This document shows positions 1 to 64,000 of a stretch of DNA of 64,000 bases, in pieces. Position 1 is the stretch's first letter. Each line of letters opens with the position of its first letter. This DNA is from Taklimakanibacter deserti (GTDB taxonomy: Bacteria; Pseudomonadota; Alphaproteobacteria; Rhizobiales; Aestuariivirgaceae): positions 1 to 64,000 of the forward strand of contig QORU01000023.1 in NCBI GenBank assembly GCA_003574785.1, read 5' to 3'. The notes beneath the pieces were generated by a model. It was not told where the DNA came from, ran no database searches, and saw only the letters and a list, made by a program, of their open reading frames with translations. The position numbers were made by a program, and so were the translations under genes.

Positions 1-1
1 T

Positions 2-92
2 GCCACGCGCTACGAAAAGACCGACAGATGCTTTGCTGGCTTCATCAATATCGTCGCAGCCTTCCTCGCATCCAGTGATTGTAAACAAGCCT
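2..92 (+). mobile_element. Possible 3' remnant of an IS5-family transposase gene
   Basis: Frame 2 from the window edge reads ATRYEKTDRCFAGFINIVAA, which resembles the conserved C-terminal end of IS5-family DDE transposases (pattern ATRY-K--R-F-A). It is followed by gattgtaaacaagcc at 77-92, which could be an IS terminal repeat. The frame stays open beyond this without a clear stop, and the rest of the element lies outside the window, so neither boundary nor integrity can be judged. The next gene, an aminotransferase, ends at 125 on the opposite strand. This could also be chance similarity. Confidence 0.35.
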
Positions 93-124
93 TAGCACGG
101 GCCCGCAATCTCAGCCCGAAAGTT

Positions 125-1465
125 TCAGCGCATACCCGCGAGCACCTGGCGGATCGATTTCGCCATCTTGTCGACGATCTCGCCCAACTCGTCCGCCGAG
201 GCGTTATAGGGTGGCGCGAGGATGACGCAATCGCCGGCGATGCCATCGGCATTGCCGCCGACGGGATAGCAAATGAGTCCGTTTTCAAGGGCTTGCTGGC
301 GGATGCGCAGATAGAGCTTGAGCTCGGCGGGGAACGGCGTCTTGGTCTTGCGGTCCTTGACCAGTTCGATCGCCTGGAAGAAGCCGCGGCCGCGGATGTC
401 GCCCACCGCCTCGATGTCGGAGGTTGCGTCCGCCATCATCTTCACGAGCTTCGGGCCCCATTCCATCACCCGCTCGACCAGTTTTTCGCGCGTGACGATC
501 TTCTGGACGGCGACGCCCGCCGCGCAGCAAGCCGTGTGACCGGTGAAAGTGTGGCCGGTCTGCGGCCCGCCATGGACGGGGGCGAAGGCTTGGGCGAGCT
601 TCGTTGAATAGACGGCAGCACCCAGCGGCAGATAACCCGCCGCCAGGCCCTTGGCGACCGACATGATATCGGGCTCGACACCGTCATGGGCGAGCGCCCG
701 CCAGGGGCCGCAGCGGCCGGCGCCCGACATGACCTCATCCGCGATGAGGAGCACGCCATGCCGGTCGCAGATCTCGCGCACGCGCTTGGCATAGCCCGGA
801 GGGGCCGGGACGCAGCCACCGGCGGCGCCGACGACCGGCTCGAAGATGAAGGCCGCGACATTCTGAGCGCCGAGCCGCAGGATCTCGTCCTCGAGTTCCT
901 TGGCGCAGGCCTCGGCGGTGGTTTCGGGCGTGGCGCCCGCCGGCGGGCGATAGACATTGGCGGGCGAGAGCAGCGAGGAGGGAACGAGAGCGCCCTCAAA
1001 GGCCGCACGCCTTTCGAGGAAACCGGAGACGGAGAGCGCGCCTATGGTATTGCCGTGCCAGGACCGTTCGCGTGCGATGAAGCGCCGGCGGCTCATCTCG
1101 CCCTTTGCGGCATGATATTGGAGCGCCAGCTTGAGGCAGCTTTCGACCGCCTCCGACCCGCCGGTGACGAACACCATGTGCTTGAGGCTGCCGCCGCAGT
1201 TCTTCGCGACGATCTCGGTCAGCTCCTCCAGCGCGTCGGTGGTGAAATTGTAGCGATAGCCATGGGCGATGCGCGAAAGCTGGTCGGCGATGGCGGCATT
1301 GACCTCTTCATTGCCATGGCCGATGCAATAGACGGCAGGCCCGCTCGAGCCATCGATATACTGCTTGCCCTGGGCGTCGTGGATATAGCTGCCCTTGGCC
1401 CATTTGGCCTTGGGAAGATTGGCCCCGGCCGTCGTGATGCTCTGGGGAAGTGGCTGCTTGGTCAT
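125..1465 (-). CDS. Class III (omega) PLP-dependent aminotransferase
   Basis: A 446-aa protein of normal length for class III aminotransferases. Visible family features are GGSEAVES (about 102-109) for phosphate binding, the aromatic/His segment SWHGNT (about 135-140), the cofactor-binding Asp in IADEVMSG (D243) and the Schiff-base lysine in SVAKGLAAGY (K272). It would transfer an amino group from an omega-amine or amino acid to a keto acid in the cytoplasm. It is divergent from the HDAC-like deacylase, with about 70 bp between the starts. Nearby ornithine decarboxylase and agmatinase-like genes suggest, by inference only, a diamine or polyamine substrate. The exact substrate cannot be read from sequence; beta-alanine, GABA or putrescine aminotransferases share this architecture. 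Confidence 0.9.
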   Translation of the reverse strand: MTKQPLPQSITTAGANLPKAKWAKGSYIHDAQGKQYIDGSSGPAVYCIGHGNEEVNAAIADQLSRIAHGYRYNFTTDALEELTEIVAKNCGGSLKHMVFVTGGSEAVESCLKLALQYHAAKGEMSRRRFIARERSWHGNTIGALSVSGFLERRAAFEGALVPSSLLSPANVYRPPAGATPETTAEACAKELEDEILRLGAQNVAAFIFEPVVGAAGGCVPAPPGYAKRVREICDRHGVLLIADEVMSGAGRCGPWRALAHDGVEPDIMSVAKGLAAGYLPLGAAVYSTKLAQAFAPVHGGPQTGHTFTGHTACCAAGVAVQKIVTREKLVERVMEWGPKLVKMMADATSDIEAVGDIRGRGFFQAIELVKDRKTKTPFPAELKLYLRIRQQALENGLICYPVGGNADGIAGDCVILAPPYNASADELGEIVDKMAKSIRQVLAGMR

Positions 1466-1536
1466 GCGGAAATCCGTGATCTGGCGTCATCGCCGAGACT
1501 GAGCTACTAGCAGAGCCCTCACCATCAGGGCAAATC

Positions 1537-2568
1537 ATGATCACGGTTTTCGACGACATACAACGTCTGCACAATCCGCCGAGCTTCATCGTCGCCGGCA
1601 AGCCCAAGCCCCTGCCGGAGCGGCCCGAGCGCATCGACATGCTGCTCGAGGGGGTGAAGCGCTCAGGCGGCACCATCGTTGCGCCGCCGGCGATCGGCAA
1701 CGAGACATTGTCGCTCGTCCACGATGCGCGCTATCTCGCTTTCATGGATACGCTGTGGGAGCGCTGGCAGCGTCTGCCCGACGCCGCCGACTATCCGCTG
1801 CCCAACATCCACGCGCTCGGCCGCCCCAGCCTGGCGCCGGTCGGCTATCCCGATTCGGTGGTCGGCCAATGCGGCTATCACCTGGGCGACGGCTCCTGCC
1901 CGATCATGGACAAGACCTGGGAAGCCGCTCGGGCGAGTGCCGCGAGTGCGGCCCATGCCGCGTCCCTGATGCTCGAGGGTGAGCGCATGGTCTATGCGCT
2001 TTGCCGTCCGCCCGGCCATCATGCCGCCTCCGACGTGGCGGCGGGCTTCTGCTATGTCAATAATTCGGGGCTTGCCGCGGAGATCCTCACCCGGGCGGGT
2101 AAGCGGGTGGCGATCCTCGATATCGACGTCCATCACGGCAACGGCACGGAGGCGATCTTCTATGACCGCGCCGACATCCTCACCGTCTCGCTGCATGCCG
2201 ACACGAAGCGCTTCTATCCGTTCTTCTGGGGCTATCCGCAGGAGACCGGGAGAGGCGAGGGCGAAGGCTTCAACCTCAATTTGCCGCTGCCGCGCGGCAC
2301 GAAGATCGACGACTACCGTGCGGCCCTCGCCGAAGCGTTCAAGCGCATCGCGGCATTCCGGCCGACCCTGCTCCTGATCGCCGCGGGGCTCGATATCTCG
2401 ATCGACGATCCCTTCCAGGGCTTTGCCATCACGACTGCGGATTTCGCGACTATCGGCCGTGACATCGCCGCCTTGAAATTGCCGATGCTGGTGGTGCAGG
2501 AGGGCGGCTATCCCTCTGCGAGCCTCGGCGCCAATCTCGCTTCGCTGCTTGAAGGCTTGCGGTCATGA
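1537..2568 (+). CDS. Histone-deacetylase-family hydrolase (acetylpolyamine amidohydrolase-like)
   Basis: A 343-aa zinc-dependent deacetylase fold. RPPGHHA (157-163) carries the tandem catalytic histidines. ILDIDVHHGNGT supplies zinc ligands D197 and H199, and D286 in AAGLDISIDDP is the third ligand. The EGGY motif near 322-325 provides the transition-state tyrosine. Bacterial members remove acetyl groups from acetylpolyamines or related amides. The gene is divergent from the aminotransferase, and its stop overlaps the next start (ATGA), coupling it to a GNAT acetyltransferase gene. The pairing of an acetyltransferase with a deacetylase near ornithine decarboxylase points to polyamine acetylation turnover, but the substrate is inferred. 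Confidence 0.9.
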   Translation: MITVFDDIQRLHNPPSFIVAGKPKPLPERPERIDMLLEGVKRSGGTIVAPPAIGNETLSLVHDARYLAFMDTLWERWQRLPDAADYPLPNIHALGRPSLAPVGYPDSVVGQCGYHLGDGSCPIMDKTWEAARASAASAAHAASLMLEGERMVYALCRPPGHHAASDVAAGFCYVNNSGLAAEILTRAGKRVAILDIDVHHGNGTEAIFYDRADILTVSLHADTKRFYPFFWGYPQETGRGEGEGFNLNLPLPRGTKIDDYRAALAEAFKRIAAFRPTLLLIAAGLDISIDDPFQGFAITTADFATIGRDIAALKLPMLVVQEGGYPSASLGANLASLLEGLRS

Positions 2569-3037
2569 CGCTCACCATCCGGCCGATGCGTGACGGCGAT
2601 GCGCCGCAGGTGGTCGCGATGGTGCGGGGGCTCGCGCGCGACACCGGCGCCGATATCGTTCCCAAGCTCACGCCCGAAAGCCTCATCGGCAATAGCGATC
2701 TGATCGACGTCACCATTGCCGAGGACGAGAAGGGGCTGCTCGGCGCCTGCCTGACGCTTCTCACCTATTCGACCTGGCGCGACGCCAAGGGCCTCTATGT
2801 GGTCGATCTCTTCGTCGATCCCCGGGCCCGCAATGGCGGCATCGGGGTGAAGCTCCTGCGCGAGGCGGCACGCCGCGGCCGCGCCAAGGGCGCTCGCTTC
2901 ATCAAGCTCGAAGTCGATCGCACCAATGGGGTGCCGAGCGCTTCTACGAGCGCCTGGGTTTCGTTCTGAACGACAAGGACCGCCTGTTCGTGCTCGAAGA
3001 CGAGAAGGTGACGGCATTCCTGAAAGGAAGCGATTGA
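2565..3037 (+). pseudogene. GNAT N-acetyltransferase, frameshifted near its C-terminus
   Basis: The ATG overlaps the stop of the upstream deacylase (ATGA). The frame reads a typical GNAT domain with the acetyl-CoA loop region VVDLFVDPRARNGGIGVKLL, then runs through a GGGG tract at 2928-2931 and stops at 2969 with an unrelated tail. Moving to the frame that starts at 2930 restores the classical GNAT end AERFYERLGFVLNDKD and runs to a stop at 3035-3037. One missing G (or two extra) in the G run would explain this. It may be a true pseudogene, a sequencing error or, least likely, a programmed slip. With the shift repaired the protein would be about 157 aa, a normal size. Confidence 0.75.
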
Positions 3038-3042
3038 AAATA

Positions 3043-3067
3043 CCTCTCCCCGCTACGCGGGGAGAGG
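3043..3067. repeat. GC-rich palindromic (REP-like) hairpin
   Basis: A perfect inverted repeat, CCTCTCCCCGC-tac-GCGGGGAGAGG (11-bp stem, 3-nt loop), lies between two convergent acetyltransferase genes. Its arms match the outer arms of the much larger palindromic elements at 14646-14798 and 57578-57856, so it is probably a minimal copy of the same family. It may also act as a transcription terminator, although no T-run follows. Confidence 0.8.
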
Positions 3068-3075
3068 GTTACTTA

Positions 3076-3618
3076 CTACGCTGTCTGGCGCGCTGTTTCG
3101 ATCTCGCCAGCCGGGATCATTCGACCGGCCGCTGAGATCACACCTTCTGCTTCCTTCAGCGCTCCCGCTTCAAGTTCGAGGCCGAGAAAGCGCTCGAGCT
3201 CGACAGGGCCGGGCAGGCTCAAGCCTTCGACGCTTGCGCGCGTGAAGCCGAACCGGCCGTAATAAGGCGCATCACCCACCAGCAGCACGGCCTTGTGGCC
3301 GAGCTTCCTGGCTTCCTCGAGCGCATGGCGCATCAGCTTGGCGCCGATGCCGCGCTTCTGATAGGCGCAGTCGACGGCGAGCGGGCCCAAGAGCAAAGCC
3401 GGGCCGGCGGAGCCTGCGGTGATGTTCCACAGGCGTAGCGTGCCGATGAGGCGGCCCTTGCGGTTGCGCGCCGCAAAAGCGAGGCCATCCGCCGGCAGGC
3501 GGCCGTCGCGCAGGCGCTCGGATGTCTTGCGCCGGCGCTCGGCCTTGCCGAAGGCGCGGTCGAGCAGGACTTCGCGGGCCGGAAGATCGGCTGCAATTTC
3601 GGGCGTGATGGTGACCAT
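3076..3618 (-). CDS. GNAT N-acetyltransferase, YhbS-like
   Basis: About 180 aa. The acetyl-CoA binding core is visible as LLGPLAVDCAYQKRGIGAKL (R/Q-x-x-G-x-G/A loop), followed by GDAPYYGRFGF, typical of the YhbS/YjhB-like GNAT group. It acetylates an unknown cytoplasmic amine. The ATG at 3618 (MVTITPE) has GGAGG five bases upstream. A second ATG four codons further upstream, at 3630, also has GGAGG, so the start is uncertain by four residues. It is convergent with the broken GNAT gene and lies downstream of ornithine decarboxylase on the same strand, 72 bp away, so it could be read from the same transcript. Confidence 0.85.
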   Translation of the reverse strand: MVTITPEIAADLPAREVLLDRAFGKAERRRKTSERLRDGRLPADGLAFAARNRKGRLIGTLRLWNITAGSAGPALLLGPLAVDCAYQKRGIGAKLMRHALEEARKLGHKAVLLVGDAPYYGRFGFTRASVEGLSLPGPVELERFLGLELEAGALKEAEGVISAAGRMIPAGEIETARQTA

Positions 3619-3690
3619 TATGGCCTCCATTTCGCCTCCGGCGCCTGCCTTTCGGGCAGGCGCCTCGGGTCTCAAGGGTGAGTGGAGGGG

Positions 3691-4824
3691 TTAGATGATG
3701 TAGGTCTCGAGCGGCGGGAAGCCGTTGAAGGCGACCGTCGAATAGGTCGTCGTATAGGCGCCCGTATTGTCGATCAGCACCTCGTCACCGACCGTCAAGG
3801 TGAGCGGCAGGTCGTAGGGCGTCTTCTCATAGAGCACATCGGCGCTGTCGCAAGTGGGCCCGGCAATGATGCAGGGACCCATGGCGTCGCCGTCGCGCGC
3901 AGAGAGGATCGGGTAGCGGATCGCCTCTTCCATCGTCTCGGCGAGACCGCCGAACTTGCCGATGTCGAGATAGACCCAGCGGGTCTTGTCCTTGGCATGC
4001 TTCTTCGACACCAGCACGACCTCGGCCTTGATCACGCCGGCATTGCCGACCATGCCGCGGCCCGGCTCGATGATCGTCTCCGGGATGGCATTGCCGAAAT
4101 GCTTGGCGAGCGACTGCTCGATGCCCTGGGCATAGGCGCCGACCGCCGGCACCTCTTTCAGGTAACGGGTCGGGAAGCCGCCGCCGAGATTGACCATCGA
4201 CAGCGTGATGCCGCGCTCGGCGAGCGTGCGGAAGATCTGCGCCGACTGCGCCAAGGCGGAATCCCAGCCTTCGGTCTTCGTCTGCTGCGAGCCGACATGG
4301 AAGGAGACGCCATAGGCATTGAGGCCGAGCTTATGGGCGCGGTCGAGCACGTCGATCGCCATCTCGGCCGAGCAGCCGAATTTGCGCGACAACGGCCAGT
4401 CGGCGCCGTCGCCATCGGTCAGGATGCGGCAGAAGACGCGCGCGGCCGGAGCAGCGCGGGCGACCTTCTCGACTTCCTCGATGGAATCGACGGCATAGAG
4501 CGAAACGCCGAGCTGATGGGCGCGCGCGACATCGCGCTCCTTCTTGATCGTGTTGCCGAAGGAGATGCGCTCAGGCGTGGCGCCGGCGGCAAGCGCCATT
4601 TCGATTTCGGGCACCGAAGCCGTATCGAAGCACGAGCCGAGGTCGGCCAAGAGCGACAGAACTTGCGGCGCCGGATTGGCCTTCACCGCATAGAAAATGC
4701 GGGTGGCCGGCATGGCGCGGGCGAAGCGGAGATAATTGTCACGGATGACCTCGAGATCGACGACGAGGCAGGGGCCTTCGGGTCGTCGGTCGGCGAGAAA
4801 GTCGATCATGCGTTGTGTAGCCAT
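3691..4824 (-). CDS. Ornithine (or ornithine/lysine) decarboxylase, PLP fold-type III
   Basis: A 377-aa alanine-racemase-fold decarboxylase that makes putrescine from ornithine. PLP is held by the lysine in FYAVKANP (K48), His176 in FHVGSQ, the glycine loop NLGGGFP (212-218) and EPGRG (253-257). GPTCDSADV places the catalytic Cys325-Asp326 pair that reaches across the dimer interface. The length fits the short eukaryote-like alphaproteobacterial ODC group. A long structured leader resembling the alphaproteobacterial speF motif lies upstream, indicating RNA-level control. Lysine decarboxylation as a second activity cannot be excluded. It anchors the polyamine theme of the region. Confidence 0.93.
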   Translation of the reverse strand: MATQRMIDFLADRRPEGPCLVVDLEVIRDNYLRFARAMPATRIFYAVKANPAPQVLSLLADLGSCFDTASVPEIEMALAAGATPERISFGNTIKKERDVARAHQLGVSLYAVDSIEEVEKVARAAPAARVFCRILTDGDGADWPLSRKFGCSAEMAIDVLDRAHKLGLNAYGVSFHVGSQQTKTEGWDSALAQSAQIFRTLAERGITLSMVNLGGGFPTRYLKEVPAVGAYAQGIEQSLAKHFGNAIPETIIEPGRGMVGNAGVIKAEVVLVSKKHAKDKTRWVYLDIGKFGGLAETMEEAIRYPILSARDGDAMGPCIIAGPTCDSADVLYEKTPYDLPLTLTVGDEVLIDNTGAYTTTYSTVAFNGFPPLETYII

Positions 4825-5069
4825 AGGCGTAACTCCCCATCAGGGCGCAGTGGATGGCCTTTGAGGTGCGATGGCGCGTCCCGCGATGGAGACGGGAACG
4901 GGCCGGCCGCCTTTCGGGCCGTCGAGTGCGATGATTGTCCGGGCGCAAGCGCCTCGCATTCATCGCGGTTTGTCTGCCTTGGTTTGGAGGGTTATCCCGT
5001 CCGCACTTCTGGCAAGGAAAGTGGTGCCTCTTTAGTAACGCTGACTGTTGGACCAGTCAGTCCGAGACC

Positions 5070-5216
5070 AAAAAAGCCCGCACCGTCGTTGCTTCAAGGC
5101 GTCCGCGGTCTTCTTCCTGACCGCTAGGGATCATGTCCCTAGTACCGTCCCGGAGACCTTCTTGAGGATCCGGGGGACGCCCACAGGCACGTGCGACTTT
5201 GGGCAACCGCGATATG
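5070..5216 (-). promoter_or_regulatory. Structured leader RNA of ornithine decarboxylase (speF-motif candidate)
   Basis: About 245-390 bases upstream of the decarboxylase, the transcribed strand holds stacked hairpins: CTAGGGA-catga-TCCCTAG (5124-5142), GCGGTC-aggaagaa-GACCGC (5105-5124) and a CCGGA/TCCGG pairing around 5148-5178. A six-U run on the transcript (5070-5075) follows a sequence that could pair alternatively with the CCGC of the second hairpin, as in an attenuator. Alphaproteobacteria carry a described conserved leader, the speF motif, in this position, and I infer this is a member. A weak promoter, TTGAAT (5234-5239) with 17-bp spacing to CATATC (5211-5216), would start transcription just upstream. 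The 245 bases between leader and gene show no ORF. Confidence 0.55.
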
Positions 5217-5346
5217 ATAGATTCCGCCGTCGCATTCAAGAAAAAAATTGCCCCAAACCCAAAAATTCACATGGGCCTTCAAAGGGTTCTTTATGGAGTC
5301 TTAATGTTGGCGCTGCGATGCGGCGCGGAGTGTGGCAGCTCTGTGT

Positions 5347-5835
5347 TCAGGCGGCGTCGCAGCCGGCGGAATCGCAGCCCGCTTCGGGCCTCAGGCTGCC
5401 GCCGATGGCGCCGAGCAGCCGCACCAGCTGCTCGAGCTCGCGCTCCTGGAGGCGTGGCGCCACGTGCTCTTCGACCGCGTCGCGCAAAGTCGGCCACATG
5501 CGCTTCTGCAAAGCGCGGCCCTCCGGGGTCAGCGCGATCATCTGGCCGCGCCCGTCGCCGGGGCAGGCGGTGCGCTCGATGAGGCCCGCTTCTTCCATCC
5601 GGTCGAGCAGGCGCGAGAGATTGTACTGGGCGACGAGCAGCTCCTTCTCGAGCTCGACGGGCCTGAGCTTGCGGCCGCCTTCGCGCGAGAGTTCGAGCAG
5701 CACGTCATACCAGGCGATCGGCGGGAACCCTTTGGCCTTCGCCGTCGCCTCGACATTGCGCACGATCTTGTCGCGGGCGCGGATGAGCCTCACCCAGACC
5801 TGCAGGACCTTGTCGATACGCTTCTCTTCGGCCAT
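5347..5835 (-). CDS. MarR-family transcriptional regulator
   Basis: A protein of about 162 aa with the MarR winged-helix layout: an N-terminal dimerisation helix, then a DNA-binding domain with a recognition-helix segment VAQYNLSRLLDRMEEAGLIER and the wing GDGRGQMIALTPEG. The ATG at 5835 is preferred because AGGA lies eight bases upstream; the ATG at 5844 abuts the same AGG. It is divergent from a beta-class glutathione transferase, and the 106-bp gap contains three copies of ATGCA-NN-T(G/A)CAT, likely its operators. MarR proteins usually repress such detoxification genes and themselves until a phenolic or electrophile binds; that role is inferred. Confidence 0.9.
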   Translation of the reverse strand: MAEEKRIDKVLQVWVRLIRARDKIVRNVEATAKAKGFPPIAWYDVLLELSREGGRKLRPVELEKELLVAQYNLSRLLDRMEEAGLIERTACPGDGRGQMIALTPEGRALQKRMWPTLRDAVEEHVAPRLQERELEQLVRLLGAIGGSLRPEAGCDSAGCDAA

Positions 5836-5855
5836 CGCCGCCATCCTGATGATTC

Positions 5856-5915
5856 ATGCAACTACATCTAACTTGACAATAAGATGCATCTGCATTAATG
5901 TCAATGCACTTGCAT
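5856..5915. promoter_or_regulatory. Three MarR operator-like inverted repeats
   Basis: Three 12-bp sites share the pattern ATGCA-N2-TGCAT: 5856-5867 (ATGCAACTACAT, one mismatch), 5884-5895 (ATGCATCTGCAT) and 5904-5915 (ATGCACTTGCAT). Centres are 28 and 20 bp apart. They fill the gap between the divergent marR-type gene and the glutathione transferase gene and would overlap both promoters. A candidate -35, TTGACA, sits at 5874-5879 between sites one and two. Confidence 0.7.
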
Positions 5916-5941
5916 CAACCTGAGTCCCATAGGAGACTAGC

Positions 5942-6556
5942 ATGAAGCTTTATTATTCGCCCGGTGCCTGTTCGCTGGCCCCTCATATCGTGGCGCGCGA
6001 GGCGGGCATCCCCCTCGATCTCGAGAAGGTCGATCTCGCGAACCACAAGCTCGCCGACGGCACCGACTATTATGGTGTCAATCCGCGCGGCTATGTGCCG
6101 GCCATCCGCATCAAGGATGGTGAGCCGGTCCTCACCGAAGCCAATATCGTGGTGCAGTATCTCGCCGACCAGAAGCCCGATGCGGGCCTGATGCCGAAGG
6201 CGGGGACGCCGGAGCGCTACCGCGCCCAGCAGTGGCTGGCTTTCGTCGCGACCGAACTCCACAAGAACTTCTCCTGGCTCTGGTACAAGGACACGCCGGC
6301 CGAGACCAAGACCGCGGTCAAGGACAAGCTCGAGAAGCGCTTCGCCGAGCTCGACAGCCACTTCAAGAGCAACGACTTCCTTCTCGGCAAGACCTTCTCC
6401 GCGGCCGACGCCTATGCCTTCACCATCATCAACTGGGTGAATTTCCTCGGCCTGAACATCAAGAGCTTCCCCAATCTGCAGGCCTTCATGGATCGGGTCG
6501 CCGCCCGTCCCAAGGTCCAGGAAGCGCTCAAGGCCGAAGGTCTCATCGCCGCCTGA
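5942..6556 (+). CDS. Beta-class glutathione S-transferase
   Basis: A 204-aa GST. The N-terminus KLYYSPGACSLAPHIVAREA is diagnostic of the bacterial beta class, with Cys10 as the glutathione-contacting residue, an N-terminal thioredoxin-like domain (about 1-80; the cis-Pro region reads GYVPAI) and an all-helical C-terminal domain (about 88-200). It conjugates or reduces electrophiles with glutathione in the cytoplasm. AGGAG stands just upstream of the ATG. It is divergent from a MarR regulator with three operator-like repeats, and a second GST follows after 17 bases, so the two probably form a small repressible detoxification operon. Confidence 0.92.
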   Translation: MKLYYSPGACSLAPHIVAREAGIPLDLEKVDLANHKLADGTDYYGVNPRGYVPAIRIKDGEPVLTEANIVVQYLADQKPDAGLMPKAGTPERYRAQQWLAFVATELHKNFSWLWYKDTPAETKTAVKDKLEKRFAELDSHFKSNDFLLGKTFSAADAYAFTIINWVNFLGLNIKSFPNLQAFMDRVAARPKVQEALKAEGLIAA

Positions 6557-6573
6557 CGGCAAGGAGGATTGCC

Positions 6574-7242
6574 ATGACCAAGCTGACCCTCATCAGCCAT
6601 GTTCTGTGCCCCTATGTGCAGCGGGCGGTGATCGCGCTCAAGGAGAAGGGTGTCGATTTCGAAAGGATCGACATCGATCTCGGCGACAAGCCGGACTGGT
6701 TCCTGAAGATTTCTCCCCTGGGCAAGGTTCCGGTGCTGAAGGTCGGCGATGACGTAATCTTCGAATCGGCGGTCATTGCCGAGTTCCTCGAGGATACGGT
6801 GTCGCCGCCGCTCCATCCGGCGGATCACGTCAGGCGCGCCGATCACCGCGGCTGGATCGAATTCGCAGGCGTCGTGCTCGCCGACATCTGGGGCTTCTAC
6901 ACCGCGCCCGACGGGCAGACCTTCGAGAAGAAGCGCCAGGAACTCGCCCAGCGCTTCGAGCGGCTGGAAGAGCGGCTGAAGGCCGATCCGTGGTTCGACG
7001 GTGAAACCTTCCACCTGGTCGATGCGGCCTTCGGACCGGTCTTCCGCTATTTCGACGTCTTCGATGCGATCGATGATTTCGGCATCCTCAAGGGCAAGCC
7101 CAGGATCGGGCGCTGGCGCAAGGCGCTGAAGGAGCGTCCTTCGGTCAAGACCGCGGTGGTGCGTGACTATCCGGAGCGGCTCAAGGACTTCATCGTGAAG
7201 CGCAACTCCTATATGTCGGGTCTCATTGCCGAGACGGTGTGA
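6574..7242 (+). CDS. Glutathione S-transferase family protein (CPYV active site)
   Basis: A 222-aa GST whose ATG at 6574 follows AAGGAGG at 6561-6567. The thioredoxin-like domain begins LTLISHVLCPYVQRAVIALK, with a Cys-Pro active site like that of omega-class or DHAR-type GSTs. ISPLGKVPVLK gives the cis-proline and FESAVIAEFLED the glutathione-binding serine region. The C-terminal helical domain ends near 205. A Cys-type active site suggests thiol transfer or deglutathionylation rather than classical conjugation; this is inferred. It is co-directional with the beta-class GST 17 bp upstream and ends before a strong hairpin terminator. Confidence 0.9.
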   Translation: MTKLTLISHVLCPYVQRAVIALKEKGVDFERIDIDLGDKPDWFLKISPLGKVPVLKVGDDVIFESAVIAEFLEDTVSPPLHPADHVRRADHRGWIEFAGVVLADIWGFYTAPDGQTFEKKRQELAQRFERLEERLKADPWFDGETFHLVDAAFGPVFRYFDVFDAIDDFGILKGKPRIGRWRKALKERPSVKTAVVRDYPERLKDFIVKRNSYMSGLIAETV

Positions 7243-7248
7243 AGAGAA

Positions 7249-7272
7249 GACGGCCGCCATGTGGCGGCCGTC
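7249..7272. terminator. Bidirectional hairpin terminator
   Basis: A perfect inverted repeat, GACGGCCGCC-atgt-GGCGGCCGTC (10-bp stem, 4-nt loop), lies in the 40-bp gap between the convergent GST and ureohydrolase genes, where a shared terminator is expected. It has no strong T-run on either side. Confidence 0.75.
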
Positions 7273-7282
7273 CGCTTCAGAG

Positions 7283-8227
7283 TCACATGTAAGCGCGGAC
7301 CGCCGCGCCGATCACGTTGAGGATGATGTGGCCGGCGGTGATCGAGGTGATCTCGTTCACGTCGCGGGACGGGGTGATCTCGACGAGGTCCATGCCGACG
7401 AGGCGGCCCTTGCGGGTCAGGCCCTTGATGAGCTCGATCGTCTCGGCATAGGTGACGCCGCCCGGCTGCGGGCCGTTGACCGCCGGCATGACGGAGGGAT
7501 CGAGGCCGTCGGCATCGATCGAGAGATAGTAGCGTCCGCCATCCGGGATCTGGGCGAGGATCGCTTCCATCCCGCGCTTGTGCAGCTCATAGACGGTGAT
7601 GATGTTGGCGCCATATTTGCGGGCCGCCTCGACTTCCTCGGTGCGGGCACTGCCCTGGCCCCTGATGCCGATCTGGAAGATCTTGTCGATATGCTTCATC
7701 TCGGAAGCGCGCCTTATGGTGCTCGAATAGCCTTCGCGTGCCCCATTCACCTCGTCGCGCCAGTCGAGATGGGCGTCGAGATGGACGAGCGTGATCGGGC
7801 CTTCGCCATCGAGCGCGCGGAAGATCGGGATCGGGATGCCGTGGTCGCCGCCAATGGTGATGGGCAGCGCCTTGGCCTTGAGGATCTTGCGGATGGCGGT
7901 CTCGGCGAGCTTGTAGTGATTGCCGAGATTGCGCGGATCGCCCGGCACGTCGCCGACATCGACGACCTTGATGTTCTTGCCGTCGAAGACCGGGCCGCCG
8001 ATGTCGAAATCCCAGCGGTCGAGATTCTGGCTGATGCGCTGCGAGGCCCGGCGCACCGCGGTCGGCGCGTTGGTCTGGTCGTTGATCGTCTCGTCCATTG
8101 CATAGGGGTCGCCATAGGGCATGCCGATAACGGCGAAATGCGCATCGAGCTTGTCGAGGTCGCCCGCGAAGGGGAAGTTCATGAAGGTCGTGTAGACGCT
8201 GCGCGGCGCCACGGTCGGGTTGGGCAT
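7283..8227 (-). CDS. Agmatinase-like ureohydrolase (arginase family)
   Basis: A 314-aa binuclear-manganese hydrolase that cleaves a guanidino compound to urea and an amine. Metal-binding motifs are GGDHG (126-130, H129), DAHLD (151-155) and SIDADGLDP (236-244). The first motif has Gly where most agmatinases have Ser (GGDHS), and the specificity loop reads REGYSSTIRRA instead of the usual HGT--RRA, so the substrate may be another guanidine, such as guanidinobutyrate or a guanidino acid, rather than agmatine. It is the last gene of an operon with an amino-acid-type binding protein and two permeases, suggesting that its substrate is imported by that system. Confidence 0.85.
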   Translation of the reverse strand: MPNPTVAPRSVYTTFMNFPFAGDLDKLDAHFAVIGMPYGDPYAMDETINDQTNAPTAVRRASQRISQNLDRWDFDIGGPVFDGKNIKVVDVGDVPGDPRNLGNHYKLAETAIRKILKAKALPITIGGDHGIPIPIFRALDGEGPITLVHLDAHLDWRDEVNGAREGYSSTIRRASEMKHIDKIFQIGIRGQGSARTEEVEAARKYGANIITVYELHKRGMEAILAQIPDGGRYYLSIDADGLDPSVMPAVNGPQPGGVTYAETIELIKGLTRKGRLVGMDLVEITPSRDVNEITSITAGHIILNVIGAAVRAYM

Positions 8228-8249
8228 GGTTGTCTCCTTTTTTGGGTGA

Positions 8250-8936
8250 TTAACTGCTTCGGGTCGGGACGCGGGCGAGGCCCATCTGCGGCTGCAGGAC
8301 TTTCTCGAGCCAGGCCGCGAATTGGGCGAGGAGGGCGTTGAGGCCCCAATAGATGAGCGCGATGAGGGTGAAGACTTCGACCGGCGCGAAGGTGCGCCCG
8401 ATCACGTCCTGCGACATGTAGGTGAGCTCGCCGACGGTGATGATCGAGAGCGCGGCCGATTCCTTGATCAGCGTGATGGTGAGATTGGTGGCGGCCGGCA
8501 GCACATAGCCGATCACTTGCGGGAAGAGCACCTTCCAGAAGGTCTGGCCGTAAGAAAGGCCGAGCGCGCGCGCCGCCTCCCCTTGGCCGGGCGGGATGGA
8601 GAGGATGCCGCCCCTCACGATCTCGGAGAAATAGGCCGCCGCATAGGAGGAGAGCGCGATGATGCCGGCCGTCATCGGCGAAAGCCTGATGCCGGCGAAG
8701 GGCAGCGCGAAGAACAGCAGGAAGACCTGCACCAGGAAAGGGATGTTGCGGATGAGCTCGATATAGGTGAGCGCGATCGTGTTGAGGATGGGCCCGGCCC
8801 TGAGCCTGATGAGCGCGATGAGGGATCCGAGCGCGAAGCCCAAGGGCAGCGAGATGGCGCAGATGAGCACCGTCTTGGCGAGCCCCAGCGCGAAATACTG
8901 CCAGTTGTCGGTGAGGATGCTGAGATCGAAGCTCAT
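8250..8936 (-). CDS. Polar amino-acid ABC transporter permease (His/Glu/Gln/Arg/opine type)
   Basis: A 228-aa integral membrane protein with about five membrane helices and the ABC permease EAA loop EAARALGLSYGQTFWKVLFP. The TYIELIRNIPFLVQVFLLFF segment is typical of the HisM/GlnP group. Its start overlaps the stop of the other permease by four bases, so the two are translationally coupled and probably form the heterodimeric channel. No ATP-binding subunit is encoded in the operon; it must be shared or located elsewhere. The likely cargo, judged from the downstream ureohydrolase, is a guanidino amino acid or related amine. Confidence 0.9.
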   Translation of the reverse strand: MSFDLSILTDNWQYFALGLAKTVLICAISLPLGFALGSLIALIRLRAGPILNTIALTYIELIRNIPFLVQVFLLFFALPFAGIRLSPMTAGIIALSSYAAAYFSEIVRGGILSIPPGQGEAARALGLSYGQTFWKVLFPQVIGYVLPAATNLTITLIKESAALSIITVGELTYMSQDVIGRTFAPVEVFTLIALIYWGLNALLAQFAAWLEKVLQPQMGLARVPTRSS

Positions 8937-9592
8937 GACCTTTGCACCCGGTTGCGTTTCTCGAGCTGGCGCGCCAGCGTGCTCAGCACGAACAGCATGA
9001 CGAAATAGAGCGCGGCGGCGATGATGAAGGCTTCGACCGGGCGGTAGGTGGTGTTCATGATGTTCTGCGCGGTGCGCGTCAGGTCGACCACGGTGATGAC
9101 CGACAGGAGCGTCGAAGCCTTGACCAGCAGCGTGAACTCATTGACGAGTGGCGGCAGGATGAAGCGGATGACCTGCGGCAGGATGACCTTGAACCAGGTG
9201 ACGAAGCGCGGCAGGCCGAGCGCATCCGCTGCCTCATATTGTCCGTGCGACACCCGAGTCAGCCCGCCGCGGATGATCTCGGCGGCGAAGGCGCCGCTAT
9301 TGAGGCTGAGCGCCAGGACGCCCGCGGTGAACGGCCTGAGATCGATGCCGGTCAAGCCCGGCAGCGCGTAATAGACGAGGAAGATTTGCACGAGGAGCGG
9401 GGTCCCACGCACGAAGCTGATATAGAGGCGGGCGAAAAAGCGCACGGGCTTCCATTTGGCTTCGCGCATGAAGAAGAGGAGGAGCCCGACCGCCAGGCCG
9501 AAGATGGCGCCCAGCAGCGACACGAAGAGGGTTACGCCCGCTCCGAGGAGGAACTGGTCGAACTGCGCAAGGGTTTTGCCGAAATGGAGCAT
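8933..9592 (-). CDS. Polar amino-acid ABC transporter permease (His/Glu/Gln/Arg/opine type)
   Basis: About 219 aa from the ATG at 9592 (MLHFGKTLAQ). A longer frame reaches 9712, but its extra 40 residues lack transmembrane character and overlap the upstream binding-protein gene. The RLYISFVRGTPLLVQIFLVY segment and the EAA loop YEAADALGLPRFVTWFKVIL identify the HisQ/GlnP-type permease family. It pairs with the overlapping downstream permease in the inner membrane and sits 59 bp after the binding-protein gene. Confidence 0.88.
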   Translation of the reverse strand: MLHFGKTLAQFDQFLLGAGVTLFVSLLGAIFGLAVGLLLFFMREAKWKPVRFFARLYISFVRGTPLLVQIFLVYYALPGLTGIDLRPFTAGVLALSLNSGAFAAEIIRGGLTRVSHGQYEAADALGLPRFVTWFKVILPQVIRFILPPLVNEFTLLVKASTLLSVITVVDLTRTAQNIMNTTYRPVEAFIIAAALYFVMLFVLSTLARQLEKRNRVQRS

Positions 9593-9651
9593 CGCGGGCA
9601 GGCGAGACCCCCGCCCCGCCGGAGCGGTACGGAGTCTCAAAAGCTTGAAGT

Positions 9652-10506
9652 TCAGAATGCGCCGGCGGGCAGATAGCCCTCCTTGGGCGTCTGCATCTCG
9701 AAGCCGAACCACTTCATCTGCAGCTCCTTGAGCTTGCCGGCGTCATTGAGCTCATCGATCTTCGCGTTGATATAGTCGCGCACATCGAGATTGTCGGGCC
9801 GGGTCACCCAGGACAGATAGGAGCTGTCGCCGATTTTCGCCGCCACCTGATAGGTGTCGGGCACGTTCTTCATCAGCACCGCGGCGGAAGGCGAGGCGAT
9901 GACGATGGCATCGACCTGGCTCGAGGCGAGCGCCAAATGGGTTTCGGGGAAAGCGGTGAACAGCTTCAATTCGGCATAACCGCCGCCCTTCGCCTTGAGC
10001 TCGGCATTGTGCTTGTCGAGGATGGGCTGCACCGAGGAGGCGAGCTGGGTTGCGACCACGAGGCCGTTGAGGTCGTCCGGGCTCTTCACCCGGTCGTCGC
10101 CCTTGCGCACCACGATGACATTGTCGAAGGAACCGGTCGGGCGCGTATAGGCGTATTTCTTGGCGCGCTCCTCGTTGATGCCGACCGAGGTCGCGACGAA
10201 ATCGAATTTTTTGGCGAGGAGGCCCGGCAGGATGCCCTGGAAGGGCAGGTTGAGCTGCTCCATCTGCACGCCCAGCCCTTCGACGACGACGCTCAATATA
10301 TCCATATTGTAGCCGACGATCTTGCCGTCGACGACATATTCGAAGGGTTCGAACGCGGCCTCCGTCGCCACCACCACCTTGCCGCGCGATTTGATGTCAT
10401 CAAGAAGGCCCGCCGCGATGGCGCGCCCGGCACTGAGCGTGAGGAGGGCGGCGGCACTGCCGATAGCGAAATTGCGGCGCGTCAGCGCCGTCGTGATCTT
10501 GGACAT
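9652..10506 (-). CDS. Amino-acid ABC transporter substrate-binding protein (family 3)
   Basis: A 284-aa periplasmic binding protein. The ATG at 10506 has AGGGAG seven bases upstream. The N-terminus TRRNFAIGSAAALLTLSAG contains a twin-arginine motif followed by a hydrophobic stretch and AIA cleavage context, so Tat export is possible. The mature part starts LLDDIKSRGKVVVATEAAFEPFEYVVDG, the usual opening of SBP_bac_3 proteins, with GYNMDILSVV as the ligand-domain signature. It delivers its ligand to the two downstream permeases. The adjacent ureohydrolase suggests a guanidino or amino-acid-like ligand. An Lrp/AsnC-type regulator lies 49 bp upstream in the same direction. Confidence 0.9.
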   Translation of the reverse strand: MSKITTALTRRNFAIGSAAALLTLSAGRAIAAGLLDDIKSRGKVVVATEAAFEPFEYVVDGKIVGYNMDILSVVVEGLGVQMEQLNLPFQGILPGLLAKKFDFVATSVGINEERAKKYAYTRPTGSFDNVIVVRKGDDRVKSPDDLNGLVVATQLASSVQPILDKHNAELKAKGGGYAELKLFTAFPETHLALASSQVDAIVIASPSAAVLMKNVPDTYQVAAKIGDSSYLSWVTRPDNLDVRDYINAKIDELNDAGKLKELQMKWFGFEMQTPKEGYLPAGAF

Positions 10507-10555
10507 TTTCGAACTCCCTGTTTGTTTTATGAGAGGCACGTCAAATCGCGGGCTG

Positions 10556-11020
10556 TCAGACCTCCGTCCGCCGTCCGTGATGCTTGTAGACACGTCCGAT
10601 GATGAAGCTTTCGGTGTTCTTGATTCCTTCGACGGGGCGCAGCTCGTCCATGAGGAATTTGAACAAGTGATCCGTCGAGGGCGCTCTGATCTCGGCGATG
10701 AGGTGATAGGGCGCGGTCATTCCGTAGACGCTTTCGACGAACTCGTAGGCCGCGAGGCGGCGCGCCACGTCATCGACGTGCAATCTTTCGATGATGAAGC
10801 CGACAATGGCAGTGACGCCTGATCCCCGCATCGGATCGCTGACGAGCTGCACATGGATCGACTTGTCGCTGAGCAGGTGCTGCAGCTTCCGGCGAACAGT
10901 GGCCTCGGCCACGCCGATCTCATTCGCCATCTGGACCGTGGACATCCGGCCATCGATCTGCAGGCGCTGGGCGATGCCGCGCTCGGTCTCGTCGAAATCG
11001 TCGAAGGTGGCGGAAAACAT
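10556..11020 (-). CDS. Lrp/AsnC-family transcriptional regulator
   Basis: A 154-aa protein with an N-terminal helix-turn-helix (DETERGIAQRLQIDGRMSTV, then ANEIGVAEATVRRKLQHLLS) and a C-terminal ligand-sensing RAM/ActR domain (VTAIVGFIIERLHVDDVARR to the end). Such proteins sense amino acids and control transport or catabolic operons next to them. It lies 49 bp upstream of, and co-directional with, the binding-protein/permease/ureohydrolase genes, so it probably controls, and may be cotranscribed with, that operon. No clear Shine-Dalgarno precedes the ATG at 11020. The A/T-rich 116-bp gap to the divergent mtnA is the likely binding region. Confidence 0.9.
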   Translation of the reverse strand: MFSATFDDFDETERGIAQRLQIDGRMSTVQMANEIGVAEATVRRKLQHLLSDKSIHVQLVSDPMRGSGVTAIVGFIIERLHVDDVARRLAAYEFVESVYGMTAPYHLIAEIRAPSTDHLFKFLMDELRPVEGIKNTESFIIGRVYKHHGRRTEV

Positions 11021-11136
11021 AATTTATATCGCCAGTTTTGGACGGATATGAACAAGAATTAGTGATTTATCATCGGAAAACATAAAAGTCTAGCCTGCTG
11101 TTGACAGCCTGCCGGCCTCAGCGCAAGGACGTGAGC

Positions 11137-12231
11137 ATGAAAGTCGATGGCAAGCCCTACCGGACGATCTGGCTCAATCCCGACGGCTGGTCGGTGGAGA
11201 TCATCGATCAGACGAAATTCCCGCATCGTTTCGAGACGGTGACGCTGCGCTCGAGCGAGGATGCCGCCCACGCCATCAAGGACATGCTGGTCCGGGGCGC
11301 GCCGCTCATCGGCGCCACCGCCGCCTATGGCATGGCGCTTCAGGCACGCGTCGATCCTTCCGACGAGGCGCTGTCGAAGGCCTATGAGCGCCTGCATGCG
11401 ACGCGGCCGACTGCCATCAATCTCAAATGGGCGCTCGATGAGATGATCAAGGCGTTGCGGAACTTTCCGCCCGGCGAAAGGACAGCGCGGGCCTACAAGC
11501 GCGCCGCCGAGATCTGCGAGGAGGATGTCGCGATCAACCAGGCGATCGGCCGCCACGGCCTCGCTTTGATCAAGGAGATCGCCGCTAGGAAGAAGCCGGG
11601 CGAGCCTGTCAATGTGCTGACCCATTGCAATGCCGGCTGGCTCGCCACTGTCGACTGGGGCACCGCGACCGCGCCCATTTATATGGCGCATGACGGCGGC
11701 ATCCCCATCCATGTCTGGGTGGACGAGACGCGCCCGCGCAACCAGGGCGCCTCGCTCACCGCCTGGGAACTCGGCCATCACGGCGTCAGGCACACGGTGA
11801 TCCCCGACAATACCGGCGGCCATCTGATGCAGCACGGGCTTGTCGATCTGTGCATCGTCGGCACCGACCGCACCACCGCAGCGGGTGATGTGTGCAACAA
11901 GATCGGCACCTATCTCAAGGCGCTCGCCGCCCGTGACAACGACGTGCCCTTCTATGTGGCGCTGCCGTCGCCCACCATCGACTTCACCATCGATGACGGT
12001 CTGAAGCAGATCCCGATCGAGCAGCGTTCGGGAGATGAGGTGACGAAGCTCACCGGCGTCACCAAGGACGGGCGCATCGAGACGGTCGAGATCGTGGCGC
12101 CGGGATCGCCGGTGGCGAATTACGCTTTCGACGTCACGCCGGCGAAATATGTCACCGGCCTCATCACCGAGCGTGGTGTCGTAAGGGCAGATAAGGCCGC
12201 CATCGCAGCAGCCTTTCCGGATCGCGCTTAA
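11137..12231 (+). CDS. mtnA: S-methyl-5-thioribose-1-phosphate isomerase
   Basis: A 364-aa member of the aldose-ketose isomerase branch of the eIF2B fold. Diagnostic segments are [17 protein letters not shown], the catalytic-Cys motif [21 protein letters not shown] and [19 protein letters not shown] containing the catalytic Asp. It converts methylthioribose-1-phosphate to methylthioribulose-1-phosphate in methionine salvage, recycling the methylthioadenosine made during polyamine (spermidine) synthesis. The ATG at 11137 follows AAGGA by seven bases; upstream in-frame alternatives lack a ribosome site. No other mtn gene is visible in the window. Confidence 0.93.
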
Positions 12232-12324
12232 ATACCATCAATCTGCGACGAACGACTAATCCGTTCCTGGGTTGCCAGCCGGTGCGGGCAGGCTCATATT
12301 TTCGGCTCGCTACGAAAAGGCGCG

Positions 12325-12351
12325 CGTGTCATCCACCTGCCAAATGACACG
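12325..12351. promoter_or_regulatory. Inverted repeat upstream of the ugp-like operon
   Basis: CGTGTCAT at 12325-12332 and its exact reverse complement ATGACACG at 12344-12351 are separated by 11 bases, about 45 bp before the ugpB-like start. It could be an operator for a dimeric regulator or a hairpin in the leader. No regulator gene is adjacent, so its function is unassigned. Confidence 0.4.
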
Positions 12352-12394
12352 CCAATAAGAAACCGATCACTACAGTGAGATGGGAGCGAAATTC

Positions 12395-13705
12395 ATGAAA
12401 CGACGTTCTGTACTTGCCGTCGCCGCATTGGCCCTGACCCTTGGCGCGACCGCGCCGGCCTTTGCCAAGACTCAGGTCACCTGGTGGCATGCCATGACCG
12501 GCGCCAATAACGAGGTGGTGGAGAAGATCGCCAAGGACTTCAATGCCAGCCAGCAGGATTACGAGCTCGTTCCCGTCTTCAAGGGCACTTATCCGGAAAC
12601 GCTCAATGCCGGCATTGCCGCTTTCCGCGCCGGCCAGCCGCCCGACATCATCCAGGTCTTCGATGTCGGCACCGGCGTGATGATGAATGCCGAGGGTGCC
12701 ATCAAGCCCGCGGCCGAAGTGCTTACCGAAGCCGGCATGGCTTTCGACAAGAGCCAGTATCTGCCGGGCATCGTGGCTTACTATTCGCGCCCCGACGGCA
12801 CGATGCTGTCCTTCCCTTATAATTCGTCATCGCCGATCCTCTATTTCAACAAGGACATCTTCCAGAAGGCGGGGCTCGACGCCGCCAATCCGCCCAAGAC
12901 CTGGAACGAGGTCTGGGACGCGGCCAAGAAGATCAAGGCGAGCGCTGCAGCGCCTTGCGGCTATACCTCGACCTGGCTCACCTGGATCCATCTCGAGAAT
13001 TTCGCCGCCTGGAACAACACGCCCTATGCCACCAAGGAGAACGGCCTCGCCGGCCAGGATGCCGAGTTGCAGATCGCAACACCGCTCTTCGTCAATCACT
13101 TCCAGGCTTTGGCCGATCTCGCCAAGGATGGCACCTTCAAATATGGCGGGCGAACGTCCGAAGCGAAGCAGATCTTCCTCGCCGGCGAATGCGGGATCTT
13201 CACCGAATCCTCCGGCGGCCTCGGCGACATCGTCAAATCCGGCATGAATTACGGTATCGGTCAGTTGCCTTACGATTCCGATGCCGCCGGTGCGCCGCAG
13301 AATACGATCCCGGGTGGGGCGAGCCTCTGGGTCTTCGGCGGCAAGTCGGCGGAGCAATATAAGGGCGTTGCCGCCTTCTTCGGCTATCTGTCGCAGACCG
13401 ATGTGCAGACCTATCTGCACCAGAAGTCGGGCTATCTGCCGGTGACGCTCAAGGCCTATGAAGAGACGAAGAAGTCGGGCTTCTATGAGAAGAACCCGGG
13501 GCGCGAGACGCCGATCACCCAGATGATGGGCAAGGAGCCGACCGCCAATTCGAAAGGCGTGCGCCTCATCAACCTGCCGCAGGTGCGTGACATCGAGAAC
13601 GAGGAGTTCGAGAAGATGCTGGCGGGCGAGCAGACCGCGCAACAGGCGCTCGACAATGCCGTCAAGCGCGGCAATGAGGCGATCAAGCAGGCGCTCGGCA
13701 ATTAA
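12395..13705 (+). CDS. ugpB: sn-Glycerol-3-phosphate-type ABC transporter substrate-binding protein
   Basis: A 436-aa periplasmic protein of family 1 (large solute-binding proteins). The ATG at 12395 is preferred because GGGAG stands eight bases upstream. The signal peptide [20 protein letters not shown] ends at about APAFA. The mature part opens [20 protein letters not shown], the UgpB signature, and residues around [20 protein letters not shown] and [15 protein letters not shown] match UgpB-type ligand-cleft segments. It would bind glycerol-3-phosphate or glycerophosphodiesters and pass them to UgpA/E. It heads a four-gene operon in the order ugpB-A-E-C. A different phosphorylated polyol or sugar ligand remains possible. 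Confidence 0.9.
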
Positions 13706-13755
13706 TTGAAGGTCAGGGCCGTCCCGCTCACGCGCAGGGCAGCCCGTCTTCATTC

Positions 13756-14637
13756 ATGATCCGGGCGACCTTTCCGCACAAGCTGCTTCCCTATCTGCTG
13801 CTGGCGCCGCAGCTCGCGATCACGCTGGTGTTCTTCTACTGGCCGGCGGGCCAGGCGCTCAAGCAATCGATGCTGCGCGAGGATGCTTTCGGGCTCAAGA
13901 CTGAGTTTGTCGGACTGTCCAATTTCAAGCGCGTCCTTGCCGATCCAGCTTATCTCAATTCGATCGGCGTGACCGTGATCTTCTCGGTCGCGACCGCGCT
14001 CATCTCGATGGCGGTGGCGCTTCTCCTCGCCGTCAAGGCGGAAAAGATCGTGCGCGGCAAGACCTTCTACCGCACACTCATGATCTGGCCCTATGCCATC
14101 GCACCCGCGATCGCCGGCATGATCTGGCTTTTCCTGTTCAACCCGTCCTTCGGCACGCTGGCCTGGCCGCTGCGCATGTTGGGGATCAGCTGGGACCCGC
14201 TGCTCAACGGTCCGCAGGCCATGGCCATGATCGTGATGGCGGCATCCTGGAAGCAGATCAGCTACAATTTCCTGTTCTTTGTCGCAGGGTTGCAGGCGAT
14301 CCCTCGGACGCTGATCGAGGCCGCGGCCATCGATGGCGCAACGGAGCAAAAGCGCTTCTGGACCATCATCTTCCCGCTCTTGGCACCGACTACCTTCTTC
14401 CTGCTCGTCGTCAACACCGTCTATGCGCTCTTTGACACTTTCGGCATCATCCATGCGGTGACCGGCGGCGGACCCGGCAAGGCCACGGAGACGCTGGTCT
14501 ACAAGGTCTACAATGACGGCTTCGTCAATCTGATCCTGGGAAGTTCCGCCGCCCAGTCCGTCATCTTGATGGCGATCGTGATCGCGCTCACCGCGATCCA
14601 GTTCCGCTACATCGAAAGGCGGGTGCATTATGGGTAG
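13756..14637 (+). CDS. ugpA: sn-Glycerol-3-phosphate-type ABC transporter permease
   Basis: A 293-aa inner-membrane permease with six predicted helices, opening [20 protein letters not shown] as in UgpA. The EAA loop reads [20 protein letters not shown] and contacts the ATPase UgpC. It lies 50 bp after ugpB. The gap to ugpE is unusually long for this operon, 177 bp, and is filled by a palindromic repeat element. Confidence 0.92.
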
Positions 14638-14645
14638 GTCTTTGA

Positions 14646-14798
14646 CCCTCGCCCCGCAAGCGAAGCGCAGCGGGGAGAGGGAAGGGGCCCGACGCGAAGC
14701 GTCGGGAAGGGTGAGGGGCCACTGGCTGACAAGTGCCCCTCACCCTCCCATTGCTTCGCAATGGGGCCCTCCCTCTCCCCGCTCGCGCGGGGCGAGGG
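14646..14798. repeat. 153-bp composite palindromic element inside the ugp operon
   Basis: Outer arms CCCTCGCCCCGC (from 14646) and GCGGGGCGAGGG (to 14798) are inverted repeats. Inside lie hairpins CCCGACGC-gaa-GCGTCGGG and CCCATTGC-ttc-GCAATGGG, and AGGGTGAGGGGC pairs with GCCCCTCACCCT across the centre. The whole unit can fold into one long branched structure. A longer relative, with the same inner modules, is at 57578-57856, and a minimal one at 3043-3067. It separates ugpA from ugpE without breaking the operon direction. Confidence 0.85.
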
Positions 14799-14814
14799 CA
14801 AAAAGGATGTCGCC

Positions 14815-15660
14815 ATGATCGCCTCGTTGCGCAGCCGCCTCGTCGCGCATTTGTGGCTGATCCTCGGCTTGATCGTTGTGGCATTTCCGATCTATTACGT
14901 CTTTGTCGCCTCGACGCATCCGCTCGAGACCATCTTGCGGCCGCCTTTGCCGCTTCTGCCCGGCGACCGGTTCGTCGCCAATTACGGCGAGGCTCTGTTC
15001 GGCGGCGTCGGCCGCATCGGCGGTGTCGGCGTCGGCACGCTGCTCCTCAACACCACCATCGTGGCGCTCGGCATCGCCATCGGCAAAATCGTCATCTCCA
15101 TCATGTCGTCCTATGCCATCGTGTTCTTCCGCTTTCCGCTGCGCATGGCGTTCTTCTGGATCATCTTCATCACCCTGATGCTGCCGGTCGAGGTCCGGAT
15201 CCTCCCCACCTACAAGGTGATGGTCGACCTCCATCTCATCGACACCTATGCCGGGCTCATCGTGCCGCTCATCGCGTCGGCGACCGCGACCTTGCTGTTC
15301 CGGCAGTTCTTCATGACCATTCCCAATGAGCTCCTGGAGGCGGCGCGCATCGACGGCGCCGGGCCCTGGCGCTTCTTCAAGGATATCCTGCTGCCGCTGT
15401 CGGCCACCAACATTGCGGCCCTCTTCGTCATTCTCTTCATCTATGGCTGGACGCAATATCTCTGGCCGCTGCTGATGACCAATTCCAACTCCATGAACAC
15501 CATCGTCATTGCGCTGCGCAAGATGATCTCCTTCGCCGATGCCGACACGCAATGGCATCTGGTGATGGTCACCTGCATCCTGGCGATCCTGCCCCCTATC
15601 CTGGTGGTGGTGTTGATGCAGCGCTGGTTCGTCAAGGGCCTGGTCGAGAGCGAGAAGTAG
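14815..15660 (+). CDS. ugpE: sn-Glycerol-3-phosphate-type ABC transporter permease
   Basis: 281 aa from the ATG at 14815, which has AAGGA about eight bases upstream; longer in-frame starts fall inside the palindromic repeat. It begins with a cytoplasmic stretch and a helix, LWLILGLIVVAFPIYYVFVA, and carries the EAA loop LLEAARIDGAGPWRFFKDIL. It pairs with UgpA as the second channel subunit. The gene ends four bases before the ATPase gene starts. Confidence 0.92.
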   Translation: MIASLRSRLVAHLWLILGLIVVAFPIYYVFVASTHPLETILRPPLPLLPGDRFVANYGEALFGGVGRIGGVGVGTLLLNTTIVALGIAIGKIVISIMSSYAIVFFRFPLRMAFFWIIFITLMLPVEVRILPTYKVMVDLHLIDTYAGLIVPLIASATATLLFRQFFMTIPNELLEAARIDGAGPWRFFKDILLPLSATNIAALFVILFIYGWTQYLWPLLMTNSNSMNTIVIALRKMISFADADTQWHLVMVTCILAILPPILVVVLMQRWFVKGLVESEK

Positions 15661-15663
15661 AGC

Positions 15664-16740
15664 ATGGCCACGATCGCATTGAAGGACGTGAGGAAGAGCT
15701 ACGGCAAGAGCCCGGTCATCCACGGCATTTCGCTCGCCATTGCCGACGGCGAATTCATCGTCATCGTCGGTCCGTCGGGCTGCGGTAAGTCCACGCTCTT
15801 GCGCATGGTGGCGGGCCTCGAGGAGATCACTGAAGGCACGATCGAGATCGCCGGGCGCGTCGTCAACAAGCTCGAGCCGCGCGAGCGCGATATCGCCATG
15901 GTGTTCCAGAACTACGCGCTCTATCCGCATATGAGCGTCTTCGACAACATGGCCTACGGGCTCAAGATCGCCGGCAAGAGCAAGGCCGAGATCGCCGAGC
16001 GGGTCGGCAAAGCGGCGAGCATGCTGGAGCTCAGCAGCTTCCTCGACCGCAAGCCCCGGGCCCTGTCGGGCGGCCAAAGGCAGCGCGTCGCCATGGGGCG
16101 CGCTTTGGTGCGAGATCCGGCGGCCTTCCTGTTCGACGAGCCACTGTCCAATCTCGATGCCAAATTGCGCGTGCAGATGCGCCTCGAGATCAAGGCCCTG
16201 CAGCGTGCCGTCGGCACGACCTCGCTCTATGTCACCCATGACCAGGTCGAGGCCATGACACTGGCCGACCGCCTCGTCGTCATGAATGCCGGCATTGCCG
16301 AGCAGATCGATACGCCGATGAATGTCTATCTTAGGCCTGCCAGCGTCTTCGTCGCCGGTTTCATCGGCTCGCCGCCCATGAATATCCTCAAGGCTGAGGC
16401 CGGCGAGGACGGTGGAAGCGTCACGATCGAAGGGGCGAGGATCGATCTCGGTCACAGGGAGCTGCCGGCCGGCAGGCCGGTATTGTTCGGCATCCGGCCC
16501 GAGCATGTCGCGGTCAGCCGTGAGGACCAGGCCGATCTGGTGCTGACCGTGGCCGCCGTCGAGACATTGGGCGCCGATGCGCTGGCGCATTGCCGGATCG
16601 CCGGCACCGAAAAGAGGGGTGACTTCGTCGTCAGGCTTCCGGGCACGGCCGCCATTCGCGTCGGCGAGCGCCTGCCGGTCATGCTCGATCGCAAGGCCCT
16701 GCATCTCTTCGATACGGAGAGTCAGCGGCGCATCGACTAG
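15664..16740 (+). CDS. ugpC: sn-Glycerol-3-phosphate-type ABC transporter ATP-binding protein
   Basis: A 358-aa MalK/UgpC-type ATPase. Walker A is GPSGCGKST, the signature is [15 protein letters not shown], Walker B is [13 protein letters not shown], and the switch His lies in VTHDQVEA. The C-terminal third (about 235-358) is the regulatory OB-fold (TOBE) region, with [11 protein letters not shown]. It energises import through UgpA/E and closes the operon. It faces a convergent EamA transporter gene with only three bases between stops. Confidence 0.93.
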
Positions 16741-16743
16741 AAT

Positions 16744-17655
16744 TCAGCCGGCGGCCTCGATCGCGACGGCCTTGCGGTTGCGCCAGGCCTCCGACACCGC
16801 GACCGCGCCGATGACCATCGCGCTGCCGAGGAGGCGCGGCAGGCTCAGCTCCTCGCCGAGCAGCAGGGCGGCCAGGAACATCACGAAGACCGGCTCGAGA
16901 TTGAGCAGCATCGCGGTCGGCGCCCCGCCGGCCCATTGCACCGCCTTGAACATGCCGATGAAGGAGACGGTGAAGAAGAAGCATGTCACCAGGAGCGGCA
17001 GCCAGCCGCTGAAGCCCGCTTGCGTCACGGCGAAGGTTCCCGTGGCAAGGAGAAAGAGGGCAGTGGTCGCGACGCCGGATATCGCCATGTAGTAGGAGAC
17101 GACGGTGCCGTCGGCGTTTCTGAGCTTGATGCTGTTCCAGAAGATCGAGGCGCCATAGCCCAGGGCCGAAATGGCGCCGAACAGCAGCCCGAGCGAGGAG
17201 AGTGTCACCTCATTGAGACCGATGACGATGCTGATGCCGGCGAGCGCCACGATGAGGCAGAGGAACTCGACCAGGCTCGGAAGCCGTCGCGCATGAGCGC
17301 TTTCGAAAAGGGCGGTGAGGATGGGGAAAGTATAGAGGATGATGAGGGCGAGGCTTACCGGGATATAGGCGAAGGCGCCGAGGAGGCCCAGTGTCGCTAT
17401 CCCTGCGGCTATGCCTGAGCCCAGGGCATGGAGCGCATGGTCTCTGGGCAGCCGGTAGCTCAAGCCGACCAGCGGCAGCAGCGCCGCGAGGCTCACCAAC
17501 AGGAAGACAAAACGGAAGAAGACGACGGTTGGGGCGCTGAAACCCTGTCCATAGGCGAAGGGCACGGCGACATCATTGATGGCGAGCGTCAAGGCGGAAG
17601 CGGCCGCAATGATGATGCCGATGCGCGACCGTCGCGCCTGATCTTCGCTGGTCAT
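16744..17655 (-). CDS. EamA/DMT-family transporter (10 TM)
   Basis: A 303-aa membrane protein with two tandem EamA repeats of about five helices each; the second begins near LGLLFGAISALGYGASIFWN. The drug/metabolite transporter superfamily exports amino acids, nucleosides or other metabolites, or imports in some branches. Visible anchors are the N-terminal IIIAAASALTLAINDVAVPF and the conserved C-terminal block LNLEPVFVMFLAALLLGEEL. The substrate cannot be predicted. It is convergent with ugpC, and its 5' side borders the A/T-rich reverse transcriptase patch, so it marks the edge of that insertion. Confidence 0.88.
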   Translation of the reverse strand: MTSEDQARRSRIGIIIAAASALTLAINDVAVPFAYGQGFSAPTVVFFRFVFLLVSLAALLPLVGLSYRLPRDHALHALGSGIAAGIATLGLLGAFAYIPVSLALIILYTFPILTALFESAHARRLPSLVEFLCLIVALAGISIVIGLNEVTLSSLGLLFGAISALGYGASIFWNSIKLRNADGTVVSYYMAISGVATTALFLLATGTFAVTQAGFSGWLPLLVTCFFFTVSFIGMFKAVQWAGGAPTAMLLNLEPVFVMFLAALLLGEELSLPRLLGSAMVIGAVAVSEAWRNRKAVAIEAAG

Positions 17656-17740
17656 GGGATGAAACTCTTTCCTGACGCGGGGAGATGCGCGTCTGAAAAT
17701 GACTTTACCTCAATAGACCGCAGAGCATCCAGTAGTTTGG

Positions 17741-19024
17741 TCAATCTGAAGGCAATCTTTCGAGGCTGGTATCCGTTAGCAAGTATATCCCGAGTGCTCG
17801 ACGTACTTGTTGTGCCGTAAAGCTCTTGGATTTGGCCTCGAACCAAGCCTTGTAATGCTCAAGCTTTGCGTCGATCTGCCCGTCCATTTGCTTGAAGGGT
17901 AATCTGTCCGTGGTGAACGAGTATGATTTCCCCCAGCTCCTAAGGCTATTGTCAATTCGCCCGAGAGATTGAATAAATGCAAACTCACAATTTCTCGCAT
18001 CATTGTTGGTTATTAACCGATCAATCACAGCCTTAGCGGCAAAAATTTCGTTGTCGACTTTCTTAAGCGCCCTCTCGATCGAATTGCGATCAGGCGTTAC
18101 GCGTTGGTCATGTATTCGACACCCCAAGAAGACGAAGCCCTTTCTTACATGGCCCTGATCTGCTTTGTCCGGATTCTTGGATGGATCATAAAAGTGCATT
18201 CCAAGAGGCTTCAGCGCATTTTTGGCAGCAGCTTTAGCCGTGACGACAGCTTCGTTCGTCTTTCCGAAGATGATCACGTCGTCAATATAGCGATACGCCC
18301 TCGTAGCAGGAGTGTTTAGCTGTCTATCAAAGTTGTGTAGCAGCACATTCCCGGCGAAGGCAGATAGCGAAGATCCTTGTGCTACGCCTATGCCATCATG
18401 AGGAAAGAGATCAAAGTACCTTCCAAGGCGTTCCTTGTTAGCAAGCTCTACGTTGAGGGCTTTAGTGAATAACTGAGCGAGACGCAGGTCTTTAGTTTGC
18501 TCCAGAACAAAATCTGCGACAGGCGCGTGTGTGATCTTTGTGAAGAAGCCGGCAATGTCGGATTTGAAGAAGAAGCTATATCCATCTTGAAGAGCTGTGA
18601 GCGTTTTTTGTATTCCTACTGGAACGCCACCATTTGGAATTCCGCCAACGCTGAACGGTGAAGAGTTTACTTCGCAAATCTTTCCAAGGTGAATATGAAG
18701 GGGGCTGTCCTCGGGTGATTGGAGAACATCCAAGATGGCTCGTTGGACCACACGTGCTTCAACAGTGGCTATTACGATCGGGCGAGGATCTTTACCTGAC
18801 GCTTCTCTTTTGTGTCGGTCCTTTAAGATTCCTTGCGCTCTAGGAAATTGGTATGTGCCCTTTAGCAATCTGCTTTGGATGCTTAGTAGTTTAGTGGAAC
18901 AGTTTTCTTCAAATTCTTGAGCGGCAGATTTGATGTCTGGATTGTTGGATGCAAGCGCGCTCTTTCGGACGTGATGCCACGCCACTTGCAAGCTTTTCAT
19001 TCTGGTAAGTGACTTATAAAGCAA
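17741..19024 (-). CDS. Stand-alone reverse transcriptase with YIDD active site
   Basis: A protein of up to 427 aa (TTG at 19024; ATG at 19000 gives 419 aa). RT fingers and palm motifs appear in order: RPIVIATVEARVVQRAI (81-97), the first catalytic Asp in KSDIAGFF (D156), QGSSLSAFAGN (216-226), AYRYIDDVIIFG with YIDD at 246-249, the turn after LGMHFYD, and FVFLGCRI (motif 7, near 297-304). A helical, thumb-like C-terminus of about 120 residues follows. There is no maturase-associated HNH endonuclease, integrase or Cas1 domain. The YIDD box recalls the group II intron-like G2L4 RTs; defence-associated or other orphan RTs are alternatives. It sits alone in an A/T-rich patch, with a 133-bp direct repeat upstream. 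Confidence 0.88.
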   Translation of the reverse strand: MLYKSLTRMKSLQVAWHHVRKSALASNNPDIKSAAQEFEENCSTKLLSIQSRLLKGTYQFPRAQGILKDRHKREASGKDPRPIVIATVEARVVQRAILDVLQSPEDSPLHIHLGKICEVNSSPFSVGGIPNGGVPVGIQKTLTALQDGYSFFFKSDIAGFFTKITHAPVADFVLEQTKDLRLAQLFTKALNVELANKERLGRYFDLFPHDGIGVAQGSSLSAFAGNVLLHNFDRQLNTPATRAYRYIDDVIIFGKTNEAVVTAKAAAKNALKPLGMHFYDPSKNPDKADQGHVRKGFVFLGCRIHDQRVTPDRNSIERALKKVDNEIFAAKAVIDRLITNNDARNCEFAFIQSLGRIDNSLRSWGKSYSFTTDRLPFKQMDGQIDAKLEHYKAWFEAKSKSFTAQQVRRALGIYLLTDTSLERLPSD

Positions 19025-19094
19025 TCACCGTTCCATTGCGTCTGTCGGGTACCTTCATTTTCGACAATCACCCGACCGTTGCGCATTAGCTCAC

Positions 19095-19227
19095 TACAGG
19101 GCACGACAACAGAAGCTCTGCGGTCGCGACGATCTGCACCCTTCCTGCTTGCGCATTCGGGGCGATGCCAGCTTGCCCGGTCAACTCAAGACCCAAATTT
19201 ACAGTCCCGAACGGACCACAAGCAGCA
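19095..19227. repeat. 133-bp direct repeat, copy 1
   Basis: Identical to 19447-19579 except at 19218 (A here, G in copy 2). It starts TACAGGGCACGACAACAG and ends CAAGCAGCA. It begins 70 bp upstream of the reverse transcriptase start. Confidence 0.95.
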
Positions 19228-19446
19228 ATAGCAGCCTGGACAAGCAGCCATAGAGCCGCCGCCCATGTTAGGAGTTTTTCATATGGTCGCGCCGCATTTC
19301 CGTAGCCTTGACCCTATCAGGTTTTTGGCAATGTCAACTGCGCCGAGGCCAACGCCGCAGCCCGTTGTAGAAAGACTATCTGCCGGTTGAAGGACCCTAC
19401 TGGGAATGTCGCCGGCATTTAGTCTGACGGTCGAGCGGCTATGCTT

Positions 19447-19579
19447 TACAGGGCACGACAACAGAAGCTCTGCGGTCGCGACGATCTGCACCCTTCCTGC
19501 TTGCGCATTCGGGGCGATGCCAGCTTGCCCGGTCAACTCAAGACCCAAATTTACAGTCCCGAACGGACCGCAAGCAGCA
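19447..19579. repeat. 133-bp direct repeat, copy 2
   Basis: Second copy, offset 352 bp from copy 1, with a single difference at 19570. The near-identity implies a recent duplication or selection. The 219-bp spacer between the copies is not itself repeated. Confidence 0.95.
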
Positions 19580-19870
19580 TCAAACACTCCCTAGTTGTAG
19601 GAGTACAAAAGGAGAAAATCAACCATATTTTGCGTTGCCCTACCAGATTTGGTGCGTCGGGCGTTGGCAATCCACAATCTTCTTGAGGCTGTGGAAAAAC
19701 ATCGGATTGCTTAGCCTCCCGCCGAGGGCGCGATTCGCAAGAGTTCTCAATCCCTAGTCCTAGATTGGATGGAGCACCCAAAAGTGAAGCGTTGTAGGGC
19801 CACAGCGATTGACGCCTCTACTGCCTTGCCTAGTCTGATCATCGGGACGGCGTGGCACGGAGGCTTTGCC

Positions 19871-20668
19871 ATGCGCAGGACGGCATTTCGGTTACTTGGC
19901 GCGGCCTTCGCCGTCGCGGTCTCCTCGCTCGCTGCCGTCGCGGCCGACACGCCAGTCGATCTCGAGCTGGTTCTGGCGGTCGACGTCTCGCGCTCGATGG
20001 ATATCGATGAGCAGACCTTGCAGCGCAATGGCTATGTGGCGGCCTTCCGCCACAAGGACGTGATCGAGGCCATATCCTCGGGCCCGAGCGGCCGCATCGC
20101 AGTGAGCTATGTCGAATGGGCGGGGCCTGCCTTCCAGACGACGCTCATGCCCTGGACGATCATCGATGGGGAGGCTTCGGCCCGTGCCTTTGCCGACCGT
20201 CTTGCCGCCGCCCCCATGTCGCACGAACATGGCACGTCGATCTCGAACGGCTTGATCTTTGTGGGACCGAGCTTCGAGGGCAACGGCCTTGCCGGCGAGC
20301 GCCGTGTCATCGACGTCTCGGGCGACGGGCCCAACAATATGGGGGTGCCGGTGAATATCGCCCGCGATCCGCTGATCGCCTCAGGGATAACCATCAACGG
20401 CCTGCCGATCATGATCAAGCGGCCCGGCGGTTTTGCCTCGATCGAGAATCTCGATATCTATTACGAGGATTGCGTCATTGGCGGCACCGGTGCTTTCCTG
20501 GTGCCGGTGACCGACATCCAGAAGCTCGCTTCGGCGATCCGCCGCAAGCTGGTGCTGGAGATCGCCGCAAGGCCCGCCGGGCTCGTCAAGGCGAGCGACG
20601 CCAAGGCTGCGCCCAGGGTCGATTGCATGATCGGGGAGAAGCTGCGCGAGCAGTGGATGAGGGAGTAA
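19871..20668 (+). CDS. DUF1194 von Willebrand factor A-like secreted protein
   Basis: 265 aa from the ATG at 19871, which has GGAGG seven bases upstream; the frame extends 34 codons upstream without a ribosome site. A signal peptide (MRRTAFRLLGAAFAVAVSSL, ending near AAVAA) is followed by a vWA fold whose metal site reads LAVDVSRSMD (D-x-S-x-S). GTSISNGLIF and VIDVSGDG match DUF1194 conserved blocks. The role is unknown; it is exported, and metal-dependent ligand binding is inferred. It opens a three-gene run with an LtrA-family protein and a GNAT. It is the first typical-composition gene after the reverse transcriptase patch. Confidence 0.85.
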   Translation: MRRTAFRLLGAAFAVAVSSLAAVAADTPVDLELVLAVDVSRSMDIDEQTLQRNGYVAAFRHKDVIEAISSGPSGRIAVSYVEWAGPAFQTTLMPWTIIDGEASARAFADRLAAAPMSHEHGTSISNGLIFVGPSFEGNGLAGERRVIDVSGDGPNNMGVPVNIARDPLIASGITINGLPIMIKRPGGFASIENLDIYYEDCVIGGTGAFLVPVTDIQKLASAIRRKLVLEIAARPAGLVKASDAKAAPRVDCMIGEKLREQWMRE

Positions 20669-20677
20669 GGGAAAAGC

Positions 20678-21847
20678 TTGAGACATCTGCTGCGTACCCG
20701 CAAAGGCCATGAGCATGCGCGGGTCACTTTCGTCGAATTGTTCTTCGACCTGGTCTTCGTCTTTGCGGTAACCCAGCTCTCGCATGCGCTGCTGGCGCAT
20801 TTCTCCGTTCTGGGCGCGGTCGAGACCCTGGTCCTGATGATGGCGGTCTGGTGGGTGTGGATCTACACCTCCTGGGTCACCAATTGGCTCGACCCCGAGC
20901 GCGTGCCCGTGCGCCTCGCGCTGTTCGCCATCATGGCCCTGGGCCTCATCATGTCGGCCGCCATCCCCTCGGCCTTCGCCCAATTGGGCCTCGTCTTCGC
21001 ACTCGCCCATGTGTCGATCCAGGTCGGCCGCACGCTCTTCATGCTGTGGGGCGTTCGCGGCCATGCCGCGCTCAGCCTCAATTTCCGCCGCATCCTCGCC
21101 TGGCTCTGCGTCTCGGGCGTGTTCTGGATCGCCGGCGGCTTCATGGAAGGCGAGGCCCGCTTGGTGATCTGGGCGGCAGCGCTCGTCATCGAATATCTGG
21201 GGCCGTCGCAAGGCTTCTGGACGCCGGGCCTCGGCCGCTCGACCACCGCCGACTGGGATGTCGAGGGCGGCCATATGGCGGAACGCTGCGGCCTCTTCGT
21301 CATCATCGCGCTGGGTGAATCCATCCTGGTGACGGGTGCCACCTTCAGCGGACTCGCCTGGAGCCTCCCGGTGGTGCTGGCTTTCCTGTCGGCCTTCCTT
21401 GGAAGCGTCGCCATGTGGTGGATCTATTTCAATGCCGGCGCCGAGCGCGGCACGCTCACCATCACCTCATCCGGCGATCCGGGCCGGCTGGCGCGCCTCG
21501 CATACACCTACATCCATCTCTTCATCGTCGCCGGCATCATCGTGACCGCGGTCGGCGATGAATTCACGCTCGCCCATCCCGATGGTCATGCCGATCTCAA
21601 GACGGCCTCGGCAATCGTGGGCGGGCCGGCGCTCTATCTCATCGGCACGCTGCTCTTCCGCTGCGCCGTCACCGGACGCCTGCCGAAGGTCCAACTCCTG
21701 GCCCTCATCGCCATGGCCATCATCTTCGCCGCCGCGAGCCTGGTCTCGCCGCTCATCCTGAGCCTCGCCACGACCATCGTCCTGGTGATCGTTGCCTTTG
21801 CCGAGAAAGGTGCCGCCCAGGAACTGAAAGAGATCCATTCCGCATGA
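20678..21847 (+). CDS. LtrA (low temperature requirement A) family membrane protein
   Basis: A 389-aa polytopic membrane protein. The start is TTG at 20678 with AGGGA upstream. The N-terminal block VTFVELFFDLVFVFAVTQLS is the hallmark of the LtrA family. RCGLFVIIALGESILVTGAT is its second conserved motif, with a conserved Glu. About 10-12 helices are visible. The molecular function is not established; the name comes from a Listeria cold-growth phenotype. The gene starts 9 bp after the DUF1194 gene and overlaps the following GNAT start by four bases. Confidence 0.88.
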   Translation: MRHLLRTRKGHEHARVTFVELFFDLVFVFAVTQLSHALLAHFSVLGAVETLVLMMAVWWVWIYTSWVTNWLDPERVPVRLALFAIMALGLIMSAAIPSAFAQLGLVFALAHVSIQVGRTLFMLWGVRGHAALSLNFRRILAWLCVSGVFWIAGGFMEGEARLVIWAAALVIEYLGPSQGFWTPGLGRSTTADWDVEGGHMAERCGLFVIIALGESILVTGATFSGLAWSLPVVLAFLSAFLGSVAMWWIYFNAGAERGTLTITSSGDPGRLARLAYTYIHLFIVAGIIVTAVGDEFTLAHPDGHADLKTASAIVGGPALYLIGTLLFRCAVTGRLPKVQLLALIAMAIIFAAASLVSPLILSLATTIVLVIVAFAEKGAAQELKEIHSA

Positions 21848-22329
21848 CCCTGATCCATTCGATCGGCGCAGCCGAGCATTGGCGCATCCTCGCTCTCAAC
21901 AATGCCCATGCGGTTGAGACATCCGTTCTCGACGAGGTGCGTCTCGCTTCCATGCTGGACGAGGCCTTCCTTGCCACCCGCATCGGCGATGTCGACGCCT
22001 TCCTGATCGTCTTCGATCAGCAGGCGCGCTATGACAGCCCGAATTTCACCTGGTTCCAGGCGAAATATCCCGACTTCGTCTATGTCGACCGGATCATCAC
22101 CGGCCCAAATGCCCGGGGCAAAGGCTATGCCCGGGCGCTTTATGAGGATCTGTTCGAAAAGGCGGCTGCCCGGGGCCATAAAAGGGTGGTCTGCGAGGTC
22201 AATATCGACCCCCCGAACCCAGGTTCCGACGCCTTCCACGCCGCCCTGGGCTTTGCCGAGGTCGGCCGGCAGCTTTTGGCCGGTTCTGGCAAGACCGTCC
22301 GTTATCTGAGTAAGGATATTCCTAGCTAG
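21844..22329 (+). CDS. GNAT-superfamily acetyltransferase
   Basis: 161 aa. The acetyl-CoA loop is VDRIITGPNARGKGYARALY (R-G-x-G-x-A), and the C-terminal DAFHAALGFAEVGRQLL is the usual beta6/alpha4 end. It belongs to the predicted GNAT group of small, stand-alone enzymes; the substrate is unknown. It is translationally coupled to the LtrA-family gene by an ATGA overlap. A stretch of about 210 bases after its stop has no recognisable gene. Confidence 0.85.
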   Translation: MTLIHSIGAAEHWRILALNNAHAVETSVLDEVRLASMLDEAFLATRIGDVDAFLIVFDQQARYDSPNFTWFQAKYPDFVYVDRIITGPNARGKGYARALYEDLFEKAAARGHKRVVCEVNIDPPNPGSDAFHAALGFAEVGRQLLAGSGKTVRYLSKDIPS

Positions 22330-22542
22330 GAATTGACGGCTCCGGCGGGCCGCCGCGTTTGGCGGATTTGCCATGTCAAGGCCCGTTTTCATGCCGGATT
22401 GGCCGCCGATTTTCCTATCAAAATGCACGAAATTCGCAGGTTTTTCGGCCCATTTTGTCGCGTTTTTCGGGGCTGGTTTTAGGCCTCCGGGATGCTACCG
22501 TTTTGCTGCGGCAACGGTCTTTTTTGTCAGTGAGTGAATGTC

Positions 22543-22686
22543 ATGCCTGTCTTCGAGGAGTGGTTCGAGTACGATTATGAGGAAGTTCTTCTTGGTGCGG
22601 TGAAGGCCGAAACCAAGCGCAAGCGGGACGAGTTGCTTGCGCTCCGTCTGCGCCATCGCAGGCCACCCACGCGGCCCCAGAAGTAA
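22543..22686 (+). CDS. Small basic 47-aa protein of unknown function
   Basis: An ATG-to-TAA frame of 48 codons. The peptide has an acidic, aromatic N-terminal half (MPVFEEWFEYDYEEVLLGAV) and a strongly basic C-terminal half rich in Lys/Arg (KRKRDE, RLRHRRPP). No convincing Shine-Dalgarno is seen. A GGGACCG-cgt-CGGTCCC hairpin (22706-22722) and a stronger terminator-like hairpin (22742-22769) follow, consistent with its own short transcript. I do not recognise the family. It could be a non-coding transcript with a chance frame. Confidence 0.45.
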   Translation: MPVFEEWFEYDYEEVLLGAVKAETKRKRDELLALRLRHRRPPTRPQK

Positions 22687-22741
22687 CACTTCACCGCTTC
22701 CCAAGGGGACCGCGTCGGTCCCGATCCCGCCACAAGCGCGT

Positions 22742-22769
22742 GCCGCCCGGACCCGTCATCCCGGGCGGC
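22742..22769 (+). terminator. Intrinsic terminator after the 47-aa ORF
   Basis: GCCGCCCGG and CCGGGCGGC form a 9-bp stem around a loop of about 10 bases, followed by attattttg. It lies 56 bp after the small ORF and about 130 bp before the acyl-CoA ligase start, so it isolates the ligase/liv operon from upstream transcription. Confidence 0.65.
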
Positions 22770-22899
22770 ATTATTTTGAGCCTCCTTCTAAAGTCTATCG
22801 TTCCGGGGATTGACGCCACAGCAAAAAGCAGCACGATTGCATCCTGGCAGCGTCCGTAAGAGACGCGGGGTGAGTCCCACGACATCGGGAGGGAAGGGC

Positions 22900-24867
22900 T
22901 TGTCTGAGCGCGATCAGGCACCTGACGATACATTCCCCAAGCTTTTTCAGTTCAACGCCCGGACGCGCGGCGGGCGCGCCGCGATGCGCCACAAGGATTT
23001 CGGCATCTGGCAATCCTGGAGCTGGGCGCAAGCGCATGAGATCGTTCGCGCCTTGGCGCAAGGTCTCGCCGGGCTCGGTGCCGAGCCAGGCGACAGGATC
23101 GCGATCATCGGCTCCAACCGGCCTTATCTCTACTGGACGATCGCGGCCGCCCAATGCCTGGGCGCAGTGCCGGTGCCGATCTATGCCGATGCCGTCGCCG
23201 ACGAGATGGCCTTCGTGCTCGAGCATGCCGAGATCCGCTTCGCCGCGGTCGAGGATCAGGAGCAGGTCGACAAGATTATTGGGGTCGCAAGCCGGCTGCC
23301 GGCGCTCAAAGCCATCCTCTATGACGAGAAGCGCGGGCTTCGCGACTACGATCACACGAAGCTCCACGCGCTGGCGGGCATCATCGGCAAGGGACGCGAA
23401 ACGCTCCGCGATCCGAAAGCCGCAAGCCAGCTCGATGCGGCCATCGCCCGGGGCAAAGGCAGCGACATCGCCGTCATTCTCTATACTTCGGGCACGACCG
23501 GACGGCCCAAGGGGGTGATGCTCACTTACGACAATCTCCTGGCGAGCGCCCGCATCGGCATCGCTTTCGACGGCCTCACCGACAAGGACGATATCATCGC
23601 CTATTTGCCCATGGCCTGGGTCGGCGATCACGTCTTCTCCTACGGCCAGGCGATCCTCGCCGGCTATTGCGTGAGCTGTCCCGAGAAGCCAGAGACGATC
23701 GTCCAGGACCGGCGCGAGATCGGGCCGACTTATGTCTTTGCCCCGCCGCGCGTCTTCGAGAACCTGCTCACCCTCACCATGGTGCGCATGGAGGATGCGG
23801 GCCACGTGAAGCGCTGGATGTTCGACCATTTCCTCAACGTGGCGCGCCAATGGGGCGACAGGATCCTGAGCGATGAGAAGGTGCCGCTCTGGGCAAGATT
23901 GCATTACGCTTTGGGCAATCTCCTGGTCTATGCGCCCTTGCGCAACCGCTATGGCCTCTCGAAAGTGAAGGTCGGCTATACGGCGGGCGAGGCCATCGGG
24001 GCCGAGATCTTCAGCTTCTATCGCTCGATCGGCGTCAATCTTAAGCAGCTCTATGGCCAGACCGAAGCCTCGGTCTATGTCACCTTGCAGCCGGATGGCG
24101 AGATCAAGCCCGACACGGTCGGCAAGCCCGCACCTTCCGTCGATATCCGTCTCAGTCCCTCGGGCGAGGTCGAGTTCAGAAGTCCGGGCGTCTTCCTCGG
24201 CTATTACAAGGATCCGGAGCGCACCGCGGAGGTCAAGACGAAGGACGGCTATGTCCGCACCGGCGATGTCGGCTTCTTCGATGCGCAAGGCCATCTCAAG
24301 ATCATCGACCGCGCCAAGGATGTCGGAAGGCTCAATCACGGCGGCCTGTTTCCGCCCAAATATATCGAGAACAAGCTCAAATTCTATCCGAACATCAAGG
24401 AGGCGGTCGCCTTCGGCGATCGGCATGACAGCGTCGCCTGCTTCATCAATATCGACCCCGTGGCGGTCGGCAACTGGGCCGAGCGCAATGATGTGACCCA
24501 CGCTTCCTATCAGGAGCTCGCCGCCGACCCGCGCGTCTATGACATGATCGCGGACCATGTCGAGGAGGTGAACCGGGCGCTCGCTCTGGAGCCCCAAATG
24601 CGGGGCGCCCAGATCGCGCGCTTCCTCATCCTGCCCAAGGAGCTCGATGCCGATGACGGCGAGCTCACCCGCACCCAGAAGGTCAGGCGCTCCCTCATCA
24701 CCGAGCGCTATGCGGCGCTGGTCAAGGCGCTCTATGACGGATCGCCCAAGGCCCATCTCGATGTCGAGGTCACCTTCGAGGACGGCCGCAAGGGGCGAAT
24801 CGCCGGCGATATCGTGATCCGCGATGTCGCGGTCGAGGCCGGACCCGGCCTGGAGCAGGCGGCATGA
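22900..24867 (+). CDS. AMP-dependent acyl-CoA synthetase (long-chain type)
   Basis: 655 aa from TTG at 22900, which follows a strong GGGAGGG by six bases; in-frame upstream sequence is terminator DNA. ANL-superfamily motifs are ILYTSGTTGRPKG (about 193-205), LYGQTEAS, VRTGDVGFFD with the hinge IDRAKDV, and a C-terminal lysine context DGELTRTQKVRRSLI. It activates a carboxylate to acyl-AMP, then to acyl-CoA. It is the first gene of an operon with HAAT-type ABC genes (livG, H, M, K), implying that a carboxylic acid is imported and then trapped as a CoA ester. The ATGA overlap with livG shows tight coupling. Chain length is not predictable. Confidence 0.9.
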   Translation: MSERDQAPDDTFPKLFQFNARTRGGRAAMRHKDFGIWQSWSWAQAHEIVRALAQGLAGLGAEPGDRIAIIGSNRPYLYWTIAAAQCLGAVPVPIYADAVADEMAFVLEHAEIRFAAVEDQEQVDKIIGVASRLPALKAILYDEKRGLRDYDHTKLHALAGIIGKGRETLRDPKAASQLDAAIARGKGSDIAVILYTSGTTGRPKGVMLTYDNLLASARIGIAFDGLTDKDDIIAYLPMAWVGDHVFSYGQAILAGYCVSCPEKPETIVQDRREIGPTYVFAPPRVFENLLTLTMVRMEDAGHVKRWMFDHFLNVARQWGDRILSDEKVPLWARLHYALGNLLVYAPLRNRYGLSKVKVGYTAGEAIGAEIFSFYRSIGVNLKQLYGQTEASVYVTLQPDGEIKPDTVGKPAPSVDIRLSPSGEVEFRSPGVFLGYYKDPERTAEVKTKDGYVRTGDVGFFDAQGHLKIIDRAKDVGRLNHGGLFPPKYIENKLKFYPNIKEAVAFGDRHDSVACFINIDPVAVGNWAERNDVTHASYQELAADPRVYDMIADHVEEVNRALALEPQMRGAQIARFLILPKELDADDGELTRTQKVRRSLITERYAALVKALYDGSPKAHLDVEVTFEDGRKGRIAGDIVIRDVAVEAGPGLEQAA

Positions 24868-25673
24868 CGCGCGCCGTCTCGCAAGAGATCATGCTCAATG
24901 TCGAGAATGTCTCGCTCGCCTTCGGCGGGGTGAAGGCCGTCACCGATATTTCCTTCGACATCCGCAAAGGCGAGATCCGCGCCATCATCGGGCCGAACGG
25001 CGCCGGCAAGACCTCGATGCTCAATGTCATCAACGGCTTCTACCACCCGCAGAAGGGCACGATCACCTTCAAGGGCAAGGTGCGCCGCCGGATGCGCCCC
25101 TCCGAGGCGGCGCGGTCAGGCATCGCCCGCACCTTCCAGAATGTGGCGCTGTTCCGCGGCATGTCGACCCTCGACAACATCATGTCGGGCCGCTCCCTCA
25201 AGATGCATGAGAACTTCCTGTGGCAGCTCCTTTATCTGGGGCCGGCGCGCCGCGAGGAGATCGCGCACCGGAAGAAGGTCGAGGAGATCATCGACTTCCT
25301 CGAGATCCAGCACATCAGGCGCATTCCGGCGGGCAAGCTGTCCTACGGCCTGCAGAAGCGGGTCGAGCTCGGCCGGGCGCTGGCTATGGAGCCTGAGCTG
25401 CTCCTGCTCGATGAGCCGATGGCCGGCATGAATCTCGAGGAGAAGGAGGATATGAGCCGCTTCATCCTCGATGTGAACAGCGAGTTCGGCACCACCATCG
25501 CCCTCATCGAGCATGATATGGGTGTAGTCATGGACCTCTCCGACCGGGTGGTGGTCCTCGATTACGGCCGCAAGATCGCCGACGGCACGCCCAAGGAGGT
25601 GAAGTCCAACCAGGATGTGATCGACGCCTATCTGGGCGTCGCTCATGAGGAGGCCGAGCGATGGACCCCCTGA
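24864..25673 (+). CDS. Branched-chain-type ABC transporter ATP-binding protein (LivG-like)
   Basis: A 269-aa ATPase. Walker A is GPNGAGKTS, the signature region is LSYGLQKRVELGRALAM, Walker B is LLLLDEPMAGMN, and the switch is IALIEHDMGVVMD. It has the family's C-terminal extension (DAYLGVAHEE). The unusual SYGLQ signature is common in LivG proteins paired with acyl-CoA ligases. It overlaps the ligase stop by four bases and livH by 13. The operon here encodes only this one ATPase; a LivF partner lies 16 kb downstream at 41.6 kb. Confidence 0.92.
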   Translation: MTRAVSQEIMLNVENVSLAFGGVKAVTDISFDIRKGEIRAIIGPNGAGKTSMLNVINGFYHPQKGTITFKGKVRRRMRPSEAARSGIARTFQNVALFRGMSTLDNIMSGRSLKMHENFLWQLLYLGPARREEIAHRKKVEEIIDFLEIQHIRRIPAGKLSYGLQKRVELGRALAMEPELLLLDEPMAGMNLEEKEDMSRFILDVNSEFGTTIALIEHDMGVVMDLSDRVVVLDYGRKIADGTPKEVKSNQDVIDAYLGVAHEEAERWTP

Positions 25674-26620
25674 ACCAGATCTTCGTGGCGCCTTTCGTGC
25701 AGATGGCCGGGGCGCCCGATTTCCTGGCCCAGGTCCTGTGGGAGGGCTTCGTCTCCGGCATACTTTATGCGCTCATCGCTCTGGGCTTCGTCCTGATCTT
25801 CAAGGCCTCGGGTGTCTTCAATTTCGCGCAAGGCATCATGGTGGTGTTCGCGGCTTTGACGCTGGTCGGCCTCTATCAGAAGGGCGTACCCGCCATCCTG
25901 GCGCTCATTCTGACGATCGCCGTCATGGGCGTGCTGGCGCTCGCGGTCGAGCGCCTCATCATGCGGCCCTTGGTCAACCAGCCCGAGATCATCCTGCTGA
26001 TGGCGACGATCGGGCTCACTTATTTCCTGGTCGGGCTCGGCGAGTTCGTGTTCGGCGGCGAGCCCAAGCAGATGATCACCGAGGAATTGGGCCTGCCCAC
26101 CGGCTCGACCGAGATCCCGTTTGGGGAGCAGGGCGTGGTGATCCTCCAGCATATCGATATCGCCGCCGCCGTGATCGCGCTCGTCATGGTAGCGGCACTC
26201 GGCCTGTTCTTCAGCCGCACCCGCATCGGCCGCGCCCTGCGCGCCGTCGCCGATGACCACCAGGCGGCCCTTTCCGTCGGCATCTCGCTCAACCAGATCT
26301 GGGCCATCGTGTGGTTTGCGGCAGGGATCGTGGCGCTGGCGACGGGCATCATGTGGGGTGCCCGTTCCGATGTCTCCTTCGCGCTCGAGATCATTGCGCT
26401 CCGCGCTTTGCCGGTCCTGATCCTCGGCGGCTTCACCTCGGTGCCGGGCGCCATTGTCGGCGGGCTCATCATCGGCATCGGCGAGAAACTGGGCGAGATC
26501 TATTGGGGGCCGCTGCTCGGCGGCGGCATCGAATCCTGGCTCGCCTATATGATCGCGCTGATCTTCCTCTTGTTCCGGCCGCAAGGTCTCTTCGGCGAAA
26601 GGTTCATCGAGCGGGTGTAG
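25661..26620 (+). CDS. Branched-chain-type ABC transporter permease (LivH-like)
   Basis: A 319-aa inner-membrane permease with about eight helices and the LivH hallmark ILYALIALGFVLIFKASGVF-NFAQG near the N-terminus. The cytoplasmic coupling loop is FFSRTRIGRALRAVADDHQA, followed by GISLNQIW. Together with the LivM-like protein it forms the channel of a hydrophobic- or carboxylate-substrate importer. The start overlaps livG by 13 bases. Confidence 0.92.
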   Translation: MDPLNQIFVAPFVQMAGAPDFLAQVLWEGFVSGILYALIALGFVLIFKASGVFNFAQGIMVVFAALTLVGLYQKGVPAILALILTIAVMGVLALAVERLIMRPLVNQPEIILLMATIGLTYFLVGLGEFVFGGEPKQMITEELGLPTGSTEIPFGEQGVVILQHIDIAAAVIALVMVAALGLFFSRTRIGRALRAVADDHQAALSVGISLNQIWAIVWFAAGIVALATGIMWGARSDVSFALEIIALRALPVLILGGFTSVPGAIVGGLIIGIGEKLGEIYWGPLLGGGIESWLAYMIALIFLLFRPQGLFGERFIERV

Positions 26621-26621
26621 G

Positions 26622-27701
26622 ATGTTCTATCGCGAGGCCGGCCAGTACAAATCGAGCTATGAGGCGGACCAGGCCGTCTTCCCGCTCGCCCAGGACCGTA
26701 TCGGCATGGCCTCAATCCTGGTCCTCGCCGCCCTGATCATTCCCTTCATCGCCAGCAATTTCGTCCTGGAAGCGATCCTCATCCCCTTCCTCATCCTGGC
26801 GCTCGCCACCATCGGCCTCAATGTGCTGACGGGCTATGCCGGGCAATTGTCTCTCGGCACCGGCGGCTTCATGGGGGCAGGGGCCTATGCCTGCTACAAG
26901 CTCACCACGTCCTTTCCGGATGCGAACATCATCCTCCTCATCCTGTTGTCGGGCTTCTGCGCGGCGGCGGTCGGCCTTGTCTTCGGCCTGCCCTCCTTGC
27001 GCATCAAGGGACTTTATCTCGCGGTTGCCACGCTTGCCGCCCAGTTCTTCCTCGAATGGTGCTTCATCCGCATCGGCTGGCTCTATAACTACAATGTCTC
27101 GGGTGCCATCGATTCACCCGAGCGCCGCATGTTCGGCCTGGTGCTGACCGGCCCTAATGCGAGCCCGGTCACGCGTTATCTCACCGTGCTCGCCATCGTC
27201 CTGGGGGTGACCGTGCTGGTCAAGAACCTGGTGCGCGGCCGGATCGGCCGCTCCTGGATGATGATCCGCGACATGGATATCGCCGCCGAGCTCATGGGCA
27301 TCCGCCCGCTCGTCGCCAAGCTCTCGGCCTTCGCGGTCTCGTCCTATATTTGCGGGGTGGCGGGCGCGATGTTCGTTTTCTTCTATCTGGGCTCGGTCGA
27401 GCCCGCGGCCTTCTCGATCACCCTCTCTTTCCAGATCCTGTTCATGGCGATCATCGGCGGGCTCGGCAGCCTCATCGGCTGCTATTTCGGCGCCGCTTTC
27501 CTGTGGATCCTGCCGATCTTCCTGCGCAACGTGCTGCCCATGCTCGGCATCGATGTGGGGGCGGAGAACATCGTTCATTTGACCTCGATGATCGTCGGTG
27601 TCTTGATCATCCTGTTCCTGATCTGGGAACCGCATGGCCTGGCGCGGCTGTGGCAGGTGGCAAAGGAGAAATTGCGCGTCTGGCCGTTCCCCTATGCGTG
27701 A
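26622..27701 (+). CDS. Branched-chain-type ABC transporter permease (LivM-like)
   Basis: A 359-aa permease. LNVLTGYAGQLSLGTGGFMG is the family's conserved helix, and GRSWMMIRDMDIAAELMGI the coupling loop. About nine to ten helices are visible. It starts one base after the LivH stop. It partners LivH, the LivG ATPase and the following binding protein. Confidence 0.92.
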   Translation: MFYREAGQYKSSYEADQAVFPLAQDRIGMASILVLAALIIPFIASNFVLEAILIPFLILALATIGLNVLTGYAGQLSLGTGGFMGAGAYACYKLTTSFPDANIILLILLSGFCAAAVGLVFGLPSLRIKGLYLAVATLAAQFFLEWCFIRIGWLYNYNVSGAIDSPERRMFGLVLTGPNASPVTRYLTVLAIVLGVTVLVKNLVRGRIGRSWMMIRDMDIAAELMGIRPLVAKLSAFAVSSYICGVAGAMFVFFYLGSVEPAAFSITLSFQILFMAIIGGLGSLIGCYFGAAFLWILPIFLRNVLPMLGIDVGAENIVHLTSMIVGVLIILFLIWEPHGLARLWQVAKEKLRVWPFPYA

Positions 27702-27752
27702 CGGCGATTGAAGTTCAATATGAGGCCCATTGGCCCGTTATGGGAGGTGAAG

Positions 27753-29063
27753 ATGAGACTCAAGGCACTGATTGCAGGAGCGATCCTGGCCTGCGCGGCG
27801 GCACTACCCGCCGCGGCCGCGGACACGGTTTATGTGCAGCTGTCGACCTATCGCACGGGGCCTTATGCGGGCTCCGGGATTCCGATCGCCAATGGCATGG
27901 CGGACTATCTCACCATGCTCAATGAGCGCGATGGTGGCGTCAATGGCGTGAAGATCGTCTTTGAGGAATGTGAAACCGGCTACGACACACAGAAGGGTGT
28001 CGAATGCTATGAGCAGGCGAAGGCGAAGAAGTCCCTCGTCTTCAATCCCTATTCGACGGGCATCACTTTGGCGGTGATCCCCAAAGCCTCGGTCGACAAG
28101 ATGCCGATCCTGTCCATGGCCTATGGTCTCTCCGCGTCCGCCGACGGCAAGGCGTTTCCCTGGGTGTTCAATCCGCCGCTGACCTATTGGGATGGCGCCT
28201 CCGGCGTCATCGAATATATTGCCGGACAGGAAGGCGGGCTGGAGAAGCTCAAGGGCAAGAAGATCGGCTTCATCTATCTCGATGCCGGCTATGGCAAGGA
28301 GCCGATACCGCTCTTCGAGCAATTCGCCGCGAAATATGGTTACACGCTGCTCAAATATCCGGTGCCCGGCAAGGAGATGCAGAACCAGTCGTCGCAATGG
28401 CTGAACATACGCCGCGACAAGCCCGACTATATGGTGATGTGGGGCTGGGGAGCGATGAATCCGACGGCCGTCAAGGAGGCGACCAAGATCCGTTTTCCGA
28501 TGGACAAGTTCATCGGCATCTGGTGGTCGGGCGGCGAGGATGATGCGCGGGGCGGCGGCGCCCAGGCGAAGGGATACACGACGCTCAATTTCCATGCCGT
28601 GGGCACCGATTTCCCGGTGATGCAGGATATCAAGAAATTCGTCGTCGATGCGGGCAAGAGCAAGGTCGACCCCGCCAAATTCGGCGAAAATCTCTACAAT
28701 CGTGGTGTCGTCAACTCGCTCTATATCGCCGAAGCGATCAAGGCCGCGCAGGAGAAGACCGGCAAGAAGGTCATCACGCCGGAAGACATGCGCGTCGGCA
28801 TCGAAAACCTGAATATCGACGATGCCCGCATCGATGCGATCGGCGCCAAGGGATATATCGCGCCGGTGAAGGTGACCTGCGACAATCACTCGGGCCATCA
28901 CAAGATGTATGTCCAGCGCTGGACCGGCGAGAAATGGGAGAAGGCCTCCGACTGGTTCGATCCGATGTCGGATGTGGTGAACCCGATGCTTCTCGCCGCG
29001 TCGAAGTCCTATACGGAAGCGAACAAGCCGTGGCCGGCGCGCAGCGAGCCTTGCGCGAATTGA
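27753..29063 (+). CDS. Branched-chain-type ABC transporter substrate-binding protein (LivK-like)
   Basis: 436 aa from the ATG at 27753, preceded by GGGAGGTGA. The signal peptide MRLKALIAGAILACAAALPA ends near AAA. The mature protein opens DTVYVQLSTYRTGPYAGSGI, typical of the Peripla_BP_6 proteins found with acyl-CoA ligase/ABC operons. Paired Cys residues (ECETGYDTQKGVEC) may form a disulfide in the periplasm. It is the fifth gene of the ligase-livGHM operon; a hairpin 8 bp after the stop may end the transcript. The ligand is probably a carboxylic acid, inferred from the ligase. Confidence 0.9.
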   Translation: MRLKALIAGAILACAAALPAAAADTVYVQLSTYRTGPYAGSGIPIANGMADYLTMLNERDGGVNGVKIVFEECETGYDTQKGVECYEQAKAKKSLVFNPYSTGITLAVIPKASVDKMPILSMAYGLSASADGKAFPWVFNPPLTYWDGASGVIEYIAGQEGGLEKLKGKKIGFIYLDAGYGKEPIPLFEQFAAKYGYTLLKYPVPGKEMQNQSSQWLNIRRDKPDYMVMWGWGAMNPTAVKEATKIRFPMDKFIGIWWSGGEDDARGGGAQAKGYTTLNFHAVGTDFPVMQDIKKFVVDAGKSKVDPAKFGENLYNRGVVNSLYIAEAIKAAQEKTGKKVITPEDMRVGIENLNIDDARIDAIGAKGYIAPVKVTCDNHSGHHKMYVQRWTGEKWEKASDWFDPMSDVVNPMLLAASKSYTEANKPWPARSEPCAN

Positions 29064-29071
29064 TGACGCTT

Positions 29072-29098
29072 GTCCCTCCCTCTGATCGGGGGAGGGAC
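29072..29098. terminator. Hairpin after the ligase-liv operon
   Basis: GTCCCTCCC (29072-29080) and GGGAGGGAC (29090-29098) form a 9-bp stem with a 9-base loop, directly after the LivK-like stop. There is no T-run, so it may be a weak terminator or an mRNA 3'-end stabiliser. It marks the left junction of the hyu-ami-urt cassette. Confidence 0.55.
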
Positions 29099-29148
29099 AC
29101 TTGGTGCATGAGAATTTGATTTTGTGCTTCGGACCGAGCGCGTCGCTC

Positions 29149-29177
29149 TTGACAAGAGAAGTGACGCGTTCAATACT
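29149..29177 (+). promoter_or_regulatory. Sigma70-type promoter for the hyuAB-amiCR operon
   Basis: TTGACA at 29149-29154 and AATACT at 29172-29177 are separated by exactly 17 bp. A start near 29184 would place the first ANTAR-type hexaloop hairpin at the very 5' end of the transcript. Confidence 0.7.
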
Positions 29178-29184
29178 TCTCTCA

Positions 29185-29255
29185 ACCTAGCAAAGACGCA
29201 GGTCATCGGTGAGCAATGAGGCTCGGCGCCCCTAAGAGGGCCCAGGGCCTTTTTT
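29185..29255 (+). promoter_or_regulatory. ANTAR-type dual-hexaloop antitermination leader upstream of hyuA
   Basis: Hairpin 1: ACCTAGC (29185-29191) and GCAGGT (29198-29203), with one bulged A, enclose the hexaloop AAAGAC. Hairpin 2: GAGC (29211-29214) and GCTC (29221-29224) enclose AATGAG. Both loops have A at position 1 and G at position 4, the defining pattern of RNA sites bound by ANTAR proteins. The 3' arm of hairpin 2 is also part of a GC-rich terminator (about 29219-29250) followed by six T (29250-29255), so the two folds exclude each other. AmiR, encoded in the same operon, is the obvious ligand. The 236 bases from here to hyuA show no gene. Confidence 0.82.
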
Positions 29256-29491
29256 ATTGCCGCAAGAGGTGGCATCGGGTTCGGCTCGTAAGCGGACACC
29301 GTCCCATATCCTTGTCTGCATCAATGATGATGCAGTGACTGCTGCCAATCCAATAGTGAATTTTCCGGGCGGGAGCAGATGCTTCTCCGAGCAATGCTGG
29401 GACCAAGCAGCCTTCCGTCTCAACTCGACAGAACAAACCGGCCGCAACCGTGGGCTAGTCCAATTGTTCGGCCAAGAGGGAGAATGACAGG

Positions 29492-31561
29492 ATGGACGAT
29501 CATTCGATACGCGACAAGCAAAGCGGCATCGGCTACCGTGTGGCCTGTGATGTCGGTGGCACATTCACGGATCTTTGCATCCTCGATGAGAAATCCGGAA
29601 AGATGCATGTCGCCAAGACGCCGACGACCGCCAATCCGATCGACGGCGTCATCAAGGGCATCGAGCTCGGCGGCGTGAAGCTCAAGGACATGGTGCTGTT
29701 CGCCCATGGCACCACCCTTGCCACGAATGCGCTCATCACCCGGCGCTTTCCGCCGGCGGTGATGGTGACGACGAAAGGCTTCAAGGACGTCATCGAAATT
29801 CGCCGCGGCACCCGCAACGATCTCTGGGACACGTACAAGGAAATGGCGACGCCCTATATAAGGCGGCGCGACAGGCTCGTCGTCACGGAGCGTATCGATT
29901 ATTCCGGCAAGGTCATTGCCGAGATCGACGAGGCCGAGGCGCTCGAAGTGGCGCGCGTCATCCGCAAGCGCGGCGTCAAGACGATCGCGATCTGCTTCGT
30001 CAATGCTTTCGCCAATCCCGCCAACGAGCAGCGGATGCGGGACATATTGGCGCGCGAGCTGCCGGATGCGTCGATCTCGCTGTCGAGCGACATCATGCCG
30101 GAAATCTTCGAGCATGAGCGGTTCTCGACGACAGTCGCCAACGCCGTCCTGGCGCCGGTTGCGGGCGACTATACCCGCGATCTCGCCAAGCGCCTGGCGG
30201 CGGGTGGCTTCAAGGAAGACGTGCTGCTCCTGCACTCGGGGGGCGGCGTGATGACGGCGAAGGCCTCCGAGAAGTTCCCGGCGCGCCTCGCCGCCTCCGG
30301 CATCGCCGCGGGCGCCATTGCCAGCCGCTTCGTGGCGCAGCTTTCCGGCTTCGAAAACTCGATCGGCCTCGATATGGGCGGCACCAGCACCGATGTCTGC
30401 CTGAGCGACAAGGGCGAATTGCCGGTCACCAAGGACTGGCATGTCGAATATGGCTATCCGATCTGCTTCCCGAGCATCGAGGTCCTGACCATCGGCGCGG
30501 GCGGCGGCTCGCTGGCCTGGATCGACAAGGCCGGATCGCTGCGCAATGGCCCGCAATCGGCCGGATCGCGGCCGGGTCCGGTCTGCTACAACAATGGCGG
30601 CACCGAGCCCACCAACTGCGATGCCAATGTGCTGCTTGGCCGCCTCGGCACCACGCTTGCCGGCGGCGCGATCGAGCTCAGGAAGGATCTCGCCGAGAAG
30701 GCCATTCACGACGTGATTGCCAAGCCGTTGGGCTTGACGACCGAGGAGGCTGCCTTGGCCATCCTCAAGGTCGCCAATGCCAATATGGCCGACGCGGTGC
30801 GTCTCGTCTCGATCCGCAAGGGCTATGATCCACGCGACTTCGCGCTGGTGGCCTTTGGCGGCGCCGGCGCGCTTCATGGCGCGGCACTCGCCAGGGACCT
30901 CGCCATCCCGACCGTCATCGTGCCCCCCAATCCGGGCGTCACATCGGCTTTGGGCTGCCTTCTGGTCGACATCACCCACGACATATCGCGCATGTATCTC
31001 AACAACATCAACAACGTGTCGCTCGCCGATCTCGATAACTCCTTCCGCGAGCTCGAGATGGAGGGCCGCGACAGGCTGTTGAACGAAGGCGTCACGGAAG
31101 ACCGCATGGTGTTCCAGCGCTTCATCGATATGCGTTATCTCGGACAGTGGCGTTCGATGTCGATCGCGGTGCCCACGCCGCTCGAGACGCTCGATGCCGC
31201 CGTGGCCAAGTTCCACGAGGACCACGGGCGCGAGCACAATTATTCGCGTCCCGGAGCGCCGGTCGAGGTCTACCGTCTGCAGGTGAAGGCGACGGGCCTG
31301 GTGAGGAAAGCCGAATTCACCAAGATGCCGCGGCGTTCGGGCAAGAAGCCGGCGCCCATCGATGAACGCCTGGTGCGTTTCGACGAGCGTCCCAAGCCGG
31401 TGAAGACGCAAGTCTTCGATCGTGCCGAGCTGATGCCTGGCGATGTGATCGAAGGGCCGGCGGTCATCGAGCAGCTCGATTCGACGACCCTGGTGCCGCC
31501 CGGACTCAAGGCCGAGGTGGACGACTACCTGACCATCATCATGCGCGTGCCGCTGGGCTAG
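29492..31561 (+). CDS. hyuA: Hydantoinase/5-oxoprolinase-family subunit A
   Basis: 689 aa, normal for HyuA. The N-terminal actin-like ATPase part opens YRVACDVGGTFTDLCILDEK, the phosphate-1 loop; HGTTLATNALITRR and SIGLDMGGTSTDVCLSDKG are the other hallmark blocks, and a beta-rich C-terminal domain ends near 680. With subunit B it performs ATP-dependent ring opening of a cyclic amide (hydantoin, oxoproline, lactam) or a related carboxylation, as in acetone or acetophenone carboxylases. AGAGGGAGA lies about ten bases before the ATG. An amide-sensor/antiterminator pair downstream favours an amide, imide or lactam substrate; this is inference. Confidence 0.88.
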   Translation: MDDHSIRDKQSGIGYRVACDVGGTFTDLCILDEKSGKMHVAKTPTTANPIDGVIKGIELGGVKLKDMVLFAHGTTLATNALITRRFPPAVMVTTKGFKDVIEIRRGTRNDLWDTYKEMATPYIRRRDRLVVTERIDYSGKVIAEIDEAEALEVARVIRKRGVKTIAICFVNAFANPANEQRMRDILARELPDASISLSSDIMPEIFEHERFSTTVANAVLAPVAGDYTRDLAKRLAAGGFKEDVLLLHSGGGVMTAKASEKFPARLAASGIAAGAIASRFVAQLSGFENSIGLDMGGTSTDVCLSDKGELPVTKDWHVEYGYPICFPSIEVLTIGAGGGSLAWIDKAGSLRNGPQSAGSRPGPVCYNNGGTEPTNCDANVLLGRLGTTLAGGAIELRKDLAEKAIHDVIAKPLGLTTEEAALAILKVANANMADAVRLVSIRKGYDPRDFALVAFGGAGALHGAALARDLAIPTVIVPPNPGVTSALGCLLVDITHDISRMYLNNINNVSLADLDNSFRELEMEGRDRLLNEGVTEDRMVFQRFIDMRYLGQWRSMSIAVPTPLETLDAAVAKFHEDHGREHNYSRPGAPVEVYRLQVKATGLVRKAEFTKMPRRSGKKPAPIDERLVRFDERPKPVKTQVFDRAELMPGDVIEGPAVIEQLDSTTLVPPGLKAEVDDYLTIIMRVPLG

Positions 31562-31612
31562 GGCCCAACGCCCTCATCACGATGGACCCAATCAAATTCT
31601 CAGGAGCCTAAA

Positions 31613-33628
31613 ATGGCAAAGAACTCTCAAGGTTTCTCGCTCGATCCCGTGACCTTCGAAGTGCTGAAGAACGCCTATGTGAATATCGTCGACCAGATGG
31701 CCGAGCAGATCTTCCGGACCTGCTATTCCTTCGTCATCTACTCGCGGGACTTTTCCTCGGCCCTCTGCGACACCAACGGCGACACGATCATGCAAGGCAA
31801 CGGCGATATCGCCGCGCATGTCGGCACGCTCCACTACACCGCCAAGGCGGTGATCAACAAGTTCAAGGGCGATATCCATCCCGGCGACATCTTCGTCGTG
31901 AATGACGTCTATCAGGGCGGCACGCATTTCAACGATACCCGCATCTTCGGGCCCATGTTCTACAAGGGCGAGCTTTTGGGCTTCGCGCAGGCCAACGGCC
32001 ATTGGGCCGATGTCGGCGGCGCGGTGCCGGGCTCCTTCAATGTGAGCGCGCTCGACCACATGGCCGAGGGACTGCGCATCACGCCGGTGCGCGTCTACAG
32101 CAAGGGCGTATATCTCTCGGACGTGGCCGAGCTCATCGCCCACAATACGCGTGCACCCGCCGACATCATCGGCGATCTCCAGGCGCAGGCGGAAGCCTGC
32201 CGGGTGGCCGAGCGCGAGGTGCAGCGCCTGTGCGACAAGTATGGCGTCGAGACGATCAAGACGTCCTTTGCCGAAGTGCAGGACTATGTCGAAACGCTGA
32301 CCCGGCAGCGGCTGCTCGAGCTGCCGAACGGGACCTGGGAAACCACCGATTATATCGATGTCGATCCCGTGAAGGGCGAGGGCATGATCCCCATCCATGT
32401 GAAGATGACGATCGACGGGGACAGCGTTCACTACGATCTCTCAGGCTCGCATCCCAACACGATCTCGACCTTCCTCAACTGCTGCTATGGCGGCGCCTTC
32501 GCGGCGATCGTCGCCGGCACCAAGATGCAATCGCCCGACATTCCGCTCAATTCCGGTTTCTACCGGGTGGTGACGGTGGAGCTCGGCGCCAAGGGATCGG
32601 TGATCAATGCCGACTGGCCGACGCCGGTCGCCGGCTTCTGCTCGGGGCCGTTCGAGAAGATCATGAATTCCGTCTTCGAGCTCTGGGCGGAGGTTCTGCC
32701 CGAGCGGGCGATGGCCTGCACCTTCAATCTCGAATATCTGCTGATCGGCGGACGCGATACCCGCCATGAAGGGCTGCCCTATTTCATGTGGTACGACTGG
32801 ATGGTCGGAGGCTGGGGTGCGCGCAACGGCAAGGACGGATGGGCCGCAACCGGGCCGGTCTTCGGCGTGCAACTCGGGACTCAGCCCTTCGAAGGGCAGG
32901 AGCGCCTGTCGCCCGTGCTGACCACAGGTCACGAGCTCCTGGTCGATTCCGGCGGCCCTGGCGAGTATCGCGGTGGCATGGGGGTCGAGAAGGGCGGCAC
33001 GCTCTATGCCTGCAAGCGGACCGTCGTCTCCTATTGCTGCGATCGCGAGCGCTCGATCACCTGGGGTCTGTGGGGCGGCCTGCCGTCGATCCCGCATGGC
33101 GTCTGGGTCAATCCCGGCAAGGCCAATGAGCGCTATCTCGGTTCGCTGTTCTCGGGCGTGCCGCTCAATCAGGGCGACACGGTCACCCGGCCCTCGGCCG
33201 GCGGTGGCGGTCTCGGCGATCCCCTGACGCGGGATGTCGATGCCGTGCTCGAAGACGTCATCGACGGCTATGTCTCGATCGAGCGGGCGCGCAAGGACTA
33301 TGGCGTGATCGTGCGGGAGGTCGATCCCGATCTGTGCAAATACGAGGTCGATCTCGATGCTACGGCGAAGGAGCGCGACCGTATCGATCGCGCCCGTGCC
33401 GGCTGGCTCGATGAGGATGCCGAGAAGATCGCCGAGCGATACCGCAAGAAGGATCTTTCGGCTCTCGACCTGATCCGGCAATATGGTGTCATCGTCGATT
33501 GGGGTTCAGGCAAGCTTTTGGAAAAGACGACCCATCAGTTTCGGGATATGCTGAAGCGGCGTACCGTTCCATATTGGAGCTTCCGGAAGCAATCCGCCCA
33601 AGGGAAGCCGACATTGAAAGTGGCTTGA
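31613..33628 (+). CDS. hyuB: Hydantoinase/5-oxoprolinase-family subunit B
   Basis: 671 aa. Residues to about 570 are the hydantoinase-B domain, with DPVTFEVLKNAYVNIVDQMA, the metal-site segments HVGTLHYT and NDVYQGGTHFNDT, and the Gly-rich block PSAGGGGLGDPLTRD. An extra C-terminal part of about 100 residues, charged and helical (KERDRIDRARAGWLDEDAEK), makes it longer than typical HyuB or CapB proteins (about 520-590 aa) and recalls the extended subunits of acetone/acetophenone carboxylases. It lies 51 bp after hyuA and pairs with it. No separate gamma subunit is seen nearby. Confidence 0.88.
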   Translation: MAKNSQGFSLDPVTFEVLKNAYVNIVDQMAEQIFRTCYSFVIYSRDFSSALCDTNGDTIMQGNGDIAAHVGTLHYTAKAVINKFKGDIHPGDIFVVNDVYQGGTHFNDTRIFGPMFYKGELLGFAQANGHWADVGGAVPGSFNVSALDHMAEGLRITPVRVYSKGVYLSDVAELIAHNTRAPADIIGDLQAQAEACRVAEREVQRLCDKYGVETIKTSFAEVQDYVETLTRQRLLELPNGTWETTDYIDVDPVKGEGMIPIHVKMTIDGDSVHYDLSGSHPNTISTFLNCCYGGAFAAIVAGTKMQSPDIPLNSGFYRVVTVELGAKGSVINADWPTPVAGFCSGPFEKIMNSVFELWAEVLPERAMACTFNLEYLLIGGRDTRHEGLPYFMWYDWMVGGWGARNGKDGWAATGPVFGVQLGTQPFEGQERLSPVLTTGHELLVDSGGPGEYRGGMGVEKGGTLYACKRTVVSYCCDRERSITWGLWGGLPSIPHGVWVNPGKANERYLGSLFSGVPLNQGDTVTRPSAGGGGLGDPLTRDVDAVLEDVIDGYVSIERARKDYGVIVREVDPDLCKYEVDLDATAKERDRIDRARAGWLDEDAEKIAERYRKKDLSALDLIRQYGVIVDWGSGKLLEKTTHQFRDMLKRRTVPYWSFRKQSAQGKPTLKVA

Positions 33629-33696
33629 TCATTCGATCGGCGCGGCACGCCGCAAGGCCGCCGCGCCGGTCAAGACCTGCAAGGTAGTCGCACAGC

Positions 33697-34893
33697 ATGG
33701 TTGACCGGCGACCGATAAGAGTAGGGGTTCTGTTCTCGACCACGGGCGTGGCGCGGACGACGGAAGCTTCCATGCTCAAGGCGACGCTGCATGCCATAGC
33801 CGAGGTGAACGAGCAGGGAGGCATAGACGGACGCGAGCTTGTCGCGGTCCATTATGATCCGGAAAGCCAGGCCGGGCATTTCAGCATCCTTGCCGACCGC
33901 CTGCTGGTCGAGGATGGCGTGCGCATCATCTTCGGCTGCTACATGTCGAGCGAGCGCAAGGCCGTTCTGCCGGTCGTCGAAAGGCGCAACGGCTTGCTCT
34001 TCTACCCGGCGCAATATGAGGGCTTCGAATATTCGCGCAACGTGATCCATACCGGCGCCGTTCCCAACCAGAACAGCATCCCGCTCGGCCACTACCTCCT
34101 CGAGCATGTCGGGCGCAGTTTCTTCATGGTCGGCTCCGACTATATCTGGCCGTGGGAATCCGACCGCATCATGAGCGACATGATCCGCCGTCAGGAAGGC
34201 CGGATCGTCGGTGAGCGCTATCTCAAGCTCGATGCGCCGGAATTCGAATACGCCGCCCTGGTCAAGGAGATCAAACGGGTTCGCCCCGACGGCATTTTCT
34301 GCAATTTCGTCGGCGACAGCATCGTGCATTTCTACCGGGCTTTTGCCGAAGCGGGGCTGGATCCGAAATCCATGCCGATCGCGAGCCTCACCACCAGCGA
34401 GGCCGACATCGAGGCGATGGGGGCCGAGGCAGGCACCGGGCACATCACGGCGGCGACTTATTTTGAATCGATCGACTCGGCCGCCAACCGGGCCATGCTG
34501 GCACGGTATCGGGCGCGCTTCGGCGCGGCGGAACGGACCCATATGTGCTGGGAGTCGGCCTATTTCCAGGTGCATCTCGCGGCCAATGCCATGCGGCTCG
34601 CGGCCAGCGACGACGTCCATCGGATCCGCTCGGCGCTGAATGCCTTCGAGTTCAAGGCGCCGCAGGGACGCGTCCAGATCGATCCCGAAAATGGCCACAC
34701 CTATCTGTGGTCGCGGATCGGCCGCGTCGATGAGGCCGGCCAGTTCACGGTGCTGTTCGAAAGCGCCAGCGCCATAAAGCCCGATCCCTATCTGGTGAGC
34801 TTCGACCCCTCCGACTGGAGTTCGCAGTCGACGATCACCTCGTTGAATGGAGTATTGAAGGCGGGAAAAGGTACGCCCGCCGAAGTAGATTGA
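33697..34893 (+). CDS. amiC: AmiC-like cytoplasmic amide sensor (periplasmic-binding-protein fold)
   Basis: 398 aa, close to Pseudomonas AmiC (about 385). It starts RPIRVGVLFSTTGVARTTEA with no signal peptide, so it stays in the cytoplasm although its fold is that of type I periplasmic binding proteins. FYPAQYEGFEYSRNVIHTGA and SDYIWPWESDRIM are AmiC/UrtA-type ligand-cleft segments. In the known amidase system AmiC sequesters the antiterminator AmiR until a short amide binds. Here it is followed after 30 bp by an ANTAR protein gene and preceded by hyuAB, so the same switch is expected to control hydantoinase/lactamase-type genes. Confidence 0.88.
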   Translation: MVDRRPIRVGVLFSTTGVARTTEASMLKATLHAIAEVNEQGGIDGRELVAVHYDPESQAGHFSILADRLLVEDGVRIIFGCYMSSERKAVLPVVERRNGLLFYPAQYEGFEYSRNVIHTGAVPNQNSIPLGHYLLEHVGRSFFMVGSDYIWPWESDRIMSDMIRRQEGRIVGERYLKLDAPEFEYAALVKEIKRVRPDGIFCNFVGDSIVHFYRAFAEAGLDPKSMPIASLTTSEADIEAMGAEAGTGHITAATYFESIDSAANRAMLARYRARFGAAERTHMCWESAYFQVHLAANAMRLAASDDVHRIRSALNAFEFKAPQGRVQIDPENGHTYLWSRIGRVDEAGQFTVLFESASAIKPDPYLVSFDPSDWSSQSTITSLNGVLKAGKGTPAEVD

Positions 34894-34923
34894 TAACGAA
34901 AAGAAAAGTCGCCGAGGAAGCCC

Positions 34924-35667
34924 ATGGGTGAGACCAAGCAAAGCAAGATCGTTCAGTTCTTGCGGGCAGACGACAAGACTGACCGCGAATCTGAACAGCC
35001 GAACAAGAGTGCCGCACGGCCGTCGGGTCCGGCGCGGGACGCCGAGCCGCGCAAGATTTCCGATCTGATCCGCAATGTCAGGAAACTGCGTATCCTGCTC
35101 CTGCATCCGGGCGGGCCCGAAGGCAAGGACCTGCTCGAGCACCTCAATCGCATCGGCTGCCAGGTGAGCATTTCTTGGCCGCCGCCGGATGCGGTTCCGG
35201 CGGGAACGGATGTCGTGCTCATCGCGGTGCGCGAGATCGTGGAGGGCAATGTGCCGTTCCATTGGGATGTGGACAAGCCGGTCGCCTCGCTCATCGCCAT
35301 CGTCGATTACGAAAATCCATTGATCGTGGAGCGTGTGCTGAGGCTGGGCGCGCAAGCCGTGATCGGCCTGCCCCTGCAGCCTTTGGGCATACTCGCCAAT
35401 CTGCTGCTCAGCGCCACGAATTTTGACCAAACGAGAAAATTACGGCTTCGGATCGACCGGCTGGCTTCGCGCCTCAAAGCCAATCGCGATGTGAGCACCG
35501 CCATGTCGATCATCATGCAAACGCATGGTGTGGCGGAGCGTGAAGCCTACGAGTTGCTGCGTTCGCAATCGATGACGCGCCGGACGACGATCGAAAGCAC
35601 GGCCGCCGCGATCATTCAGGCGAGCGATGTCTTGAGAATGGGCTTGACACACAAGCCGCGTTCCTGA
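34924..35667 (+). CDS. amiR: AmiR-like ANTAR-domain transcription antiterminator
   Basis: 247 aa. It has a charged, probably disordered N-terminal extension (about 1-50) absent from the 196-aa Pseudomonas AmiR, then a pseudo-receiver domain (LRILLLHPGGPEGKDLLEHL onward) without the phosphorylated Asp pocket, a coiled-coil (RKLRLRIDRLASRLKANRDV) and the three-helix ANTAR domain ending the protein (AMSIIMQTHGVAEREAYELL, SMTRRTTIES). It should bind dual-hexaloop RNA and prevent termination; two such RNAs are found, upstream of hyuA and just after this gene. GAGGAAG precedes the ATG. Activity is presumably gated by AmiC. Confidence 0.9.
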   Translation: MGETKQSKIVQFLRADDKTDRESEQPNKSAARPSGPARDAEPRKISDLIRNVRKLRILLLHPGGPEGKDLLEHLNRIGCQVSISWPPPDAVPAGTDVVLIAVREIVEGNVPFHWDVDKPVASLIAIVDYENPLIVERVLRLGAQAVIGLPLQPLGILANLLLSATNFDQTRKLRLRIDRLASRLKANRDVSTAMSIIMQTHGVAEREAYELLRSQSMTRRTTIESTAAAIIQASDVLRMGLTHKPRS

Positions 35668-35689
35668 GAAAGTTTCTGATCGGCCTTTT

Positions 35690-35761
35690 TTCGCAAAGAT
35701 GCGAAGCGGCCCTATTGAGCAAAGACGCTCATGCCCGGTGACCCGGGCAGGGGCGTTTTTT
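35690..35761 (+). promoter_or_regulatory. ANTAR-type dual-hexaloop antitermination leader upstream of the urt-like operon
   Basis: Hairpin 1: TTCGC (35690-35694) and GCGAA (35701-35705) enclose the hexaloop AAAGAT. Hairpin 2: GAGC (35717-35720) and GCTC (35727-35730) enclose AAAGAC. Both loops show A1 and G4. A terminator follows: TGCCCGG-tgac-CCGGGCA (35732-35749) extended by ACGC (35725-35728) with GCGT (35753-35756), then six T (35756-35761). The ACGC arm overlaps hairpin 2, so forming hairpin 2 breaks the terminator. It starts 23 bp after the amiR stop and precedes the transporter genes by 137 bases. A TTGACA at 35644 has no good -10, so it may act as an internal attenuator. Confidence 0.85.
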
Positions 35762-35897
35762 ATGCCCCCGACAACCAAGATCTTCACGGTTCATGTTGAT
35801 CGCGCCGACGGCGGTAATACGCATCGGCCGGGATCACAGCCAAGAAGACAGACGTGCCAGATGGGAATGAAACGTCAACCTCGGGAGGACCTCAACA

Positions 35898-37133
35898 ATG
35901 AGGATCAATCGCAGACAGTTCTTCAGGACCACAACCGGCGCCCTGGGCTTCGCCAGCATGCCCATGCTGCTCAAATCGGCGGGCATCGCCGCCGAGGAGC
36001 CCATCCGCATCGCCAATATCCTCGACAAGACCGGTGGGCTCAACATCTACAGCTTGAAGCAGATCAAGGCGATCGCCTTGGCGGTGGACGAGCTCAACAA
36101 GGCGGGCGGGCTGCTCGGCCGGCCGATCGAGCTCGTCTTTTATGACTCCCAGTCCAATAACCAGCTCAATTCGCAATATATGGCGCAGGCTCTGGTCAAG
36201 GACAAAGCGGCGGCTGTTTTTGCCGGCGTGACGAGCTCATCGCGCGAGGTCATGCGTCCGGTGGTGAGAAAATTCCGCGGGCTCTTCTTCTACAATTCGA
36301 TGTATGAGGGCGGCGTTTGCGACCGTCGCCATGTCTGCATCGCCCAGGTTCCGGCGCAGCAGCTTTCGCCGCTCGTCCCGCGCGTCGTCAAGACCTATGG
36401 CAAGAAGTGTTATATTCTGGGCGCCGATTACATCTATCCGCATACGACGGCCAAGTGGATCCAGAAATATACGCGCGAGGCGGGCGGCGAGGATATCGGC
36501 GTGGAGTTCTTCCCGCTCGATGTCTCCAACTTCGCACCGGCCCTGGCCCGTATCCAGGCGGCAAAGCCCGATGTCGTCTGGTCCATCCTCGTCGGCAGCG
36601 CGCATAATGCCTTCTATCGTCAGTATGAGTCGACCATCGGCAAGGCCAAGACGCCGCTTGCCTCCTGCATGTTCGGCATCGGGCGCGAGCAGACCTATCT
36701 GTCGGCCCAGGAAGCGGCCGGCATCATGAATGCGACGCCCTTCCATGACGAGCTCCCGAGCGAGAAGGCCCAGGAATTCGTCCGCAAGTTCAAGGAATAT
36801 TCGGGCGAGCAGGACTATGTGGGCGATTACGCCGAATATGGCTATCGCGGCGTGAACATCTGGGCCAATGCGGTGAAGAAAGCCGGCGATCCATCGCCCG
36901 ATGCGGTGATCGCGGCGCTCGACGGCGTCCAGTTCGAGGCGCCGGGCGGGCTGGTGACGATCGACGGGCAGACCAATCACGCGGTCATGGACATCCACCT
37001 CGTCAAGACGAATGACAAGCAGGGGTGGGACCATCTGGAGACGTTCAAGCAGCTGCAGCCGTCCGACACCCAGGCCGTCTGCGATCTGCGCAAGAACCCG
37101 GACGACAACCAGCAATATACGCTGAGCCTCTAG
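35898..37133 (+). CDS. Urea/short-chain-amide ABC transporter substrate-binding protein (UrtA/FmdD-like)
   Basis: 411 aa. The N-terminus INRRQFFRTTTGALGFASMP has a twin-arginine motif and hydrophobic core, so export may be by Tat. The mature region opens IRIANILDKTGGLNIYSLKQ, and FFYNSMYEGGVCDRRHVC and GADYIYPHTTAKWIQKY are UrtA/FmdD-like cleft segments, related to the AmiC paralogue encoded just upstream. Sensor and transporter may therefore recognise the same ligand. It is the first gene after an ANTAR-responsive leader and starts a five-gene transporter operon. Confidence 0.88.
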   Translation: MRINRRQFFRTTTGALGFASMPMLLKSAGIAAEEPIRIANILDKTGGLNIYSLKQIKAIALAVDELNKAGGLLGRPIELVFYDSQSNNQLNSQYMAQALVKDKAAAVFAGVTSSSREVMRPVVRKFRGLFFYNSMYEGGVCDRRHVCIAQVPAQQLSPLVPRVVKTYGKKCYILGADYIYPHTTAKWIQKYTREAGGEDIGVEFFPLDVSNFAPALARIQAAKPDVVWSILVGSAHNAFYRQYESTIGKAKTPLASCMFGIGREQTYLSAQEAAGIMNATPFHDELPSEKAQEFVRKFKEYSGEQDYVGDYAEYGYRGVNIWANAVKKAGDPSPDAVIAALDGVQFEAPGGLVTIDGQTNHAVMDIHLVKTNDKQGWDHLETFKQLQPSDTQAVCDLRKNPDDNQQYTLSL

Positions 37134-37228
37134 CCCGGCATGACGTGACAGGCCGGCATCCGCGGATCGGCGCGGCGGATGCCGGCACCCATAACGCTCA
37201 CTCAAGGAGAAGGTCAGGACAGAGCGAC

Positions 37229-38089
37229 ATGGTCGGCATCATCATCGTGCTTTACCAAATCCTCTTTGCGGTCAGCTTGTTCATCCTGATCAGCCTCGGG
37301 CTGGCGATCATCTTCGGCATGATGCGGGTGATCAATCTGGCTCAGGGCGAGTTCATCATGCTGGGCGCCTATGCCTGCCTGATCTTCACCCGGCTCGAGA
37401 TCAATTTCTGGCTCGCGGCATTGCTGTCCGGCCTGGTGGTCGGGCTCTTCGGCATCATCGTCGAGCGCTGCCTCATCCGTTTTCTCTATGGCCGCATCAT
37501 GGACACGCTGCTTGCGACATGGGGCTTGAGCCTGTTGATGATCGGTCTCGTCACAACGATTTTCGGACCGCAGGAAGCGGGTGTCGAAGTGAGCCTTGGC
37601 AAGCTCGACGTGGGCGAATTCTCGGTCTCGGTCTACAATCTCGTCCTGATCGCCGCGGCCATGGGCCTCCTGGCGCTCACTTACGCGCTCTGGCGCTACA
37701 CGAAAATCGGACTCGTCGTGCGCGGCACGATGCAGAATCCGGACATGGCCGCGGCCCTCGGCGTCAACACGGATCGATGCTACATGCTGACCTTCGGCTT
37801 CGGCTCGGCGATCACCGGCCTTGCCGGTGCGCTCATCGCGCCGCTCGTCGGCAACCAGCCGACAATGGGCGCATTCTATGTGGCCAAGGCCTTCATCACT
37901 GTGATCAGCGGCGGTGCGGCGCCTCTTACCGGAACGCTCTTCGCATCCGGCGTCTTCGGCACCGTCGATGGGGTCATTTCCTATGCGAGCACGCAGGTCG
38001 TGGGCGAGATCAGCGTCCTTCTGGTGGCCATTGTCCTCTTGCGGCTCTTGCCCACCGGCATCACTGGCCGATTAGGCGGAGGAGTGTGA
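37229..38089 (+). CDS. Urea/amide-type ABC transporter permease (UrtB-like)
   Basis: 286 aa from the ATG at 37229, with AGGAC upstream; the longer frame lies in intergenic sequence. LFILISLGLAIIFGMMRVIN-LAQGEF is the LivH/UrtB signature. GLVVRGTMQNPDMAAALGVN is the coupling loop with the UrtB-type QNPDMA motif. It forms the channel with the following permease, which starts two bases after its stop region. Confidence 0.9.
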   Translation: MVGIIIVLYQILFAVSLFILISLGLAIIFGMMRVINLAQGEFIMLGAYACLIFTRLEINFWLAALLSGLVVGLFGIIVERCLIRFLYGRIMDTLLATWGLSLLMIGLVTTIFGPQEAGVEVSLGKLDVGEFSVSVYNLVLIAAAMGLLALTYALWRYTKIGLVVRGTMQNPDMAAALGVNTDRCYMLTFGFGSAITGLAGALIAPLVGNQPTMGAFYVAKAFITVISGGAAPLTGTLFASGVFGTVDGVISYASTQVVGEISVLLVAIVLLRLLPTGITGRLGGGV

Positions 38090-38091
38090 CG

Positions 38092-39168
38092 ATGCGGCTG
38101 ATTTCGGCTGAAGATTGCGAGGCGCCGGTACCGCTCTGGTGGGCGTTGGTCGCGGCGGCGGCGGTGATCGGTTTCGCCCTTCCTTCGTTCGTCGGCCTCG
38201 ATGTCGTGATGAGCACCTCGATCATCTTCGTCTATGCGATCCTGACGCTGAGCATGAGCTATCTCTGGGGCTATTGCGGGATGCTGAGCTTCGGGCAGAC
38301 CGCGATGTATGGCGTCGGTGGCTATGCCTATGCCGTCATCGCCTTGAATTCGGGCAACACGACCATAGCGGTCTTTGCGGCCGTCTTCCTCGGCTGTCTT
38401 TTCGCGCTCGTCATCGGCTATTTCATGATCTATGGGCGGATCAGCAAGATCTATTTCACCGTCATAACGCTCGTGATCACTGTCGTCCTGGAAAAGGCGA
38501 TCCGCGCCACGTCGGATGAGCGTTTTACGATCGGTTCCGTTCCCTTGCGCGGTCAGAATGGAATATCCAATGTGCCCGACCTGCAATTTCCATGGGACCC
38601 GTCGCAGACGCTGTTTCTGGACGGTGTCTATTACGTGGCTTTGGCGGCACTGCTTGCCGTTTTCATCGGGCTTCGGCTGCTGCTGACGACGCATTTCGGC
38701 CGCGTGCTCATGGGAATCCGCGATAATGAGCGTCGCTCCGAGCTTCTGGGCTACGACACGCGCAAATATCAGCTGGGCGCCTTTGTGTTGTGCGGCGGCA
38801 TCGCGGCATTGGCCGGGGTGCTCTATGGCGTCTGGGGAAATTTCGTGGCGCCCGAGATGATGAATCTCAACTCCGCTGCGAATATCGTCATCTACGCGAT
38901 CGTCGGCGGACGCTCGACGCTCGTCGGGCCGATCGCCGGCACGGCGATCATCCAGTATCTGACGAGCTGGCTCGGAACCGCCGGGGTGGGGCAGGTGACC
39001 GTGATCCTCGGCACCGTGCTCATCGTCTTCGTGATGCTGTTCCCGCGCGGTATATTGCCGACACTCGGCGACCTCATCGCGCAAGTATGGCGGTTTGCGC
39101 TCACTGGCCGTGATCGCGCCAAGCTTCCCGGCGCGCGCAAGACATCTGACAGGTGGCGCAATGCCTGA
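38092..39168 (+). CDS. Urea/amide-type ABC transporter permease (UrtC-like)
   Basis: 358 aa from the ATG at 38092, after GGAGG. LSMSYLWGYCGMLSFGQTAM is the UrtC/LivM helix with the characteristic WGYCG found in urea and amide systems; FGRVLMGIRDNERRSELLGY is the coupling loop. About ten helices are visible. The stop lies eight bases inside the following ATPase gene. Confidence 0.9.
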   Translation: MRLISAEDCEAPVPLWWALVAAAAVIGFALPSFVGLDVVMSTSIIFVYAILTLSMSYLWGYCGMLSFGQTAMYGVGGYAYAVIALNSGNTTIAVFAAVFLGCLFALVIGYFMIYGRISKIYFTVITLVITVVLEKAIRATSDERFTIGSVPLRGQNGISNVPDLQFPWDPSQTLFLDGVYYVALAALLAVFIGLRLLLTTHFGRVLMGIRDNERRSELLGYDTRKYQLGAFVLCGGIAALAGVLYGVWGNFVAPEMMNLNSAANIVIYAIVGGRSTLVGPIAGTAIIQYLTSWLGTAGVGQVTVILGTVLIVFVMLFPRGILPTLGDLIAQVWRFALTGRDRAKLPGARKTSDRWRNA

Positions 39169-39889
39169 GTCCGAAATCCTGATCGAGACCATCGATCTCT
39201 CCAAGCGCTTTGGCGGCGTCACCGCCATCGACGGCGTATCCTTGCAGATCAGGCGCGGCGAATTGCGCTGCCTCATCGGACCGAATGGCGCCGGCAAGAG
39301 CACGTTCTTCAAGATGCTGACGGCGCAGCAGAAGCCGTCATCGGGTCGCATCCTGCTCGCCGGCACGGATATCACCGACTGGCAGGCGCATCGCGTGAGC
39401 GGGGCCGGCGTCGGGATCAAGAATCAGGTGCCGGACGTCTTCGACAATCTGACGGCGCGGGAGAATGTCTGGCTGGCGGCGAGCTACTTCAGGAAGACGG
39501 CCCGACCGAAGGTGCTGGTCGACGACGCACTGGGCAGCCTCGGCATAACCGCGCTGGCCGGCCGGCGCGTCGGCGAGCTTGCGCACGGCCAGAGACAGTG
39601 GGTCGAGCTGGCGATGGTGCTGGCGCGCGATCCTTCGGTGGTGCTGCTCGACGAGCCGACCGCCGGGATGAGCGACGAAGAGACCGCCAAGACCGCCGAG
39701 CTCATACTCGAGCTCAACAAGTCGCGGACGATCGTCGTCGTCGAGCACGATATGCAGTTCATCCGCAAGATCGCCAAGATGGTGACCGTCTTCCATCAGG
39801 GCAAGATCCTCGCGGAAGACACGATGGCCAATATTCAGAAGAACAGGATGGTACGCGATGTCTATCTCGGCAGATCGGCCGCTGCTTGA
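39161..39889 (+). CDS. Urea/amide-type ABC transporter ATP-binding protein (UrtD-like)
   Basis: 242 aa from the ATG at 39161, which overlaps the permease stop. Walker A is GPNGAGKSTFF. The signature LAHGQRQWVELAMVLARDPS resembles the UrtD-type HGQ-QW motif rather than a classical LSGGQ. Walker B is VVLLDEPTAGM. It powers uptake together with the UrtE-like ATPase, which overlaps its 3' end by 32 bases. Confidence 0.92.
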   Translation: MPESEILIETIDLSKRFGGVTAIDGVSLQIRRGELRCLIGPNGAGKSTFFKMLTAQQKPSSGRILLAGTDITDWQAHRVSGAGVGIKNQVPDVFDNLTARENVWLAASYFRKTARPKVLVDDALGSLGITALAGRRVGELAHGQRQWVELAMVLARDPSVVLLDEPTAGMSDEETAKTAELILELNKSRTIVVVEHDMQFIRKIAKMVTVFHQGKILAEDTMANIQKNRMVRDVYLGRSAAA

Positions 39890-40574
39890 GATCCATGGGC
39901 TGAGATCGGGCTATGGCCGGATCCGGATTCTCGACGGGCTCGAGCTTTCGCTCGGCGAGGGCTGCATTCTCGGCATCCTGGGCCACAATGGCATGGGCAA
40001 GACGACGCTTCTGCGGACGCTGATCGGGCAGGTGAAAGCGAGCGAGGGCAGCATCCTTTTGGCCGGCAACGACCTCATGAAGCGCAAGCCCTATGAGCGG
40101 GCGCGCCTGGGATTGGGCTATGTGCCGCAGCGCCGTGAGATCTTTCCCGACTTGTCGGCGCTGGAAAACCTCAGGATGGGAATGACCCGGCATGAGGATG
40201 ATCGGGTTCTTGACGAGGTGCTGGGCTATTTCCCCACCCTGGGTTCGCTGCTCGATCGCCCCGGAAAAGGATTGTCCGGCGGCCAGCAGCAGCTGCTCGC
40301 CCTGGCGCGCTGTTTGGTCGGAAGGCCAAGGCTTCTGATGCTCGATGAGCCCACGGAAGGCATACAGCCTTCGATCATCGAGGAGATCGCAAGCCTCCTG
40401 CCTGTCTTGCGGGACAAGTTCCGGCTCACGATACTTCTGGTGGAACAGGACCTGCAGTTCATTACGTCCGTCGCGAGCGAGGTCGCGATCATCCAAAAAG
40501 GCCGGATCGTGAGGCATCTCGATCCGCAGGAGCTTTCCAATCACGATGTCATAAACGCGTATCTGGGCGTCTGA
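39858..40574 (+). CDS. Urea/amide-type ABC transporter ATP-binding protein (UrtE-like)
   Basis: 238 aa. Walker A is GHNGMGKTTLL, the signature LSGGQQQLLALARCL, and Walker B runs into LMLDEPTEGIQPSIIEEIAS; the TEGIQPSII stretch is characteristic of UrtE-type ATPases. It ends with the family tail DVINAYLGV. It completes the five-gene transporter. The 32-base overlap with the UrtD-like gene makes translational coupling likely. An alpha/beta-hydrolase-fold gene follows after 15 bases. Confidence 0.92.
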   Translation: MSISADRPLLEIHGLRSGYGRIRILDGLELSLGEGCILGILGHNGMGKTTLLRTLIGQVKASEGSILLAGNDLMKRKPYERARLGLGYVPQRREIFPDLSALENLRMGMTRHEDDRVLDEVLGYFPTLGSLLDRPGKGLSGGQQQLLALARCLVGRPRLLMLDEPTEGIQPSIIEEIASLLPVLRDKFRLTILLVEQDLQFITSVASEVAIIQKGRIVRHLDPQELSNHDVINAYLGV

Positions 40575-40589
40575 ACCGGATCTCTGCTC

Positions 40590-41477
40590 ATGTTCATCAG
40601 AACGTCCGACGGATTGGATCTGCAGTTCAGGGAGGTTGGCCGGGGACCGACCATCGTCTTTTCCCATGAGTTTGGCGGAAACCATGCATCATGGGAAAAG
40701 CAGATCGAACGCCTGGCGACGACGCATCGGTGCATCGCCTACACGGCGCGCGGATTCTCGCCATCGACGACATCCGGCCAGGAGACGTATTACGGGCGCC
40801 ACATGCTCGTGCGGGATCTCGTCGAGCTTGTGGAGAATCTGAAGCTGGAGCGCTTCCATCTCGTTGGCGCCGGAATGGGCGCGGCCACAAGCCTGCTCGC
40901 GGCGGAGCTCTTGGGCGACAAGGTAAAGACGATCACGCTTGCCGGTTGCCCGGCGGGTCCGCTTTCCCAATTGGAGCTGTTCGAACATAGGAGCAGGATC
41001 CGGCAAGTGCTGCTGGCGATGGAACAGAAAGACCCGGCCTTGGCGAGCTGGACATTGTGGAATGATCGGCCCGATGAGCGCTTGATCGGGGAGAAGGCAG
41101 CCTGGTGGCGAAAGTATCGCGGCATATTCGAGCAACACGACACTGCGGGCCTGGCCTTGACCCTCAAACGGGTTGAATGGGATGTTCCGGACTTCAAGCA
41201 TCTGGAGCGGCGCCTGAGGCACATAGAGGCGCCGACCTTATTGGTTTCGGGAGACGATGACCGCCATGCTGCGCATATGACGGCTGCGCATCTGGCCAGG
41301 GTCTTGCCCTTTGCCAAGCTCGTGAAGCTGTCCCGTTGCGGCCGGCTGGTCCATTTTGAGCAGCCGGCGGTCTTCAACAAGCTATTGTGGCAGCATGTCA
41401 GGACTCTCGAACTGAGGGAGAATGGGCAAAGGCACTATTCGAAGCTGGAGCTGAGCCTGAATTTGGAGAGTTCCTGA
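40590..41477 (+). CDS. Alpha/beta-hydrolase-fold protein lacking the catalytic Ser and His
   Basis: 295 aa with the alpha/beta-hydrolase layout: oxyanion-side GPTIVFSHEFGGNHASW, a nucleophile elbow, a cap region (about 130-200) and the acid-bearing segment LLVSGDDDRH. The elbow reads LVGAGMGAAT, so Gly95 stands where the GxSxG serine should be. The C-terminal motif reads RCGRLVHFEQP, where Arg replaces the usual catalytic His of G-H-x-x-H-x-E-x-P. Two of three triad residues are therefore missing. It may be a binding or scaffold protein, or a cofactor-independent enzyme using other residues. It is the last gene of the cassette, 15 bp after the UrtE-like gene. Confidence 0.8.
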   Translation: MFIRTSDGLDLQFREVGRGPTIVFSHEFGGNHASWEKQIERLATTHRCIAYTARGFSPSTTSGQETYYGRHMLVRDLVELVENLKLERFHLVGAGMGAATSLLAAELLGDKVKTITLAGCPAGPLSQLELFEHRSRIRQVLLAMEQKDPALASWTLWNDRPDERLIGEKAAWWRKYRGIFEQHDTAGLALTLKRVEWDVPDFKHLERRLRHIEAPTLLVSGDDDRHAAHMTAAHLARVLPFAKLVKLSRCGRLVHFEQPAVFNKLLWQHVRTLELRENGQRHYSKLELSLNLESS

Positions 41478-41590
41478 CCCGGTCGCGCGAGGTCACGGAA
41501 GGGCGCCGGCCGGGCCCCCGGATGCTCTACTTTCGAAGCGTATGAAAGCCGTCACGGGTATGATAGAGGGCGAAGAGCCTTGGGCATCAC

Positions 41591-42427
41591 GTGACCGGCA
41601 TGAATAAGGCAGCGGCCGCTGAGACAGATCCCATCCTTGTCGTGAACAATATCGAGGTGATCTATGATCACGTGATATTGGTCCTGAAGGGCGTGTCGCT
41701 GAGCGTGCCCAAGCATGGCATCGTGGCGCTGCTCGGCGCCAATGGCGCCGGCAAGACCACGACGCTGAAGGCGATCTCCAATCTTTTGAGAGCCGAGCGC
41801 GGCGAAGTCACCAAGGGCGCGATCCTGTTCAAGGGCGAAGAGGTGCATGATCTTTCGCCCAACGAGCTGGTGCGGCGCGGCTGCATCCAGGTGATGGAAG
41901 GACGCCATTGCTTTGCTCACCTCTCGGTCGAGGAAAATCTCCTGACCGGCGCCTTCACCCGCAAGGACGGCACGGCCGCGATCAGGCGCGATCTCGATCT
42001 CGTCTATTCCTATTTCCCGCGCCTCAAGGAGAGACGCGGCTCGCAAGCGGGCTACATATCGGGCGGCGAGCAGCAGATGACCGCGATCGGGCGCGCCTTG
42101 ATGTCGAGGCCCGACATGATCCTCCTGGACGAGCCCTCGATGGGTCTTGCCCCGCAATTGGTGGAAGAGATCTTCGTCATCTTGCGCGAGCTCAACAAGG
42201 CGGAAGGCGTCTCCTTCCTGCTCGCCGAGCAGAACACCCATATCGCTCTCAATTATGCGACCCATGGCTACATCCTCGAATCCGGGCGCATCGTGCTCGA
42301 CGGCAAGGCGGGCGAGCTCAAGGAGAACGAGGATGTGAAGGAGTTCTATCTGGGTGTGGGCGGGGAAGGGCGGCGCTCCTTCCGGACGGTCAAGAGCTAC
42401 AAGCGACGCAAAAGGTGGCTCGCGTGA
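41591..42427 (+). CDS. Branched-chain-type ABC transporter ATP-binding protein (LivF-like) with basic tail
   Basis: 278 aa from GTG at 41591 (an in-frame ATG at 41600 is an alternative). Walker A is GANGAGKTTTL, the signature ISGGEQQMTAIGRALM, and Walker B is MILLDEPSMGLAP. A 20-residue basic C-terminal tail (SFRTVKSYKRRKRWLA) extends beyond ordinary LivF proteins. It is followed by a PaaK-like gene with a GTGA overlap. This gene pair is what the ligase-livGHMK operon at 22.9-29.1 kb lacks, so it is probably its displaced 3' part. Confidence 0.9.
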   Translation: MTGMNKAAAAETDPILVVNNIEVIYDHVILVLKGVSLSVPKHGIVALLGANGAGKTTTLKAISNLLRAERGEVTKGAILFKGEEVHDLSPNELVRRGCIQVMEGRHCFAHLSVEENLLTGAFTRKDGTAAIRRDLDLVYSYFPRLKERRGSQAGYISGGEQQMTAIGRALMSRPDMILLDEPSMGLAPQLVEEIFVILRELNKAEGVSFLLAEQNTHIALNYATHGYILESGRIVLDGKAGELKENEDVKEFYLGVGGEGRRSFRTVKSYKRRKRWLA

Positions 42428-43656
42428 ATGATCATTATGACAGCCGCGAAACGCAAGGCCGAGAGGAGCGTGAGCGCGCTCTGTTCGAGCAATTGCCGGA
42501 GGTCATCGCGGTGGCGCTCGCGAGCCCGGGCTGGCGCCAGCATCTGGGCAAGATCGATGCCAAGGAAATCACCTCACGCGCGGCGCTGGCGGATCTGCCG
42601 GTCCTGCGCAAGTCGGCGCTTCCCGCACTTCAGAAAGCGGCACCGCCCTTTGGCGGCTTCTCGGTTGTCCCGGTGCCGCAACTCGGCCGCCTCTTCACCT
42701 CGCCTGGTCCCATTTATGAGGGCGAGATGGCGTCGGGCGATGAGTGGCGCTATGCCCGCGTCCTCTTCGCTGCAGGGTTCCGGCCGGGCGACATCGTCCT
42801 CAATTGCTTCAGCTACCATATGACACCGGGTGGCTTCATCCTCGATTCGGGCGCCCGGGCCCTGGGCTGTCCCGTCATCCCGGCGGGGCCTGGCCATAGC
42901 GAGCAGGTCGTCGAGGTCATCGCGCATCTGAGGCCCGTCGCTTATTGCGGCACGCCGGATTTCCTCAAGATCCTCCTCGACAAGGCCGAGGAGCTTGGCC
43001 GCGACGTTTCCTCATTGCGCAAGGCTTCCGTCTCGGGCGCGGCCTTCCCGCCGAGCCTCCAGGCCGAGGTCAAGGCGCGTGGAATTGACGCGTATCAAGC
43101 CTATGCGACGGCCGATCTCGGCGGCATCGCTTATGAGACGGAGGCGCACGAAGGCCTCGTCCTGAACGAAGACATCATCCTCGAGATCCTGCGTCCGGGC
43201 ACGGGCGATCCTGTGGCCGAGGGCGAGGTCGGCGAGATCGCGGTGACGCTGATCGACCGTCATCGCCCGCTCATCCGCTTCGCCCTCGGCGACATGACGG
43301 CGCTGCTGCCCGGTGTCAGCGCCTGCGGACGCAGCAATCAGCGCATCAAGGGCTGGATGGGCCGCGCCGACCAGACTGCCAAAGTGCGCGGCATGTTCGT
43401 GCGGCCCGAGCAGATCGCCGAGATCGCCAAGCGGCATCCGGAGGTGAAGCGCCTGCGCCTGGTGATCGGGCGCGCGCAGGAGCAGGACACGGTCGTTCTC
43501 AAGGCCGAAACCGCATCGGCCTCGGCGGCTTTGCAAAAGGCGCTGGCGGAGACCGCGGCGGGCATCACCAATCTCAGATGCGATGTTGCGCTCTGCGCAA
43601 CGGGCGGCTTGCCCAATGACGGCAAGGTGATAGCTGATGAGCGGCCTCTATCCTGA
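42424..43656 (+). CDS. Phenylacetate-CoA-ligase-like (PaaK-family) protein without P-loop
   Basis: 410 aa from GTG at 42424, overlapping the LivF stop (GTGA). The PaaK/AMP-binding fold is seen in YAYATADLGGIAYE-type, GEIAVTLIDRHRPLIRFALG and MGRADQTAKVRGMFVRPEQI segments, the last being the family's hinge and C-domain entry. The ATP phosphate loop SSGTTG is replaced by LFTSPGPIYEG (about 90-100), so adenylation as in PaaK is doubtful. It might be a thioester-handling or binding partner of the ABC system or act with the acyl-CoA ligase at 22.9 kb. No transmembrane segments are evident. Confidence 0.82.
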   Translation: MNDHYDSRETQGREERERALFEQLPEVIAVALASPGWRQHLGKIDAKEITSRAALADLPVLRKSALPALQKAAPPFGGFSVVPVPQLGRLFTSPGPIYEGEMASGDEWRYARVLFAAGFRPGDIVLNCFSYHMTPGGFILDSGARALGCPVIPAGPGHSEQVVEVIAHLRPVAYCGTPDFLKILLDKAEELGRDVSSLRKASVSGAAFPPSLQAEVKARGIDAYQAYATADLGGIAYETEAHEGLVLNEDIILEILRPGTGDPVAEGEVGEIAVTLIDRHRPLIRFALGDMTALLPGVSACGRSNQRIKGWMGRADQTAKVRGMFVRPEQIAEIAKRHPEVKRLRLVIGRAQEQDTVVLKAETASASAALQKALAETAAGITNLRCDVALCATGGLPNDGKVIADERPLS

Positions 43657-43726
43657 CGGTTGCGGGAGGCCGCGGTTCAGTTAAAGATGGCGGGAAACCG
43701 AAGACCATCCAAAGGGAGCGAGACAC

Positions 43727-44866
43727 ATGAAGAAACTTCTATTCGCCGCCATGATGGGGGCGGCATTGCTGACGGCGGGCGCCGCTTCGGCGGAGCCCGT
43801 GAAGATCGGCATGATCACGACCTTGTCGGGTGGCGGCGCCGGTCTCGGCGTCGATGTGCGCGACGGCTTCATGCTGGCGCTGAAACAGTCCGGCAACAAG
43901 GATGTCGAGGTCGTCATCGAGGACGATGCGCAGAAGCCCGAGCTTGCGGTGCAGATCGCCGAGAAGATGATCCAGAGCGACAAGGTGCAGATCCTCACCG
44001 GGATCATCTGGTCGAACCTTGCGATGGCGGTGGTGCCCAATGCGGTGGCCCAGGACATCTTCTATCTCTCGCCCAATGCCGGGCCCTCGGCCTTGGCCGG
44101 CGCCAAGTGCAACAAGAATTATTTCAACGTCGCCTGGCAGAACGACAATCTGCATGAGGCGATGGGCAACTACGCCAATACGGCCGGCTACAAGAAAACC
44201 TTCATCCTGGCCCCGAACTATCCCGCCGGCACCGACGCGCTGACCGGCTTCAAGCGCTTCTACAAGGGTGAGCTTGCGGGCGAGCTCTTCACCAAGATCG
44301 GCCAGACCGATTATGCGGCCGAGATCGCCCAGATCAGGGCATCGGGGGCGGATTCGGTCTTCTTCTTCCTGCCCGGCGGCATGGGCATTGCCTTCATGAA
44401 GCAGTATGCGCAGTCGGGCGTCGCCATCCCGGTGATGGGCCCGGGCTTCTCCTTCGACCAGGATGTGCTGGGCGCCATTGGCGATGCGGCGGTGGGTGTC
44501 AAGAATTCCTCGCAATGGTCGAAGGATCTCGACAACAAGGCCAACAAGAAATTCGTCGAGAGCTTCAAGGCGGAATATAACCGCTTGCCGTCGCTCTATG
44601 CGAGCCAGGGCTATGACACGGCTAATCTGATCATTGCGGCCCTGGCCAAGGCGAAAGTGACCGATGCCGACGGCTTCCGCGCGGCGCTCAAGGCGGCGGA
44701 TTTCCCGTCGGTGCGCGGCAAGTTCAAGTTCGGGCCCAACAACCATCCGATCCAGGACATCTATGTCCGCGAGGTGGTGAAGGAAGACGGGGTCATCACC
44801 AACAAGATCATCGGCACTGCCTTCACCGACCACCAGGATGCCTATGCGGCGCAATGCAAGATGTAG
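43727..44866 (+). CDS. Branched-chain-type ABC transporter substrate-binding protein (LivK-like)
   Basis: 379 aa. AAGGGAG lies upstream of the ATG. The signal peptide is MKKLLFAAMMGAALLTAGAA, cut near ASA. The mature start EPVKIGMITTLSGGGAGLGV and the block VVIEDDAQKPELAVQIAEKM are Peripla_BP_6 hallmarks; GPSALAGAKCNKNYFNVAWQ is a lid segment. It heads a complete five-gene uptake operon (K-H-M-G-F). The ligand is unknown: aliphatic or aromatic acids and amino acids are all possible for this family. Confidence 0.9.
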   Translation: MKKLLFAAMMGAALLTAGAASAEPVKIGMITTLSGGGAGLGVDVRDGFMLALKQSGNKDVEVVIEDDAQKPELAVQIAEKMIQSDKVQILTGIIWSNLAMAVVPNAVAQDIFYLSPNAGPSALAGAKCNKNYFNVAWQNDNLHEAMGNYANTAGYKKTFILAPNYPAGTDALTGFKRFYKGELAGELFTKIGQTDYAAEIAQIRASGADSVFFFLPGGMGIAFMKQYAQSGVAIPVMGPGFSFDQDVLGAIGDAAVGVKNSSQWSKDLDNKANKKFVESFKAEYNRLPSLYASQGYDTANLIIAALAKAKVTDADGFRAALKAADFPSVRGKFKFGPNNHPIQDIYVREVVKEDGVITNKIIGTAFTDHQDAYAAQCKM

Positions 44867-44879
44867 GGCGATGCTCTAG

Positions 44880-45797
44880 GTGTCGCCGGCCCTCTTCGTC
44901 GAGCAGCTTCTGAACGGCTTGCAATTCGGCGTCACTCTGTTCCTGATGGCCGCGGGCCTGACCCTGATCTTTGGGGTCATGGGGCTCATCAACCTGGCGC
45001 ATGGCTCGCTCTATATGGTGGGCGCCTTCGCCTGCGCCGCGGCTGCGGCGGCAACCGGCTCGTTCTGGCTGGGGCTCATCGCAAGCCTCGCTGCCGCGGC
45101 GGCAGCCGGCGCGCTGGTCGAGATCATCGTCATCCGCAAGCTCTATGACCGCGATCATCTCGACCAGGTGCTGGCGACCTTCGCGCTGATCCTGATCTTC
45201 TCGGAAGCGATACGCTGGCTGTTCGGGCCGTTCCCGCTCTATCTCGACATGCCGCCGGTGCTGTCGGGCTCGGTCACCTTGCCGGGCGGCATCCAGTATC
45301 AGCTCTATCGCCTGATCATCATCGGGATCGGCATCGCGGTGGCGATCGGGCTCTACATGCTCATCACCAAGACCAGGATCGGCATGCGCATCAGGGCAGG
45401 GGCCTCCGACCGCGAGATGATGGCGGCACTCGGCGTCGATATCGGCAGGCTTTATACGATCATCTTCGCGCTGGGCGCGGCGCTCGCCGGTCTCGCCGGG
45501 GCTTTGGTCGGCGTCAATCAATCGGTCCAGGTCGGCATGGGCGAGCCGGTGCTGATCCTTGCTTTCGTCGTCATCGTGATCGGCGGCATCGGATCGCTAT
45601 GGGGTGCGCTCATCGGCGCGGTGCTGGTCGGCATCACCGACACGATGGGACGCTTCCTCCTGCCGCAGATCTTCGCATTCTTCATGGAGCCGTCGCAGGC
45701 GACGACGGTCGGCGCGGCTCTTGCCTCGATGCTGATCTATATCGTGATGGCGCTCATCCTGGCTTTCAGGCCGAAAGGCCTGTTCGCCCCGGCCTGA
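44880..45797 (+). CDS. Branched-chain-type ABC transporter permease (LivH-like)
   Basis: 305 aa from a GTG start at 44880, only 14 bases after the binding protein. FLMAAGLTLIFGVMGLINLA followed by HGSLYM is the LivH signature, and TRIGMRIRAGASDREMMAAL the coupling loop. About eight helices are visible. Pairs with the LivM-like protein three bases downstream. Confidence 0.9.
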   Translation: MSPALFVEQLLNGLQFGVTLFLMAAGLTLIFGVMGLINLAHGSLYMVGAFACAAAAAATGSFWLGLIASLAAAAAAGALVEIIVIRKLYDRDHLDQVLATFALILIFSEAIRWLFGPFPLYLDMPPVLSGSVTLPGGIQYQLYRLIIIGIGIAVAIGLYMLITKTRIGMRIRAGASDREMMAALGVDIGRLYTIIFALGAALAGLAGALVGVNQSVQVGMGEPVLILAFVVIVIGGIGSLWGALIGAVLVGITDTMGRFLLPQIFAFFMEPSQATTVGAALASMLIYIVMALILAFRPKGLFAPA

Positions 45798-45800
45798 GCC

Positions 45801-46763
45801 ATGCCGATGAGCCGGGAGAATTGGGTCAATCTCGCTTTGGCGGCCTTGCTGCTCGCAAGCCCGATCATCGCCCAAGGCCTCGGCGAGAGTTTTTACGTGA
45901 CGCTCGCGACCCGCATCGCGGTCCTCGCTCTGGCGGCCATCGGCCTCAATCTCGCTTTGGGACTTGGCGGCCTCGTCTCCTTCGGCCATGCGGCCTTCTT
46001 CGGCATTGGCGGCTATGTGACCGGCATCCTCAGCATCAATGCGTTGAATGGCGTCGCGCCGGGCAGCGACCAGATGCTGCTTCTGTGGATCCTGAGCGCC
46101 GTTGCCGCGGGCCTCGTGGCGCTGGTGACCGGCGCCATATCCTTGCGGACTTCCGGCGTCTATTTCATCATGATCACCTTGGCCTTCGCCCAGATGATCT
46201 ATTATTTCGTAATCTCCTGGCCGGCTTATGGCGGCGAGGACGGGCTCTCGCTCAGCCTGCGCAACCAGTTCCCGCTGCTCAACACACAAAAGCCTCTCAC
46301 CTACTTTCTCATCTGCTATGTCCTCCTGCTCTTGGCGCTCATGGTCTTCGTCCGCTTGCGCGACGGACGCTTCGGGGCCGCCTTGCAGGGGGCACGGCAG
46401 AACGAGACGCGCCTCGCAGCGCTGGGTATCCCGCCTTTCCCGATCCGCCTCACGGCGTTCGTGATGTCAGGCATGATCACCGGCGTGGCGGGGGCGCTCT
46501 ATGCCGATCTCACCCGCTTCGTCAGCCCCTCGATGCTCTCCTGGCATCTCTCGGGCGAGTTGATCGTCATCGTCATCCTGGGCGGCACCGGCCGGCTCTT
46601 CGGGCCGGTCGCCGGGGCGGCGCTCTATGTGATGCTGGAATTCCTGCTCGGCTCCTTGACCGAGCGCTGGCAGCTCTTTCTCGGGCTCGTGCTGCTCGGC
46701 ACCGTTCTCTATGCGCGGGGTGGCCTCATCGGCCTCGTCGCGGGAAAGATGCGCCATGGCTGA
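45801..46763 (+). CDS. Branched-chain-type ABC transporter permease (LivM-like)
   Basis: 320 aa. AAIGLNLALGLGGLVSFGHA is the family helix, FGAALQGARQNETRLAALGI the coupling loop, and VILGGTGRLFGPVAGAALYV the conserved C-terminal pair of helices. It overlaps the following ATPase gene by eight bases. Confidence 0.9.
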   Translation: MPMSRENWVNLALAALLLASPIIAQGLGESFYVTLATRIAVLALAAIGLNLALGLGGLVSFGHAAFFGIGGYVTGILSINALNGVAPGSDQMLLLWILSAVAAGLVALVTGAISLRTSGVYFIMITLAFAQMIYYFVISWPAYGGEDGLSLSLRNQFPLLNTQKPLTYFLICYVLLLLALMVFVRLRDGRFGAALQGARQNETRLAALGIPPFPIRLTAFVMSGMITGVAGALYADLTRFVSPSMLSWHLSGELIVIVILGGTGRLFGPVAGAALYVMLEFLLGSLTERWQLFLGLVLLGTVLYARGGLIGLVAGKMRHG

Positions 46764-47501
46764 GCCGGTCCTCGCCCTCGCGCATCTTTCGAAATCCTTC
46801 GGCGCCCTGAAGGTGACCGACGATGTCTCGCTCGACCTGCGTCCCGGCGAAGTCCATGCGCTGATCGGGCCGAATGGCGCCGGCAAGACCACCTTGATCC
46901 ATCAGATCGCCGGCACGATCAGGCCGGATGGCGGCACGCTCCGTTTCCGCGGCCGGGACATAGGGGCCATGAGCGTGGCGGCGCGGGCGCGGCTGGGCCT
47001 CGCCCGCAGCTTCCAGGTCTCCTCGCTGGTGCTCGAATTTTCAGCCTTGCGCAATGTCATGCTGGCCGTCCAGGCCCGGCAGGGATCGAGCTTCCACTTC
47101 TTCAAGCGGGTAATGAGCGATGCCGCGCTGACCGAGCCCGCAATGGCGATGCTCGCCCGCGTCGGGCTCGAGAAACGCGCGTCAGTCGCCGCGGCCGAGC
47201 TCTCGCATGGCGAAAGGCGCAAGCTCGAGATCGCGATTGCCTTGGCATTGCGTCCCCACGCCTTCCTCCTCGATGAGCCGATGGCGGGCATGGGGCCCGA
47301 GGGCTCGAAGGAGCTGACGCGCTTTCTCGATCGTCTGCGGACCGAGGCGCCGATCCTTCTCGTCGAGCACGACATGGATGCGGTCTTCGCGCTGGCCGAC
47401 CGCATCTCGGTCCTGGTCTATGGCCGCATCATCGCCGGCGGCAAGCCCGCCGAGATCCGCAAGAGTGCGGAGGTGCGCAAGGCCTATCTGGGAGAGGCGT
47501 C

Positions 47502-47505
<4 letters not shown>
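46756..47505 (+). CDS. Branched-chain-type ABC transporter ATP-binding protein (LivG-like)
   Basis: 249 aa from the ATG at 46756 inside the permease end; the longer frame from 46711 is a shadow of the permease. Walker A is GPNGAGKTTLI, the signature LSHGERRKLEIAIALALRP, and Walker B FLLDEPMAGMGPEG. The C-terminus ends in the typical KAYLGEA. The last four bases overlap the LivF-like start. Confidence 0.92.
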
Positions 47506-48188
<683 letters not shown>

Positions 48189-48323
48189 TCGGCCCCTCTT
48201 CATAGGGTATTAACCTATTATTCGGCAGCTATTTAGGGTGCCATTTTCCCGAATCGCGCGGCGTTGTACGTTAGCCAAGCGCTTCCCTTCGGCGGCGTGG
48301 CGCGGTTTCTTGTGAGCGGTGCG

Positions 48324-49481
48324 ATGAACAAACGCCGGACAGGCGTGCTTGCGGCGATGCTTTGGCTGGTCGCGACGGCGGCGGGTGCGGAAACGCCAGG
48401 CGTCACGCCCGAGCGCATCCTGTTCGGGCAGTCGGCGGCGCTGGGGGGCCCGGCCGCCGATCTCGGAACCGAGATGCGGCGCGGCATTCTCGCCGCCTTT
48501 GCCGAAGTGAACCGGGCGGGTGGCGTCGGCGGCCGCCGTCTGGAGCTGCGTGCCTATGACGACCGCTACGAGCCGGAGCAGGCGATCGCCAACACGCTCA
48601 AGCTTATCAACAATGACGGTGTCTTCGCGCTCATCGGCGCCGTCGGTACATCGACATCGGCCGCGAGCGAGCCCATTGCCCGCGCCGCCGGGGTTCCGTT
48701 CATCGCCCCCTTTTCCGGCGCCCAATTCCTGCGCGACCCGGCGCTGAGCGAGGTGGTGAATATCCGCGCATCCTATTTCCAGGAGACGGAGACGCTCGTC
48801 GAGCGGCTGATCAGCGAGCTTGGTATCTCGCGCATCGGCGTCCTCTATCAGGACGATACCTACGGCCGCAACGGTCTTGCCGGTGTGCGCCAGGCGCTCG
48901 AGCGGCGTGGCCTCGCGATGGTTGGCGCCGGCACCTACATGCGCAACTCGACCGCGGTCAAGACGGCGCTCCTCGGGCTCCGTCAGAAGAATCCGGAAGC
49001 GATCATCATCATCGGCGCCTATCAGCCAAGCGCCGTCTTCACTCAATGGGCCCGCAAGCTCGGCATCAAGGCCCTGATCGGGAACGTCTCCTTCGTCGGC
49101 AGCGATGCGCTTGCCGCGGCGCTGGGCCCGGCCGGCGAGGGCGTCTACATCACGCAAGTCGTGCCGTTTCCGGAGGGCGACACGATACCGCTTCTGGCCG
49201 AATACCGAAAAGCGCTCACTGCCAATGACGCGAGGGCGGAACCATCCTTCGGTTCGCTGGAAGGCTACATCGCCGGCCGGCTGACGGCCAGTGTGCTCGC
49301 GCGGGCAGGAGACGTTCCGACGCGGGAGAGCTTTCTTGCAACGCTTGCCAATATCGGCACGTTCGACATCGGCGGGTTCAAGCTCCGCTACGGGCCGAGG
49401 GACAACCAAGGCTCCGATCAGGTGTTCCTCACCATGATCCACGACGGCAAAATCATCTCGGTCGACCGGCTATCGCAATGA
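48324..49481 (+). CDS. Periplasmic ligand-binding protein coupled to an adenylate cyclase gene
   Basis: 385 aa from the ATG at 48324. The signal peptide MNKRRTGVLAAMLWLVATAA is cut near AGA. The mature part reads RILFGQSAALGGPAADLGTE and GGVGGRRLELRAYDDRYEPE, typical Peripla_BP_6, similar to ABC receptors but also to binding proteins serving membrane sensors. No permease accompanies it; instead its stop overlaps the start of a HAMP-cyclase gene by four bases (ATGA). I infer that it presents a ligand to the cyclase's periplasmic domain, making a two-protein cAMP-producing receptor. Confidence 0.85.
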   Translation: MNKRRTGVLAAMLWLVATAAGAETPGVTPERILFGQSAALGGPAADLGTEMRRGILAAFAEVNRAGGVGGRRLELRAYDDRYEPEQAIANTLKLINNDGVFALIGAVGTSTSAASEPIARAAGVPFIAPFSGAQFLRDPALSEVVNIRASYFQETETLVERLISELGISRIGVLYQDDTYGRNGLAGVRQALERRGLAMVGAGTYMRNSTAVKTALLGLRQKNPEAIIIIGAYQPSAVFTQWARKLGIKALIGNVSFVGSDALAAALGPAGEGVYITQVVPFPEGDTIPLLAEYRKALTANDARAEPSFGSLEGYIAGRLTASVLARAGDVPTRESFLATLANIGTFDIGGFKLRYGPRDNQGSDQVFLTMIHDGKIISVDRLSQ

Positions 49482-51601
49482 ACTCGCCCCCGTCCAGCAC
49501 CGCGAGCCCACGGCGGCGGCCGCGGTTCGGCCTGTCCGTCAAACTCTATGCGGCGATTGCCGGTGCGGTGGCGCTCATCCTGGCGGCGAGCGTGGTCGCC
49601 TGGATATCCTTCGTCGAGCTTGGGCACCTGCAGCGGCGCATCACGCGTGAGCATATTCCTTCGATCACCGACTCGCTCAGGCTCGCGCAGCAGAGCGCCC
49701 TGATCGCCGCGACCGCGCCGGCGCTCGTCTCGGCCCCAAACGAGCTCGAACGGCGGCGGCTGATGAGCGCGGTCCGCGCCCATCAGGATGTGATCGTCGC
49801 GCTGATCGATGATCTCGAAAAGCAGAGCGCCAGTGCCACCGATCCCGGCAATCCGAGACAGCTCATCACCGGGATAAGGCAAGCGAGCGGCGAACTCGCG
49901 ACGGCGCTTGATCGCTTGGACCAGTCGGTCGGGCGCCAGCTTGCGCTCAGAGCCGAGCTTGCCGAGCGCCGCGATCGGGCGGTCGAGCTGCATCGCCGCC
50001 TGATCGAGAAGCTGACTCCGCTTCTGGACGATGCGACGATGTATCTGGTCACCGGATATCGCCAGCTCGACGATGCCGTACCGGTCGCGCCCGATATGCG
50101 TCTTTCGGATGCGGCGCTGCTCGACTACGCCGCAGTGGCGCAGCTTGGTGCCGAAGGCAACCTGATCGGTGGTCTTCTCGCGGAAGCGTCGAACGTCCCC
50201 GACGCCAATCTCTTGCCGCCGCTGCGCGAGCGTTTCCAGGCGGCGGCGGATCGGTTTCGAACTGCGCTTGGCGTCGTCACGGGCAACGACGCGGAGGTGC
50301 TGCGCGTAATCGCCGACGGCCTAATTGGCCTCGGTGAAGGATCGAACGGCATTTTTGCGCCGCGTGAAGCCCTCCTGGTCGAATTGCAGACGGCTGAAGG
50401 TCTGACCAGCCAGGCGAGAGAGATCGCCGCACGGCTGACCGGCGATGTCGACCGGCTCGTCGCCGGTGTCGGCGATAGAACCGCGCAAGCGGTCACCGCC
50501 TCCAATCGCGCGATCGATATCGGCAGCACGCTGCTCCTGCTGCTCAATGGATTGAGCATCCTGGGCGCGCTGCTGATCGGCTGGGGCTATGTGGCGCGGC
50601 AGGTCACGGCACCGGTGGTGCGCATTACCGATGCCGCCGCCGCCTTCGAGGAACAACGCTTTGATCCCGAAAGCCTGGCCTCCGTGCGCAAGCGCACCGA
50701 CGAGCTCGGCGAGCTCGCCCGCACCTTCACGCGCATGGCGGGCGAGGTCCAGACCCGCACCCAGACGCTCGACCGGCTGGTGGCCGAGCGCACCAGCGCG
50801 CTGGAGAGCGTCGCCAACCGCCTGGCCAAGTACCTGTCGCCCCAGATCTACAACTCGATCTTCTCGTCCAAGGGCGAGGCCGGGGGCAAGCTCGCGCGCA
50901 AGAACCTCACGATCTTCTTCTCCGACATAGCGGGCTTCACCGACATCAGCGACGGCATGGAGCCCGAGCGGCTCTCCTTCTTCATCAACACCTATCTGAG
51001 CGAGATGTCGAAGATCGCCATCGAGCATGGCGGCACCATCGACAAGTTCATCGGCGATGCGATCCTGGTGTTCTTCGGGGATCCCGAGACCGAGGGCGAC
51101 CGCAATGACGCGCTGCGCTGTGCCCGCATGGCGCTGCGCATGCGCGACCGGATGCTCGAGCTCGACAAGACCTGGCACGAGAACGGCATCTCGAAGCCGC
51201 TGCGCGCGCGCATGGGCATGACCACCGGCTATTGCACGGTGGGCAACTTCGGCTCGGAGCATCGCATCGAATATACCGTGCTCGGCAGCGCCGTAAACCT
51301 TGCCGCGCGGCTCGAGACCAGGGCCGAGGCCGGCACCATCCTGATCGCCGATTCAACCTGGCTCCTCATCAAGGATGCGGTCGATGCGACGCCCATGGGT
51401 GAGATCACGCCCAAGGGCTTCGCCCGCCCGGTCGGCTGCTATCGCCTGAACGGCCTGACCGCCGCAGGCGTTGGGGACGCGGTCACGCTGGCCGGGCGCC
51501 ATGTCTCGGTGAACGTCCCGCATCGGGGCCACATTCCTGAGGCGATCGAGGAGCTGCGCCGCATGCAGGAGGACCTGGCGCGGCGTTTGCCGGAGGCTTG
51601 A
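49478..51601 (+). CDS. Membrane-bound HAMP-domain class III adenylate cyclase
   Basis: 707 aa. TM1 at about 20-42 (LYAAIAGAVALILAASVVAW), a periplasmic helical sensor region to about 345, TM2 at about 348-370 (GSTLLLLLNGLSILGALLIG), HAMP (about 371-425), a short coiled-coil, then the cyclase catalytic domain. Catalytic features are the metal Asp in FFSDIAGF (D483), the second metal Asp in DKFIGDAILVFFG (D527, with K523 as adenine-selecting Lys), the transition-state pair in VLGSAVNLAARLE. It therefore probably makes cAMP as a homodimer. It is translationally coupled to a periplasmic binding protein, which may supply the signal. Confidence 0.92.
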   Translation: MNSPPSSTASPRRRPRFGLSVKLYAAIAGAVALILAASVVAWISFVELGHLQRRITREHIPSITDSLRLAQQSALIAATAPALVSAPNELERRRLMSAVRAHQDVIVALIDDLEKQSASATDPGNPRQLITGIRQASGELATALDRLDQSVGRQLALRAELAERRDRAVELHRRLIEKLTPLLDDATMYLVTGYRQLDDAVPVAPDMRLSDAALLDYAAVAQLGAEGNLIGGLLAEASNVPDANLLPPLRERFQAAADRFRTALGVVTGNDAEVLRVIADGLIGLGEGSNGIFAPREALLVELQTAEGLTSQAREIAARLTGDVDRLVAGVGDRTAQAVTASNRAIDIGSTLLLLLNGLSILGALLIGWGYVARQVTAPVVRITDAAAAFEEQRFDPESLASVRKRTDELGELARTFTRMAGEVQTRTQTLDRLVAERTSALESVANRLAKYLSPQIYNSIFSSKGEAGGKLARKNLTIFFSDIAGFTDISDGMEPERLSFFINTYLSEMSKIAIEHGGTIDKFIGDAILVFFGDPETEGDRNDALRCARMALRMRDRMLELDKTWHENGISKPLRARMGMTTGYCTVGNFGSEHRIEYTVLGSAVNLAARLETRAEAGTILIADSTWLLIKDAVDATPMGEITPKGFARPVGCYRLNGLTAAGVGDAVTLAGRHVSVNVPHRGHIPEAIEELRRMQEDLARRLPEA

Positions 51602-51712
51602 TCGGGCTGGTGATTGTCACAAGCCGCCCAGCGCACTCCGCGCGAGAATCCTGTATGGTGAGAACCCTAGGTAAACCTTGCAAGGGCGAAAGGGGCCTCA
51701 AAAGGCGGTACA

Positions 51713-52510
51713 ATGGCTCTCTGGACCGTTACGGACATAGATAATGTGGGAGGGGCGGACGGGAGCAGAACCGTTCGGGTCCAGCTTTCCAATGATTCTT
51801 CAGTCGTGAGCAAGGAGATGGCGGTCTCGGAGGCCATGGATCTCCGCCGTCAGGTTGAGAAATCGCTGAAGAGAGATCCCCTCGCGACCAGCATTCAAGT
51901 GACGCTCGGTGGCGAGCTTTATGAGATCGACGGCGGCAGCGCGCAATCGTTCCTGGCAAGGCTGGCGCCGGACCGGCCTCGAATGTCCAACATGAGCATT
52001 CCTCCGATCCTTGCCATCGGCGTCATCGTCGCCTTGCTTGCCGGCTGGGGTGCCATATATCTGAAGTTCAGCAGTTCCCTCGACGCTGCCAATGTCGAGA
52101 TGGTGAAGCTCGCGTCGCAGATCGTCCAACGCCCCAGAACCAATCCCGGTTTGCTGACCTGGGCGGTAGACAGGCTTGCGAAGGATGCGGAAATCGAGAT
52201 TTCTCCAGAGCGACGCCAGGAGATGATCCAGGTTCTCACGACCTATCCCGACACCTCTTTCGAAACCATCGCCGAGATCTACGGCTCGGGGCTTCCGGAG
52301 CTCAATGGGCTTGTCGGGCGACTGGAGACTTATGATTTTTGGCATGGGAAAAAGAGCGCAGGCGGCGGTTCGGTTAATGAGACGCAGAAGTCGGACACTC
52401 AACAACCTTCGGCCTCCCGTAAGGAAATCATTGATCGGCTCCCTGAAGAGCAGAGTGAAGAATCATCCGGTCAATCACAGACCGTGTACCCCAAGACGCC
52501 TGGCAGGTGA
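51713..52510 (+). CDS. Single-pass membrane protein of unknown function
   Basis: 265 aa, family not recognised. The N-terminal part (about 1-90) is a small predicted alpha/beta region with repeated beta-like segments (TVRVQLSNDS, SIQVTLGGELYEID). One transmembrane helix follows (about 95-118, IPPILAIGVIVALLAGWGAI), then a helical segment (about 125-205) and a Ser/Gln/Glu-rich, probably disordered C-tail. AAAGGCGG lies upstream of the ATG. It lies between the adenylate cyclase and a tRNA gene with no tight coupling to either. Confidence 0.6.
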   Translation: MALWTVTDIDNVGGADGSRTVRVQLSNDSSVVSKEMAVSEAMDLRRQVEKSLKRDPLATSIQVTLGGELYEIDGGSAQSFLARLAPDRPRMSNMSIPPILAIGVIVALLAGWGAIYLKFSSSLDAANVEMVKLASQIVQRPRTNPGLLTWAVDRLAKDAEIEISPERRQEMIQVLTTYPDTSFETIAEIYGSGLPELNGLVGRLETYDFWHGKKSAGGGSVNETQKSDTQQPSASRKEIIDRLPEEQSEESSGQSQTVYPKTPGR

Positions 52511-52550
52511 TCACCAAGCAGACCGATGAGGTCCCTTGTCCCGGGTGGGC

Positions 52551-52579
52551 TTGCACAACTGATTTCACGCGTCTATCTA
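52551..52579 (+). promoter_or_regulatory. Promoter of the tRNA-Gln gene
   Basis: TTGCAC (52551-52556) and TATCTA (52574-52579) are 17 bp apart. Transcription would begin near 52586, about 19 bases before the mature tRNA. Confidence 0.6.
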
Positions 52580-52604
52580 GACGCTGGCCCTGCGCCCAGG
52601 CGCT

Positions 52605-52678
52605 TGGGGAATCGTCTAACGGTAGGACAGCGGACTCTGACTCCGCCAGTCTAGGTTCGAATCCTAGTTCCCCAGCCA
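52605..52678 (+). tRNA. tRNA-Gln (anticodon CTG)
   Basis: A full cloverleaf of 74 nt. The acceptor arms are TGGGGAA (52605-52611) and TTCCCCA (52668-52674), with discriminator G and an encoded CCA at 52676-52678. The anticodon stem GCGGA/TCCGC holds the loop CTCTGAC, so the anticodon is CTG and reads CAG. The T-loop TTCGAAT sits in the arm CTAGG/CCTAG. It is convergent with the HerA-like gene. Confidence 0.95.
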
Positions 52679-52723
52679 ATCACTTTTCAGCAAATTAAAA
52701 CAAACGGTTAGGCAAAGCCGAAC

Positions 52724-54703
52724 CTACGCCCGGAACTGCTTGAGGATGCTGGCGAGGCTCGGCTGTGCGCCGGAGGTTCCGGCCTCCGCCGGCTGCGGGG
52801 GAACCCCTGTGGGCACCTCGCCTTGCGGCAGAGGCGGCAGCGTGCGCCGGATGCGCGAGCCCAGGCCCTGGACATCGGGCGCCATGGGTGCGGGCGTGAC
52901 GGGCATGCGCGGCGCTGCCGGCATGGGTTGGCGCTGCTGCTGCGCGGCTGGTCGGGCTGCGGCCGTGGGCTCGGGCGCATAGGCCGGCACCGGCTGCGGC
53001 TCGGCCTCGACATTGAAGGAGCCGAAGGATTGCTGGCGCCAGCGGGCGACCACGTCCTGGAGGAAGCTCTCATTCGGCAACTCGCGCGCCCAGCCCTCGG
53101 TGAAGGAGGCGGTGTTGCTCTTGGGCCAGGCATGCGAGGGCAGCATGTCGAACTTGACCCGCGTCGGCAGCGCCACACCTTCCCCGAAAGTGATGGCATC
53201 GCCAGTGCCCATGGTCGACATGAAGTCGAGGAGGCTGCGCGCCGCATCCGAGATGCCGGCCTTCAGGATCTCCTGGTCGCGCTCATTGGAGAGGCGGAAG
53301 GAGAAGATCGTGCTGCATTGGGAGAGGATGGTCGGATCGAGTTCGGCCGGGCGCTGGGTGACGAGGCAAAGCGACACGCCATATTTGCGACCTTCCTTGG
53401 CGATGCGCGAGATCGCCCGCTTGGTCGGCTCGAAGCCGAGCGTCCGGTCGATCGGCACGTAGCGATGCGCCTCCTCGCATACGAGGGTGATCGGGATCTG
53501 GCCGCCGCTCCACAGGCCGAAATCGAAGGCGAGGCGCGCCAGCACCGAGACGACGACATTGATGATCTCGGACGGCAGGCCGCCGAGCTCGAGGATGGAG
53601 ATGGGCTTGCCCTGAACCGGGATGCGGAAGATGCGCGACAGGGTCTGCGCCATCGTATCCTGGACGGTGAGGCTGCCGAACATGAACGCATAGCGCGGAT
53701 CGCGCGAGATCGTCTCGACGCGCGCCTTCAGCCGTTTATAGGGCGCAAGCTCGCCTTTGAGGTCGAGCCGGCCGATCTGCTCTTCAAGCAGTGCGACGAG
53801 ATCGGAGGCGCGATAGGGCACCGGCGTGTCGATGCCGACATTGGTCGATTCCGCCTGATCGCGCGTGCGCAGCACATGCGCCTTGTCCTTGCGCTGGTTG
53901 TACATGTAGCGCTGCTTGGCGAGCGGGATGAGCTCGCGCAGGATCTCGACGTCGGCCTCGCGATGCGCCTGGGTACCGATCAGGATCTCGACGATCTCCT
54001 CGAAATTGAGCAGCCAGAAGGGCAGCGTCATGTTTTCGGGCGTGATGACTTCCGACCATTCGTTGAACGACTGCTCATATTCGCGATGGACGTCGAGGAG
54101 AACGATATGGGCCTGGGGGTTCTTCTCCAGGATGCGCCTCAAGATCAGCGCCACCGAGCAGGATTTGCCGGTGCCGGTGGTGCCGAGCACGGCGAAATGC
54201 TTGCCGAGTAGTTCATCGATCTTCACCATCGCGGGGATCGAGGCATCCTGCTGGATATGGCCGATGCGGATGGCGGTGTCGGCGTCGCAGGCATAGGCCT
54301 TGGACAGCTCCTCCTTGCTCGCCCGGAACACGACATTGCCGAGGGAAGGATAGGTCGAGATGCCGCGCCGGAAGGATTTGGGCCGGCCCTCTCCGTCCTT
54401 CGGCAGCTCGCCGATGAATTCGACCTCGATGATCCGAAGCTCCTGGTCGCTCTGGGAATGCGACGGCATGGGCGAGCTCAAGGCCGAGACGAGGGCGAGT
54501 GTCACCGCATTCGGCGTGTCGACCTTGAGGAGGGTGCCGATCTCCGGGCAGTTGCTGGAGGAATACTGGTCCTGGCCGTCCGCCGTATCCAGCAGGATGA
54601 TGGCATGGCCGCCGGTCACCGCGACGATGCGCCCGATCCGCTCCACGCTTTCGATGGTGGAGGTCTTGGTTCTGACAGCCCCTGAAATATGCGCCGTTTG
54701 CAT
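52724..54703 (-). CDS. HerA-type DNA-translocating ATPase (DUF87 helicase)
   Basis: 659 aa from the ATG at 54703 (AAGGA just upstream; an in-frame TTG at 54724 is an alternative). An N-terminal HAS-barrel region (GRIVAVTGGHAIILLDTADG) precedes a FtsK/HerA ATPase: Walker A GTTGTGKSCSVAL (about 175), Walker B IVLLDVHREYEQS (about 198), and the downstream TLVCEEAHRYVP motif (about 404) with an arginine-bearing region GVSLCLVTQRPAELDPT. A Pro/Ala/Gln-rich tail of about 100 residues closes it. HerA pumps DNA as a hexamer, in archaea with NurA; no NurA gene is adjacent. It may form a unit with the histidine kinase gene immediately upstream (18 bp). Confidence 0.88.
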   Translation of the reverse strand: MQTAHISGAVRTKTSTIESVERIGRIVAVTGGHAIILLDTADGQDQYSSSNCPEIGTLLKVDTPNAVTLALVSALSSPMPSHSQSDQELRIIEVEFIGELPKDGEGRPKSFRRGISTYPSLGNVVFRASKEELSKAYACDADTAIRIGHIQQDASIPAMVKIDELLGKHFAVLGTTGTGKSCSVALILRRILEKNPQAHIVLLDVHREYEQSFNEWSEVITPENMTLPFWLLNFEEIVEILIGTQAHREADVEILRELIPLAKQRYMYNQRKDKAHVLRTRDQAESTNVGIDTPVPYRASDLVALLEEQIGRLDLKGELAPYKRLKARVETISRDPRYAFMFGSLTVQDTMAQTLSRIFRIPVQGKPISILELGGLPSEIINVVVSVLARLAFDFGLWSGGQIPITLVCEEAHRYVPIDRTLGFEPTKRAISRIAKEGRKYGVSLCLVTQRPAELDPTILSQCSTIFSFRLSNERDQEILKAGISDAARSLLDFMSTMGTGDAITFGEGVALPTRVKFDMLPSHAWPKSNTASFTEGWARELPNESFLQDVVARWRQQSFGSFNVEAEPQPVPAYAPEPTAAARPAAQQQRQPMPAAPRMPVTPAPMAPDVQGLGSRIRRTLPPLPQGEVPTGVPPQPAEAGTSGAQPSLASILKQFRA

Positions 54704-54720
54704 AGTGTCCTTCTCGCCGG

Positions 54721-55578
54721 TCAATGACGTTTCCGGACGTTTGGATGCTGGTTGGGGTCATGGACAGGAAGGAAGACGGTCACGCGTGTTCCCTTGCCCT
54801 TTTCTGAATCGATGGTGAGGCTGCCGCCATGGAGCTTGGCGAGCGCCGCCGAGATCGGCAGGCCGAGGCCGGTGCCCTCATGCTTCTTGTTGAAGCCGGC
54901 ATCCACCTGTCCGAACGGGCGCATGGCGGTCTCGATGTCGGAGACCGTCATGCCGCCGCCATTGTCGCTGATGCTGAGGCGCACGAAGCCTTCGCTGGCG
55001 GGAGCGGCGTGGAAGCCGACCCGGCCTTTGGGCGGGGTGAATTTGACCGCATTGCCGAGGAGGTTGATGAGGATCTGCTTGATCCGCAACGGATCGGCAT
55101 AGAGCTTCGGCATGGCGGGGTCGATCTCGCTCGCCACCATGATGTCCTTTTCCTTGGCCTTGGCCTCGATGATGAGGAGGCAGGATTCGACGACGGGCGA
55201 GATATCCATGGCCTCGCGTTCGATCACCATGGAGCCGGCCTGGATCTTGGTGACGTCGAGGATGCCGTTGATGAGGGCGAGAAGGTGGTCGGCCGCCTGC
55301 TTGATATAGCCCGAATACTGGTTGACCCGGGCCGGTTCCGAGATGTTCAGCGTGCCGAGCATGTCGGAGAAGCCGATGATGGCGTTGAGCGGGGTCCTGA
55401 GCTCGTGGCTCATATTGGCGATGAATTCCGACTTGGCCTTGGAGGCGAGTTCCGCCTCGACCTTGGCGGCGTTGAGGGCTTGGGTCTGCTTCTGGCGGGT
55501 GACGGCCTGGCCGAAATGGTCGGAATACTCTGCAATAAGCGAGTCATCCTTGAACCACCGGGGGCCAAAAGTACGCAT
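54721..55578 (-). CDS. Soluble sensor histidine kinase
   Basis: 285 aa from the ATG at 55578. After a short N-terminal part with a coiled-coil ([20 protein letters not shown]) comes the HisKA H-box [15 protein letters not shown] (phospho-acceptor H58) and a HATPase_c domain with N-box [10 protein letters not shown]1 DNGGGM and G2 [12 protein letters not shown]. No membrane helix and no complete PAS or GAF domain are seen, so it is a cytoplasmic kinase or needs a partner for sensing. No response regulator is encoded nearby. The core resembles the PAS-kinase ends of alphaproteobacterial PleC/DivJ-like proteins. Confidence 0.88.
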
Positions 55579-55789
55579 GAACTGATTGCCTCTAAAGCTC
55601 GGAAAATAGGGGGCAAACGGATAATTTGGCGTTAACAAACAGTTGCGTTTTGTCGCTTTGTGGGCCGATCTTTGACTGGCCTGCCCAAGCTGTTAATGTC
55701 GCCCTCAACATAATGATTGCCGGCGACGGCGGTTGGGGGCGGAGATCGGCCTCCGGGAACCGCCTCGGCGCCGCGAAAGGTTTGCGAAA

Positions 55790-56878
55790 GTGGACGCCAG
55801 AAGCGGCGTGGGCGAGGCCCGCGCCCGGCGGCACGGGAACCCCAACGGGAGCGAGCGCCCCCGCAAGGGCGACCACGGTGCCCCGCCCAGACAAAGGCCC
55901 GAGACCGGGGACGCCTTTTATGGCGCGCTCGATCTGGGCACGAATAATTGCCGGCTCCTGATCGCGGCACCCAGCCCCTCGGGCTTCACGGTGGTCGACG
56001 CCTTTTCGCGCATCGTGCGCCTGGGCGAGGGGCTCACCGCCGCCGGGCATCTGAGCGAGGCGGCGATGAAGCGCACCATCGATGCCTTGCGCATCTGTGC
56101 CAACAAGCTCACCTGGCACCGGGTCGGGCGCCACCGCCTGGTCGCAACCGAGGCCTGCCGCATGGCGGCGAATGGCGATGAATTCATCGCCAGGGTCAAA
56201 GAGGAAGTGGGGCTCGAGCTCGAGATCATCGGCCGCGAGATGGAGGCGAAGCTCGCCGCCGTCGGCGCCGAGCCCTTGATCGAAGCGGGGGCTTCGAGCG
56301 CCCTCGTCTTCGACATCGGCGGCGGCTCGACCGAGCTCATGTGGCTCGAGCAGCGCCAGGACCGGCATGAGATCGTGACCTGGATCTCGCTCGCCGCTGG
56401 CGTCGTCACGGTGTCGGAGCGCTTCGGCGGGGTCGATGTCGACAAGGCCAAGTATCAGGCGATGCGCGACCACCTCAAGCCGCTCATCGTCGACTTCGCC
56501 CAGCGGGTGAGGAGCGGCACGGGTGGTGCGGCCATGCCGGCGCATCTCCTCGGCACGTCGGGAACGGTGACGACGATCGCCGGCGTGCAGCTCGGGCTGC
56601 GCCGCTACGACCGGGCCCGCGTCGATGGCTGCTGGCTGACCCAGGAGGCGATCGCCCAAGTGTGCGCGGAGCTCCTCGGGCTGAGCTATGGCGAGCGCAT
56701 GGACAATGCCTGCATCGGGCGCGACCGCGCCGATCTGGTGCTTGCCGGCTGCGCCATCCTCGAGGAGATCTGCGCCGCTTTCCCGGCGCCGCGCATCCGT
56801 GTCGCCGACCGGGGCCTGCGCGAAGGCATCCTGACCCTGATGATGAAGACCGACGGCACCTTCGGCAGGGCGCTATGA
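55790..56878 (+). CDS. ppx: Ppx/GppA-family exopolyphosphatase
   Basis: About 362 aa from GTG at 55790, where AAAGG lies nine bases upstream; an in-frame TTG at 55733 would add 19 residues. After a basic, Gly/Arg-rich tail of about 40 residues comes the ASKHA fold: phosphate-1 loop [16 protein letters not shown], catalytic-Glu region, phosphate-2 loop [14 protein letters not shown] and [14 protein letters not shown]. It hydrolyses polyphosphate and possibly pppGpp in the cytoplasm. The protein is short for Ppx because it lacks the C-terminal HD-like domain. It is coupled to rlmE by an ATGA overlap, a common alphaproteobacterial arrangement. Confidence 0.9.
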
Positions 56879-57570
56879 CCCGCCCAGGCGGCTCCTCGAT
56901 CAAGAATGCAAGGCGGCTCAAGGTCCGGGTGAAGACCGGCAAGGGCCGCACCGTCTCGCAGAAGGCCTGGCTCGAGCGCCAGCTCAACGATCCCTATGTG
57001 GCGGAAGCGAAACGTCGGGGCTATCGTTCGCGCGCCGCCTTCAAGCTCACCGAGATCGACGACAAGTACCGGTTCCTCAAACCCGGCGGCCGCATCGTCG
57101 ATCTCGGCGCAGCACCCGGCGGCTGGTCGCAAGTGGCGGTCGAGCGGGTGAAGGTGAAGGAGGGCAAGGGCCGCGTCATCGCCATCGACATGCATGGCAT
57201 GGACGGCATTGCCGGCGTCACCATCTTCCACAAGGATTTCCTCGACGACGATGCGCCGGCTCTCCTGATCGAGGCGCTGGGCGGCGAGAAGGCGGATGTG
57301 GTGATGTCCGATATGGCGGCGCATGCGACGGGCCATCGCCAGACCGATCACCTGAAGATCATGGCGCTGGCGGAAGCGGCGTTCGATTTCGCCAAGGACG
57401 TGCTGAAGCCGGGCGGCGCTTTCCTGGCCAAGGTGCTGCGCGGCGGCACCGAGGGCGAGATGCTGAAGGTGATGAAGCAGCATTTCGAGACGGTCAGGCA
57501 CGTGAAGCCGAAAGCGAGCCGCGAGGATTCGGCCGAGCTCTTCGTCCTGGCGCTGGGCTTCAGGGGGTAG
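56875..57570 (+). CDS. rlmE: 23S rRNA 2'-O-methyltransferase (U2552), RrmJ/FtsJ
   Basis: 231 aa. The SAM-binding motif is [14 protein letters not shown], and the catalytic K-D-K-E tetrad is visible as K57 (YRSRAAFKL), D146 (VVMSDMA), K186 (FLAKVLRGG) and E221 (SREDSAELF). An Arg/Lys-rich N-terminal extension of about 25 residues is usual in alphaproteobacteria. It methylates the ribosomal A-loop late in 50S assembly. The start overlaps the ppx stop by four bases; a palindromic repeat begins 8 bp after its own stop. Confidence 0.95.
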
Positions 57571-57577
57571 GTAGACA

Positions 57578-57856
57578 CCCTCGCCCCGCAAGCGACCTTG
57601 CTCCGCCGAAGCGAAGCCACCTTGCTCCACCGAAGCGAAATCTCGGCTTCGCGAAGGCGAGAGCGCGGCGGGGAGAGGGAAGGGGCCCGTCGCGAAGCGA
57701 CGGGAAGGGTGAGGGGCATCTTTGCAAAACGAGATCACGCATGCTCGCACTATTCGTGCTGTGTTGGGACTCATCTCGCCAAGAACGAAGAAGCCCCTCA
57801 CCCTCCCATTGCTGCGCAATGGGGCCCTCCCTCTCCCCGCTAAAGCGCGGCGAGGG
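57578..57856. repeat. 279-bp composite palindromic element
   Basis: Starts CCCTCGCCCCGC, ends GCGGCGAGGG, and shares the inner modules of the element at 14646-14798: a CCCGTCGC-gaa-GCGACGGG hairpin, CCCATTGC-tgc-GCAATGGG, and AGGGTGAGGGGC pairing with GCCCCTCACCCT. Two extra segments are inserted, one made of repeated CGAAGCGAA(G/A) units at 57613-57660 and one unrelated stretch in the centre. It fills most of the 368-bp gap between rlmE and the BA14K gene. Confidence 0.82.
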
Positions 57857-57891
57857 TGAGTTCAGCGTCGAATTCTGTTTCCTTAAAAAAT

Positions 57892-57920
57892 GAAAGCGGG
57901 GCCATCACGGCCCCGCTTTC
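57892..57920 (-). terminator. Intrinsic terminator of the BA14K gene
   Basis: GAAAGCGGGGCC-atcac-GGCCCCGCTTTC is a perfect 12-bp stem. Read on the minus strand it is followed by a run of six T, giving a classic rho-independent terminator 18 bp after the BA14K stop. Confidence 0.9.
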
Positions 57921-57938
57921 GCAAAACCGCGACTGCCG

Positions 57939-58427
57939 TCAGTAGCGGTACGGGCTTCTGCAGCGATGGCGATAGCCATCGTAACCGATGAAGGTGTTGG
58001 AGCGGGCGCTATAGGTGCGATAGTGATTGTAACACCAGCGCACATGGGCGCTGCCGCCGCCCGAGTAATAGGTCCGGTAATAGGGCCGGTAGTACGAGCC
58101 GTAATAGGGATAGGAACCGTAACCGTACCCGTAAGGGTACCCATAGCCGCCATAGGGGTAACCGTATCCGCCAAAGAACGGAAAGAAACCGATCCCCAGA
58201 TTCACTCCGGAGTGGCGGTAACGGTGGCCCCCGCGCCAGTAACGGTATTTTTTGCCTCCGCCCCAGTATTTGCGGTGTTTCACTTGTTGGATGTTTCCAT
58301 CCTGCTTCGCGGTCATGGCGGCGGGCGCGCCGCTTCCGGTCATTATACTCGTCGCCTGAGCACCGCCGAAGCTGAGCAGGCCGGCCACCAGCGCAGCCGC
58401 TGCCATAGCAAAGGGCTTGTATCTCAT
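57939..58427 (-). CDS. BA14K-family secreted protein, Tyr/Gly-rich
   Basis: 162 aa from the ATG at 58427 (AGGAG eight bases upstream; the ATG at 58433 is too close). The signal peptide MRYKPFAMAAAALVAGLLSF ends near GGAQA. A central segment is a run of Gly-Tyr-Pro-Tyr repeats (about 75-120), and the C-terminus WCYNHYRTYSARSNTFIGYD followed by RHRC is the BA14K signature. In Brucella the founding member is an immunoreactive lectin-like protein; BA14K proteins are mostly a Hyphomicrobiales trait. It is likely periplasmic or surface located. Confidence 0.88.
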   Translation of the reverse strand: MRYKPFAMAAAALVAGLLSFGGAQATSIMTGSGAPAAMTAKQDGNIQQVKHRKYWGGGKKYRYWRGGHRYRHSGVNLGIGFFPFFGGYGYPYGGYGYPYGYGYGSYPYYGSYYRPYYRTYYSGGGSAHVRWCYNHYRTYSARSNTFIGYDGYRHRCRSPYRY

Positions 58428-60226
<1,799 letters not shown>

Positions 60227-60243
60227 TGGAAACATCCATCAAC

Positions 60244-60344
60244 CGTCACCCCGGCGAAAGCCGGGGTCCATTAAATTCGTGGCATCGGGCAGTGCTGCCC
60301 GGATTGCACCTATTCAGGGGATCCCGGCTTTCGCCGGGATGACG
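60244..60344. repeat. Inverted pair of CCCGGCGAAAGCCGGG repeat units
   Basis: A unit reading CGTCACCCCGGCGAAAGCCG then GGGTCCA at 60244-60270 is mirrored by GGATCCCGGCTTTCGCCGGG then ATGACG ending at 60344. Each arm is itself a hairpin (CCGGC-gaaa-GCCGG). Such units recur widely in alphaproteobacterial intergenic DNA. It separates guaB from the rsmB-like gene and may also end the guaB transcript. Confidence 0.85.
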
Positions 60345-60373
60345 AATTATGGGATTCGACGGCTGCGCCAATC

Positions 60374-61675
60374 ATGCGTGAGGGCGGTCGCATAGCAGCG
60401 GCGATCGAGGTGCTGGACGAGATACTCGGCCGCCATCGCCCGGCATCGGAAGCGCTCAAGGATTGGGGCAAGGCGCATCGCTTCGCCGGTGCCGGCGACC
60501 GGCATGCGATCGGGACGCTGGTCTATGACGTGCTCAGGCGGAAGAAGTCGCTGACACAGTCCATGGGCGAGGGCGGATCCCGCAGCCTGGTGCTCGGCGC
60601 CTTGCGCGAAATCTGGAAGCGGTCGCCGGACGACATCGCCCGCGCCGTCGAGGACGAGCATGGGCCGGGCGCGTTGACGGCGGAAGAGCGCAGCAGGCTC
60701 GCAAGCGAGGCGCGTGCCGATGCGCCGGCCCATGTCGCGGGCGACTATCCCGAATGGCTGGTGGATTCCTTCGCGCGGGCCTTTGGAGCAGAAGCGGCGG
60801 AAGAGGGGCGGGCCCTGGCGATGCGCGCGCCCGTCGACCTCCGCGCCAACATCCTCAAAAGCGACCGCCCGCGCGTCCTGAAGGCGCTGGAGAAGTTCAA
60901 CGCCGTGGCGGGGCCGCTGTCGCCCTGGTGCGTGCGCATTGGGGCGCCGGGCCCCGACAAGCGCAATCCCCATGTCGAGGCCGAGCCCGCCCATGGCAAG
61001 GGCTGGTTCGAGGTACAGGATGCGGCCTCGCAAGTGGCGGCGCTAATGTCGGGCGCCAAGGCCGGCGAGCAGGTGGCCGACATCTGCGCCGGCGCCGGCG
61101 GCAAGACGCTGGCGCTCGCGGCGCTCATGGGCAACAAGGGCCAGATCCATGCCTATGATTCCGACAAGCATCGTCTGCGTCCGATCTTCGAGCGCCTGCA
61201 AAGAGCGGGCGCCCGCAATGTTCAGGTGTTGGGTTCAGACGAGTCGGCAAGACTCGATCAGCTCACGGAAAAAATCGATTGCGTCGTCATCGATGCGCCC
61301 TGCTCGGGCTCGGGTGCCTGGCGGCGCAACCCGGATGCCAAATGGCGGCTGACCGAGAAGCAGCTGACGCAGCGCCTCGCCGACCAGAAGGCGGTGCTGG
61401 CGCAGGGAGCCCGGCTGGTGAAGCCGGGCGGCAGGCTCCTCTACATCACCTGCTCGGTACTGCCGGAAGAGAATGACGACCAGGTCCAGGCCTTCCTCGG
61501 CGATCATCCCGACTTCGCCCTCGTGCCCTATCGCGAGCAGTGGCGAGGCGCCATCGGCACCGAGCCGCCGGCCTCGGCCGGGAAGGGGGCCGACACGCTC
61601 CTCCTGACGCCCCGGGCGCATGCGACCGACGGCTTCTTCATCGCCCTGATGCGCAAGACCCGGCCGGGGGGCTGA
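60374..61675 (+). CDS. RsmB/NOP-family rRNA cytosine-C5 methyltransferase
   Basis: 433 aa. A NusB-like helical N-terminal region (about 1-140) is followed by a Rossmann methyltransferase domain: SAM motif VADICAGAGGKTLALAALMG, IHAYDSDKHRL, motif IV VVIDAPCSGSGAWRRNP (Cys310) and motif VI LLYITCSVLPEEN (nucleophile Cys360). Probably modifies 16S rRNA as a RsmB-like enzyme, though alphaproteobacteria often have two paralogues and the target cannot be fixed from sequence. It starts just after a repeat element, 148 bp downstream of guaB. Confidence 0.9.
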   Translation: MREGGRIAAAIEVLDEILGRHRPASEALKDWGKAHRFAGAGDRHAIGTLVYDVLRRKKSLTQSMGEGGSRSLVLGALREIWKRSPDDIARAVEDEHGPGALTAEERSRLASEARADAPAHVAGDYPEWLVDSFARAFGAEAAEEGRALAMRAPVDLRANILKSDRPRVLKALEKFNAVAGPLSPWCVRIGAPGPDKRNPHVEAEPAHGKGWFEVQDAASQVAALMSGAKAGEQVADICAGAGGKTLALAALMGNKGQIHAYDSDKHRLRPIFERLQRAGARNVQVLGSDESARLDQLTEKIDCVVIDAPCSGSGAWRRNPDAKWRLTEKQLTQRLADQKAVLAQGARLVKPGGRLLYITCSVLPEENDDQVQAFLGDHPDFALVPYREQWRGAIGTEPPASAGKGADTLLLTPRAHATDGFFIALMRKTRPGG

Positions 61676-61750
61676 CCAAACGGGTCGAGGATGAAATTCT
61701 CGAATCTTTATGCTACGTCAATTGTGGGGCGAGAATCGACGGGGATAGAG

Positions 61751-62071
61751 ATGAATATAAGATTGGCGCTGGTCGTGGCCATGTCGATGAGTGTCGGGGT
61801 GGCGGGCTGTGGTGAAGGGTCAAGGGCGAAATCCGGTTCCGTTGAGATGATGTCCCTTCCGGTTTCCGGACCGCTTTGCGGGTCTGATTACATCCAGAAG
61901 AAGGCTTCGCCGTTCACCTGGCGTTATTGCAAAGACCAGAACCCTCTCGACATATATGAGGTGGCGCGGGACACGTATTGGGTTGAGAACAATCGCCAAT
62001 ACTCTGCCAGCCACCGGATGGATTGTCAGACCGATCCCCTGCCTTCAGACGTAAGAAGTAAATATTGCTAG
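61751..62071 (+). CDS. Putative small lipoprotein
   Basis: 106 aa from the ATG at 61751 (GGGGAT just upstream; an in-frame ATG at 61691 would hide the signal). MNIRLALVVAMSMSVGVAGC is a lipoprotein signal peptide with lipobox VAGC and lipidated Cys20. The mature part has four further cysteines (PLCGSD, RYCKDQ, DCQTDP and the C-terminal Cys), which could form two disulfides in the periplasm. No family recognised. It lies between the rsmB-like gene and the CHASE2 cyclase gene. Confidence 0.7.
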   Translation: MNIRLALVVAMSMSVGVAGCGEGSRAKSGSVEMMSLPVSGPLCGSDYIQKKASPFTWRYCKDQNPLDIYEVARDTYWVENNRQYSASHRMDCQTDPLPSDVRSKYC

Positions 62072-62178
62072 CAGGAGTGCCGTCTCGCGTTCATCGAGTC
62101 CCTGTTGCTCGTCGCTCTGCGGGCTGGACGCTACCCGGTCTGGCGCGTGGGGAATGAAGCGGAGGGACATGTGGGTTC

Positions 62179-64000
62179 GTGAGGCGTCATCTTATCCTAT
62201 CGGCGATCTGGGCTGTCGCGGTGGCGATCTTTGCCCTGCTGATGTCGTTGACGCCGATCGCGGAGAGGCTCGAGAATCAGTATGCGCTCGGACTGCTTTA
62301 TGGCCTGCGTCCGCAGGTCGAGCGGGCGCCTGGCGCCGCCGTCGTCGCCATCGACCGCAAAACGCTCGAGTGGCTCCGCGACGACAGCGATACCGAAGGC
62401 AAAGGACCGCTATTGTCCTGCCTGCCGCCCGGGGTGAAGGAAAAGCTCGCCGAGGTGAGAGGGCCGGGCTCCATACCTCGCTCGGTGCATGGCTGCGCGC
62501 TTGCCGAGCTCAAGCGGCTCGGATTCAAGGCGGCGATCTTCGATATCCTCTTCATGGTGCCGGGCGCGAAAGACGATGATGAGGAATTCGCCAGGGCATT
62601 GAAGAGCAACCTGGCGACCGGCATTCTGGTCGGGTTCGAACGATCGATGGTCAGAGACGGCGTTTCGGAGGTGCTTGTCGAGCGGGAGCTGGAACCGATC
62701 GATCTGTTCAGAACGAGCGCCGCCACCACGGGCGCTTTTCTCCTGCCGCGCCCGGGCGGTCCGGTCTATGGCTATTGGCCGAGGGTCGCGGGCTTCCCCG
62801 AGACCAAGTCATTGCCCGAGGAAGCGCTCTTCCTCATTGGTTCGCCGCTCTACGCCGCGCTCTCGACCTCCATCGCCAGCCCGGCGCTGCGATATTTCTG
62901 GCTCTATGGTCCGCCGGGAACGATCGAGACCATATCTTTGCGCGACCTGCTGCGGCGTGACGTGGACCCGTCCATTCCGGCCCTGGCCCCGTCTTCCATC
63001 GCCTTCATCGGCGCCTCCGATCCGAGCTCGACCAACTATCCCGACAGCTTCCCGACCTTCATCCGCGGCGGCAGCGATGCCGATCTGAGCGGCGTCGAGC
63101 TTGCCGCCACTGCCTTTCTCAACCTGCTGCATGGTGATACCGTGCGCCGCCTGCCGCTGCTCGAGACGACCCTCCTTATCCTCGCCTTCGCCGCCGCGGT
63201 GGGATTCCTGGCGCGCTTCAATCCGACCTATGCGATCCTCTCCGCAATCCCGATCGGTCTCCTCTATGTTGCGTTCGCGGCATGGCTCTTTGCGCGCGCC
63301 CATCTCTTCATGCCGGTTGCGACGCCGGTTTTCATCCTGCTGCCCGCCGCCTTCGTGGCGGCCATCTTCATGCGCTACCGGCTGGCCCGGTCACTCATCA
63401 TGCGATTGGCGCCGGCACCGGTCGCCCGGCGGCGGCTCGGCCTGATGACCGAAGAGCGCAGCAAGGCCGTCTCCGATGAGGCGACAGTCATCTTCTTCGA
63501 CCTGATCGGCTCGACGAAGATCGCGGAGAAGCTGGCGCCCTTGGACTTCAGCGTGCTTCTCAATTCCTATCACGACACGATCACCAAGGTCGTCGAGGCG
63601 CATGGCGGGTTCATCAATGCCTATTCGGGCGATGGGGTCATGGCCGCCTTCACCCGCATCGACGCCGGCGCCGATCACGCTTTGCGCGCCTGCAGATCGT
63701 CGATCAGGGTGGTGCGTGAGATGCGGCGGTTCAACGCCGCCAATGCCGGCAAGTCGATTCCACCGCTGCACTTGCGGGTCGGCATCAACAGCGGCACGGT
63801 CGCCGAAGGCGAGATCGGCGCTGCGAACCGGTTCAATTTCTCGGTGGTGGGCGACGTGGTCAATCTCGCCTCGCGGCTCGAGCAATTGGGCAAGGTTCTG
63901 TTCGCCGGTGAAAACGACATCATTCTGCTCGGGCACAGGACGAGGCAATTGGCGGGCGACAATGGCCTGAAGTTCGCCGACTGCGGGCTGCAGGAGATCC
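62179..64000 (+). CDS. CHASE2-domain adenylate/guanylate cyclase, 3' end beyond window
   Basis: An open frame from GTG at 62179 (GGAGGG 12 bases upstream) runs off the window, at least 607 codons. An N-terminal helix (LILSAIWAVAVAIFALLMSL) is followed by a periplasmic CHASE2 sensor (about 30-310, with AAVVAIDRKTLEWL and FKAAIFDILFMVPG), three closely spaced helices (about 325-400), then a class III cyclase domain: metal Asp in VIFFDLIGST and YSGDGVMAAF, and SVVGDVVNLASRLEQL. The position that is Lys in the other cyclase here is Asn (FINAYSGDG), so nucleotide choice is less certain. Second cyclase in the window. Confidence 0.88.
   Translation, partial: MRRHLILSAIWAVAVAIFALLMSLTPIAERLENQYALGLLYGLRPQVERAPGAAVVAIDRKTLEWLRDDSDTEGKGPLLSCLPPGVKEKLAEVRGPGSIPRSVHGCALAELKRLGFKAAIFDILFMVPGAKDDDEEFARALKSNLATGILVGFERSMVRDGVSEVLVERELEPIDLFRTSAATTGAFLLPRPGGPVYGYWPRVAGFPETKSLPEEALFLIGSPLYAALSTSIASPALRYFWLYGPPGTIETISLRDLLRRDVDPSIPALAPSSIAFIGASDPSSTNYPDSFPTFIRGGSDADLSGVELAATAFLNLLHGDTVRRLPLLETTLLILAFAAAVGFLARFNPTYAILSAIPIGLLYVAFAAWLFARAHLFMPVATPVFILLPAAFVAAIFMRYRLARSLIMRLAPAPVARRRLGLMTEERSKAVSDEATVIFFDLIGSTKIAEKLAPLDFSVLLNSYHDTITKVVEAHGGFINAYSGDGVMAAFTRIDAGADHALRACRSSIRVVREMRRFNAANAGKSIPPLHLRVGINSGTVAEGEIGAANRFNFSVVGDVVNLASRLEQLGKVLFAGENDIILLGHRTRQLAGDNGLKFADCGLQEI

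Follow-up and report, generated by a model that had tools for sequence, protein, structure and literature searches.

The 64,000-nucleotide stretch of Taklimakanibacter deserti DNA analysed here (contig QORU01000023.1, positions 1 to 64,000; hereafter the window) carries an amiC-amiR-like sensor and regulator pair between hydantoinase-like and urt-like genes. The short sequence between amiR and the urtA-like gene raises the question of whether a second ANTAR leader stands there, and whether one sensor pair could by this means act on the transporter genes as well as on the catabolic genes.

Two hexaloop leaders at the amiC-amiR locus

The genes of the locus are as follows.

29492-31561, + strand: hyuA-like gene (Hydantoinase_A; PDB relatives N-methylhydantoinase and 5-oxoprolinase)
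31613-33628, + strand: hyuB-like gene (Hydantoinase_B)
33697-34893, + strand: amiC-like sensor gene (Peripla_BP_5; PDB 1pea, AmiC, E 7.9e-83)
34924-35667, + strand: amiR-like regulator gene (AmiR_N + ANTAR; PDB 1qo0_D, AmiR, E 5.1e-24)
35898-37133, + strand: urtA-like gene for a substrate-binding protein
37232-40574, + strand: urtB-, urtC-, urtD- and urtE-like genes (best NCBIfam models are Urt)
40590-41477, + strand: alpha/beta hydrolase gene, at the 3' end of the cassette described below

The amiR product combines an AmiR_N pseudo-receiver with an ANTAR domain (PF21332, E 4.7e-30; PF03861, E 1.8e-11). The matches of the transporter genes to the Urt models of NCBIfam all lie below the curated cut-offs, and the transported substrate therefore need not be urea. 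A long GC-rich inverted repeat without a T run was seen by eye at about 37150-37185, in the gap between urtA and urtB, and is perhaps an mRNA-stabilising stem. Two leaders were delimited, the first (29186-29255) upstream of hyuAB and the second (35690-35761) behind amiR.

29149-29177, + strand: candidate promoter of leader 1, TTGACA-17-AATACT, 10/12 in a consensus promoter scan
29186-29202, + strand: hairpin 1 of leader 1, CCT-a-GC / AAAGAC / GC-AGG with one bulged A (sequence, strict scan)
29211-29224, + strand: hairpin 2 of leader 1, GAGC-AATGAG-GCTC
29218-29255, + strand: intrinsic terminator of leader 1 with six T, overlapping hairpin 2 (sequence and pairing energies)
35690-35705, + strand: hairpin 1 of leader 2, TTCGC-AAAGAT-GCGAA, loop A1/G4 (sequence, strict scan, covariation in relatives)
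35716-35731, + strand: hairpin 2 of leader 2, TGAGC-AAAGAC-GCTCA, loop A1/G4
35725-35761, + strand: intrinsic terminator of leader 2 with six T (sequence and pairing energies)

The initial annotation had described leader 2 as two hairpins followed by a terminator whose outer ACGC arm overlaps hairpin 2 and which ends in six T, and this architecture was verified base by base. The loop AAAGAT of hairpin 1 was read from the sequence at 35695-35700, and the loop AAAGAC of hairpin 2 occupies 35721-35726. Bases 35725-35730 are common to hairpin 2 and the 5' arm of the terminator, in which they form the outer pairs A35725-T35756, C35726-G35755, G35727-C35754, C35728-G35753, T35729-G35752 and C35730-G35751; inside these lie one A.G mismatch and then 7 pairs (35732-35738 with 35743-35749), and the six-T run is 35756-35761. 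An intrinsic terminator that shares bases with hairpin 2 is a feature of ANTAR-target RNA, and leader 2 has one. The amiR stop ends at 35667, 22 nt before hairpin 1, and the urtA-like gene begins at 35898, which agrees with the placement of the leader between the two genes. The loop rule said to be common to the two leaders of the window, A at position 1 and G at position 4, likewise holds for both hairpin loops of each. When compared with the eut 13-mer AGCAANGRRGCUY (from PMC3369931), hairpin 2 of leader 2 fits 12/13 positions and hairpin 2 of leader 1 fits 13/13. Judged by its sequence, leader 2 is an ANTAR-type leader and belongs to the ANTAR-target family tied to the AmiC-AmiR pair.

A strict scanner (both loops A1/G4, stems of at least 4 bp, a terminator overlapping hairpin 2, and a T run) was applied to both strands of the window and returned exactly two matches, with loop starts at 29192 and 35695, which are leaders 1 and 2. 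Dinucleotide shuffles of the window (n=60) gave 9 strict matches in total, and at least two matches arose in 1 of the 60 shuffles; because the strict rule was set after the leaders had been seen, the comparative tests weigh more than the shuffles. Rfam gave no ANTAR-type match at the gathering score anywhere in the window, and no match at E<=1 within 28900-36200. On the minus strand elsewhere in the window, a speF leader (4923-5062) comes immediately after an Rfam ar45 sRNA (5072-5204), and the open reading frame behind that leader (4824-3691, minus strand) is of the pyridoxal-dependent decarboxylase kind; its best NCBIfam models are lysA and others, all below cut-off, and an ornithine decarboxylase would fit the speF leader.

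Recurrence and covariation at related loci

The comparison covered 71 amiR loci, made up of 27 named genome loci, 7 plasmid loci taken out of 174 matching plasmid records, 36 order-level genome stretches (38 of 397 order-level genomes gave a match) and the window; nine closer AmiR relatives (proteins, AmiR 69-98%) lie outside the leader comparison. An amiC relative stands immediately 5' of amiR in all 71 loci, the window included. Strict matches were found before amiC in 7/71 loci (8 matches, two of which are registers of one element) and after amiR in 4/71 (one of them, in L101, probably in the wrong register), and 2,271,871 other bases contained 6, leader 1 among them; both places thus carry such elements well above background. 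By a looser score, which takes the best element per 430-nt segment, 24/71 post-amiR and 11/68 pre-amiC segments exceeded the 99th percentile of 426 controls, and the other 47 and 57, respectively, fell below that threshold; in 11 of the 24 passing post-amiR segments the register chosen by the scanner differs from the register read by eye.

Aminobacter loci, with AmiR 56-58% identical, have a leader before amiC in 5/5 cases and a second leader between amiR and hyuA in 2/5; both leaders are present at L003 and L004, the loci of Aminobacter niigataensis and A. aganoensis. This double layout in a minority of the loci, together with the second leader before hyuA in the window and the adjoining AmiR_N+ANTAR and AmiC-like genes, bears out in part the initial reading of an amiR-coupled ANTAR leader. 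The remaining three Aminobacter loci contain, by eye, a post-amiR element with the hairpin-2 loop AAAAAA and a similar element with the loop AAAAAG before a divergent hyuA. The scanner returned no element in L085, the closest locus outside Aminobacter (AmiR 48%); behind its amiR a TCGC-AAAGAT-GCGA hairpin with the same loop as leader 2 is followed by five T, and no second hairpin was found there. Another locus, L089 (G056, 1-16501), carries two divergent amiC-amiR pairs, one followed by hyuAB-urtA-urtB-urtD and the other by urtA-urtB-urtD-urtE, which are the same parts in another order.

A pattern built on these amiCR loci, which combines hairpin 2 with the T run, was searched for in 7 whole genomes and gave 8 distinct sites in 6 of them, all at amiCR loci, with 0 sites away from amiCR loci and 0 in the reversed control. 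Since the strict pattern is confined in this way, the leader element looks like a local switch rather than a scattered regulon, for this pattern in these 7 genomes. The same result bears on which protein reads the element. A real ANTAR target could be bound mainly by another ANTAR protein, e.g. NasT, and would then be set by nitrogen status and not by the AmiC ligand, and 3-5 ANTAR domains are present in each of six related genomes; however, the restriction of the pattern to amiCR loci, and the amiC-amiR pair that adjoins the leader, make such a reader very improbable.

For covariation, 33 elements were collected and placed in a fixed register, and 28 distinct elements were left after removal of duplicates (L094, L099 and L120, for example, have identical sequences); the 33 are not independent of one another, since their hairpin-1 motif was part of the selection and many share a genus with others in the set. 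In the 28 distinct elements, 86.4% of hairpin-1 cells are paired, compared to a mean of 54.3 and a maximum of 65.0 with shuffled partners and at most 55.0 in slid registers. For hairpin 2 the value is 88.4%, and shuffling yields up to 86.6; its stem is nearly invariant and so says little in either direction. Compensatory stem changes, for which the initial annotation had proposed to compare both leaders in relatives, are thus seen in hairpin 1, while hairpin 2 hardly varies. Loop-to-loop spacing is 21-27 nt throughout the 33 collected elements. These data also bear on whether leader 2 simply terminates the amiR transcript constitutively, its hexaloop hairpins being due to chance. Intrinsic terminators after genes are common, and the shuffles do yield single strict matches; however, the element recurs at the same place in relatives, hairpin 1 covaries, the loop spacing stays at 21-27 nt, and leader 1 matches it, and chance is for these reasons a highly unlikely source of the hairpins.

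The loops themselves differ in how strictly they are kept. Hairpin-1 loops have A1 and G4 in 28/28 elements, partly through selection, and hairpin-2 loops have G4 in 26/28, with A, U and G at position 1 in 11, 11 and 6 elements, respectively. The hairpin-2 rule is possibly relaxed at position 1, as read from these sequences. At L012-L014, L016, L018, L019, L023, L025, L026, L054 and L091-L095, the post-amiR hairpin-2 loop has U or G instead of A at position 1 and retains G4 and A6. The published crystal structure shows G4 alone in base-specific contact (PMC8934654). The hairpin-2 loops of the relatives, which mostly retain G4 but vary at A1, form a natural series that fits such a G4-only contact and in which the role of A1 could be tested. 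The AmiR residue that matches EutV M172 is Met in 40/71 loci and Thr in 31/71. That this residue sets the hairpin-2 loop type was considered and rejected because U1 loops occur with both M and T, in a comparison whose search for loops picked up hairpin 1 as well at many loci.

Proposed attenuation and the source of the leader 2 transcript

It is very likely that leader 2 is an AmiR-read ANTAR attenuator for urtABCDE-abh, and leader 1 likewise for hyuAB-amiC-amiR. Binding, the response to inducer, antitermination and promoter use are what we infer from the observed elements, their rarity and recurrence, the covariation of hairpin 1, and the AmiC and AmiR neighbours. Without inducer, AmiC would hold AmiR, the terminator would form, and transcription would end near 35761. 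Once inducer is present, the released AmiR would bind both hexaloop hairpins of leader 2, and hairpin 2, once held by AmiR, would remove the 5' arm of the terminator and let the polymerase proceed into urtABCDE-abh; leader 1 would act alike on hyuAB-amiC-amiR. A single sensor pair would in this manner switch on breakdown and uptake jointly, and would also raise its own level. The EutV RNA-contact residues E160, Y164 and M172 (PMC8934654) are kept as E, Y and M in AmiR, whereas EutV R142 and K147 are replaced by N and T, in an alignment read by eye for which the offset between chain and paper numbering was inferred.

Hairpin 1 together with the full terminator is predicted at -29.5 kcal/mol, and hairpins 1 and 2 with the inner hairpin at -25.6 kcal/mol, a difference of about 4 kcal/mol that AmiR binding would need to cover. 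The minimum-energy fold of leader 2, at -35.2 kcal/mol, retains both hairpins, and in it the linker is paired to the 3' arm of the terminator in a three-way junction; this linker-to-terminator fold is the minimum in 1/33 leaders, namely leader 2. Because leader 2 alone prefers the junction, a default OFF state is less certain for it than for the other leaders. Accepted at face value, the junction would mean that leader 2 is not OFF by default, the linker-terminator pairing being a protein-free antiterminator or an alternative terminator that AmiR only tunes. Equilibrium folds, however, poorly describe folding during transcription, the junction still ends in a stem beside the T run, and the fold is absent from leader 1 and from the collected relatives; we regard a leader 2 of this kind as improbable and retain the AmiR-read attenuator.

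The transcript that enters leader 2 could come from amiR read-through, from a promoter with its -35 in the 3' end of amiR, or from both.

35644-35649, + strand: TTGACA, candidate -35 of a leader 2 promoter, inside the 3' end of amiR

This TTGACA is among 5 copies on the window's + strand and lies 51 nt upstream of the hairpin-1 loop, within the spread of distances at which TTGAC is found in relatives. TTGAC occurs 30-75 nt upstream of the hairpin-1 loop in 17/33 elements, compared to 2.2% of random control positions, and the post-amiR leaders of L003 and L004 are directly preceded by TTGACA-17-TACCAA. As TTGAC recurs before such leaders, the urt genes may form a separate AmiR-controlled transcript, and it is plausible that leader 2 has its own promoter instead of only gating amiR read-through. 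The initial annotation had supposed that the position after amiR would make AmiR gate its own downstream genes; a gate on its own transcript by way of amiR read-through is not established. The same ANTAR leader could nevertheless lie inside one operon with no promoter of its own, in which case the urt genes would need leader 1 and then leader 2, as gates in series. The 22 nt between the amiR stop and hairpin 1 favour such an arrangement, as does the consensus promoter scan of 27000-46900, in which the only + strand site is the one before leader 1; the TTGACA at 35644 is missing from that list because the -10 that follows it is weak (3/6). Its typical distance from the loop and the promoter-like sequences at L003 and L004 speak against gates in series, which we consider a serious but somewhat less than even prospect.

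Genomic setting and relation to known systems

The locus as a whole lies within a liv gene cluster.

29064-41590, + strand: putative inserted cassette, 12.5 kb, between livK (ends 29063) and a livF-like gene (starts 41591)
L165, 7339-7434: livK and livF adjacent in a relative

The cassette holds hyuAB, amiCR, the urt-like genes, the hydrolase gene and both leaders. Genome G252, which shares 85% DNA identity over 6.2 kb upstream, has a livK-livF gap of 94 bases and no amiR relative at E<=1e-25. Among the 30 best livK loci, livF lies at most 1.2 kb downstream of livK in 27 (two of these at about 1.18 kb), and it was not found in the flank examined in the remaining 3. Because livK and livF are adjacent in relatives and G252 has no amiR relative, insertion between these two genes is the most likely origin of the 12.5-kb block that carries both leaders. 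No exact repeat of more than 8 bases is shared by the two junctions, and inspection of the cassette genes, without a systematic search, brought no mobility gene to notice. The 3' junction (41300-41800) showed no site resembling a terminator or a promoter, and the distal liv genes may accordingly rely on transcripts that pass through leader 2. We tentatively raise, as a rather unlikely extension, that a plug-in catabolic cassette split the liv operon and could have placed the distal livF-like gene, a gene for a PaaK-like CoA-ligase and perhaps the next liv genes under AmiR via leader 2.

The amiE locus of Pseudomonas aeruginosa has one leader, whereas this locus has two, with a hydantoinase/oxoprolinase-like enzyme in place of an aliphatic amidase and with urt-type genes behind. 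An AmiC-like sensor, an AmiR_N+ANTAR regulator and a leader before the enzyme genes are common to this locus and the P. aeruginosa amidase operon (PMC3369931; PDB 1pea, 1qo0). Dual A1/G4 hexaloop hairpins, the second of which overlaps an intrinsic terminator, are shared with the EutV leaders of Enterococcus faecalis, as is the presence of several leaders within one locus (PMC3369931, PMC5821096). In the eut locus the leaders are interspersed before eutP, eutG, eutS and eutA (PMC3369931, PMC5821096), and according to a review constitutive promoters accompany three of the four terminator regions (PMC5821096). Unlike in eut, AmiR is paired here with AmiC and involves no phosphorylation, the genes are of hydantoinase and urt type, and leader 2 stands directly after the regulator gene.

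A plasmid operon of Klebsiella sp. KOS9 similarly combines amiC and amiR with genes for amide breakdown and an ABC transporter, and its AmiR is described as an antiterminator (PMC13209695). Unlike the present locus, the KOS9 amiE-amiC-amiR operon encodes an aliphatic amidase; the word ANTAR is absent from the main text of that article, in which no description of a leader was found for the operon (PMC13209695). Predicted ANTAR regulons include several leaders per organism, with urea transporters among the genes behind them, and Desulfotomaculum acetoxidans has 13 leaders or more, spread over six transcription units (PMC3369931). Multiple leaders and urea transporters are thus shared with this locus, as predictions from other organisms, and the present cluster was not seen among the predicted regulons that were consulted (PMC3369931). 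No description of the cluster with its leaders was found among the top-ranked literature matches, in a search outside which subscription papers mostly lay. Several leaders per locus, adjoining promoters and urea transporters behind leaders are already in print (PMC3369931, PMC5821096), as is an amiE-amiC-amiR operon with transporter genes (PMC13209695). This locus stands apart in its combination of genes, in a leader that immediately follows amiR and may have a promoter within that gene, and in the probable insertion.

Taken together, this compact locus appears to connect a single small-molecule sensor pair with the genes for breakdown as well as those for uptake by means of a repeated RNA switch, and the insertion between livK and livF suggests that a regulated block of this kind can move as a unit.
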